A stretch of DNA of 43,647 nt from an uncultured Bacilli bacterium (GTDB lineage: Bacteria; Bacillota_I; Bacilli_A; ML615J-28; CAG-698): assembly GCA_947627195.1 (NCBI GenBank), contig CANQVC010000009.1, forward strand, positions 1 through 43,647, read 5' to 3'. Made by a program: the position numbers and the translations under genes. Of this stretch, positions 1 through 43,647 are shown piece after piece; position 1 is the first letter of the stretch; every line of letters starts with the position of its first letter. Under the pieces are notes generated by a model. That model had not been told where the DNA came from and made no database searches. It saw only the letters and a list, made by a program, of their open reading frames with translations.

Positions 1-11
1 AAAGAAAAAGA

Positions 12-40
12 TTGAAAAAATAAAAGAACTGTGATAAAAT
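12..40 (+). promoter_or_regulatory. sigma-A promoter of the ftsK-lepB-rbgA-rnhB operon
   Basis: TTGAAA (12-17), a 17-bp spacer and TAAAAT (35-40), with an extended -10 TG at 32-33. It lies about 20 bp upstream of the first start codon, so the first gene of the window is probably complete. Recognised by consensus only. Confidence 0.7.
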
Positions 41-61
41 AAATTCACTTGGAGGAGAAAT

Positions 62-874
62 ATGTTTTTAAATGTTTGGGAAAGCATTAGGAATTTTTTT
101 ATTCAATTGTTCTCCAAAGTATCATGGGGGAGCATTTTTACTTTATTGACAGGAATTGTCATTGGTATTATCCTTTGCTTTTTAATTTATTTTATTTTAT
201 TATTAATTAATTTTAAAAAAGTTAACAATGATACGATTATTAAAAATAATGATAATCAAGATAATATAAAAGATGAATTGGTAAATTCTTTAATACAAGC
301 AACTAAAGATCAATATAAAGAAGAAAGTGAATCGTTTAATATGATGCAAAAAGTTGCTTTTATGAAAAATTTATCATGGCAACTTATTCAAGATATTGCG
401 AAAACATATTATCCTGATTCTAAATATCCATTATATGAATTATCAATTGATGAATTAATTAAATTAAATGGATATATTACGGAACGTATTGACACATTAT
501 TTCAAAAAAGAATATTAAAGATGACAAGAAATATTAAAATATCACAAATCTTAAGAATGATGGATGCAAAAAAGAAAGTTGAAGATAGTAAAATTGTGAA
601 GGGAGCTAAAAAAGCTCATGTTGCGGGAATTGGCAAAACAGCTTTGAATATTATCAATTTAATTAATCCAGTTCATTGGATGAAAAAAATAATGATAGGT
701 ATGTCTTTAAATATTGGCATATCAAAAATTGCTAGTATTATTTTTGAAATAGTTGGACAAGAAACAGCTAAAGTATATAGTAAAAATGTCTTTATTGAAG
801 ATGACGAAAAAATAGAAAAAGAAATTACAACATTAGAACAACAATTAGTAGAAGAAGGAGGAAAGTATGAATAA
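62..874 (+). CDS. Single-pass membrane protein of unknown function, upstream of ftsK
   Basis: I do not recognise the family of this 270-aa protein. A strongly hydrophobic segment at about residues 24-50 should be a membrane span. It is followed by a basic/acidic, mostly helical cytosolic region. A second, less hydrophobic stretch at about residues 205-230 is rich in Ile, Met and Gly and could be amphipathic or membrane-associated. The C-terminus is acidic and probably coiled. A good GGAGG ribosome site (51-55) precedes the ATG. The gene overlaps the next one, a TM-less FtsK, by 8 bp, so the two are probably translationally coupled. That makes it a candidate membrane partner or anchor for the translocase, which is inference from position only. 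Confidence 0.75.
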   Translation: MFLNVWESIRNFFIQLFSKVSWGSIFTLLTGIVIGIILCFLIYFILLLINFKKVNNDTIIKNNDNQDNIKDELVNSLIQATKDQYKEESESFNMMQKVAFMKNLSWQLIQDIAKTYYPDSKYPLYELSIDELIKLNGYITERIDTLFQKRILKMTRNIKISQILRMMDAKKKVEDSKIVKGAKKAHVAGIGKTALNIINLINPVHWMKKIMIGMSLNIGISKIASIIFEIVGQETAKVYSKNVFIEDDEKIEKEITTLEQQLVEEGGKYE

Positions 875-3017
875 GAAAAATTTTTATATCCCACAAGTTG
901 AAAAAGAAGAAAAGAAAGTAATAGAAGAAGTTAAAGAAACACCTAAAGCTGAACCACAAGAACATCTTGAAGGTTTTGTTTCACCAATTTATGGTAAGAA
1001 TGTGAAAGATGAATCATATTTACCTGGTGAAGGTTATCGAAGTAGTATTAGACAATATGACTCATTTCGTAAAAAAGAAGATAGAATAGATCCAAATGAT
1101 TATAAAGAATATATTATTCATACTGATCATCCAAAACCAAATTTTGATGAACCATTAACTAAAAATAATGAACAAACTATTCGTTCGGATGGAGCTATAA
1201 TTCCTAATAATCAATCTTCACAAAATGATTCTAAACCAATATATCAAGAAAAAATGACTGTTCAATCTAATGAAGTAAAGCAACAAGAAGATGAATATGT
1301 TCCACCACTTGCAAGAATTGAAGAAACAGAATTTCGTCCAGTTGCACCAAAAGTAGAAGAATATATTGGTAAACAACAAACTTTTCCCAAAAAACTAGAA
1401 AGAAATGTTTCTTTAGAATTTAATGAAAGAAATGAAGAACAAAATATTGATAATAATATAAATCAATTTAATCAAAATAACCAAGAAGATGAAAATATTG
1501 AAGAAACTCCTATTATTACTAAAACAGGTCGAGTTAATTTAGAACCAAGAAAGACAGAACAAGTTAAACCCGTTGGTAAGAAAAAAGGAAAATATAATCC
1601 ACCATCTATATCTTTATTACGTCGTAAACCTAAAGATCAAATTGATGATATGAGTGATGTACAAAAACAAAGAGATATTATTGATGAAACAATGCGTCAA
1701 TTTAGTATTGGTGGTCATGTTACTCATTTCACTAAAGGACCAACAGTTACTCAATTTGAAGTTCAATTAAATCCAGGTGTAAGATATGCGAAAATGAGTC
1801 AAATACAAGAAAATTTACAAGGAAATTTAGAAGCAACAAGTCTTCGTATTCAAACACCTATTCCTGGTAAAGCAGCTGTTGGTTTAGAAGTACCGAATGT
1901 GAAAAGAGAAATGGTATATTTTGGTGATATCTTAGATAATAAAGAATTTTTAAATGATGGTAATCCAATGAATGTTGTATTAGGAATTGATATTGCTGGT
2001 GAACCTGTATATCTTAATTTATCAAGCATGCCTCATGGATTAATAGCTGGTACAACTGGATCTGGTAAAAGTGTATGTATAAATGCTATTATTTCCACAA
2101 TCCTTTATAAAGCTCATCCTGATGATGTTAAATTAGTATTAGTTGATCCAAAACGTGTTGAATTTACTAAATTTGCGAATATCCCTCATTTAGCGACACC
2201 AATTATTACTGAACCAAAACTAGCAACAGCTTCTTTAAAATGGGCTGTGGAAGAAATGGAAAGTCGTTATCGTTTATTTGCATCTTTAGGTGTTAGTAAA
2301 TATAGTGAATATTTAGAATATGAACAACAAGATCCAACAATTAAACACATTCCATATATTGTAATTATTATTGATGAGTTAGCTGATTTAATTGTTACAT
2401 CAGGTCCTGAAGTTGAAGAAAGTATTTTACGTTTAACCCAAAAAGCTCGTGCAGCTGCTATTCATTTAATTGTGGCAACACAAAGACCATCAGTTAATAT
2501 AATTAGTGGTACTATTAAAACAAATATTCCAACAAGAATTGCTTTCCGTGTGCAAAAACAAGTTGATTCACAAATTATCTTAGATCATGGTGGAGCTGAA
2601 AAATTACTTGGTAATGGTGATATGTTATATTGTGATGAAACAGGAAATGAAAGAAGAATTCAAGGAGCATTCATTTCAGGAATGGAAATTAAAAATATTG
2701 TTACAGAAATTCAAGATACATATGATGCTGAATATTTATTTACTGAAGAAGATTTAACATCACGTAGTATTGGTGGTGATGGTTCAAATGATGCATTAAA
2801 TGATGAAATCTTTGAACAAATTGCTACTTATGTTGTGGAAAACCAAACAGCGTCAATTAATGCTTTACAAAAGACATTCCGTTGTGGATTTAATCGTATT
2901 CAAGCAATAATTCAAAAATTAGAAGAATTGGGAGTTGTATCTGGTAGTTTAGGCAATAAAGCAAGAGAAGTTTTAGTAGATATGGATGGGCTTGAAAGAA
3001 TATTGGAGTCATTATAA
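867..3017 (+). CDS. ftsK: DNA translocase of the FtsK/SpoIIIE family, without N-terminal membrane domain
   Basis: A hexameric ATP-driven DNA pump that clears chromosomal DNA through the division septum. Residues 1-250 are polar, low-complexity and acidic, with many Gln, Asn and Glu, and carry no membrane segment. The motor follows: Walker A GTTGSGKS at about residues 395-402 and Walker B IIIIDELADL at about 501-510. A C-terminal winged-helix gamma domain (about 650-715) would read the orienting DNA sequences. At 716 aa it resembles SftA-type proteins, which lack TM helices, rather than four-TM SpoIIIE. An AAGGAGGA ribosome site sits inside the upstream gene. The stop overlaps the lepB start (TAATG). 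Since the window also carries sporulation sigma factors, chromosome transfer into a forespore is a possible second role. The motor assignment is secure; the subfamily is less so. Confidence 0.95.
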   Translation: MNKKNFYIPQVEKEEKKVIEEVKETPKAEPQEHLEGFVSPIYGKNVKDESYLPGEGYRSSIRQYDSFRKKEDRIDPNDYKEYIIHTDHPKPNFDEPLTKNNEQTIRSDGAIIPNNQSSQNDSKPIYQEKMTVQSNEVKQQEDEYVPPLARIEETEFRPVAPKVEEYIGKQQTFPKKLERNVSLEFNERNEEQNIDNNINQFNQNNQEDENIEETPIITKTGRVNLEPRKTEQVKPVGKKKGKYNPPSISLLRRKPKDQIDDMSDVQKQRDIIDETMRQFSIGGHVTHFTKGPTVTQFEVQLNPGVRYAKMSQIQENLQGNLEATSLRIQTPIPGKAAVGLEVPNVKREMVYFGDILDNKEFLNDGNPMNVVLGIDIAGEPVYLNLSSMPHGLIAGTTGSGKSVCINAIISTILYKAHPDDVKLVLVDPKRVEFTKFANIPHLATPIITEPKLATASLKWAVEEMESRYRLFASLGVSKYSEYLEYEQQDPTIKHIPYIVIIIDELADLIVTSGPEVEESILRLTQKARAAAIHLIVATQRPSVNIISGTIKTNIPTRIAFRVQKQVDSQIILDHGGAEKLLGNGDMLYCDETGNERRIQGAFISGMEIKNIVTEIQDTYDAEYLFTEEDLTSRSIGGDGSNDALNDEIFEQIATYVVENQTASINALQKTFRCGFNRIQAIIQKLEELGVVSGSLGNKAREVLVDMDGLERILESL

Positions 3018-3790
3018 TGAATGAAATACAAAATTCAAAAAAATTATTTACTCGTATAATAATAAATTGTATTCTTTTATTAATTATGCTTGTTCTAGTT
3101 ATTATTTGTCCGATATTACTTCAAGTTATTCATGTCCTAGTAATATTTGGCGTATTTGCCATTGGCGTTGCATTAACAATTTATGCTAGTTATTCTTTAT
3201 ATACATCTAAATCAATTAAGAAAATAATTATTACTATTTTTGAATATTTTCAAATAGCTTTAGGGGCATTATTGATTGTACAAATTGTTTTTGGCTTTAT
3301 TGTTTTTCCCGCAACTGTTAATCAAAGTTCAATGTACCCAACTTTACAAGAGGGAGAAAGAATTTTAGTTCAACCTTCCAAGAAAATTGAAAGATTTAAT
3401 ATTGTTGTGTTTGAATTTGATGATCAATATCAAAAGAAAGATATGAATATTGAAGATGGTACATTATTAATTAAAAGAGTAATAGGTTTACCAGGAGAAA
3501 ATATCAAAATAGAAAATGGTAAATTATATGTTAATAATCAAGAAGTAGAAGATGAAAATTCTTCCAAGTCGAAGAATTTATATTTAGAACAAGTATTAAC
3601 AGATGAATTAAAAGCTAAAGCATTGCAACCTGATGGTAGTTATATAATTCCAGATGGATGGTATTTGTTACTTGGTGATAACCGTCCTGGAAGTCTTGAT
3701 TCCGAAGAATTTGGTCTTGTGAAAAAAAGTCAAATATATGGTAAAGCAAAATTTAGAATGTTGAATTTATTTTCTTGGGATAAAATATAA
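3017..3790 (+). CDS. lepB: Type I signal peptidase
   Basis: Membrane serine protease that removes signal peptides from secreted proteins. The N-terminus carries an unusual set of about three hydrophobic segments (about residues 13-33, 36-58 and 72-97); many Gram-positive SipS-type enzymes have one. Catalytic box B, QSSMYPTL, holds the nucleophile Ser. The general-base Lys lies in LLIKRVIGLPGE, and box E reads GDNRPGSLDS. It is 257 aa long. It overlaps ftsK by one base and has no room for its own promoter. The secreted protein encoded at 41083 would be a substrate; the lipoproteins here would instead need LspA, which is not in the window. Confidence 0.95.
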   Translation: MNEIQNSKKLFTRIIINCILLLIMLVLVIICPILLQVIHVLVIFGVFAIGVALTIYASYSLYTSKSIKKIIITIFEYFQIALGALLIVQIVFGFIVFPATVNQSSMYPTLQEGERILVQPSKKIERFNIVVFEFDDQYQKKDMNIEDGTLLIKRVIGLPGENIKIENGKLYVNNQEVEDENSSKSKNLYLEQVLTDELKAKALQPDGSYIIPDGWYLLLGDNRPGSLDSEEFGLVKKSQIYGKAKFRMLNLFSWDKI

Positions 3791-3806
3791 TAAGGAGTGA
3801 TTTTTA

Positions 3807-4649
3807 GTGATTCAATGGTATCCTGGACATATGGCAAAAGCCCAAAAAGAAATGGAAGAAAAACTAAAATTAGTCGATATTGTTTTAGAATTAGTTGATG
3901 CTAGAATTCCTATTTCTTCTTTTAATCCAATTATCAAAGAAAAATTAAAAGATAAGCCGCACATCGTTTTAGCAACAAAATCTAATATGGCAGATGAACA
4001 TTGGAACAATTTATGGCAATTAGAATTTGCGAAAAATAATGATTCTATATTATTTATTGATTCAATTAAACGTCAAAATCTTAATAAAATAATTCCTTTA
4101 TGTAAATTAGCTTTACAAGAAAAAATAAAAAAAGAAAAAGAAAAAGGAATGAAAGAACGTCCAATTAGAGCAATGGTAGTTGGTATCCCCAATGTTGGTA
4201 AATCGACATTAATTAATCAATTAGTTGGTAAAAAAACAGCTTTTGTTGGTGATAAACCAGGGGTTACTAAATCTCAACAATGGATTAAAATTCATAAAGA
4301 TTTAGATTTATTAGATACACCAGGTGTGTTATGGCCTAAGTTTGATGAACAAAAAGTTGCTTATCATTTAGCCTTAACAGGGGCAATTAAAGATCAAATA
4401 TTTCATAAAGATGATGTTATTTTATATTTTATTTCTTTTATGCAAGAAAAATATCCTGGGTCTTTAAATCAAAGATATCAAATTGATGAACATCTTGAAA
4501 AACTTGAAATTTTGCATGAAATCGCCCGTGCAAAGAATTTTTATCAAAAAAATGAAATTGACTATGAAAGAGTATTTGACCTCATTTTAAATGATTTTCG
4601 CAGTTTAAAATTAGGTCGTATTACATTAGATAGGTTTAATAATGAGTGA
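3807..4649 (+). CDS. rbgA: Ribosome biogenesis GTPase RbgA (YlqF)
   Basis: Circularly permuted GTPase that acts late in 50S subunit assembly. It opens with the family signature [10 protein letters not shown]. The motif order is permuted: the G4 position comes first (residues 57-60), then G1 GIPNVGKST (about 131-139), G2/switch I with GVTKSQQW, and G3 DTPGVLWPK. The C-terminal ANTAR-like helical domain is present. It starts with GTG at 3807 behind an AAGGAG site. The G4 motif reads TKSN instead of NKxD, losing both the Asn and the specificity Asp (see findings). It overlaps rnhB by 8 bp. Confidence 0.93.
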
Positions 4650-5265
4650 TATGTATTTTTATGAAAATAAATTTCATAATGAAGGATATAAAATAATTGC
4701 GGGAACTGATGAAGTTGGTAGAGGTCCAATGGCTGGTCCATTAGTTGTAGCTGCTGTTATTTTACCCCAATTTGAAATAATTGATGGATTAAAAGATTCC
4801 AAATTATTAACAGAAAAACAAAGAGAAAATTTATCTAAAATAATTTATGAAAAAGCTATTGAAATACAAATTTGTTATATAGATGTTAAAAGCGTTGATG
4901 AATTAAATGTTTATCAAGCTAGTAAAAAAGGTATGATAACATGCATTCGTAATATGAAAACTAAAGTAGATCACGTATTAACAGATGCTATGCCATTAAG
5001 TGAAGAATTTTCATATACAAGTATTATTCATGGTGATAGATTAAGTGCTTCAATTGCGGCAGCATCAATTATTGCGAAAGTAGAAAGAGATCATTATATG
5101 ATTGAATTAGCTAAAGAATATCCGCAATATGGATTTGAAAAACATAAAGGATATGTTACAAAACAACATTTACAAGCAATTCAAACATATGGTATTACTC
5201 CTCATCATCGTGTTAGTTTTGCGCCAGTTAAACATATTTTAGAACAAAATATGATAAAAAAATAA
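4642..5265 (+). CDS. rnhB: Ribonuclease HII
   Basis: Removes ribonucleotides from DNA and RNA from RNA-DNA hybrids. At 207 aa it has normal family length. The metal-binding carboxylates are visible in [13 protein letters not shown] (about residues 20-32), in the LTDAMPL segment and in AKVERD. It is the last gene of the operon starting at 62; rbgA-rnhB adjacency is also typical of Firmicutes. A T-tailed hairpin follows. Confidence 0.95.
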
Positions 5266-5278
5266 GATAAAATTGGAA

Positions 5279-5325
5279 GAAATAATTTAAAACATTAAAA
5301 AAATAATAAATTATTTCTTTTTTTT
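5279..5325 (+). terminator. Rho-independent terminator after rnhB
   Basis: Perfect 10-bp inverted repeat (5279-5288 with 5308-5317) followed by eight T. The stem is almost entirely AT, as expected in this genome. Confidence 0.7.
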
Positions 5326-5337
5326 ATCGCATTCTAT

Positions 5338-5366
5338 TTGACAAATTCATTTTTTCAATATATAAT
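5338..5366 (+). promoter_or_regulatory. Consensus sigma-A promoter of topA
   Basis: Perfect TTGACA (5338-5343), 17-bp spacer and perfect TATAAT (5361-5366). The roughly 35-nt leader contains a small GGCT/AGCC hairpin (5373-5388) just before the ribosome site. It is the strongest-looking promoter in the window. Confidence 0.9.
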
Positions 5367-5407
5367 AAAATGGGCTTTCTGAATAGCCAAAGATAGGAGT
5401 TCTTAGA

Positions 5408-7417
5408 ATGTCAAAAAGTTTAGTGATTGTAGAGTCACCTGCAAAATCTAAAACAATCGAAAAATATTTAGGAAATGATTACACTGTTGTATCTAGTAAA
5501 GGTCATATCCGTGATTTAACAACCAAAGGTACTGGTGGATATGGCGTAGATATTGAAAATCATTTTGAACCTTTATATAAAATCATGAAAGATAAACATC
5601 AAATCGTGAAAGAATTAAAGGCTGAAGTAAAGAAATGTGACAAAGTCTATCTAGCAACCGACCCTGATCGTGAAGGGGAAGCTATTAGTTGGCATTTATA
5701 TGAAACACTTGGATTACAAAAAAAAGATTATGAAAGAATTGTTTTTCATGAAATAACAAAAAATGCTGTTTTACAAGCAATTGATCATGGTAGAGATATT
5801 GATATGAATTTAGTTAAATCACAAGAATCTCGTCGTATTTTAGATCGTATAATAGGTTTTAGTTTATCAAAATTATTACAAAAAAAGATAGGATCTAAAT
5901 CAGCTGGTCGTGTTCAATCTGTTGCTTTGAAACTAATTGTTGATAGAGAAAAAGAAATTCAAGCGTTTAAACCTGAAGAATACTGGGAAATTTTCATTGA
6001 GTTTTCTAAGAAAGGAAAGAAGTTAAAAGCGCAATTAAAGTTGCAAATTAACGAAAATTCAGGTGATAAAATAAATATTCCTAATGCTATAAAAGCTCAA
6101 GAAATTATTGATAATTTAGGAAATGATTATTTAGTCCATGATATTGTTGTGAAAGAAAAAGAAAAAATGGCAAAACCCCCATTTATTACATCAACATTAC
6201 AACAAGAAGCTTCAAGCAAATATAATTTCAATGCCAAAAAAACAATGCAAATTGCCCAAAATTTATATGAAGGAATAGAATTAGGTAATGAGCGTGTTGG
6301 TTTAATTACTTATATGAGAACAGATAGTGTTCGTTTAAGTGATGAATTTATTCATGAAGGTAAAAAATATATTATTAAAAATTATGGTGAAAAATATTAT
6401 AAAGGATATTTTACTTCCGATAAAAAATCTAAAAACATTCAAGATGCTCATGAAGCAATACGTCCATCACGTATAACATATACTCCTGATTCAATTAAAC
6501 AATATTTATCAAATGATGAATATAAAATATATAGTATGATATATGATCGTGCATTAAGTTGTTTAATGAAAAATGCTATTGTTGAAGAAGATAAATTACA
6601 AATAGAAAATAATGGCTATATATTTGAAACAACAGGTGAAAGAATTTTATTTGATGGTTATTTAAAAGTTTATAGTAAATATGAAAGTGATGATCAAAAA
6701 GCTTTACCTGAATTTGTAATAGGTGAAAAAATTAAGGAACCTAAATTACATCAAGAACAAAAATTTACTAATCCTCCTCTTCGTTATACAGAAGCAAGAT
6801 TAATTCGTAAAATGGAAGAATTAGGAATTGGTCGTCCATCTACTTATGCTGTAACAATGGAAACATTAAAGCAAAGAAGTTATGTTAAAGTTGAAAAGAA
6901 AGCATTTATTCCTACTCCCCAAGGTATATTAACATCTGATAAATTAAATGAATTTTTCTCTAAAATTATTAATATTAAATATACTGCTGATATGGAAGAA
7001 GCATTAGATGAAATATCTGAAGGAAAAATGATTTGGTATGAAGAACTTGAATCATTCTATAAAGATTTTAAACCTTTATTAGATTATGCTGATAGTCAAA
7101 TGGTTCGTATGTATCCAATTGAAACAGATGAAATATGTCCAGAATGTGGTCATAAATTATTGATTCGTAATGGTAGATTTGGTGAATTTATCGCTTGTAG
7201 TAATTTTCCTAAATGTCATTATACAGCTAAAAAAGAAATACCTGAACCTCCTGTGGAAACTGGTATTCCTTGTCCAAATTGTGAAAACGGAATGATTGTT
7301 GAAAGAATTAGTAAAAGAGGAAGAAGTAAAGGACAAAAGTTTTATGCTTGTAATCAATATCCAGTATGTAAATCAACATATACTAGTTTAGATGAAGTTC
7401 CTCAAAAACAATCATGA
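5408..7417 (+). CDS. topA: DNA topoisomerase I (type IA)
   Basis: Relaxes negative supercoils through a 5'-phosphotyrosine intermediate. The Toprim domain is at the N-terminus (LVIVESPAKSKTIEKYLG, and DPDREGEAISWH with the metal-binding Asp and Glu). The catalytic Tyr lies in GLITYMRTDSVR at about residue 300. Two C-terminal C4 zinc ribbons follow, the first beginning CPECGHKLL and the second CPNCENGM. Length is 669 aa, close to B. subtilis TopA. It is monocistronic, with its own consensus promoter and a terminator after the TGA stop. Confidence 0.97.
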   Translation: MSKSLVIVESPAKSKTIEKYLGNDYTVVSSKGHIRDLTTKGTGGYGVDIENHFEPLYKIMKDKHQIVKELKAEVKKCDKVYLATDPDREGEAISWHLYETLGLQKKDYERIVFHEITKNAVLQAIDHGRDIDMNLVKSQESRRILDRIIGFSLSKLLQKKIGSKSAGRVQSVALKLIVDREKEIQAFKPEEYWEIFIEFSKKGKKLKAQLKLQINENSGDKINIPNAIKAQEIIDNLGNDYLVHDIVVKEKEKMAKPPFITSTLQQEASSKYNFNAKKTMQIAQNLYEGIELGNERVGLITYMRTDSVRLSDEFIHEGKKYIIKNYGEKYYKGYFTSDKKSKNIQDAHEAIRPSRITYTPDSIKQYLSNDEYKIYSMIYDRALSCLMKNAIVEEDKLQIENNGYIFETTGERILFDGYLKVYSKYESDDQKALPEFVIGEKIKEPKLHQEQKFTNPPLRYTEARLIRKMEELGIGRPSTYAVTMETLKQRSYVKVEKKAFIPTPQGILTSDKLNEFFSKIINIKYTADMEEALDEISEGKMIWYEELESFYKDFKPLLDYADSQMVRMYPIETDEICPECGHKLLIRNGRFGEFIACSNFPKCHYTAKKEIPEPPVETGIPCPNCENGMIVERISKRGRSKGQKFYACNQYPVCKSTYTSLDEVPQKQS

Positions 7418-7419
7418 TT

Positions 7420-7450
7420 AAGATGATTTCTATATGAAGTCATCTTTTTT
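7420..7450 (+). terminator. Rho-independent terminator after topA
   Basis: 10-bp stem with one G-U pair (7420-7429 with 7437-7446), a 7-nt loop and a T run to 7450. Confidence 0.75.
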
Positions 7451-7470
7451 ATCAAATAATAATAAAATTT

Positions 7471-7542
7471 AGAAATAAATTTCTTTAGTTTTATCATTTT
7501 TATGGTATTAATAATAAAAATGATATATATTAAAAATACCAT
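7471..7542 (+). promoter_or_regulatory. Cluster of overlapping inverted repeats upstream of ftsY
   Basis: Three dyads are packed between the topA terminator and the ftsY promoter: 7471-7476/7479-7484 (6 bp), 7493-7502/7515-7524 (10 bp, perfect) and 7502-7509/7535-7542 (8 bp, perfect). The second and third overlap and are mutually exclusive in part. They lie upstream of the predicted ftsY start of transcription, so they could matter in DNA or in read-through RNA. Function unknown. Confidence 0.35.
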
Positions 7543-7563
7543 GAAAAAAACTTATGAAAAGGG

Positions 7564-7592
7564 TTTAAAATTTTCCTGTTTTATGATATAAT
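7564..7592 (+). promoter_or_regulatory. sigma-A promoter of the ftsY operon
   Basis: Extended -10 TGATATAAT (7584-7592) with a weak TTTAAA -35 (7564-7569) at 17-bp spacing. Transcription should begin near 7599, just before the AGGAGA ribosome site of ftsY. Confidence 0.65.
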
Positions 7593-7616
7593 AATATGAG
7601 ATATTAGGAGAAAATT

Positions 7617-8600
7617 ATGGGTTTATTCAGCATATTTAAAAAGAACAAAGAAAAGAAAGAAGAAGCAAAAAAATATCGTATTGGTATGGAAAAAACAAGA
7701 AAAGGTGCCTTTTCTCGTTTAACAGGTTTATTTAAAAGCCATAATCAAATAACTGATGATTTATTTGATGAATTAGAAGAAATATTTGTCATGGCTGATA
7801 TGGGTGTTGAAACAGTTGTTGAATTCATTGATGAATTAAAAAGTGATGTTAGAACAAAAAATATTACTAATGCTAGTGAATTACAACCAATAATTGTTGA
7901 TAAAATGTTTGACATCTATTTAAAAGGGGAAATTGTTAATTCCAACTTACGTGTTAATAAAAATGGTTTGAGTGTTTACTTATTTGTTGGGGTAAATGGT
8001 GTTGGAAAAACAACAACAATTGCTAAAGTAGCACATAAACTAAAAAAAGAAGGGAAAAAAGTTATTATTGCTGCAGCCGATACATTCCGTGCTGGAGCTA
8101 CTGAACAATTAAGTATATGGGCAGATCGTGTTGGTTGTAAAGTAGTTGTTGGTGCTGAAAAAGCTGATCCTTCTAGTGTTATTTTTGAAGCGATTAAAGT
8201 AGCCAAACAAGGTAATTATGATGTTCTATTATGTGATACAGCTGGCCGATTACAAACTAAAGTTAACTTAATGAAAGAATTAGAAAAGATGAAAAAAGTT
8301 ATTTCTCGTGAAGTTGAAGGTGCTCCACAAGATACTTTACTTGTCATTGATGCAACTACAGGACAAAATGGACTTGTGCAAGCTAAAGCTTTCATTGAAG
8401 CAACTGAAGTAAGTGGAGTTGTGTTAACAAAATTAGATGGAACAGCTAAAGGTGGTATTGTTCTTGCTATTAGAGAAAAATATAATGTTCCTATTAAATT
8501 TGTATGTTTAGGAGAACATTTAGAAGATATTGAATATTTTGATATTGAAAAATATGTATATGGATTATTTGCTGATATAATTGATGAAAATGATGAATAA
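7617..8600 (+). CDS. ftsY: Signal recognition particle receptor FtsY
   Basis: SRP-family GTPase that docks ribosome-SRP complexes at the membrane. The acidic A domain is very short and basic, followed directly by the N and G domains. Motifs: GVNGVGKTTTIAKVA (G1, about residues 124-138), ADTFRAGATEQL, DTAGRLQTKVNLMKEL and TKLDGTAKGG. The length of 327 aa fits Gram-positive FtsY. It heads an operon with ylxM and ffh, so receptor and particle are made together. Confidence 0.96.
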   Translation: MGLFSIFKKNKEKKEEAKKYRIGMEKTRKGAFSRLTGLFKSHNQITDDLFDELEEIFVMADMGVETVVEFIDELKSDVRTKNITNASELQPIIVDKMFDIYLKGEIVNSNLRVNKNGLSVYLFVGVNGVGKTTTIAKVAHKLKKEGKKVIIAAADTFRAGATEQLSIWADRVGCKVVVGAEKADPSSVIFEAIKVAKQGNYDVLLCDTAGRLQTKVNLMKELEKMKKVISREVEGAPQDTLLVIDATTGQNGLVQAKAFIEATEVSGVVLTKLDGTAKGGIVLAIREKYNVPIKFVCLGEHLEDIEYFDIEKYVYGLFADIIDENDE

Positions 8601-8649
8601 TTATTTTTATTAAAAACCTTAAAACAAAATATAAATAAGAGTATAACAT

Positions 8650-8970
8650 ATGGATTTATTAGAAAAAAAGAATTTATATAATACTTTGTTTGATTTTTAT
8701 GGAAAATTATTAACAGAAAAACAACAAATGTATTTCCAACATTATTATTTTGAAGATTTATCATTAAGTGAAATTAGTGAAATTTATCAAGTAAGTCGTA
8801 ATGCTGTATTTGATCAATTACATAAAACATATCACTTATTAGAAGAATATGAAGAAAAACTTGGTTTATACCATAAATACCAAGAATATCAAAAATTATG
8901 TCAAGTGTATGAAAATACAACAAATGATGAATTAAGAGAGTTTTTAGAAAAATTAAAAAGTTTGGAGTAA
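8650..8970 (+). CDS. ylxM: YlxM-type helix-turn-helix protein linked to SRP genes
   Basis: A 106-aa, entirely helical protein with a sigma-70 region 4-like helix-turn-helix (LSLSEISEIYQVSRNAVFDQ, about residues 38-57). Family members sit beside ffh and are reported to stimulate the GTPase cycle of the Ffh-FtsY complex. The position between ftsY and ffh, 4 nt before ffh, supports the call. The ribosome site is weak. Confidence 0.88.
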   Translation: MDLLEKKNLYNTLFDFYGKLLTEKQQMYFQHYYFEDLSLSEISEIYQVSRNAVFDQLHKTYHLLEEYEEKLGLYHKYQEYQKLCQVYENTTNDELREFLEKLKSLE

Positions 8971-8974
8971 TATT

Positions 8975-10378
8975 ATGCCTTTTGAAAGTTTATCGGAAAG
9001 AATACAAATGAGTCTACGTCGTATTACAGGACGTGGAAGATTAAATGAAAATGACATTGATGAGATGATGAAAGAAGTTCGTCTTTCATTATTAGAAGCC
9101 GATGTTAACTATAAAGTTGTGAAAATGTTTATTGCTGATGTTAAAGAACAAGCATTAGGTGAAAAGATAATGAAATCTTTAACACCTGGAGATCAAGTAA
9201 TAAAAATTGTTCATGATGAATTGAAGAAATTAATGGGAGATGAAGAGGCTCCAGTAAAATATCGTACAAGTGGTGGTCCATCTGTTTTCATGTTAGTTGG
9301 TTTACAAGGTGCTGGTAAAACAACACATTGTGGAAAACTTGCAACATATTTAAGAAAAAAAGATAAAAAAAGACCATTATTAATTGCTGCCGATATTTAC
9401 CGTCCAGCCGCTATTCAACAATTAGTTACTGTTGGTAAACAATTAGGAATTGAAGTTTTTGAAATGGGTACAGAAACACCTGTTAAAGAAATTGTTTCTA
9501 AAGGAATTGCTTATGCTAAAAAAATGAATAATGATTTAGTTATTATCGATACAGCTGGTCGTTTACATATTGATGATGTTTTAATGAAAGAATTAGATGA
9601 TGTTGTTAAACTTGCTAAACCTGATGAAGTTTTATTAACAATTGATGCTATGATGGGTCAAGATGCTATTAATGTTATACAAACATTTAATGAAAAATTA
9701 CCATTAACAGGATGTATATTAACAAAATTAGATGGTGATACACGTGGTGGAGCAGCTCTTTCCATTCGTTATTTAACTCAAGTTCCAATTAAATTTGTTG
9801 GTGTTGGCGAAAAACTAGACCAATTAGAAGTATTCCATCCAGATCGTATGGCTGGTCGTATTTTAGGAATGGGTGATGTTGTTACACTAATTGAACAAGC
9901 AACCGAAAATATTGATGAAAATGAAGCATTAAAAATATATGAAAAAATCCAAAAAGGTGTTTATAATTATAATGATTTTTTAAAACAATTAAAATGGATT
10001 AAGAGAATGGGCTCTATAAAAGGATTATTGGGTTTGATTCCTGGTTTAGGAGCTAAATTAAGAAATGTTGATATAGATGAAAAACAATTTTTATACATTG
10101 AAGCTATTATTGGTTCTATGACTCCTGAAGAACGTAAAAATCCTGAATTGATTGCGAAAAGTGCTTCAAGAAGAGAAAGAATTACTAAAGGATCAGGTAG
10201 AAGTTATCAAGAAGTAAATAATTTAACAAAACGCTTTGATGATATGAAAAAACAAATGCAATCTTTTTCTGGTATGAGTGAAGATGAAATTAATTATAAA
10301 ATGAAAACAGGTCAAGGACTTCCTCAACAAAAAGTAAAAAAAGGAAAAGGCAAAGGTAAAGGCAATTTTAAATTTTAG
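8975..10378 (+). CDS. ffh: Signal recognition particle protein Ffh
   Basis: Binds signal peptides and 4.5S/6S RNA, and pairs with FtsY. The NG domain comes first: GLQGAGKTTHCGKLA (about 107-121), DTAGRLHIDD and TKLDGDTRGG. The methionine-containing M domain follows (about 325-440), with the RNA-binding helix region around GSGRSY. The C-terminus is a Lys/Gly-rich tail (KGKGKGKGN). Length is 467 aa. The SRP RNA gene is not in this window. Confidence 0.97.
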   Translation: MPFESLSERIQMSLRRITGRGRLNENDIDEMMKEVRLSLLEADVNYKVVKMFIADVKEQALGEKIMKSLTPGDQVIKIVHDELKKLMGDEEAPVKYRTSGGPSVFMLVGLQGAGKTTHCGKLATYLRKKDKKRPLLIAADIYRPAAIQQLVTVGKQLGIEVFEMGTETPVKEIVSKGIAYAKKMNNDLVIIDTAGRLHIDDVLMKELDDVVKLAKPDEVLLTIDAMMGQDAINVIQTFNEKLPLTGCILTKLDGDTRGGAALSIRYLTQVPIKFVGVGEKLDQLEVFHPDRMAGRILGMGDVVTLIEQATENIDENEALKIYEKIQKGVYNYNDFLKQLKWIKRMGSIKGLLGLIPGLGAKLRNVDIDEKQFLYIEAIIGSMTPEERKNPELIAKSASRRERITKGSGRSYQEVNNLTKRFDDMKKQMQSFSGMSEDEINYKMKTGQGLPQQKVKKGKGKGKGNFKF

Positions 10379-10393
10379 GAAAGGTGATATAAA

Positions 10394-12238
10394 ATGAATT
10401 ACGAAGAATTTAAATTACAACTTGAAACAATGAATAAGGAATTATTTTCTTCTTTTCAAGAAGCAAGAGAACAAAGAGAACAAACTGGAGAAAAAATTAT
10501 CCAAACATTATCTGAAACATATTCCTCTAATCAAATTGATTTAAATTCTTTGGATGAAGAATTCCTAAAAGTTTGTGAAAAACAAAGAAAAGCTATTGAA
10601 AAATATCAAAATCAAATAAATAAATTAAAAGATGAATTGCAAACTGGTTTAACACTTTATGATGAAAACTTTAGTTTAACAAGAGAAGAAGAAAAACTTG
10701 TTGCTCAAAAGAAAAGAACAATGTTACCAACAAGACAAGTTTATCGTAAAGAATTACATGACATTCAAGCTAAAGTAGATCGTATTGAGAAAGAAAGAGA
10801 TCAAATTTTGAAAGAAAAAGAAGATCTTTTTGAAGAAGAACAAAAAAGTTTCAAAACTAAAATGGCTGAATTAGATAAAAGAAATTATTTTGATGTAAAA
10901 AGAATTAATGATAATACTTCTAAAGAATATAAAGATTTAGAAATGACATTATCACAAGAAAATAATCGTCGAGAAATTAAAAGAATTCAAAAAAGTATTA
11001 AAGAAATTCGTCGTACAGGAACTATTGAAGCAAAAAAAGTTTCTTTATCATATTTAGATGAAGAAAAAGAAGCTGAACTTGCTTTCTTCCGTTTTTCTAA
11101 AAATTATGAAAAAGAAATATCTATAATAAAAGATGAATATCAAATCAAATTAGAAGAATTAGATTTAGAAAAGAAATATTGTGATCATAATTTTCATATG
11201 GAAGAAGATAAATATGATTTTGGCACTAAAAGAGCTATTCATAATATAAGTCAAAATGCGCAAAAGAAACGTGTTGATTTATTATGTTCTTATCATGATC
11301 AAATTCAAACATTAAATCAAGAAATGTATGATAAAAAAATAGAACAATTAAATCAAAAATTAGATGTTTCGAAAAAAGCATTACAAAGTTCTTATGATAA
11401 AGATTTTGGTCAAAATCAAAATATATTAACAATATCTTCATCTGATAGTGAATCATTACAGGAGGAAATAAAAAAATATCAAGAATATTTTGTATCATTA
11501 TTTGCTCAATTTGAACAAATTATTTTATTAATTTGTTCTGATTACTTAGATGAAATGAAAAAGCAAGAAGAAGAAGCTTTAAAATATTTTAGTATTTTTT
11601 CTTATCAAACTAGTGCTTTTCAAGGATATCAGTATCAAAAATATATTGATAAATTTAATGATATTTCTGTAAAGATTCAAGAAATTCAAAATTCATCTTT
11701 TCAAGATTTTACTAATGAAATTCATAATCAAGTTGCTTTATTAAAACAACAATTTGATAATACAATCCAAAATATTATTTTGTTTGTGAAAAAAAGTTTA
11801 GCTCATCGTTTAGCTTATCGTCAAAATATTGAACAAATATTACAAGATGCTAAAGATATGGGAATACGTTTTAATGAACAATTATTGGAAAATGAAAAGC
11901 AAAAAATTGAAGAAGAAAGAAATAAATGTAAAAGTGATTATGATCTTGAAAAACAAGAAGAAAAAAAAACGAGAATTAAAATAGATGAAGAATATCAAGC
12001 TAATGAATCACAACTAAATGATAAAATAAAAGTTCATCAAAATGAAAATGATGCTTTAAAAGAAACATATCGTTTACAATGTGAAGAAAATAAAAATCAA
12101 TTAGTTCTGCATATTAAAGAAACTGAAGAACAATTGAAAAATATTTTGTTAGTTGGTGAAAAAGAGATTGTTGATAAATATATAAGTTTAAAATCTAACG
12201 TCGAAAAAGAATATAAAAACAAAATTGATTTGTTATAA
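10394..12238 (+). CDS. Long coiled-coil protein of unknown function
   Basis: This 614-aa protein has no recognised catalytic motif, no signal peptide and no membrane span. Nearly the whole length is Glu/Lys/Gln-rich heptad-like helix, with short breaks near residues 105-120 and 345-365 and a less charged middle section (about 370-470). It resembles SMC- or myosin-like coiled coils in composition only. It has an AGGTGAT ribosome site and sits 15 nt after ffh and 11 nt before ruvA, so it is part of that operon. A scaffold role is possible but unproven. Confidence 0.8.
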   Translation: MNYEEFKLQLETMNKELFSSFQEAREQREQTGEKIIQTLSETYSSNQIDLNSLDEEFLKVCEKQRKAIEKYQNQINKLKDELQTGLTLYDENFSLTREEEKLVAQKKRTMLPTRQVYRKELHDIQAKVDRIEKERDQILKEKEDLFEEEQKSFKTKMAELDKRNYFDVKRINDNTSKEYKDLEMTLSQENNRREIKRIQKSIKEIRRTGTIEAKKVSLSYLDEEKEAELAFFRFSKNYEKEISIIKDEYQIKLEELDLEKKYCDHNFHMEEDKYDFGTKRAIHNISQNAQKKRVDLLCSYHDQIQTLNQEMYDKKIEQLNQKLDVSKKALQSSYDKDFGQNQNILTISSSDSESLQEEIKKYQEYFVSLFAQFEQIILLICSDYLDEMKKQEEEALKYFSIFSYQTSAFQGYQYQKYIDKFNDISVKIQEIQNSSFQDFTNEIHNQVALLKQQFDNTIQNIILFVKKSLAHRLAYRQNIEQILQDAKDMGIRFNEQLLENEKQKIEEERNKCKSDYDLEKQEEKKTRIKIDEEYQANESQLNDKIKVHQNENDALKETYRLQCEENKNQLVLHIKETEEQLKNILLVGEKEIVDKYISLKSNVEKEYKNKIDLL

Positions 12239-12249
12239 AAGGTGATATT

Positions 12250-12804
12250 ATGTTTGATTACATGAAAGGTAAAGTAACAGGCGTTTATGCCAATTATATT
12301 GTTTTAGAAGTTCAAGCAATTGGCTACAAAATATTTACAGCTAATCCCTTTTCTTTTTCTGAATATAAAGATGAAATGACTGTATATTTATATGCTTATA
12401 TTCGTGAAGATACTTTTGATTTATATGGATTTAAAACAATTGATGAAAGAAATTTATTCATTAAATTAATTTCTGTAAAAGGTATTGGGCCTAAAGGAGC
12501 ATTAGCTATTCTTGCAAAAGGGGAAATTGATGAATTACAAAATGCAATTGAAAAAAGTGATGTTAAATATTTACAACGTTTCCCTGGTATTGGACCTAAA
12601 GCAAGTGGACAAATCATTTTAGATTTACGTGGTAAATTATCAACACCTGTTCTTACAAATCCAAAAGTTGAAAAAGTAAAAGAAGCTTTACAATTTTTAG
12701 GATATAAAGCAAATGAACTAAGGAAATTAGATACATTTTTACTAGAAAATATTGATTTACCAATTGAACAATTAGTTAAATTAAGTTTAAAGAAATTATT
12801 TTAA
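12250..12804 (+). CDS. ruvA: Holliday junction branch migration protein RuvA
   Basis: Tetrameric protein that binds four-way junctions and recruits RuvB. N-terminal OB fold (residues 1-62). Two helix-hairpin-helix motifs follow: VKGIGPKGALAIL (about 76-88) and FPGIGPKASGQIIL (about 111-124). The small C-terminal domain that contacts RuvB is at about 138-184. The length of 184 aa is slightly below the usual 200. ruvB follows directly. Confidence 0.95.
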   Translation: MFDYMKGKVTGVYANYIVLEVQAIGYKIFTANPFSFSEYKDEMTVYLYAYIREDTFDLYGFKTIDERNLFIKLISVKGIGPKGALAILAKGEIDELQNAIEKSDVKYLQRFPGIGPKASGQIILDLRGKLSTPVLTNPKVEKVKEALQFLGYKANELRKLDTFLLENIDLPIEQLVKLSLKKLF

Positions 12805-12825
12805 AAATGAAAGGAAGTGAATGGC

Positions 12826-13812
12826 ATGGAACAAGATTTACTTCTTGATGAAAGTGAATCTTCACTTCGTCCTCAAACATTAAATGAATATGTTGGTCAA
12901 GCAAGTATTAAAGAAATGCTTCATGTTTTTATCGAAACTGCTAAAAAAAGAGAAGAAACATTAGATCATGTATTATTATATGGACCTCCTGGATTAGGAA
13001 AAACAACATTAGCCAATATTATTGCTAATGAAATGGGAGCACAATTTAAAAGTGTAACAGCCCCTTCTATTAATCGCGTTGGTGATTTAGCTGCCATTCT
13101 TTCTAGTTTAGAACCTGGAGATGTTTTATTTATTGATGAAATTCATCGTTTACCAAAAGTTGTTGAAGAAACTCTTTATTCAGCAATGGAAGATTATGTA
13201 ATAGATATTATTGTTGGTAAAGATTCTACAGCTTCCACAATTCGTTTGGATTTACCTCCTTTCACTTTAATTGGCGCTACAACTAGATGTGGGGACATAT
13301 CGGCTCCTTTAAGAGATCGTTTTGGTATTGTTCAACAAATTCAATATTACACTGTTGATGAATTAGAACAAATTGTTCAAAGAACATCTAAAGTATTTAA
13401 TTATGCTATTTCTAATGATGCATCACATGAAATTGCTAGAAGATCTAGAGGAACACCACGTATTGCTAATCGTTTATATAAAAGAGTTCGTGATTTTGCG
13501 CAATATTTTATTGAAGAAGAAAATATGATTACTTTTGATGTTACTAAAAAAGCTTTAAATAAATTAAATATTGATGATGCTGGTTTAAATGAAACTGACC
13601 ATCATTATTTATTAACAATTATTGAAAAATTTAAAGGTGGACCTGTTGGTTTAAATACAATAGCTGCTTCTATTAGTGAAGAAATTACAACATTAGAAGA
13701 TGTTTATGAACCATATTTATTACAAGAAGGTTTTATTGTTCGTACACCAAGAGGAAGAATGGCTACGCAAAAAGCTTATCAACATTTAGGAGTTACCCCA
13801 AATGGATGTTAA
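12826..13812 (+). CDS. ruvB: Holliday junction DNA helicase RuvB
   Basis: AAA+ motor of branch migration. Walker A is [12 protein letters not shown], Walker B is LFIDEIHRL, and an arginine-finger/sensor region [17 protein letters not shown] follows. The C-terminal winged helix ends with [13 protein letters not shown] place the start at the ATG at 12826, 8 nt after the AAGGAAG site. An in-frame GTG at 12817 is three codons earlier but overlaps that ribosome site. The last codons overlap queA. Confidence 0.96.
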
Positions 13813-14839
13813 GGAATTTGATTATGAATTACCTGAAGAACTTATTGCCCAAACTCCTTTAGAAAAAAGAAGTGATTCGCGATTAATGATTGTTGATAAA
13901 AAAACTGGAGAGATTGAACATAAACATTTTTATGATATTATTGATTATATTACTGAAAATGATGTTTTGGTATTAAATAATACGAAAGTTATGCCTTCAA
14001 GATTATATGGAGAAAAGAAAGATACAAAAGCTAAAATAGAAGTTTTGTTATTAAGAGAATTAAAAAAAGATCAATATGAAGTATTAGTTCGTCCCCAAAG
14101 AAGAGTTAATGTTGGTACAATAATTGATTTTAAAACTTCTAATAATAATATAATTCTTTCATTAGAAATAATCGAAAAGAAAGAAGAAGGTATTTGTATT
14201 GTTAAATTTTTTTATCAAGGAATATTCTTAGAAAAATTAGAACAATTAGGAGAAATGCCTCTTCCTCCCTATATTCATGAAAAATTACAAAATAAAGATC
14301 GTTATCAAACAGTTTATGCGAAACAATTAGGTAGTGCAGCTGCGCCAACTGCTGGTTTACATTTTACTCCTGAATTATTACAAAGTATTAAAGAAAAAGG
14401 AGCGCAAATTGTCTATGTTACATTGCATGTTGGACTTGGTACATTTCGTCCTGTATCAGTAGATGTTGTTGAAGAACATCATATGCATAGTGAATGGTAT
14501 AAAATGGATCAAGAAACTGCTGATATATTAAATCAAGCCAAGAAAAATAATAAAAGAATTATTAGTGTTGGAACAACTAGTACAAGAACTTTAGAATCAA
14601 TTTATACAAAATATCATCAATTTAAAGCTGTGGAAGAAGATACTAATATATTTATTTATCCTGGTTATAATTTTCAAGCAGTTGATGCTTTAATTACCAA
14701 TTTTCATTTACCTAAATCAACATTAGTAATGTTAGTTAGTGCTTTTTCAAGTAAAGAAATAATCTTGAATAGTTATAAGGAAGCTATTAAAGAAAAATAT
14801 CGTTTCTTTTCATTTGGTGATGCAATGTTTATAAAATAA
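13802..14839 (+). CDS. queA: S-adenosylmethionine:tRNA ribosyltransferase-isomerase (queuosine synthesis)
   Basis: Transfers and isomerises the ribosyl part of SAM onto preQ1-modified tRNA to give epoxyqueuosine. Family hallmarks: the N-terminal [12 protein letters not shown], then [34 protein letters not shown], and the C-terminal [10 protein letters not shown]. The 345-aa length is normal. It overlaps ruvB by 11 bp, the widespread ruvA-ruvB-queA arrangement, with tgt next. Confidence 0.96.
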
Positions 14840-14843
14840 TATA

Positions 14844-14880
14844 ATATATATAACATATATGCAATATATGTTATATATAT
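14844..14880 (+). repeat. Perfect 17-bp AT-rich hairpin between queA and tgt
   Basis: Left arm 14844-14860 and right arm 14864-14880 are exactly complementary around a 3-nt loop (GCA). There is no T run after it, so it does not look like an ordinary terminator. It may add to the terminator that follows, protect the 3' end of the message, or extrude as a cruciform. Confidence 0.7.
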
Positions 14881-14884
14881 GTTT

Positions 14885-14916
14885 GTACTAGAGAAATATA
14901 ATCTTTAGTACTTTTT
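14885..14916 (+). terminator. Rho-independent terminator after queA
   Basis: 10-bp stem with one G-U pair (14885-14894 with 14902-14911), 7-nt loop and five T. It closes the ftsY-to-queA transcription unit. Confidence 0.75.
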
Positions 14917-14946
14917 ATTATATATTTCAAAATAATCTTAAAAAAA

Positions 14947-14975
14947 TTGAAAAAAATATAAAGTTCATGTATAAT
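14947..14975 (+). promoter_or_regulatory. sigma-A promoter of tgt
   Basis: TTGAAA (14947-14952), 17-bp spacer, TATAAT (14970-14975). Predicted transcription start is near 14982, leaving a leader of about 25 nt to the ATG at 15006. Confidence 0.75.
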
Positions 14976-14993
14976 AATATATATAATTAATGA

Positions 14994-16139
<1,146 letters not shown>

Positions 16140-16147
16140 GGTGTTAT

Positions 16148-17017
16148 ATGAAAAAAATAATGTTTATTATATTATGTTTTCTTTTAATATTGTGTAGTGG
16201 ATGTATTACTAATCCTGTCATTCCTAATGATGGTAAAGTAGAATTATATATTGAAGAAAATTTTCAATCATATATGCCTTATGATGAAGTTCCAACATTT
16301 ACATTCACATTTAATGGTAATTTAAATACTATTAAAGAAGTACCAAGAACTTATTATACTGTTTTTTCGCAAAATGAAGATCAAATATTAAGTGATGCTT
16401 TAGAAGAATTATTTAATAAATATAAAAAAGATATTTATATTGAATTATTACAAACTCAAGATGTGAAAACAACCAAGTTTACAACATTAGATGAAAAAGG
16501 TAAAGTAAAAAATATTGAATATACCCCAGACGATAATAAAATTTATGAAGAAACAGCATATATACCATTAGATAATGGTCTTACATTAACAGTTGATTAT
16601 AGAAGATTTGTTTATCAAGGGAAGAATTATTATACATGGCGTATTAGACAATCAATTACTATGTGGTTATATTATCCGTTAATGGTTGTTCAAGAAAATG
16701 AAGAAAAGAAATTATTAATTGTTCCTCTTCCTCATTTAGTTAGTACTCATCTTTCTCCACAATTGAAATTAAACAATATGATGAAAGGTAAAGAATATGT
16801 TTTTCCTAATGTTTTATATTATGGATATAATTATCCTGATAAATTTGAAACATTAGAAGAACAACAAAAATATGTAAGAGAATTTTATTTGAATCATTAT
16901 AATGGAACATTAGAAGAAGATGGTACAATATCTGTTAATTATTTAGGAATTGATTTTCAAATTGTATTAGAAGATAATAATTTTAAAGTAAATTACATAT
17001 CTCACATAAACAATTAA
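16148..17017 (+). CDS. Lipoprotein of unknown function
   Basis: This 289-aa protein has a lipoprotein signal: a short basic start, a hydrophobic core and lipobox LCSGC with the lipidated Cys at residue 19. The mature part is rich in Tyr, Asp and beta-prone sequence. I do not recognise the family. An AAGGTG site is present, and the gene follows tgt by 8 nt, so the two are co-transcribed, yet no functional link to tRNA modification is apparent. Confidence 0.8.
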   Translation: MKKIMFIILCFLLILCSGCITNPVIPNDGKVELYIEENFQSYMPYDEVPTFTFTFNGNLNTIKEVPRTYYTVFSQNEDQILSDALEELFNKYKKDIYIELLQTQDVKTTKFTTLDEKGKVKNIEYTPDDNKIYEETAYIPLDNGLTLTVDYRRFVYQGKNYYTWRIRQSITMWLYYPLMVVQENEEKKLLIVPLPHLVSTHLSPQLKLNNMMKGKEYVFPNVLYYGYNYPDKFETLEEQQKYVREFYLNHYNGTLEEDGTISVNYLGIDFQIVLEDNNFKVNYISHINN

Positions 17018-17023
17018 TTAGAT

Positions 17024-17073
17024 AAAAAAATTTATGCATTTGTGCTTAAAAACACATTAATGCATATTTTTTT
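17024..17073 (+). terminator. Rho-independent terminator after the lipoprotein gene
   Basis: Stem 17033-17044 with 17053-17066 (8 bp plus 4 bp around a 2-nt bulge). It has seven T on the right and an A run on the left, so it could act in both directions. Confidence 0.7.
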
Positions 17074-17095
17074 ATTTTAGGGTTTGTCAAAAGAA

Positions 17096-17125
17096 TCTAC
17101 TGATAAAAACATCAGTAGGATTTTT
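17096..17125 (+). terminator. Second hairpin with T tail upstream of ftsW
   Basis: 9-bp stem with one G-U pair (17096-17104 with 17111-17119), 6-nt loop and five T at 17121-17125. It stacks with the terminator just before it, giving tight separation from the ftsW unit. Confidence 0.65.
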
Positions 17126-17139
17126 ATTAATTTGTTAAA

Positions 17140-17169
17140 TTACTAATTTAAATTTTATTTTCATATTAT
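17140..17169 (+). promoter_or_regulatory. Possible weak promoter of ftsW-murG-murB
   Basis: TTACTA (17140-17145), 18-bp spacer, TATTAT (17164-17169). It is the best pair between the double terminator and ftsW, but in DNA this AT-rich such matches are common. Confidence 0.35.
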
Positions 17170-17204
17170 CATATTAATAACATAAAATGTTATTGGTGAT
17201 GAAA

Positions 17205-18305
17205 ATGCATAAACGTTCCATTGATTATTTATTATTAGGTAGTATTATTATTTTATCTATATTTGGTTTATTAATGGTTTATAGTGCTAGTAATGTAGTT
17301 GCTGAAGAAAAATATTTAGATTCTTTTTATTATTTAAAAAGACAAGGAATATTTTTTGTAATTGGCATGGTATTATTATATTTCATCATTAATTTCAACA
17401 TTATAAAAATTAAAAAATATGTTAATATATTATTTATTATTTGTTTAATTTTGTTAATTATTGTTTTAATTCCTGGAATAGGCATGGTAAGAGGAGGAGC
17501 AAGAAGTTGGATTGGCATTGGCAACTTTTCCATTCAACCATCTGAATTCATGAAATTAGGTTTAATATTATTATTAGCAAAATATTTAAGTGAACATTAT
17601 GAAGAAGCAAAAGAAATAAAGACATTTATTTTTTTACTTTTATTTATATTAGGAATATTTTTATTAATATTATTACAACCTGATTTTGGAACTGGATTAG
17701 TATTATTATTATCATGCATTGTATTATTATTTATTGGTGGAGCTAAATTGAAATATTTTATAGTTCTTGCCTTATTAGGGATTGTTGGAATAGTGATATT
17801 AATATTAAGTGCCCCTTATCGTATGGAAAGAATAACAGCTTATTTAAACCCATGGAATGATCCATTAGGAAGTGGCTTTCAAGGAATTCAATCATTATTT
17901 GCCATTACTCCTGGTGGTTTATTTGGCCATGGATATAATCAATCAATTCAAAAACATTTTTTTCTTCCTGAACCACAAAATGATTTTATTTTTGCTATAA
18001 TTGTTGAAGAATTTGGTTTATTGGGTGGATTAATTGTTTTATCATTTTATTTCTTTATTATTTATCGAGGAATGAAAATTGGCTTTAGTGTTGATGATTA
18101 TTTCTTACAATTCGTTGCTATTGGTATCTCTATTAGTTTAGCTGTCCAAGTATTTATCAATGTTGGTGTTGTTATTGGTTTGTTACCTGTAACAGGAATA
18201 ACTCTTCCTTTATTTAGTTATGGTGGTTCATCATTATTATTAACAATCCTAAGTTTAGGAATATTAGTTAGTATTAGTAAATATCAAAATTATGATACAA
18301 GGTGA
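17205..18305 (+). CDS. ftsW: Septal peptidoglycan glycosyltransferase FtsW (SEDS family)
   Basis: Polytopic membrane enzyme that polymerises lipid II at the division site. About ten hydrophobic spans are visible. SEDS signatures include GGARSWIGIGNFSIQPSEFMK (about residues 100-120) and the C-terminal LFSYGGSSLL. Neighbouring murG, murB and ftsZ favour FtsW over RodA. I take the ATG at 17205, giving 366 aa, because GGTGAT lies 4-5 nt before it, like other starts here. In-frame ATGs at 17187 and 17199 lack a ribosome site. Confidence 0.9.
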   Translation: MHKRSIDYLLLGSIIILSIFGLLMVYSASNVVAEEKYLDSFYYLKRQGIFFVIGMVLLYFIINFNIIKIKKYVNILFIICLILLIIVLIPGIGMVRGGARSWIGIGNFSIQPSEFMKLGLILLLAKYLSEHYEEAKEIKTFIFLLLFILGIFLLILLQPDFGTGLVLLLSCIVLLFIGGAKLKYFIVLALLGIVGIVILILSAPYRMERITAYLNPWNDPLGSGFQGIQSLFAITPGGLFGHGYNQSIQKHFFLPEPQNDFIFAIIVEEFGLLGGLIVLSFYFFIIYRGMKIGFSVDDYFLQFVAIGISISLAVQVFINVGVVIGLLPVTGITLPLFSYGGSSLLLTILSLGILVSISKYQNYDTR

Positions 18306-18314
18306 TAAAATTAT

Positions 18315-19385
18315 ATGAATAAAAGAAATAAAAAACTAGTATTTGTTGGTGGAGGAACATTAGGACATATTTATCCTATTTTGCCTATTGCTCATATTTT
18401 GCAAGAAAAAGGATATGAATTATATTTTATTGGTAGTAAAAATGGTTTAGAAAAAGATTTTTTAAAATCAATTTCTTTTTTTAAAGAACAATATTATTTA
18501 GAAATGCAAGGATTAAAAAGAAGTTTATCAATAAAAAATATTAAAACACTTTATTTATATTTTAAAGGTAAAAATATAATTAAAAATCTTTTAAAAAAGT
18601 GGCAAATTGATTTAGTGATAGGAATGGGTGGTTATATAAGTGGTGTTGTATTAAAAGCAGCAATTGATATTAAAATTAAAACAATTTTTCATGAACAAAA
18701 TGTTATATTAGGATTATCAAATAAAATGGTAAAAAATAAAATAAATAAAGGTTTATTATCATTTCCAGTTGAAGAATTAAAAAATAATTCTAAAATGAAA
18801 ATTGTTGGTAATCCAAGAACATACGAAATACAAAGAAAATTTCCTAATATAAGCGAAAAAGATAAAACAATTGTTATTGTTGGTGGGAGTAGAGGTAGTA
18901 AAAAAATAAATGATATTATTTTGTCAATAGATAAAAAATTAGTTAATAAAGGATACAATATAACATTAATTACAGGAAATAAGTATTATAATGAAAATAA
19001 AGATGAAATATTAAAACATTCATTAATTAATATAATTCCCTTCACCAATCACTTAATTGATTATTTATCACAAGCAAGTTTAATAATTTCCCGTAGTGGT
19101 GCTACCACAATGAGTGAAATATTAGCTTTAAAAAAAGTTACAATATTTATTCCGTCTCCTAATGTTACAAATAATCATCAAGAAAAAAATGCTTTATATT
19201 TTGTGAATGAAAATGCCGCAAAAATGATTTTAGAAAAAGAACTAAATGAAGAAAATTTATTAGATATGATTGATTTACTTCATCAAAATTATCATGAAAG
19301 AAAAATGATAATTGATAATTTAAATAGATTATTACAAAAATATAATTTTGATAATTTTATTATGGAAGTGGAAAATGAATTATGA
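18315..19385 (+). CDS. murG: UDP-GlcNAc:lipid I N-acetylglucosaminyltransferase MurG
   Basis: Makes lipid II on the inner face of the membrane. GT-B fold with the N-terminal glycine loop GGGTLGHIYP (residues 12-21), MGGYISGVV, a second glycine loop GGSRGSKKIND, and the donor-site SRSGATTMSEILAL. The 356-aa length is normal. The usual second Gly of GGTGGH is Leu16 here. It ends in TGA overlapping the murB ATG, consistent with coupled translation. Confidence 0.93.
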   Translation: MNKRNKKLVFVGGGTLGHIYPILPIAHILQEKGYELYFIGSKNGLEKDFLKSISFFKEQYYLEMQGLKRSLSIKNIKTLYLYFKGKNIIKNLLKKWQIDLVIGMGGYISGVVLKAAIDIKIKTIFHEQNVILGLSNKMVKNKINKGLLSFPVEELKNNSKMKIVGNPRTYEIQRKFPNISEKDKTIVIVGGSRGSKKINDIILSIDKKLVNKGYNITLITGNKYYNENKDEILKHSLINIIPFTNHLIDYLSQASLIISRSGATTMSEILALKKVTIFIPSPNVTNNHQEKNALYFVNENAAKMILEKELNEENLLDMIDLLHQNYHERKMIIDNLNRLLQKYNFDNFIMEVENEL

Positions 19386-20296
19386 TGGAATATATTAATT
19401 ATATTAAAGATCATAATTTAGGAGAAATTTTTGAAAATACATCTTTTAAAGAAGTTACAACATTAGGAATAGGAGGAAATATTTGCTTATTATATTATCC
19501 TAATTCTATCAAAAACTTTTTAACATTTTATGATTTTTATATAAATAATACTAATAATAAATTATTTCCATTATTTATTTTAGGTAATGGTAGTAACGTC
19601 TTAGCTAGTGATAAACCATTTGTTGGTATAGTTGTTTGTTTAAAAAAAATAGATATTCAATATATATTGATTGGTAATAATTTAATTGCATCAAGTGGAG
19701 TATTAATTTCATCATTAATTTATTCATTAGCTAAAAAAGGATATGGCGGAATGGAATATTTAAGTGGAATCCCTGCAACAATAGGTGGTTTAGTTACAAT
19801 GAATGCTGGTGCATATGGTAAAGAAATTAGTGATAATTTTATTGAAGCTTGGTGTTTAAATAAAGATGGAAATATTATAAATATTAAAAAGGATAATATG
19901 GATTTTAAATATCGTAAATCAATAATCCAAAAAGAACATTTAATTGTTTTATATGCTTCATTTATTTTAGAAGCAAAAAATGAAAAAGAAATATTATTAG
20001 AAGTTAATAAAAAAATAAAAAATAGAAAAGAGAAACAACCATTAAAAGAAAAAAATGGGGGATGTACATTTAAAAATATTGTTCCCTTTTCAACATGGCA
20101 AATGATTGATTCTGTTGGTTGCCGAGGATATCGAATTGGTGATGCGCAAGTATCTAATAAACATGCTAATTTTTTAATAAATTTAGGAAATGCAACTAGT
20201 AATGACATGTTATTACTAATAAAACACATTCAAAATGAAGTAAAAAATAGATTTAATGTCTTTCTTGACTGTGAGTGGGTTTTTGTCAACTTTTAA
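19382..20296 (+). CDS. murB: UDP-N-acetylenolpyruvoylglucosamine reductase MurB
   Basis: FAD enzyme that reduces enolpyruvyl-UDP-GlcNAc to UDP-MurNAc. FAD-binding signatures are LGNGSNVLASD (about residues 68-78), GYGGMEYLSGIPATIGG and MNAGAYG. The C-terminal domain is type II-like and short. The catalytic acid position, normally Ser in GS(T/V)FK, reads GCTFKN with Cys228. It overlaps murG by 4 bp (ATGA). It has 304 aa, normal for the family. An AT-only hairpin (20309-20333) follows, without a clear T tail beyond it. Confidence 0.93.
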   Translation: MMEYINYIKDHNLGEIFENTSFKEVTTLGIGGNICLLYYPNSIKNFLTFYDFYINNTNNKLFPLFILGNGSNVLASDKPFVGIVVCLKKIDIQYILIGNNLIASSGVLISSLIYSLAKKGYGGMEYLSGIPATIGGLVTMNAGAYGKEISDNFIEAWCLNKDGNIINIKKDNMDFKYRKSIIQKEHLIVLYASFILEAKNEKEILLEVNKKIKNRKEKQPLKEKNGGCTFKNIVPFSTWQMIDSVGCRGYRIGDAQVSNKHANFLINLGNATSNDMLLLIKHIQNEVKNRFNVFLDCEWVFVNF

Positions 20297-20344
20297 AAAA
20301 TAAAGTAAAAAAATAAAAAACATATTTATTTTTACACAAATGTG

Positions 20345-20353
20345 TGATATAAT
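20345..20353 (+). promoter_or_regulatory. Extended -10 promoter element of ftsZ
   Basis: TGATATAAT, a full extended -10, lies about 30 bp before ftsZ. The -35 is poor (TTTATT at 20325-20330). A 12-bp palindrome, ACACAAATGTGT (20334-20345), touches the element and could be an operator. Confidence 0.6.
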
Positions 20354-20386
20354 TAGAGAAAGTATTTATCTAATGGAGGTATCATG

Positions 20387-21499
20387 ATGGAACAAGATTC
20401 ATTTAGAGAACAACCAGTCTTAAGAGTAGTAGGTATAGGTGGTGGTGGTGGAAATGCCGTTAACCGTATGATTGAAAACGACGTAAAAGGCGTCGATTTT
20501 GTTGTCATCAATACCGATGCTCAAGTGTTACGTCTTGCGAAAGCAGATACACGATTACAAATAGGTAAATTATTAACAAGAGGATTAGGAGCAGGTGCTG
20601 ATCCTGAAATTGGCCGTCAAGCAGCTGAAGAATCTTCTGATGACATTCGTGAAATACTTAAAGGTAGTGATATGGTATTTATCACTGCAGGTATGGGTGG
20701 AGGAACAGGTACAGGTGCTTCACCAGTTGTTGCGAAAATCGCCAAAGAACTTGGATGTTTAACAGTTGGTATTGTTACAAAACCATTTTCTTTTGAAGGT
20801 CGTAAACGTATATTACAAGCAACACAAGGTCTTGCTGCTTTAAAACCATATGTTGATACATTAATTGTTGTTCCTAATGATAAATTGGTTGATATCGCTC
20901 AAAGTAATTTAACAATGTTAGAAGCTTTCCGTGAAGCAGATAATGTTTTACGTCGTGGTGTTCAAGGACTTGCGGAAATATTAAATGTTCCAGGTTTAAT
21001 TAATGTTGACTTTGCCGATGTTAAAAACGTTATGAAAAACAAAGGAACTGCCTTAATGGGTATTGGTATTGCATCAGGTCCAAACCGTGCTATTGAAGCT
21101 GCTCGTAAAGCTATACGTAGTCCGTTACTTGAAATTGATATCAATGGGGCAACTGATGCCATTGTCTTCATTACAAGTGATATTGATATTACAATGGCTG
21201 AAGTAATAAATGTTGCTAATGAAATCAGAGGAGCATCAAGTTCTGATATTGATATTGTAATTGGTGCTGGCTTTAATGTAGATTTACAAGGTGAATTAAT
21301 CGTTACAGTAATTGCTACAGGATTTGACAGTAATCCTGAACAAGAAGCATTAATAAAAGGTACAAAACTACCTGAAACACCAGCAACACCTAATTTTGTT
21401 CCAAAAGGTTCAATGGAAGAAACGGATGAAATAAATAAAACAAAAATTAAAAAGAAACCAGGCGAACCAATTCCATGGCTTGGTAGTAAATTTAAATAA
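20387..21499 (+). CDS. ftsZ: Cell division protein FtsZ
   Basis: Tubulin-like GTPase that forms the Z ring. N-terminal [13 protein letters not shown], tubulin signature [10 protein letters not shown] (about residues 105-114) and T7 loop [11 protein letters not shown] with the catalytic Asp. The linker is short (about 35 residues). The last residues, [10 protein letters not shown], are a diverged version of the conserved C-terminal peptide that binds FtsA, SepF or ZipA. ATG 20387 is 7 nt from GGAGG; the ATG one codon earlier is also possible. It is transcribed alone, between its own promoter and a strong terminator. Confidence 0.96.
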
Positions 21500-21503
21500 T
21501 AAT

Positions 21504-21535
21504 AAAATGTCACAAGTTAAAGTGACATTTTTTTT
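21504..21535 (+). terminator. Rho-independent terminator after ftsZ
   Basis: Perfect 10-bp stem (21504-21513 with 21522-21531), 8-nt loop and a T run to 21535. Confidence 0.85.
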
Positions 21536-21562
21536 ATTTTAGATTTAGTATAATTTTCGATA
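21522..21562 (+). promoter_or_regulatory. Possible long-spacer spoIIGA promoter with a Spo0A-like box
   Basis: TATAAT (21549-21554) has no good -35 at 17 bp, but GTGACA (21522-21527) lies 21 bp upstream, inside the right arm of the ftsZ terminator. The B. subtilis spoIIG promoter is known for an over-long spacer (about 22 bp) rescued by Spo0A. TTCGATA (21556-21562) is one mismatch from the Spo0A box TTCGACA. Suggestive only. Confidence 0.4.
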
Positions 21563-21577
21563 CTGAGGATAATTATC

Positions 21578-22297
21578 ATGGTTATTTATATTGATTTAGT
21601 TTTTATCACTAATTTTTTTATTAATTTTATTTTTATTTCTTTTATTTACTTATTATTTAATGATAAAATAACTAAAAAAATATTTATTAGGATTATAATT
21701 TCTTCAGTTGTTAGCACTTTATTTCTTTTCGCATTCCTACTTAATGTCTTTTTTTATAATTTATTTAAAATATTAGGAGGAATGATTTTAGTTTTAATTT
21801 CTTTTCGTTTGGCAAATCCTAGAAAATATTTTATTCAAACATCTATTTATTATTGTTTAGAATTATCATTAATAGGTATTGTCCAAAGCTTTCACATGCA
21901 AGGACTTTTTTTGTTCTTGGGTATTTTATTGATATTATTTTTATTTTTATTCCAAAATCAAAAAAGATTAATAACCAATACATTAAATTATTATTATGAA
22001 GTTATTATTGTTTGTTTAAACAAAAATATTAAATTAAATGGATTTGTTGATACGGGAAATAAAAGTATGTCAATGGGTAAACCAATTATTTTTGTTAATA
22101 AAAAATATTTCAATAAACAATTAAAGTCTGTTGGTTTAGTTTATGTTAGAACTGTTGGTGGAACTATTGCAATTGAATGTTTTAATCCTAATGATTTTAT
22201 TATTTGTGTTGATAAAATTAAATTACATAAAGATGTTTTAATTGCTTTTACTGATTTAAGTTGTGATTGTTTATTAAATGTTAATTTATTTGTGTAG
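21578..22297 (+). CDS. spoIIGA: Sporulation sigma-E factor processing peptidase SpoIIGA
   Basis: Membrane aspartic protease that cleaves pro-sigma-E in the mother cell. The N-terminal half (residues 1-130) has about five hydrophobic spans starting YIDLVFITNFFINF. The cytosolic half carries the active-site motif GFVDTGNKS (about residues 157-165). At 239 aa it is shorter than the roughly 300-aa Bacillus protein. GAGGA lies 8 nt before the ATG. Its substrate gene sigE begins 8 nt downstream, which fixes the identity. Confidence 0.92.
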   Translation: MVIYIDLVFITNFFINFIFISFIYLLFNDKITKKIFIRIIISSVVSTLFLFAFLLNVFFYNLFKILGGMILVLISFRLANPRKYFIQTSIYYCLELSLIGIVQSFHMQGLFLFLGILLILFLFLFQNQKRLITNTLNYYYEVIIVCLNKNIKLNGFVDTGNKSMSMGKPIIFVNKKYFNKQLKSVGLVYVRTVGGTIAIECFNPNDFIICVDKIKLHKDVLIAFTDLSCDCLLNVNLFV

Positions 22298-22305
22298 GAG
22301 GAGAC

Positions 22306-23007
22306 ATGTTTAAATTTTTAAGAAAGTTGATTGATTTTATTTTTGGAAATGATTGTTATTATGTAAATAGTACCAATATTTTACCACCACCTCTATCTGA
22401 TGAAGAAGAAGAAAGATTATTACTTTTATCAAAAGATGGAGATATTGAAGCAAGAAATACTTTAATAACTCATAATTTACGTTTAGTTGTTTATATTGCA
22501 AAAAAATTTGAATCAACAAAAATTAATATTGAAGATTTGATTAGTATTGGTTCAATGGGTTTAATAAAAGGTGTACAAACATTTAAGATGGAAAAGAATA
22601 TTAAATTAGCTACTTATGCCTCAAGATGTATTGAAAATGAAATTTTAATGCATTTAAGAAAAACACAAAGAATTCGTCAAGAAGTAAGTTTAGATGAAAT
22701 ATTAAATGTTGATAGTGAAGGAAATGAAATGGTGCTTGCAGATATATTATCTTCAGATGACCACCAAGCATTAGATAAAATGACTGAAGAAGAAGATCAT
22801 AAAAAATTATATAAAGCTTTATATTCATTGACATCAAGAGAAAGAGAAATTATTTCTATGAGATATGGTTTATTTGGTAAGGATGAAATGACACAAAAAG
22901 AAGTGGCTGATTTCTTAGGGATATCACAATCTTACATATCAAGACTAGAAAAGAAAATCATTGATAAAATTCGCTATTTTATTTCTGATAAAGTAGAAAT
23001 ATCATAA
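22306..23007 (+). CDS. sigE: Sporulation sigma factor sigma-E (as pro-protein)
   Basis: Mother-cell sigma factor activated after asymmetric division. It has region 2 (NLRLVVYIAKKFE, IEDLISIGSMGLIKG, LATYASRCIENEILMHLR) and region 4 with helix-turn-helix TQKEVADFLGISQSYISRLE. The hydrophobic/basic N-terminus (residues 1-17) followed by CYYVNST and LPPPLS is the inhibitory pro-sequence and its cleavage zone. It is shorter than the roughly 27-29 residues of Bacillus. Length is 233 aa. It is co-transcribed with spoIIGA. Confidence 0.95.
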   Translation: MFKFLRKLIDFIFGNDCYYVNSTNILPPPLSDEEEERLLLLSKDGDIEARNTLITHNLRLVVYIAKKFESTKINIEDLISIGSMGLIKGVQTFKMEKNIKLATYASRCIENEILMHLRKTQRIRQEVSLDEILNVDSEGNEMVLADILSSDDHQALDKMTEEEDHKKLYKALYSLTSREREIISMRYGLFGKDEMTQKEVADFLGISQSYISRLEKKIIDKIRYFISDKVEIS

Positions 23008-23025
23008 TTTAATTTTTATGATTTT

Positions 23026-23055
23026 GCATAAAAATAACAAAATAGCACCATCATA
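23026..23055 (+). promoter_or_regulatory. Sigma-G-type promoter upstream of sigG
   Basis: GCATA (23026-23030), an 18-bp gap, then CATCATA (23049-23055). This fits the published sigma-G consensus GHATR-N18-CATNHTA, quoted from memory, at every position. Predicted transcription begins just before the GGAGGTG ribosome site, so the leader would be short. Confidence 0.6.
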
Positions 23056-23077
23056 TACATAGTGGAGGTGTTTAAGT

Positions 23078-23851
23078 ATGCGAAATCGTGTGGAAATTAC
23101 AGGCGTAAATACTTCAGATTTAGTAACGATTAGTAATGAAAGAATAATGGAATTATTGCCTCTTTCGCATCAAGGAGATGAAAGAGCAAGAGAAGAATTA
23201 GTTTATGGAAACTTAAAACTTGTTTTAAGTGTTATTAAAAAATTTTCTAATAGAAGAGAAAATCTTGATGATTTATTTCAAGTAGGATGTTTAGGATTAT
23301 TAAAAGCTATTGATAATTTTGATTTATCTCATGGTGTTCGTTTTTCAACGTATGCTGTACCAATGATTATTGGAGAAATTCGCCGTTATTTACGAGATAA
23401 TTCAGCTGTTCGTGTCTCAAGATCATTAAAAGATACGGCATATAAAGCATTACAATTTAAAGAAAATTATATTCAGGAAAAACAAAAAGAACCAACAATT
23501 GAAGAAATTGCGGAGGCTATTGAAGTAGATTCTTTAGATGTTATTATTGCCCTTGAAGCTATTCAAGATCCAATATCTATTTATACACCTATTTATAACA
23601 ATGGTACTGATGAAATATATTTGATAGATCAAATTGGTGATGATAATCAATCAGAAGATAAAAAAGTATTAGAATTAACAATTCGTCAAGGAATTAAAAA
23701 ATTAAATGATCGAGAAAAAGATATTATTAATAAAAGATATTTCTTAGATAAAACACAAATGGAGATTGCGGAAGAAATTGGCATATCACAAGCTCAAGTT
23801 TCACGACTTGAAAAAAATGCTTTAAAAATTATATTTAATACTAATGAATAA
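23078..23851 (+). CDS. sigG: Sporulation sigma factor sigma-G
   Basis: Late forespore sigma factor. It starts with the sigma-G hallmark RVEITGVNTSDL, the region that contacts the anti-sigma factor Gin in Bacillus. Region 2 reads LDDLFQVGCLGLLKAIDNFDLSHGVRFSTYAVPMIIGEIRR in overlapping blocks (about residues 66-106), then region 3. Region 4 has TQMEIAEEIGISQAQVSRLEK. Length is 257 aa, as in B. subtilis. It lies directly after spoIIGA-sigE, the classical order. A sigma-G-like promoter precedes it and a terminator follows. Confidence 0.96.
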   Translation: MRNRVEITGVNTSDLVTISNERIMELLPLSHQGDERAREELVYGNLKLVLSVIKKFSNRRENLDDLFQVGCLGLLKAIDNFDLSHGVRFSTYAVPMIIGEIRRYLRDNSAVRVSRSLKDTAYKALQFKENYIQEKQKEPTIEEIAEAIEVDSLDVIIALEAIQDPISIYTPIYNNGTDEIYLIDQIGDDNQSEDKKVLELTIRQGIKKLNDREKDIINKRYFLDKTQMEIAEEIGISQAQVSRLEKNALKIIFNTNE

Positions 23852-23881
23852 AATTATAGGAAGATTTTGTTTATAAAATCA

Positions 23882-23933
23882 AAAGGATTAAAAACTAAAA
23901 GGTTAAAATCTAAATTAGTTTTGATCCTTTTTT
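23882..23933 (+). terminator. Rho-independent terminator after sigG
   Basis: Long stem: 23882-23896 with 23917-23930, 7 bp and 6 bp around a small bulge, with six T. A smaller upstream hairpin (GATTTT/AAAATC, 23863-23880) precedes it. Confidence 0.75.
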
Positions 23934-23989
23934 ATTTTAAAAAAGTATTAAATTTTAAATTAAAAACAAGCGTTTTCATTAAAAAACAA

Positions 23990-24018
23990 TTAACATATAA
24001 AACAATAAGTTGTATAAT
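23990..24018 (+). promoter_or_regulatory. sigma-A promoter of the giant lipoprotein gene
   Basis: TTAACA (23990-23995), 17-bp spacer, TATAAT (24013-24018). The leader is about 30 nt with GGGAGGA at 24036-24042. Confidence 0.8.
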
Positions 24019-24053
24019 ATTATTATAGTATTTTAGGGAGGAAATAAACACGT

Positions 24054-27000
24054 ATGACACGTATGATTAAAAAAGTTTTTGCTATCTTTTTAACATTCAC
24101 TTTTCTATTCCTTGTTGTAGGATGTGATGGAAATAAAGAAAAAGAAGTTAAGAAAACAGTAGAAATTACAATTACAGAAAAGAACACAGTTGAAGTCGGT
24201 GCTCAATCTTTTGATTATACAGAAATGTTTAAGATTACTGTTGATGGGGAAAATTATCCAGTAACAAATGAAATGATTGACGCATCTGATGTTAAATTAG
24301 ACGAAGTAGGTTCATACACTGTTAAATTATCAGCATCTATTGTTGATCGAACAGTAGGCGATAAAGAGTATGAAACAACATATACAAAAGATGCAACTTT
24401 AAATGTTGTTGCAAAAGCTGCAACAGAAAAAGTAGTAGTTATTAATGAAACAAGTGTATCTAAAGAAATTGAAAATGGAGATAATACATTTGATTTTACT
24501 AAATTATTTACTATTACCGTAGATGGAGAAAATGTTACTGTAACAAAAGAAATGATTGATTCATCAAAAGTTCAATTTAATGTTGCAGGAAGTTATGAAG
24601 TAACATTAACATATACAGTAGATGGAAAAGATTATACAAAGACAGTTAATGTTACAGTTAAAGAAAAAGTAGCTACAGAAAAAGTAGTAGTTATTAGTGA
24701 AACAAGTGTATCTAAAGAAATTGAAAATGGAGATAATACATTTGATTTTACTAAATTGTTTACTATTACCGTAGATGGAGAAAATGTTACTGTAACAAAA
24801 GAAATGATTGATTCATCTAAAGTTCAATTTAATGTTGCAGGAAGTTATGAAGTAACATTAACATATACAGTAGATGGAAAAGATTATACTAAGACAATTA
24901 CTGTTACAGTTAAAGCAGAAGAAGTGACTGGAAAAGTTGTTGAATTAGCTGAAACAAGTGTATCTAAAGAAATTGAAAATGGTGATAATACATTTGATTT
25001 CACTAAATTATTTACTATTACAGTAGATGGAGAAAATGTTACTGTAACAAAAGAAATGATTGACATTAGTCTTGTAAGATTTGATGTAGCAAATACATAT
25101 CCTGTTACTTTAAATTATACAGTTGATGGTAAAAATTATACAAAGACAGTTAATGTTACAGTTAAAGCTGGAGCAACAACAGAACAATTACAAGCTTTAA
25201 AAACAGCTTCAGAAAAAAATTATACAAATTATACATTAACAATCCAAATTGATGAAGAAAGTACGGAAGTAATTGAAAGAACAGAAACTATTTTACATGC
25301 TAATTTAGGTTCATATGGCGAAGCATTATTTATTTTACAAAATGGTTCACCTACAAAATATTATAAAAAGAATAGTTCTGATAAATGGGAATTACAAACA
25401 ACATTATTTACAAATCTTTGGACATATACATATGCTCCTTATATGTATGATTTAAAAATAACTCCAACTGATTTTAATTTTAAAGATGATGTTTATACAT
25501 TAAAGAAAATGGCTATTGAAAAATATGAATTTTTAGTAGCACCATATCAAACTGAAACAATTGTTGATATGCAAGTTAAAGTTAATGAAGGTGTTATCAC
25601 TGAAATTGATATTCAAGGTAGTGAATCATCTTACAAGATGTACTTCACAGCTGTTGGCACAACAACAATTGAAGATCCATCAGCATCAGAAGATGCAAAT
25701 AATGAATTTGCGGGAATATATGTTTATATGGGAGTTTATCTTGTAATTAGTAATGATCTTTTTGGTGCTGGTACAGTTAAAAGAATTTCAAGTAAAGAAG
25801 AAGAATTTGATTATGTAATTAAACAAGATGAAAATAACGTAACATATCTTGATGTTAACGATGGCGATTATTCTATCTATAAGAATGCTAAAGGCGTTAC
25901 ATGGACAGATATTTATGGCAGTGATGGTACTGTACAATACACAAAGACAGATAAATTACCAGAACCACAAAAACCGGAAGAGTTACCTGAAAATCCTGAT
26001 AATCTACCATACATTGGAAAATTTGTTTCATATGATACTTCAGGAACTAAAACAAATTTAACTTTATGGACTGATGGTACTGCAAGATACTTTACAAATT
26101 ATATGGGAACATGGAAATTTGATGAAGAAAATCCAAATATTATCCATATCAAATGTAGTGTATTCTCTTATGATGTAACAGTTATACAAGATGGTGTATT
26201 ATTTGCTGTTAATCTAGATCGTCCAGATGATGTAGGAAGTTTAAGAATATTCGTTAGAGAAAATGAACATGAATACCAAGAACAATATTATAAACAAGGT
26301 GTTGCATATCTTACAATTTATAACAATATAATGACATTCATTTATTATGCTAATGGCTATGTTGTTACAACTGAAGATGTTATTGCTCCAGAAGTATATA
26401 TTCATTTATACGATACTGAAGGTAAATTAATTACAGTAGTTCAAAGAGCAAGTAGCTTAAATACTCGTTTAGAGATTATTGAAGCAACTGCAGGAACTTA
26501 CAATAAAGGTGATAGTGTATTAATTATTGATGGATTTGGTAAAGCAACATATAATGGCGAATCTTGTGAATATTATTCAACACCATTTAATCGTGTTGTT
26601 GTAAAAACTAAAGCAGGAAGTGTTGGATTAGCATTAAATGTTGATGAGATGACATTTGAACTTGCTGAACAAGATGGTCACCAAGGTGAATATCGTAATG
26701 ATGGTTCTATTGTAATTACCATTGATGGTTGGGGAGGTATGTTTACTGATCCACAAGATGAAATGTTATCTCCAAGTTTCTATACTTATGTATTAGATGG
26801 TAGAGATTTAACAGCAACAATTGATGGAATTAATCATTATTATACATTTAGATCATATGGTAATGGTCTTGTTAGAAAACAAGATGGAACAGTATGGCAA
26901 AAAACTGGTACACATTATGAAATTGAAGTAGATATAACTCAAACTGATGCTGATACTAATATCCCTTATGGAGATACAAACTTTGATTTCACAAAGTTAT

Positions 27001-30000
27001 TCAATATTTGGGAAGATGGAATGACAAAAACAGTTAAGAAAGAATGGATTGATGTATCTTTAGTTAATTTCACAACTTCAGGTACATATAAAGTAACTCT
27101 TGTCTATAAATGTGCCCAATTAGATGGTCAAGAATTTACTAAAGAAATTGAAGTAACAGTTTTAGCAGAAGGTGAAGTTGTTGATAAAAATGTCATCATT
27201 TCCGAAACTAATGCATCTAAAGAAATTGAAAATGGTGATACAGAATTTGATTTCACAAAATTATTTAAAATTACAGTAGATGGTAAAGATGTTACTGTAA
27301 CAGAAGAAATGATTGATTCATCAAAAGTTAAATTTGATGTTGCAGGTAGTTATGAAGTAACATTAACATATACTGTTGATGAAAAAGAATATACAAAAAC
27401 TATTAGCGTTACAGTAAAAGCAAAAGCTGTTGAAGGCGATATTTCTTTACAAGGTACATATTCTCGTTTAGATTTAACTAGTTATACATTAACTTTATCG
27501 GAAAAGAATGCTGCAACATATAAAGCAGGTAGTACAACTTATGAAGGTACATGGACACAAGATGAACAAACAAAGAAAATTACCATTACTTTAAAAGCTT
27601 CATCTTCTTCTAAAACATTTGAAGTTACAGTTGATGAAAAAGGTATTTTGTTTGCGAAAGATGTTTCATTAAATTCATATTGTTTATTTGTCAAGGGTGC
27701 AACAGATATTAAAACATTAACAATTGGTTCACCTGCTTCAATATATGTTTATGAATTTAATTATAATTCATCAACAATCAAAGTAGCTATGGCAAAAGAG
27801 ACATATTATGGTGAAGTTCAAGCTGATAAAGATTTATTCACTAAAGATAATGTTGTTACTATTACAAAAGATGGTGATGAAATTTGTATTGTGAAAATAT
27901 CTTATGCATCTGATACTTCCGCAACAGGTCAATTACCAACCGAAGAACGTGGTACTTATACATCTGGTGAAGATAGTATCGTAGCTGATGGATTTGGTAC
28001 ATTAACTGGTTCAATTAAAGGTACATATATTGTTGTTAAAGAATATTTCGTTGTTAAAACAACTGAAGGTGAAAAAACATTAAAGATTACTGATAAAACA
28101 TATAGTGTTGTTGAATATGATGGCTTCAGTGGTGATTTCGTTGATAATGAAAATGAAGATGATGTAAAATATACATTAAAATTAAATGGATGTGGAATTG
28201 CTTCAATTGAAAAGAGTTATACATCTCCTACTTATGGTATTTATACAAGTACTGAAGATGCAATTACAATCGTATTTGAAGATCCACAAAGTAGTTTTAG
28301 TGATAAATATGGAACTATTGTATTAACTAAAACACAATTAGGTAATATATTATCAGGTAAAGTTTTAAGTGAAGATGTTACTTTCTATAAAGTTGAAAAA
28401 TATAAAGCATATCTTGAAGTAACAGAAGAATTAGTTCGTTTATTAGATTCTGAAACAGAACATGATTTCAAACAATATTTCAAACTTTCATATAATGGTG
28501 AAAATGTTGAAATAACTGATGAAATGATTAAATCAACAGTTAAATTTGGTGAAGCTGGTTTCTATACAGTTACATTAACTTATACAGTCAATGATGAAAC
28601 ATACACATATGAATTACAAGTTGAAATTTATGTTTTACCATATAAAGATAGTCCAATTGTTGGTAAATATGCAAGAAGTACACATAAATCTAGTGAAGTT
28701 AAATTCCAATATGCTTTAGAATTATTTGCTGATGGAACAGCTGCTGTAACATATGTTTCAGGTACAAGTGTAACAAAATATGAAGGTACATTTGAATATA
28801 ATGATATTAATAAAACTATTAATGTTACAACTTCAAGTGCATCATATCAATATACTGGAACTGTAAAAGATGGTGTTTTATTAGTACATAAAACTTCTTC
28901 ATCTAGTACATATAGCGATTATTATTGCTTTATAAAAGATGCTACATTAGATACAGTTTATACTGGAACAGATTCATACATGAATAAATTTACAGTAAAT
29001 GATGAAACAGTTTATATCTTACAAGATAATACAACCCAATATGGAGTTGTTGAAGTTGAAGGAGATATTGCTGCAGGACAAATGGTAAGTTTAAAACAAA
29101 ATGGTGTTGAAATTAAATTAGTTAAATTTACTTCAGCTACAGCTTATACATTATCATCTGCTGAAAAAAATACATATAAAGTAGGTGAAGAATCATTTAC
29201 TTTAGATGGATTTGGAACATATACAAGTGATTCTAAAAATGGTACATATAAAGTAATTAGTAATAAAATTTTAGTTGAAACTGAAGATGAAATGTTAGTT
29301 TATACAATTGATATTGCTGCAAAAACTGCAACAGTTGTAGAGAAAGATCAATTTGAAGGTATTTATTATCATGATTCTACTGGAGCATATAATATGGCAT
29401 ACTTTAATTTCACAGGTTATGGTATATTAATATTCAATAGAGCAAATAATTTAGCAACAAGTTCTCAATATGTCATTGGTACATATACAGTAGAAGGTAA
29501 TAAACTTACTACTTTAGATGCTAAAGGTAATTCATACGAAATGGAAATTGGCGAAAATAAACTTACTGTTACTAAAGAAATTAAATCAGATTTTTATGTA
29601 TCAGAAGGTTGGGAATTCGTAAAAATTAGTCCTGTTGTTGAAATTAAAGATTCTGATACAGCAGATAAAATTAAACAAAATGATACATCATTTGATTACA
29701 AATCATTATTTGTTGTAAGTGTTAAAGAAGATGAAAAAGCAACAGCAACAAATTATAAAGGAACTGGTTTAGCTAGTGCTATTATTGATTCATCAGCTGT
29801 TCAAGTTGATAAACTTGGAACATATCAAGTAACAATTACTATTTATGTATTTGGTCAAAAATTTACTGGTTCAAGAGAAGTAGAAGTAGTTGATCCATCA
29901 ACTAAGATTGTTAATGTTGCGGAAACTGATGTTGCTAAAGAAGTTTCTGGTAGTACTACATCATTTGATTTTAAGACTTTATTTAAAATTACAGTTGATG

Positions 30001-30623
30001 GTGAAGATGTTGAAATAACTGATGATATGATTAATGCTGAAGCTGTTCAATTTGGTAAAGCAGGAACATACGATGTTACATTAACTTATGAATTTGAAGA
30101 AAAAACTTATACAAAAACTATTAAATTCACTGTAAAAGAAAAAGAAGTTGTTATTACTGAAACTGATGCTTCCAAAAATATTCAATATGGTGATACTGAA
30201 TTTAATTTCACAAAGTTATTCCAAATTACAGTTGATGGTAAAAATGTCCCTGTTCAAGCTGAATGGATTAACACTGAATTAGTTCAATTTACAACTGAAG
30301 GTAAATATAATGTCACTTTAACTTATACAGTTGATGATAAACCATATGAATGTACAGTTGAAGTAAATGTATTAAAAGAAGGAGAGTCAACAAACAAATT
30401 TGTTGGTACATATAAACAAGGCTCTAATACTATTATTATTACCGAAGATAAAATAACATATGAAGGTCATACTTATACATATGAAATGTCTTCAGATGGT
30501 AATAAACTTACTTTCACTGATTATATTGATGATGATTATGACGTAACTTTAAGTGCTGATGGTAATACATTAACTTTAACTTGTTACGGAGATTCAGAAA
30601 AATACACACGTGTTACAGAGTAA
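24054..30623 (+). CDS. Giant modular surface lipoprotein with Ig-like repeats
   Basis: A 2189-aa predicted lipoprotein: basic start, hydrophobic core and lipobox VVGC with Cys24. About ten Ig-like repeats of 75-85 residues are seen, each with an FDFTKLF-ITVDG-EMID-pattern and ending in a YEVTLTYTVDGK-type strand pair. They lie at about residues 36-120, 126-203, 210-287, 294-371, 955-1040, 1042-1125, 1447-1532, 1859-1946, 1951-2030 and 2031-2109. Between them are one LolA/LppX-like module (about 375-545) and three beta-rich modules of about 300 residues (about 650-954, 1131-1446 and 1533-1858). Each of the three carries a GTY...DGFG signature. A small beta domain ends the protein. There is no LPXTG or C-terminal membrane span, so lipid is the only anchor seen. 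A role in adhesion or binding is inference from architecture. Confidence 0.88.
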   Translation: MTRMIKKVFAIFLTFTFLFLVVGCDGNKEKEVKKTVEITITEKNTVEVGAQSFDYTEMFKITVDGENYPVTNEMIDASDVKLDEVGSYTVKLSASIVDRTVGDKEYETTYTKDATLNVVAKAATEKVVVINETSVSKEIENGDNTFDFTKLFTITVDGENVTVTKEMIDSSKVQFNVAGSYEVTLTYTVDGKDYTKTVNVTVKEKVATEKVVVISETSVSKEIENGDNTFDFTKLFTITVDGENVTVTKEMIDSSKVQFNVAGSYEVTLTYTVDGKDYTKTITVTVKAEEVTGKVVELAETSVSKEIENGDNTFDFTKLFTITVDGENVTVTKEMIDISLVRFDVANTYPVTLNYTVDGKNYTKTVNVTVKAGATTEQLQALKTASEKNYTNYTLTIQIDEESTEVIERTETILHANLGSYGEALFILQNGSPTKYYKKNSSDKWELQTTLFTNLWTYTYAPYMYDLKITPTDFNFKDDVYTLKKMAIEKYEFLVAPYQTETIVDMQVKVNEGVITEIDIQGSESSYKMYFTAVGTTTIEDPSASEDANNEFAGIYVYMGVYLVISNDLFGAGTVKRISSKEEEFDYVIKQDENNVTYLDVNDGDYSIYKNAKGVTWTDIYGSDGTVQYTKTDKLPEPQKPEELPENPDNLPYIGKFVSYDTSGTKTNLTLWTDGTARYFTNYMGTWKFDEENPNIIHIKCSVFSYDVTVIQDGVLFAVNLDRPDDVGSLRIFVRENEHEYQEQYYKQGVAYLTIYNNIMTFIYYANGYVVTTEDVIAPEVYIHLYDTEGKLITVVQRASSLNTRLEIIEATAGTYNKGDSVLIIDGFGKATYNGESCEYYSTPFNRVVVKTKAGSVGLALNVDEMTFELAEQDGHQGEYRNDGSIVITIDGWGGMFTDPQDEMLSPSFYTYVLDGRDLTATIDGINHYYTFRSYGNGLVRKQDGTVWQKTGTHYEIEVDITQTDADTNIPYGDTNFDFTKLFNIWEDGMTKTVKKEWIDVSLVNFTTSGTYKVTLVYKCAQLDGQEFTKEIEVTVLAEGEVVDKNVIISETNASKEIENGDTEFDFTKLFKITVDGKDVTVTEEMIDSSKVKFDVAGSYEVTLTYTVDEKEYTKTISVTVKAKAVEGDISLQGTYSRLDLTSYTLTLSEKNAATYKAGSTTYEGTWTQDEQTKKITITLKASSSSKTFEVTVDEKGILFAKDVSLNSYCLFVKGATDIKTLTIGSPASIYVYEFNYNSSTIKVAMAKETYYGEVQADKDLFTKDNVVTITKDGDEICIVKISYASDTSATGQLPTEERGTYTSGEDSIVADGFGTLTGSIKGTYIVVKEYFVVKTTEGEKTLKITDKTYSVVEYDGFSGDFVDNENEDDVKYTLKLNGCGIASIEKSYTSPTYGIYTSTEDAITIVFEDPQSSFSDKYGTIVLTKTQLGNILSGKVLSEDVTFYKVEKYKAYLEVTEELVRLLDSETEHDFKQYFKLSYNGENVEITDEMIKSTVKFGEAGFYTVTLTYTVNDETYTYELQVEIYVLPYKDSPIVGKYARSTHKSSEVKFQYALELFADGTAAVTYVSGTSVTKYEGTFEYNDINKTINVTTSSASYQYTGTVKDGVLLVHKTSSSSTYSDYYCFIKDATLDTVYTGTDSYMNKFTVNDETVYILQDNTTQYGVVEVEGDIAAGQMVSLKQNGVEIKLVKFTSATAYTLSSAEKNTYKVGEESFTLDGFGTYTSDSKNGTYKVISNKILVETEDEMLVYTIDIAAKTATVVEKDQFEGIYYHDSTGAYNMAYFNFTGYGILIFNRANNLATSSQYVIGTYTVEGNKLTTLDAKGNSYEMEIGENKLTVTKEIKSDFYVSEGWEFVKISPVVEIKDSDTADKIKQNDTSFDYKSLFVVSVKEDEKATATNYKGTGLASAIIDSSAVQVDKLGTYQVTITIYVFGQKFTGSREVEVVDPSTKIVNVAETDVAKEVSGSTTSFDFKTLFKITVDGEDVEITDDMINAEAVQFGKAGTYDVTLTYEFEEKTYTKTIKFTVKEKEVVITETDASKNIQYGDTEFNFTKLFQITVDGKNVPVQAEWINTELVQFTTEGKYNVTLTYTVDDKPYECTVEVNVLKEGESTNKFVGTYKQGSNTIIITEDKITYEGHTYTYEMSSDGNKLTFTDYIDDDYDVTLSADGNTLTLTCYGDSEKYTRVTE
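24429..25163 (+). repeat. Three tandem Ig-like repeats with exact 252-bp period
   Basis: Copies begin at 24429, 24681 and 24933. Copies 1 and 2 differ at only about a dozen positions in the first 220 bp, including synonymous sites, so they arose by recent duplication or gene conversion. Copy 3 is close for its first 150 bp and then diverges. Such arrays can change copy number by slippage or recombination. Confidence 0.9.
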
Positions 30624-30627
30624 AATT

Positions 30628-30661
30628 AATTGGGATAGTGACAAGTACTATCCCAATTTTT
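30628..30661 (+). terminator. Hairpin terminator between the two giant lipoprotein genes
   Basis: Perfect 12-bp stem (30628-30639 with 30647-30658), 7-nt loop and only a short T run (30657-30661). No convincing promoter lies between it and the next gene, so partial read-through is likely. Confidence 0.75.
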
Positions 30662-30695
30662 AAAGAAAATACATTATACAAGGAAGAAGGGTATT

Positions 30696-33600
30696 ATGAA
30701 AAAATTGCAAAAAATTGTCCTACTATGCTTATGTTTCTTAGTTGCATTTATATTAGTAGCATGTGATAAAACATCTGTGAAAATAACCCAAACAGATGAA
30801 GCAACAACAGTATATGTAGGTGATGAAGTTAATCCAAGTAAGTATTTTAAAATAGAAGTAAATGAAGAAGAAATACCTGTTACTATGGATATGATTGAAG
30901 GAACTGTTGATACAACTAAACCAGGTAATTATACAATTAAATGTAGTTATGTTTATAAAGAAAAAACATATGATTTAAGTATAAATATTGAAGTTATAGC
31001 TAAAGAAGTTGTTGATAAAGTGGAAATAACTCAAACAACTCAATCGACAACCCTAGAATATGGATCAGATGTTCCTCCTCTAACAAATTATTTCCAAATT
31101 AAAATTAATGATGCTGTTGTACCAACAACACTTGATATGATAACAGGAACTGTTGATACAAATGTAGTTGGTGATCATGTTATAACATGTACTTTTGAAT
31201 ATCAAGGACAAACATATAAATTAGATGTAAAAATTACAGTTTTAGCACCTGTTGTCTTAGATACTGTTGAAGTGGGTGGAACTGATATTAGTTTTTATGT
31301 TGAAGAAAATATTACATCAACTACTTTATTACAATTATTAAAAGAAGCATTTTTTATTAAAGTAAATGACACTAATGTAACAATTGAAGATAATATGATT
31401 GATTCATCAAAAGTATTATCAACAACACCAGGTGTTTATCAAGCAACATTAACATATGTTCATCAAGATGTTACTTATAAAAAAACAATTCAAGTTGTTG
31501 TTGTTGATGGATTGACAGCTTTAAGAACTGCATTAGTTCAACCATATACAAATTATTCATTAAAAATAGAACATAATGGTGAAAATACAATTAGTTTTTA
31601 TCGTAATCTTGTGAAAACAATTGAAGATGATGAAACAGTATATTATGGTTATGATCGTATAGATGATGATTATTATAAATTAGTTCCATATAAAGATAAT
31701 TATCGTCGTACAAATATTGATAATGGTGATTTATATAATTACTATACATCAATTATTGCTTTAGATGCTAATGATTTTGAATTTGTATCGGAAGGTAATT
31801 ATAAAGTAAAAGAATCTTCATTAGTTTCCGTTTTAAACAAATTATTAAATGTTGATGGAAGTGAATATACCAATATATCTATTACTTTAAGTATGGATCA
31901 AATTGTTAATGAAATCACTGTTTCATATGAAGAAAATGGTGCAAAACAAACATTTGTAATTTCTGTTATTAATTATAATAAAAGCAATTTTGAAGTAAAT
32001 GTTGTTGATATTGATTTTAATGATTTTCTTCCAACATTAGATGATGAAACTAATAGAAGAGGTAATACAAGTATTGAAGGATTAGACAATGCTTTTGCTC
32101 ATTCATATGATAATATGAAAATAACAGGAAGTATTGATTTAATCAACAAATATGATCATGATTATACAGAATTAGAATATATTAAAACACCAACTGTATG
32201 TAAAACGACATATAATGGTTTTAGTTATATTCGTACATGGGATGCTCAAGCAAATGCTTATTTAACAGTTCCAATGGAAAATGGTAGTGAAGATTATGAT
32301 TTCTATAGTGAAGATGAATTAGAAAGATATTTATTATCTTTAGAATTAAGTACATTATTACAATTAAATTCTAATTATTTCGAAGTAGGTGAAGATGGTT
32401 ATTTTATTCCTATTGAAGGATATGAATTAGCAATTCTTTATGTTGTTTTTGGTCATTTCTTTTATTACACAACAGGAATTGATTTTGGTCAAATTCCTGA
32501 AGCAAACATTTCCTGTGAAGGAATAAAATTAAAAGTTTATAATGATTGTTTTTATCATATAGCAGGTAGATTTAAATATGTTGATGAAACTGGTGAAGAA
32601 CTTTATGCAACAATGAAATTTGAAATACGTGATATTGATAAATGTGAACTTGAAATGCCTGATACATCATATGTAACATCAATTGATCGTGCTTTTGCTT
32701 TCCTAGGTTATACTAATAGATTTGGTTTAACTTATAGATCTGAAAAACAAAATAAATCATATAAACTTAATATGAATGTTCAAAATGGATTAATTGAATA
32801 TCAATATAAAGAACATCCAGCATATTTAGCTTCACAATATATTCAATATAATAACCAATTATATTTAGTATATATTCGTCAATATGTTAATGATTTTGGT
32901 TATTGGGATGAAGAAATAGAAGTAAGAGATGTTTTTAATTTAGGTGTACCAAATATCCAAATGAGCTTCAAATTTAGGGATGAAAATAATAATTTAATAC
33001 GTTATTCTAATGCATTCACATATAACCAAACAGCTAAGTTATATGAATGTAAAAAAGAATATATTAGTTATGTAGCTAATTCATTAATTGGTGGGTATAT
33101 TGTAACAGGTGATAGACAAGCTGAAAGATTTGGTTCATATACTTCAATATTATTATCATTAAATGAAAATAGAGTTGAATATATTGAATTTACAGGTAAA
33201 GATGTTGATGGTGTTAATGATTTAACAGTCCGTCTTGAATTTAAACCTTTAACTGAATTTACTATGCCAAGCTTATATTCTCATTGGAATTATGAAGTTC
33301 CCGGATTAGATGCCCAATCTGATACAGAAGGTAGTCAAAGTCTTGAAGATTTAGATAAAGCATTCCAAGCACCAATGGATAATGTTGCCGTAGATTGTTA
33401 TGAAGCATACAGTACATTTATCAATGATATTGATGAAGGTACTGAAACAGATTATGAAAGAAATAGATATTATTATGAAGTTTGTCAAGATGAAATCTAT
33501 TCTTATAATCCAGCAACTGGTGAAGAAGTAATATCATGTTATGTACCATCAATGAATTTATATTATATATTAAACTTTAGATGGATTGATATTGGTTTCC

Positions 33601-35207
33601 ATGCAATAATGACTCCAAGTAGAGCTCAACAATATCGTTATAGTGTTAATACTGATTTTAGTAAATATAAGAGTGAAAATTTTGAAGCTAAAGATGGTTA
33701 TTTTGTACCTAAAGCAGGTTACATGGAAACATTTGCTACTAGTTTCTTTGGTGAATTAGGTTATTATGATTTCTATGTTGTTACTGTTGAAGATGTAAAA
33801 CTTAAAGTAGTTAACCAAAGAGTTGAGTATGTTGGTGTTAGATTTAACCAAGTATTTAGTATGGGTGGAACTACTATTACTAATAAATGGCAAGTTGAAT
33901 ATTTCTTTAGTGATTATGGACAAATAGAACATTATGGTCTTAATGCAATAGTAGATCCATTAGATCTTGCTTTATTTGAAAAGACAAAAGATGGATTCTA
34001 TTCAATGAATTATCAAATTACTAAAGGTGATCAAACAGAATCAATCATGATTTATAATGATGATTATTTATCTTCAGAAGAATCTGTTTATTATAGAAAA
34101 TACGTAATGCCTGATGGTAAAATTTATTATTTGACACCAAATGGCTTTATGGGTGAAGTTAATGGGGCATATAAATATATGCAAGAATCATTTGTTTCAA
34201 TTCCATTACCATACCATAATTTATTCAACCATGAAGTTGTAAGTAACATGGATGTATTCTTTAGTATGTTCTTTGAATATGATGAAAAAACAGGATGTTA
34301 TGAATGTCTTCCTGATTGGAAATCGACAGTATTTGCTTTCTTCTTTGGTGGATATCTTGTATTTAATGGACAATGTATTGAAATAACTACGGATGATGAA
34401 GATTTATTTACAAGATTTGCTTTCCGTTTAGATGAAGCTGGTCATATAGCAGAAGTTATTGTTCAATTTGATGATTATGATTTAACAATCTCTTTTGGTA
34501 AAGGTGAAGTATTTACAGTACCAACAGATGGTTCTTTAGTTGATGGTACAGAACGTCCTCCACTAGATGATATGAATAAAGAAGAAGGAACAGTTGAACA
34601 AGAAGCGTTAGAAAAAGCTATTGAAGATTTATTTAATAATTATTCATATACATTACAATGCTATGCAGATTCACCAATTGGTGAAGAACTATATACAGTA
34701 AGTTATACTATTGATGGTAATATTGCTCGTGTAGATCTTATGGAAGGTGAAAATGTAACAACATATTACATTGAATATTTAGGAAAAGATGAAAAGAATA
34801 TTGATATGTTTAATGTATATGTTGAAGATGAAAATGGTATTTGGATAAAAGAAAATGGTTCATTAGAAGAATTAATGGATGCAATGATTATCGATTATTT
34901 TGATATTAAATCATTAAAGATTAATATGTTAGAACCAGGTAATGATGGATATTTTGTTGTAAAGAAAGAATATAGATCACAATTATTCTGTGAAATGTTT
35001 GGTTATGATCCAATGGAAGGATTATTAACTTATGATGTTACTACTTTCAAAATCAAAGTTGTAAACAATAAAATTGTAAGTGTAATTGTGGCAGTTGAAA
35101 TTAAATCAAGTCCTGTATATGGCATTAGTTATTATGTATCATATAGTGTATTATTAAATAACTATAATGAAAATGATTTAACTTTACCAAATGTTACAGA
35201 AGAATAA
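30696..35207 (+). CDS. Large modular surface lipoprotein with Ig-like and six LolA-like modules
   Basis: A 1503-aa predicted lipoprotein with lipobox LVAC (Cys23). Three Ig-like repeats at about residues 28-103, 108-184 and 189-270 belong to the same family as those of the preceding protein. Then come six diverged modules of about 180-200 residues: about 272-447, 459-655, 661-858, 883-1088, 1089-1276 and 1301-1500. Most open with a helix-like LDxAF-xxYxN pattern. Most contain a GYF-type motif (DGYFIPIEGY, DGYFVPKAGY, DGYFVVKKEY) followed by a KLKV-N strand. Most end in a short MPS/LPT/VPT-type linker. The pattern of long antiparallel strands suggests the LolA/LppX half-barrel fold that binds lipid or hydrophobic ligands. 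That fold call is inference. Function unknown. Confidence 0.87.
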   Translation: MKKLQKIVLLCLCFLVAFILVACDKTSVKITQTDEATTVYVGDEVNPSKYFKIEVNEEEIPVTMDMIEGTVDTTKPGNYTIKCSYVYKEKTYDLSINIEVIAKEVVDKVEITQTTQSTTLEYGSDVPPLTNYFQIKINDAVVPTTLDMITGTVDTNVVGDHVITCTFEYQGQTYKLDVKITVLAPVVLDTVEVGGTDISFYVEENITSTTLLQLLKEAFFIKVNDTNVTIEDNMIDSSKVLSTTPGVYQATLTYVHQDVTYKKTIQVVVVDGLTALRTALVQPYTNYSLKIEHNGENTISFYRNLVKTIEDDETVYYGYDRIDDDYYKLVPYKDNYRRTNIDNGDLYNYYTSIIALDANDFEFVSEGNYKVKESSLVSVLNKLLNVDGSEYTNISITLSMDQIVNEITVSYEENGAKQTFVISVINYNKSNFEVNVVDIDFNDFLPTLDDETNRRGNTSIEGLDNAFAHSYDNMKITGSIDLINKYDHDYTELEYIKTPTVCKTTYNGFSYIRTWDAQANAYLTVPMENGSEDYDFYSEDELERYLLSLELSTLLQLNSNYFEVGEDGYFIPIEGYELAILYVVFGHFFYYTTGIDFGQIPEANISCEGIKLKVYNDCFYHIAGRFKYVDETGEELYATMKFEIRDIDKCELEMPDTSYVTSIDRAFAFLGYTNRFGLTYRSEKQNKSYKLNMNVQNGLIEYQYKEHPAYLASQYIQYNNQLYLVYIRQYVNDFGYWDEEIEVRDVFNLGVPNIQMSFKFRDENNNLIRYSNAFTYNQTAKLYECKKEYISYVANSLIGGYIVTGDRQAERFGSYTSILLSLNENRVEYIEFTGKDVDGVNDLTVRLEFKPLTEFTMPSLYSHWNYEVPGLDAQSDTEGSQSLEDLDKAFQAPMDNVAVDCYEAYSTFINDIDEGTETDYERNRYYYEVCQDEIYSYNPATGEEVISCYVPSMNLYYILNFRWIDIGFHAIMTPSRAQQYRYSVNTDFSKYKSENFEAKDGYFVPKAGYMETFATSFFGELGYYDFYVVTVEDVKLKVVNQRVEYVGVRFNQVFSMGGTTITNKWQVEYFFSDYGQIEHYGLNAIVDPLDLALFEKTKDGFYSMNYQITKGDQTESIMIYNDDYLSSEESVYYRKYVMPDGKIYYLTPNGFMGEVNGAYKYMQESFVSIPLPYHNLFNHEVVSNMDVFFSMFFEYDEKTGCYECLPDWKSTVFAFFFGGYLVFNGQCIEITTDDEDLFTRFAFRLDEAGHIAEVIVQFDDYDLTISFGKGEVFTVPTDGSLVDGTERPPLDDMNKEEGTVEQEALEKAIEDLFNNYSYTLQCYADSPIGEELYTVSYTIDGNIARVDLMEGENVTTYYIEYLGKDEKNIDMFNVYVEDENGIWIKENGSLEELMDAMIIDYFDIKSLKINMLEPGNDGYFVVKKEYRSQLFCEMFGYDPMEGLLTYDVTTFKIKVVNNKIVSVIVAVEIKSSPVYGISYYVSYSVLLNNYNENDLTLPNVTEE

Positions 35208-35231
35208 GATAAAAGTGATTTAAAATATAAG

Positions 35232-35262
35232 CAGTCAGTAGATTTTTACTGGCTGTTTTTTT
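35232..35262 (+). terminator. Rho-independent terminator after the second giant lipoprotein gene
   Basis: 9-bp stem with one G-U pair (35232-35240 with 35247-35255), 6-nt loop and seven T. Confidence 0.8.
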
Positions 35263-35554
35263 ACAAAAAAATTTTAAAAAATTGAATTTAATTGTAATTT
35301 TTTATCTATTTTCAGTAAAATCCGTGAAAATGAAAGAACTTAGGTGAAAAAAATTATATAATATTATTAATAAGTAAAATATTATATATTACTTATCATC
35401 AAAAAATTATAAATTTTTATTAGAAATTTAAGAAATGGACTATAACTATGTTTGTAATTTGATAAACTATGTTATTATATATAGTAATATAACATTTTTC
35501 GACAATTTTTGATAAAATGCAAAAAAATCTAATTAAATGAAGGGAGGAGTCAAA
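35263..35554 (+). other. AT-rich intergenic control region before the Hsp70-like cluster
   Basis: No gene is seen. It holds two dyads, 35370-35377/35389-35396 (8 bp, perfect) and 35469-35475/35489-35495 (7 bp, perfect). It also holds a perfect Spo0A-box 7-mer TTCGACA (35498-35504) and the likely promoter at 35489-35518. At this base composition a few such 7-mers are expected by chance in the window. Confidence 0.5.
35489..35518 (+). promoter_or_regulatory. Likely promoter of the Hsp70-like cluster
   Basis: Extended -10 TGATAAAAT (35510-35518) with ATAACA (35489-35494) 18 bp upstream. The Spo0A-like box falls inside the spacer, where binding would be expected to repress. An alternative TTGATA (35459-35464) / TATAGT (35480-35485) pair has a 15-bp spacer. 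Confidence 0.5.
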
Positions 35555-36172
35555 TTGAAAAATGAAAAATTTATTCGTTCACACAGAGAACGAGTAGTTT
35601 ATGTGAAAGAACTCATTATAAATGATCCAAGGTATAGAAATGAAAGAATATCAATAATTGATAGAGAAGCTTTTGTGGAATTTTTGCTTTTGGAAGATAT
35701 TTGTAAATTATATGAACATCGCTTAGAAAAAGAAAAAGCTTATATTCCCAATGGTGAAGCAGACAAAAAAGGAAAAGAAGCTAATATTGAAAAATTTATG
35801 GCAATTATTAAAGTGTTTGAAGCAGCTATTGGAGCTGCAAGATCAGCCATTAATTCAGGTGATTATAAAAAGGTTTGGCGAGCAATTCATGAAAGACCAT
35901 TAATGACTGCTTCAAATAGTATTAGATATTTACCAGAGTTAAGAGAATTAGCAGTAACGATGTTGAAAGATTTAATATATGACGCTGTTAGTGGAACAAG
36001 TGAAATAATAAAGTTAGATGAAGATTTAGATTATTTGGATATTCATGAAAGCAACTTAAGGTTTGTTAAAGGGGTTCCAGAAAACAAGGAAAGTATCGAT
36101 GAGATAATTAAAGCTGCAGAAAATATTATTCCAGATAAAAAAAGAAATAAAAGGTTAAATACAAACATTTAA
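35555..36172 (+). CDS. Small helical protein of unknown function, first gene of the Hsp70-like cluster
   Basis: A 205-aa charged, soluble, mainly helical protein with no signal peptide and no membrane span. The basic start (KFIRSHRERVVYVKEL) and Lys-rich tail are notable. It has no J-domain HPD motif, so it is not an obvious DnaJ-type partner. I place the start at TTG 35555, because GGGAGGAG (35542-35549) ends 5 nt before it. The in-frame ATG at 35537 lies upstream of that site and would put it inside the gene. It is followed 22 nt later by the next gene. I do not recognise the family. Confidence 0.75.
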   Translation: MKNEKFIRSHRERVVYVKELIINDPRYRNERISIIDREAFVEFLLLEDICKLYEHRLEKEKAYIPNGEADKKGKEANIEKFMAIIKVFEAAIGAARSAINSGDYKKVWRAIHERPLMTASNSIRYLPELRELAVTMLKDLIYDAVSGTSEIIKLDEDLDYLDIHESNLRFVKGVPENKESIDEIIKAAENIIPDKKRNKRLNTNI

Positions 36173-36194
36173 AAAAGAAGAAAGGAGAGTAAAA

Positions 36195-37322
36195 ATGACA
36201 AAAAATGAAGCTCAGAAAGAGCTAAATAAGTTAAGTGAATTTGCAAGTGATAATGTCAAGAATGTAATTCATACAGTTGTGACATATATGGATTCAATTT
36301 TTGTTGAAGATGAGCAAATACCTATTAATTTGCAGAATCATATTATACTTGGTGATTCTCAGTTGTCATCAAAAGACCTTAATTGGGCTTTGAAATTAAA
36401 CCAAATATGTAATAATCTGTATTCAAAAAAATTTGATCCTGGAATATGGCTTATAGACCATAATAATAAAATTCCTGGTCAATTTATTTCATGTATAATA
36501 AGTGTGATTGAAAAAATTCTTACGTTTCTTTATATTTTTGTTTCATTCTTGTTTGCTATTAAAGTATTACCTAATCCATTAGAATCAGATAATGGTAGTT
36601 ATGAAAACATATTCTTTATTATTGAAGTTGTAATTCCACCAATATTAGCATTTATTATATGTATAGTGAATTTAGTCGTTTATAAAATAAGAGTAGAGTA
36701 CTATAAAAAGAAAGGTTATCAACTTTCATATGAAGAATTGATGGCTTATAAATATTCTGATCAAAAAAGACTTATCCTTTATTCAATAATAGCATGGGTA
36801 ATGTCTGAAAATAGAAAAAAATATGATCAAATAATTTCTAATCAAAATAAGATTTTTGAAACCCTAAAAACAACAATAGATGGATTAGATGATATTCGAA
36901 ATGAAATTGAAAAAGAAGAAATTATAACTATGTATGAAAATAAATTAGATTTTTCTATATATTATAAGCAAATTTCCCCAAACAAAAGAAAACTCATTCA
37001 GAAATTAAAAATTATCTCATTTAGTAATGAAAGTAAAGTTTTGTTATGCGAATGTCCAGATCATAATGTTGAAACGACATTAAAAACCTTTTTTCCTAAA
37101 TTACAATGTATAGAATTTGTAAAACAAGATAATGGTTATTTTGTTTTAGGCGAAAGTTTGTTTAGAAAAATGGATGATATAGCAATTACAGGCGGAGAAT
37201 ACGTTAAAAGTATGGAATATAGATGTTTTGAATTTACTGATATATATGATAAAGAGGCATTTTTAAAAAAAAGGAATCTTTATAATATAATTGATCCATG
37301 CGAAATAGATAAATATTTTTAG
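36195..37322 (+). CDS. Two-TM protein of unknown function, second gene of the Hsp70-like cluster
   Basis: A 375-aa protein. The N-terminal region (about 1-95) is soluble and helical. Two membrane spans follow at about residues 97-122 and 139-163, separated by a short acidic loop, then a long helix (about 200-250) and a C-terminal alpha/beta-like region with scattered Cys (LLCECPD). Both large soluble parts should face the cytosol, where an Hsp70-type ATPase could act on them. AAAGGAG lies 8 nt before the ATG. Family not recognised. Confidence 0.78.
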   Translation: MTKNEAQKELNKLSEFASDNVKNVIHTVVTYMDSIFVEDEQIPINLQNHIILGDSQLSSKDLNWALKLNQICNNLYSKKFDPGIWLIDHNNKIPGQFISCIISVIEKILTFLYIFVSFLFAIKVLPNPLESDNGSYENIFFIIEVVIPPILAFIICIVNLVVYKIRVEYYKKKGYQLSYEELMAYKYSDQKRLILYSIIAWVMSENRKKYDQIISNQNKIFETLKTTIDGLDDIRNEIEKEEIITMYENKLDFSIYYKQISPNKRKLIQKLKIISFSNESKVLLCECPDHNVETTLKTFFPKLQCIEFVKQDNGYFVLGESLFRKMDDIAITGGEYVKSMEYRCFEFTDIYDKEAFLKKRNLYNIIDPCEIDKYF

Positions 37323-37328
37323 AAATTG

Positions 37329-37483
37329 ATGTCAGGCTTAAACTGGATAACTAGTTTAATTATTGGTCATATCAATAATCAGCAAAATTAGTATTAATAT
37401 TCATAATATTAATAGTTATTGTAATTATGATTTGTATATTTTCTTTATATTTACATAGAAATTTTTTGATTAATTATACGTAA
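37329..37483 (+). pseudogene. Decayed duplicate of the membrane anchor of the GrpE-like gene
   Basis: Reading from ATG 37329 gives a short LNWITSLIIGH stretch and then a stop at 37389. From 37382 another frame continues with AKLVLIFIILIVIVIMICIF and stops at 37483. This matches the start of the gene at 37613 (MNWLPSWVID..., AKLAFVVMILIVIVSMIF) in both sequence and spacing. The distance between the aligned Trp region and AKL is 41 bp here against 42 bp there, so a single-base deletion explains the break. Nothing recognisable remains downstream of 37483 up to 37612. Confidence 0.7.
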
Positions 37484-37612
37484 AGAAAAGAAAGATCAAA
37501 CATGTCAAATTGAAAATAATAAATAATGTAAAAAAATCAAAAAAAGTTGGTATTAGTTCATTACCAATTAAAATATATATGAACAATTTATAATATAAGA
37601 GGAATTAATAAA

Positions 37613-38149
37613 ATGAATTGGCTTCCAAGTTGGGTTATTGACCATGCCGACGAATTGGCAAAATTAGCATTTGTAGTAATGATATTAATAGTTATTGTAT
37701 CAATGATTTTTTTGTTTTTTGCTTTTTGCGTAATTTGTAAAAAAATTTTTAATTTAATAAAAAATTTTTCTAATTATGTAAAATCGAAATACACACCAAA
37801 ACCTCAAAAACTAAAACCTACGAAAATTGATGGACAGTTAAAAAATATTGGTAATGGTATTCTTGAAACATTAAGTTATATTGAGAGTGCTAGAGAAATT
37901 GCAAGTGATTGTGCTAATTCTGAAATAATTAAAACTTCAATTGACAATATAGAAATTCATTTGCTAAAGTATCTTGATAGTTATACACCTTTAGAAAATG
38001 AAAAATTTGATTTTAATACGATGGAATTTGAACCAAAAGCTAATAACGGAGAGTTAGTTAAAAAAACTATTACGCCAGGGAAAAAAATAGGTAATTTAAT
38101 TATCAAAAAGGCTTTGGTCGAATTAAAGGATGGTGAAGTAAATGAATAA
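37613..38149 (+). CDS. Membrane-anchored GrpE-like protein
   Basis: This 178-aa protein has a membrane span at about residues 17-42, a basic Pro/Lys linker (about 57-72), a helical segment (about 78-122) and a small beta-like end (about 125-171). The last two resemble GrpE in order and pattern. ILETLSYIESAREIA sits where GrpE has LLPVLDNLERAL. An acidic turn is followed by FDFNTMEFEP, like the GrpE FDP-H-AV strand. The terminal PGKKIGNLIIKKALVEL resembles GYKLxDRVLRPAxVxV. GrpE proteins release ADP from Hsp70. The gene overlaps an Hsp70-like gene by 8 bp, which strongly supports a matched pair. Similarity is weak, so the call rests on pattern plus context. An AGAGG ribosome site precedes the ATG. 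Confidence 0.6.
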   Translation: MNWLPSWVIDHADELAKLAFVVMILIVIVSMIFLFFAFCVICKKIFNLIKNFSNYVKSKYTPKPQKLKPTKIDGQLKNIGNGILETLSYIESAREIASDCANSEIIKTSIDNIEIHLLKYLDSYTPLENEKFDFNTMEFEPKANNGELVKKTITPGKKIGNLIIKKALVELKDGEVNE

Positions 38150-40214
38150 ACTTGTAATTGGTTTAGATATTGGAACACAGTTTTGTTATGCTGGATATTT
38201 GATTAAAGATGGAAAAGGTGGATTTAAAAGCAAATTTAAACCTGCTTTTGATGCTGAAAACAATAAGTTAGGCATTCCATCTTTAATCATTGTTGACAAA
38301 GATAATCCTAAAAATTTATATGCAGGAATTGAAGCTTATGACCTATTAAAAAGTCATCCAGATAAATATGTTTCTATGAGTGAATCATTCAAAACTTTTG
38401 TGTTAAACAATTGTGACATTGATTCTAAAATTTATCCTTTTGATGATTTAGATGAAGCATATAAAGTTAAGGAAATATTAAATGTATTAATGAGTGCACT
38501 AAATGCAACTATAAAAAAATATCTTGACAATGATTCTAATTTGAGTGATGGTTATAACATTGAAGAAATACATTTTGCTTGTCCAAATTTAAGTCAAAAA
38601 GACGACATTAATGATGAAAGCACACTTAATAAGTATATTGAAACGTTAAGACATGTAATTGAATGTGCATTTGGTTCAACCGTTGATATTTCTGTTCATT
38701 TAGAAGGATTATTTGGTATTGAACTCGTAACAGCCCTTTTAGGGAAAAAATCTAATGAATATACAAATATTATTACTATAGATATTGGTGCTGGCACAAC
38801 TGATAATGCTATTTCAGTGAATAGTACAGCTCATGAAAGTAGTAAAAAAAATGATATGGACGTAATATGTCTCAATTCTGCTTATTTTGGTGCCCAAAAT
38901 ATTGATGAAATAATAGTAAATTCAGCAAATAATATCAAAGGTGGAAATAATTATGATTATTTAAAAAAGAATCCTTATGCTATTTGCAATATAAAAAAAT
39001 GGTTATTTGAGTCGGGTAATGTTGACGATAAAATTGATTCTAGATTAGAAGAAAATAAATCATATTTAAAAAGCGCAGTAATAAATGAAATGAATATAAT
39101 GGATAATTTTAGAAATTATGAACATATGATTGATAATATATCACAAAAATTATGTAAAATTAAAAATGATAATTCAAGTTTTTTAGTGGTACTTTTAGGT
39201 GGGACATCTAGAATTTCGTTTCTGAAGGATGAAATAGAAAATAACTTTAAAAAAAAGCATTTAAAATTCAAAATAAAATATTTATATGAACTTGTTGATG
39301 AAACTCATCACCAAGACATAAATGATGCAAACTTCATGGCTTATGCAGCAGCACATAATAATACATATCCTAAATGTTTCTCTCGTTCAGCACCAAAAGC
39401 AAAAATAGAAACAAAATTCATATCTGTTATTCAAAGAGTTGGAGCGCCTAATATAATTGCTGTAAAACTTGTAGGTGGTAACTATGCAATTATTGCATCA
39501 CCTGACCCCGAAGGAAACCCATATTTTTTAACAAAAGATGCTTATCGTTCCGTGAATGTAAGGGAGGAAGATGATAAAGAAGTGAAAACGTACCCTCCAA
39601 CATTTGATTTAAAATCCGTATTGTACTATTTCAGTACTAATGAAACTATTCCAGATGACACAACAGAACTTAAACCATTTAGCGAAAAATCTAGTATGTA
39701 TACTTGTATTCCAAGTAAGACAAATATTACTTGCTTAACTCGACATAATTTAACATCATATATTGGTGAAAAGAAAAAACTTCCTAGAAATAATGTTATA
39801 TGTCGCTATATTGGCTCTTTCTACAATTACGATCCTTCTATAAGTTTAGATAAAGCTTTAGAGATTATGACATATAATAACGATACATTAAAAGGTAATT
39901 ATGGAAATATTCCTATAGAACATCAATTAAAATATGATGAATTAAGAGATAAAATCAATCAAATCAATCAAAATAAAATAAAAGAAAAACAATTTGATGT
40001 AAATAGAAATAATCAAAGCACACCTTATAACATTTCAGTTAGTTTAGCTGTTCTCTTTGCCGTTATTTGTTTATGTGCTGGTATACCAATATATATTTCG
40101 GGTTATAAGTTACCAGGAACAATAATTTTCTGCATATTTACAACAGCATTTTTGTTGATTGGTGGTTATGCTATTTATTTGCGCTTTTCTCATAAAACAG
40201 ATAAAGTAAATTAA
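38142..40214 (+). CDS. Hsp70-family ATPase with C-terminal membrane hairpin
   Basis: This 690-aa protein has an actin/Hsp70-type nucleotide-binding domain. Phosphate-1 is GLDIGTQFCYAGY (about residues 7-19), phosphate-2 ITIDIGAGTTDNAI (about 211-224) and the adenosine motif VLLGGTSRISF (about 350-360). The region after about 400 is beta-rich but does not look like the DnaK substrate-binding domain, and the EEVD/acidic tail is missing. Two membrane spans at about 632-652 and 658-681 end the protein, so the ATPase faces the cytosol on a membrane hairpin. The GrpE-like partner gene overlaps its start. The N-terminal sequence is clearly Hsp70-like but far from DnaK. Substrate and purpose are unknown. 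Confidence 0.85.
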   Translation: MNKLVIGLDIGTQFCYAGYLIKDGKGGFKSKFKPAFDAENNKLGIPSLIIVDKDNPKNLYAGIEAYDLLKSHPDKYVSMSESFKTFVLNNCDIDSKIYPFDDLDEAYKVKEILNVLMSALNATIKKYLDNDSNLSDGYNIEEIHFACPNLSQKDDINDESTLNKYIETLRHVIECAFGSTVDISVHLEGLFGIELVTALLGKKSNEYTNIITIDIGAGTTDNAISVNSTAHESSKKNDMDVICLNSAYFGAQNIDEIIVNSANNIKGGNNYDYLKKNPYAICNIKKWLFESGNVDDKIDSRLEENKSYLKSAVINEMNIMDNFRNYEHMIDNISQKLCKIKNDNSSFLVVLLGGTSRISFLKDEIENNFKKKHLKFKIKYLYELVDETHHQDINDANFMAYAAAHNNTYPKCFSRSAPKAKIETKFISVIQRVGAPNIIAVKLVGGNYAIIASPDPEGNPYFLTKDAYRSVNVREEDDKEVKTYPPTFDLKSVLYYFSTNETIPDDTTELKPFSEKSSMYTCIPSKTNITCLTRHNLTSYIGEKKKLPRNNVICRYIGSFYNYDPSISLDKALEIMTYNNDTLKGNYGNIPIEHQLKYDELRDKINQINQNKIKEKQFDVNRNNQSTPYNISVSLAVLFAVICLCAGIPIYISGYKLPGTIIFCIFTTAFLLIGGYAIYLRFSHKTDKVN

Positions 40215-40239
40215 TTTTTCAATTCATAAAATATAATCA

Positions 40240-40268
40240 TTGATAATTCATTAATTTTCATATATAAT
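40240..40268 (+). promoter_or_regulatory. sigma-A promoter of the two-TM protein gene at 40314
   Basis: TTGATA (40240-40245), 17-bp spacer, TATAAT (40263-40268). It separates this gene from the Hsp70-like cluster. Confidence 0.75.
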
Positions 40269-40313
40269 AATATATAGACATAGTATAAAATATATTATTT
40301 ATTTGGAGTATTT

Positions 40314-40913
40314 ATGAAACATTTTCTCAAATGGCTTTTTTCCCCAATATCTAAATCAAAGAAATATCAATATGAATTAATATTCATATGTTGTTTAATA
40401 TCAATAATTATTGGTATTATATTTATCATTGATTTATTTAAAATATCAAATACAATAAAACAATTAATTACATTAATTATTCTTATATTTGGTCTTATGT
40501 TACTATTCTTATCAATTCTAAGAATTGTTAATATAGCTGATGAAAATCAAAAAATAAAAATAAAGAATGGAACTAAAAAATTTAAATATCCCGAATTATT
40601 ATATAAAATATCAGATATAGAAAAATGGATTTATAATTCTATAGAACCTGATATTATATATGTTAAAGGGAATGAGGAAAATAAAGTCACAATCATTGAA
40701 GTATCTTTTGAATATGATAAAACAAATAAAAGTTCACCTTGGATTAATAAAGAAATATTAATTAATGATAAAGAAATTATTAATTTAGATGACATAAAAG
40801 AAGAAATAAATTCATGTTGTTTGGTAAGTGATGATAATATTCATTTACTTGCTATTACTGAAATGAATAATCCCAAATATTTTCAAAAAATACTTGAATA
40901 TTTAGAAAAATGA
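40314..40913 (+). CDS. Two-TM protein of unknown function
   Basis: A 199-aa protein with membrane spans at about residues 22-43 and 48-70, then a cytosolic domain of about 120 residues rich in Ile, Lys, Glu and Asn. GGAG lies 5 nt before the ATG. It has its own promoter and terminator, so it may be independent of the upstream cluster even though it lies only 99 nt behind it. Family not recognised. Confidence 0.75.
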   Translation: MKHFLKWLFSPISKSKKYQYELIFICCLISIIIGIIFIIDLFKISNTIKQLITLIILIFGLMLLFLSILRIVNIADENQKIKIKNGTKKFKYPELLYKISDIEKWIYNSIEPDIIYVKGNEENKVTIIEVSFEYDKTNKSSPWINKEILINDKEIINLDDIKEEINSCCLVSDDNIHLLAITEMNNPKYFQKILEYLEK

Positions 40914-40922
40914 AACAATATT

Positions 40923-40959
40923 AAAGTGTAACTTTGTATACTATAAGTTACACTTTTTT
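40923..40959 (+). terminator. Rho-independent terminator after the gene at 40314
   Basis: Perfect 12-bp stem (40923-40934 with 40945-40956), 10-nt loop and a T run to 40959. Confidence 0.85.
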
Positions 40960-41001
40960 GATATTTCAATACAAAATAAAAAAATTGCAAAAAAAAGTAT
41001 T

Positions 41002-41037
41002 AAAATCAATGATAACGCTTAACAAATCATTAATTTT
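41002..41037 (+). promoter_or_regulatory. Operator-like inverted repeat over the promoter of the gene at 41083
   Basis: Arms 41002-41013 and 41026-41037 match at 11 of 12 positions around an 11-nt centre that contains the -35 element. A dimeric repressor binding here would cover the -35. There is no T tail, and it lies upstream of the predicted transcript start. Confidence 0.5.
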
Positions 41038-41047
41038 GTGGTAAAAT
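41019..41047 (+). promoter_or_regulatory. sigma-A promoter of the secreted protein gene at 41083
   Basis: TTAACA (41019-41024), 17-bp spacer and extended -10 TGGTAAAAT (41039-41047). The leader carries AAAGGAG at 41071-41077. Confidence 0.75.
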
Positions 41048-41082
41048 ATATAATGTATTATTATGTAATGAAAGGAGATTCT

Positions 41083-43647
41083 ATGAAGAAAAAATTACTG
41101 CATTTAGTCATAACTGTTTTGATTTTATCTACTTCATTAGGTGCACTTTTATCCGCAAATGAAGAAACTTCAAACCCTTATGACGGTAATGGCACTACTT
41201 TATTAGAACGACCTTCTTCGGGAAGCCCAAAAGATTATTCTGCTTTAGATAATATTGCAATAGCTTCATGGGTAGTCAAACATGCTGAAAGTTTTGAATC
41301 TCATACCGAAGGTGCCGTAGATGCTTCGATAGAAAACCAGTCAATTACTGGACGGAGGAAAATAATTGGTAATGACATGGTAAAAGAAGCAATAAGCTTA
41401 GGTTCTTTTAAAAGTATTGCAAAACAGTTTTTCTTACATGATAGTAAAGCTTTTTATCGTGACTCTTCTAAAGTAAACGCCTCAGATGATGTTGTTTGGA
41501 AAAACAATGTTAGTATATATACAAAAGATGATTTTTATGAACAACATGGTATTGACCCAAGGGCGATGACAAGCTATATTATCAATAAAGATACTGTTAT
41601 AGGTGAACCAGTTGTTCTTGATGAGAATCCAGAAAATTATACAGTTGAACTAGATTTGGATCCAAATGTAGCTCCATTTTATTATCGCAAAGAAATGAAA
41701 TTAGTTTCAGGATTATCTAGTTATCCGAATTTTAAATCAATTCACATGAGAATCTGTATGAATGAACGCTGGGAAGTAAAAGAAATATATTATGTTGCAA
41801 ATTATAGCATTAAAATGTTAATATCATTAGATTGTGAAGAAGAGGTTACAGAAAAATTTACTTTTGGTGTTAATACTGAAATAGAAGAAAAACCTTTTTA
41901 TCAACAATTCTATAATGAAGATGTTAGTGGTAATCAACCTGAAGAAAAAGATGCTTTAACATATTTAGAAGAAGCATTATTACCAATGTTAGCAACTAAA
42001 TCTAATTTTGATGTTAATTTGAAATATAAAGATTTTGAAGAAAATGGTTCAATTGAATTTAAAGCTGATGTAATGAGTATTATAAAAACTATGCAAACAG
42101 GTGGTATGGAAGTTACCCAAGAATTCCTAAAGAATATATTATTAAATGGAAAATTTGGTGATTGTACATATTTATCATTGCAAGATGGTATTTTATATTT
42201 CACATATGATGCTTATAAATATCGTTTAGACGTTAGTGAATTAATTAACTTATTTGATATTGATTTATCACAATTAGGTGATTTAACATCTTTATTAGGT
42301 AATATGGATACTTCATCATTCAATATGGATTTAGTAAAAAATGAACAAAATGTTACTATCCAATTAGAAGTATCTGGTTGTCACATTGAATTAAGAATGA
42401 TTGAGGTTGATTCAACTGCCTCATTAACAGGAATATTTATTAAATATAATGATTTAGAAGTAACATTAACTAAAACAAATAGTGAAATTGTTATGCCAAC
42501 AATTGATGATTCATATGTTGATTTAACTGATGCTAAATGGCTTTATCCAACAATTAAACAATTAATTGAAGCTAAGTCTTATCAAATTGATTTAAATATG
42601 TATTATCAAGATATTAATATTGTTGGAAAAGCAAAAATTGATAAGGATAATGATGTTTCTATTAATTTACAATTAATGCTTCCTGAAGTCATTGAATTGG
42701 AAGTTAGAATTGTTAATAAAGAAATATATTTAATATATAAAGATTCTATTTATCATGTTAATCCAAATGAATTAGATTCTATATCAACATTCTTAAAAGA
42801 GCAATTAAAAGATAACTTAAAAGATTTTGATATAGCAAGTATATTAAATGTTTTTGGTGGTATTACAGCTGCTAATAATAAAATTGAAATTTTATTATTA
42901 TTAAGTGCATTAACAATTAATAATAATGAATTATCAGATACAAAAGTTACTATAGAACATGTATCAGATAATAGTATTATTGTTAGTGTTGATTCTCTTG
43001 CTTTTGTTCATATTTATGATTGTGATGAACTAGATGTTGTAATTCCAAATGGGGAAATCATTGAATTTACAGATAATGTTCTAACTCTTTTTGAAACTAT
43101 TCCAAGTATCAAAGAAATAATTGAATCAAAAGGATTAGAAGGTGAATTCAATACACAAATTATTTACCAAGATTATGTAATTGATGTTAATGGTAAAATT
43201 ATATGTTCATTTGATACCAAAGAATTATATGTTCTATTATCATTAACTTATCAAGAACAAACATATAATATTAAAGCAATATTAAACGAAAAAGGATGTA
43301 AAATTGCAATTGGTCAAGAAGTTATTGAATTAACTTATAATGAATTAAATGAACTTATAAGTTCTATTGAAAAGTTAACAGGAACTAAATTAGATATTCC
43401 TGAAAAATCAATTAATGATTATCTTGATATGATTGATGCATTTACATTTAATGATGGTAAATTAGAAGTTGTTATTTTATTAGATCAAAGTAGAAAAATT
43501 ATTGTTAATTTAGATTTGAATGATCAAATTAAAATTGATATAGATTTAAAAGATCTAATCAAAGACAAAGTAGAAATAAGTCCAATAACAATAGAAATAA
43601 AAGGTAAAGAAAATACAATCGAAGAAGTAGAAGCAAGTACAATCACA
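41083..43647 (+). CDS. Large secreted protein with LolA/LppX-like modules (3' end outside window)
   Basis: The reading frame is open for 855 codons from ATG 41083 to the last base, so the gene is cut by the window end. It has a classical signal peptide: MKKKLLH, a hydrophobic core, and likely cleavage after LLSA near residue 25. There is no lipobox Cys, so it is exported rather than lipidated, unlike the two giant proteins upstream. I see about four modules with long alternating strands, at about residues 50-275, 286-475, 484-655 and 662 onward. The middle ones end in VMPTIDD- and VIPNGE-type linkers like those of the 1503-aa lipoprotein. The first 230 or so codons use many GC-rich codons that are rare in the rest. 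Function unknown. Confidence 0.85.
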   Translation, partial: MKKKLLHLVITVLILSTSLGALLSANEETSNPYDGNGTTLLERPSSGSPKDYSALDNIAIASWVVKHAESFESHTEGAVDASIENQSITGRRKIIGNDMVKEAISLGSFKSIAKQFFLHDSKAFYRDSSKVNASDDVVWKNNVSIYTKDDFYEQHGIDPRAMTSYIINKDTVIGEPVVLDENPENYTVELDLDPNVAPFYYRKEMKLVSGLSSYPNFKSIHMRICMNERWEVKEIYYVANYSIKMLISLDCEEEVTEKFTFGVNTEIEEKPFYQQFYNEDVSGNQPEEKDALTYLEEALLPMLATKSNFDVNLKYKDFEENGSIEFKADVMSIIKTMQTGGMEVTQEFLKNILLNGKFGDCTYLSLQDGILYFTYDAYKYRLDVSELINLFDIDLSQLGDLTSLLGNMDTSSFNMDLVKNEQNVTIQLEVSGCHIELRMIEVDSTASLTGIFIKYNDLEVTLTKTNSEIVMPTIDDSYVDLTDAKWLYPTIKQLIEAKSYQIDLNMYYQDINIVGKAKIDKDNDVSINLQLMLPEVIELEVRIVNKEIYLIYKDSIYHVNPNELDSISTFLKEQLKDNLKDFDIASILNVFGGITAANNKIEILLLLSALTINNNELSDTKVTIEHVSDNSIIVSVDSLAFVHIYDCDELDVVIPNGEIIEFTDNVLTLFETIPSIKEIIESKGLEGEFNTQIIYQDYVIDVNGKIICSFDTKELYVLLSLTYQEQTYNIKAILNEKGCKIAIGQEVIELTYNELNELISSIEKLTGTKLDIPEKSINDYLDMIDAFTFNDGKLEVVILLDQSRKIIVNLDLNDQIKIDIDLKDLIKDKVEISPITIEIKGKENTIEEVEASTIT

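Follow-up and report, generated by a model that had tools for sequence, protein, structure and literature searches.

The window, the whole 43,647-nucleotide stretch of DNA analyzed here, contains an open reading frame (30696-35207, plus strand) whose window translation is a 1503-aa lipoprotein, hereafter the module protein. On balance, we lean toward the view that it is a lipid-anchored Ig-like stalk bearing six beta-clam modules, a ligand-binding array that grew by duplication of a module pair. We filed the protein as a new architecture and a diverged sequence clade within the known LolA/LprG fold superfamily; in line with an earlier reading of this DNA from its letters (the sequence-only reading), we found no description of the six-module architecture in open-licence PMC papers.

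Layout of the module protein

From the N to the C terminus, the protein consists of a lipobox (LVAC), three Ig-like units, and six modules, M1-M6, of 176-209 residues. The module borders are our own setting.

30696..30764, plus strand: signal peptide with the lipobox LVAC (Cys23), identified by visual inspection of the translation
30774..30998, plus strand: Ig-like unit 1 (residues 27-101), from hhalign I1-I2 and I1-I3 and a sub-cut-off Big_3 match
31017..31244, plus strand: Ig-like unit 2 (residues 108-183), from hhalign between units
31257..31505, plus strand: Ig-like unit 3 (residues 188-270), from hhalign between units
31506..32033, plus strand: M1 (residues 271-446), from its resemblance to the upstream lipoprotein's module and its scores against A-type and B-type profiles
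32064..32663, plus strand: M2, even subtype (residues 457-656), from M2-M4 hhalign and the LprG match of a low-confidence model
32667..33293, plus strand: M3, odd subtype (residues 658-866), from the M3-M5 score, the B-type profile, and a weak LolA match
33327..33944, plus strand: M4, even subtype (residues 878-1083), from hhalign M2-M4 and M4-M6 and the strand count in its model
33945..34526, plus strand: M5, odd subtype (residues 1084-1277), from the M3-M5 comparison
34587..35204, plus strand: M6, even subtype, predicted LprG-like fold (residues 1298-1503), from AlphaFold2, VIA-align, and Foldseek

The signal peptide with its lipobox suggests that the module protein is surface-located, and LLVAC was found at the equivalent position in the ortholog. 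The three Ig-like repeats that the sequence-only reading had placed ahead of the modules proved to be mutually related (hhalign probability 99.7% for I1-I2, 89.8% for I1-I3, and 89.3% for I2-I3). Pfam Big_3 (PF07523) matched unit 1 at 16.9 bits (E 0.008; gathering cut-off 21.2 bits).

Scans with Pfam, NCBIfam, and PHROG gave no match above cut-off for any module. At E up to 10, the Pfam family LppX_LprAFG (PF07161) matched neither the whole protein nor any single module, and no MCE model appeared in the Pfam scans. A PF07161 search of the window's genome also gave no match; the same was true of 14 control genomes, so that this result is little informative. Profile searches of PDB sequences (two-ortholog, A-type, and B-type) yielded none, E 0.41, and a best E of 0.012 to a proteasome subunit, and a viral-contig scan found nothing.

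A sequence period of two modules

A self-profile alignment of the module protein supported the expected internal repeat (E 3.3e-11 over 633 columns) with a shift of ∼420. Six modules are present as had been read, but the unit that repeats in sequence is a pair of modules and not the single stretch of ∼200 residues, with M2/M4/M6 and M3/M5 as subtypes. M2-M3 against M4-M5 scored 128, a value reached by 0/500 shuffles (46.5 +/- 7.5). Among single modules, M2-M4 was the strongest pair (z 9.7, 0/500 shuffles; hhalign E 7.6e-7), followed by M3-M5 (z 4.2, 2/500; profile score 24.8, reached by 0/150 column shuffles), M4-M6 (z 3.4, 4/500), and M2-M6 (z 3.1, 4/500; profile score 25.3, reached by 1/150 column shuffles). 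When even and odd modules were compared directly, hhalign, Smith-Waterman shuffles, and profiles (E 0.023) gave no signal.

The motifs said to line up across all six modules followed the subtypes in part. M2 and M4 carry the start motif LDxAF in exact form, the remaining four modules a loose version of it. At the centers, DGYF and K(L/I)KV are restricted to M2, M4, and M6, with the PxxGY part missing from M6, whereas M3 and M5 carry (L/C)YECxx(E/D)(Y/W) and M1 carries GNYKVK. The MP/VP/LP end was seen in M2, M3, M5, and M6 and, for M1, just beyond the border, but is absent from M4.

Predicted structures of the modules

AlphaFold2 prediction, proposed in the sequence-only reading, gave a usable model for M6 (block pLDDT mean ∼70) and low-confidence models for M1-M5. 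The M6 model has 11 strands, with lid helices between strands 6 and 7. VIA-align superposed it on LprG 3mh9 with Z 11.2 (rmsd 3.8, 170 residues aligned), and the first six rows were LprG, LprF, or LppX without exception; the other Z scores were 10.9 for LprF, 9.4 for LppX, 8.1 for LolA, and 7.2 for RseB. Identity to the matched LprG/LprF/LppX structures was 8-10%. Foldseek, also suggested beforehand for the single modules, placed M6 with LprG 3mh9_C (E 1.5e-3, probability 0.99). The excerpted text of PMC6363788 describes an 11-stranded core for EPDR1, VioE, and LolA, in superfamily CATH 2.50.20, and the strand count of the M6 model equals it. As modeled, M6 is clearly LprG/LprF/LppX-like, with the 11-stranded curved sheet and helical lid of CATH 2.50.20.

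The remaining models were poorer. The best match of the low-confidence M2 model was LprG (Z 6.0-6.2). The weak M3 model picked BFA1 (Z 5.3) and LolA (Z 4.5); factor-H-binding-protein rows reached Z 4.3 in a poor second model, near M3's LolA match. The M4 model has 11 strands, with low confidence over its first half, the M5 model is mostly below pLDDT 50, and the M1 model is without confidence (block pLDDT ∼22-47). M1, M4, and M5 lie outside the listed structure-comparison rows, which are uninformative on their folds; these three appear to belong with the others by sequence homology and a broadly similar helix/strand order. A viral-structure search with the M4-M6 model gave no match at E <= 0.001.

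Conservation and the upstream giant lipoprotein

Directly upstream lies a second, larger lipoprotein gene.

24054..30623, plus strand: giant lipoprotein (2189 aa), conserved neighbor upstream, from the ORF translation and its ortholog in L018
25173..25679, plus strand: single M1-like module of the giant lipoprotein (residues 374-542), from Smith-Waterman and hhalign
23990..24018, plus strand: sigma-A-like promoter (TTAACA, 17, TATAAT) ahead of the gene pair, a consensus match alone
30628..30658, no strand assigned: 12-pair hairpin separating the two lipoprotein genes, terminator-like on the minus strand only

The ortholog of the giant lipoprotein in locus L018 has 2037 aa and is 55% identical, and the order sigG, giant lipoprotein, module protein is common to both loci. 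The giant lipoprotein is also repeat-built. Its M1-like module matched M1 (Smith-Waterman z 3.7, 2/500 shuffles).

We observed the six-module protein in the window's genus only (2 genomes). The ortholog is 62% identical over the full length. The two genes agree at 0.70/0.80/0.60 of codon positions 1/2/3, from which we conclude that the module gene is under selection. The second species keeps all six modules, at 56-78% identity each; M2 is the most conserved and exceeds the Ig-like units (51-63%).

This retention bears on the foremost alternative, that the modules are structural only and that Ig units and emptied clams make up a long beta-rich arm, an adhesin or wall-spanning scaffold. We regard it as possible but unlikely. 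The Ig-like stalk units, the strong unlikeness of the modules to each other, and an upstream neighbor that is likewise a giant repeat lipoprotein would all suit such an arm, as would the lack of lipid-metabolism genes among the neighbors scanned, the named ones being housekeeping, cell-wall, and sporulation genes. Against it stand the retention of all six modules in the second species, where M2 and not the Ig-like units is the most conserved, and the likeness of M6, which is nearest to LprG, LprF, and LppX, not to any adhesin; intimin/invasin barrels reached only Z 6.2-6.8 against its model.

Relatives in other Bacilli link the subtypes

The subtypes became linked only with profiles holding relatives from other genomes, partly via intermediates. 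These relatives are the A-type and B-type modules of two-module Bacilli lipoproteins. Column-shuffled controls (n=150) were run on pairs picked since earlier comparisons had given signal: A-type against B-type scored 43.7 (highest column shuffle 16.8), A-type against the M1/upstream-module profile 48.7 (20.2), B-type against M3/M5 46.4 (20.4), and the even modules against the M1/upstream-module profile 41.3 (17.5). M1 scored 40.5 against A-type (150 column shuffles, maximum 20.2) and 38.7 against B-type (maximum 20.4).

By hhalign, M3+M5 matched the 9-row B-type profile at E 1.6e-6 across 171 columns; with the 14-row profile, the E-value was 0.0025. The 14-row B-type profile matched A-type (E 3.4e-6), and A-type matched M1 at E 7.7e-6 and the even set less strongly, at E 2.6e-4; the smallest, 5-row A-type and B-type profiles showed no significant A-B link (E 0.031). 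The giant lipoprotein's module matched the 9-row A-type modules (E 5.2e-5). The M4-M5 pair aligned with two-module lipoproteins from other Bacilli (E 4.9e-5), and the 14-row profile aligned with the module protein in shorter pieces only (best E 4.1e-4). On these alignments we favor a phase in which A-B corresponds to even-odd, though we make no claim for it: M1 fits both A and B, and the 14-row B-type profile also fits the even set (E 1.9e-4).

These links argue against a reading in which only M2, M4, and M6 are beta-clams and M3, M5, and perhaps M1 are other, alternating beta-rich domains. Such an alternation would explain why M3/M5 have no direct sequence signal to the even modules (E 0.023 for M3+M5 against the even set), and it would fit the low-confidence M3 and M5 models, the latter with five strands after the last helix where M6 has three. 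Nevertheless, the profile chain runs from M3+M5 through B-type and A-type to M1 and, more weakly, to the even set, and the weak M3 model has an M6-like helix/strand order and picks BFA1 and LolA. We therefore hold this reading to be improbable. The M6 model, the profile homology, and the helix/strand order instead support the proposal that one lipoprotein carries LolA/LppX-like modules, strongly diverged and arranged in tandem.

An A-type module was found by profile search in 21/395 genomes of the class, some of them doubtful. The even-module profile matched 8 genomes of the class, of which 2 are the window's genus and 6 were dropped. ORF inspection by eye covered five of the six (an enolase, a U32-type peptidase, an unclear protein, and a 219-aa protein twice); the sixth is G116 (E 0.0093). 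The 219-aa protein is membrane-anchored and of unknown kind (E 0.007-0.009). The match in G156 (E 9.4e-4) was dropped, as it sits in a 343-aa ORF judged unrelated by eye. In the window itself, the last ORF (41038-43647) looked plausible by eye as another clam array but was unsupported by profiles.

No conserved tie to sporulation

Immediately ahead of the gene pair are genes that match spoIIGA (far under cut-off), sigE, and sigG. Since the pair is absent behind sigG in each of the 9 other genomes of the order that we inspected there, it has no conserved tie to sporulation. An envelope sensor or regulator that uses a LolA-like domain as RseB does, perhaps tied to sporulation given the position behind sigG, is highly improbable: RseB is among the structural matches of M6, but ranks under LprG, LprF, LppX, and LolA, the pair is missing from that place in those 9 genomes, and the promoter match ahead of it is sigma-A-like, although such matches are no commoner here than in shuffles.

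A putative ligand-binding array and its likeness to known systems

In the array that we favor, LolA/LprG-type beta-clams in the order M1-(M2-M3)-(M4-M5)-M6 would sit on the Ig-like stalk. Growth would have occurred by duplicating a two-module unit, a similar pair being held singly in smaller lipoproteins of related Bacilli. If M1-M5 are clams like M6, each clam or a subset could, by its fold, hold an acyl chain or other greasy ligand, giving several binding sites along one membrane-tethered arm; given the divergence between modules, some may no longer bind. The array would then capture greasy ligands at the cell surface or hand them along the arm. Domains of this kind measure 4-5 nm each, and we estimate from these sizes that the Ig stalk together with the six clams, placed end to end, would reach across a thick cell wall. 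A single-chain relay, in which successive clams pass on a lipid or lipid-linked sugar between the membrane and the surface of a single-membrane cell, is a doubtful extension of this model.

Bacilli generally have one membrane, and most LolA/LprG-fold proteins known to us are single-module ones from two-membrane or mycomembrane bacteria. The diverged clade described here comprises two-module lipoproteins in several Bacilli and a six-module array in one genus. Should the clams bind lipids, this would suggest that one-membrane bacteria handle lipids extracytoplasmically, and the array would be a case of a lipid-binding domain arranged in tandem outside the MCE family.

The closest likeness within Bacilli is to the two-module lipoproteins (e.g., L020, L042, and L043), which have a lipobox and a pair of related modules, two versus six, in several cases behind a Ser/Thr-rich linker (by eye). 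Of their two modules, B matches M3/M5; A matches M1 and has a weaker match to the even set. No curated family reached its cut-off on the 9 such proteins scanned.

Mycobacterial LprG, LprF, and LppX, which the M6 model resembles, are also lipoproteins with a beta-clam fold; each, however, matches one module, whereas here six follow Ig-like units, in Bacilli. LprG has a hydrophobic pocket in crystal structures and moves triacylglycerides between vesicles, according to the excerpted text of PMC10576003. LolA and LolB share the fold superfamily with M6, LolA matching less well than LprG; the PMC6363788 excerpt presents them as single-domain carriers that shuttle lipoproteins between two membranes, and RseB and VioE as superfamily members with other roles. 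LetB, as portrayed in the excerpt of PMC12436622, is likewise a tandem array of lipid-handling domains, with seven stacked MCE domains, but MCE is another domain and LetB is a homo-hexamer bridging two membranes. As a relay, LetB serves double-membrane cells and is built on another fold, whereas a relay by the module protein is hypothetical.

A lipoprotein of tandem modules whose sequence repeats in module pairs

The ORF at 30696-35207 (+) encodes a lipoprotein of 1503 residues, with a signal peptide and a lipobox recognized by eye. Residues 27-270 comprise three mutually related Ig-like units, and we divided the following 1233 residues into six modules of 176-209 residues each (borders set in this analysis):

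M1, residues 271-446, resembling a module of the giant lipoprotein encoded upstream
M2, residues 457-656, even subtype
M3, residues 658-866, odd subtype
M4, residues 878-1083, even subtype
M5, residues 1084-1277, odd subtype
M6, residues 1298-1503, even subtype

A second genome of the genus (G002) encodes an ortholog (1498 residues; 63% identity across the module region) at a locus (L018) where sigG, a giant lipoprotein gene and the ortholog follow one another as in the window. L018 was the sole match when GTDB contigs were scanned with two short peptide patterns. Identity to the ortholog was 0.70, 0.80 and 0.60 at codon positions 1, 2 and 3, values that point to selection on the protein.

The sequence-only reading had proposed a unit of about 200 residues repeated six times. 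When module pairs were compared directly as two-sequence profiles, we recovered M2-M4 (E = 7.6e-7), M4-M6 (6.2e-6), M2-M6 (0.0038) and M3-M5 (0.0047), and none of the remaining pairs fell below 0.04. The M2-M3 pair aligned colinearly with the M4-M5 pair, scoring 128 against 46.5 ± 7.5 for shuffles (reached by 0 of 500). A profile of the whole region aligned with itself over 633 columns at a shift of ~420 (E = 3.3e-11), with the linkers ahead of M2, M4 and M6 falling inside the alignment. Given this colinearity and shift, the repeating unit, judged by sequence, is two modules; the six modules of the proposal stand, and its ~200-residue period gives way to that of the pair.

Two-module relatives link the subtypes

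Compared directly, the even and odd sets showed no supported similarity (E = 0.023). The window's genome also encodes a paralog (L020; 911 residues within the retrieved sequence) with Ig-like units and two modules, A and B. A B-module search matched 7 of 43 order genomes at E ≤ 0.1, counting both genus genomes; outside the genus, E ran from 4.8e-18 to 1.6e-15 for three strong matches, with two doubtful ones at 0.01 and 0.04. An A-type profile matched 21 of 395 class genomes at E ≤ 0.01, including the five from which it was built, several of the weaker matches being short and doubtful. Nine of the matched loci (L040-L048) appeared by eye to encode lipoproteins with two module-sized regions, several with a Ser/Thr-rich linker. 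We built A-B alignments of 9 and 14 rows from two-module loci and compared their halves with M1-M6.

Profile comparisons (E-values with 9 rows; with 14 rows)
A vs B: 5.7e-4; 3.4e-6
B vs M3+M5: 1.6e-6 over 171 columns; 0.0025
A vs M1 plus the upstream neighbour's module: 3.5e-7; 1.7e-6
B vs M1: 1.8e-5; 2.9e-5
A vs even set: 2.6e-4; 8.7e-4
B vs even set: 0.025; 1.9e-4

With 5-row profiles, A vs B was not significant (E = 0.031). The even set matched M1 plus the upstream neighbour's module at 7.8e-6, and the best alignment of the 9-row A-B profile to the whole module region covered the latter half of M4 together with M5, over 257 columns (E = 4.9e-5). As a control, twelve comparisons picked for earlier signal were each subjected to 150 column shuffles: eleven scored above every shuffle and their own reversed control, and for the remaining one, M2-M6, 1 shuffle in 150 scored as high. 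At the level of sequence profiles, the even-odd link passes via the A-B proteins.

All Pfam and NCBIfam models fell below cut-off on the nine A-B loci scanned. The closest curated model, NF041193 (SP0191 family lipoprotein), matched L042 with E = 6.7e-7 and 29.5 bits vs 75; part of the match falls in the signal and linker. It may offer a connection to a family that has a name. Short terminal repeats (IGTYKG...ITINGT kind, by eye) occur in two-module lipoproteins from this and other genera (L029, L030, L031, L034 and L040) and perhaps in the upstream giant lipoprotein.

The six-module region matched 2 of 28 genomes in the family; in the class it matched 3 of 395, one of which (G156) was judged spurious. 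Even modules were found in 2 of 43 order genomes; among the 395 genomes of the class their profile matched 8, and we discarded six of these. The weak match of this profile (E = 0.007-0.009) to a 219-aa membrane-anchored protein, the same one in two genomes (L056 and L059), was discarded as noise.

Genomic neighbourhood

Upstream lie topA, ffh, ruvB, tgt, ftsW, murG, murB and ftsZ, then matches to spoIIGA (37 bits, far below cut-off), sigE (306 bits vs 339) and sigG (above cut-off), followed by the giant lipoprotein gene. The two lipoprotein genes are preceded by a sigma-A-like promoter match, with a hairpin in the gap between them. Other ORFs in the window are:

24054-30623, giant lipoprotein of 2189 residues with one M1-like module; numerous Ig-like units plus further internal repeats in a self-hhalign; InlK_D3 matches barely over cut-off
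38142-40214, 690-aa protein showing, by eye, membrane segments at the C-terminal end and two motifs of the Hsp70/actin ATPase type (GLDIGT and DIGAGTTD); no convincing match in an NCBIfam scan
41038-43647, ORF truncated by the contig end (870 aa present), signal-like at its N-terminus; no match in family scans

The G002 homolog of the last ORF lies in a frame of 1710 aa that repeats internally (second match at 26%). The final 25 residues of the ORF reappear at G000:C14:3-77, so the two contigs may join. Elsewhere in the genome (L019; ORFs 3292-7824 and 8074-12000), a 1510-aa Ig-like lipoprotein adjoins a subtilisin-like protein (GTSMACPN motif by eye).

sigG was present in 19 of 43 order genomes (E ≤ 1e-80). 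We retrieved the region behind it from 10 of the 17 sigG genomes outside the genus; ORF starts were inspected by eye in nine of these, G009 (under 1 kb) being excluded, and the G025 stretch was just 1.9 kb. The lipoprotein pair lay directly behind sigG in none of these nine, and therefore seems to have been added at that site in this genus.

Predicted clam folds

AlphaFold2 modelling of residues 866-1503, from an alignment of 4 rows (2 covering M6), gave a mean pLDDT of 54.9, with M6 at ~70 by block means. In the M6 model an initial helix leads into six strands; lid helices separate these from the next two, and a further helix precedes the last three, for 11 strands in all. M4 had the same strand count, M5 two extra short strands close to its end, and M1 and M2, in a model of residues 262-866, fewer strands. 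VIA-align of M6 returned LprG (Z 11.2, 10.7, 10.5 and 10.4), LprF (10.9), LppX (9.4), EPD-BCP1 (8.6) and LolA (8.1). In the Foldseek ranking, LprG (E = 1.5e-3, probability 0.99) came after BFA1 (7.7e-5) and two TbpB chains, whose alignments extend across most of the model at an rmsd of 26-27 Å.

The 262-866 model was poor (mean pLDDT 40.2). In its M2 part the first four rows were LprG (Z 6.0-6.2) and in its M3 part BFA1 reached Z 5.3 and LolA 4.5, with unrelated factor-H-binding proteins at up to Z 4.3. Since chance can produce Z values of this size, we treat them as supporting evidence. The earlier description of the modules as LolA/LppX-like holds for the M6 model; M2 and M3 match more weakly.

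LprG has a hydrophobic pocket and moves triacylglycerides between vesicles (PMC10576003). From the predicted fold and the lipid anchor, we infer that some or all of the clams on one arm would bind acyl chains or other hydrophobic ligands; the chief rival reading is a scaffold whose clams are unused. In agreement with the sequence-only reading, we found no description of tandem LolA-, LppX- or LprG-like proteins of this kind among the open-licence PMC papers searched (PMC13078400, PMC12419801 and PMC6363788 included). We file the protein as a new architecture within a fold superfamily that is already known, its sequences belonging to a diverged clade.
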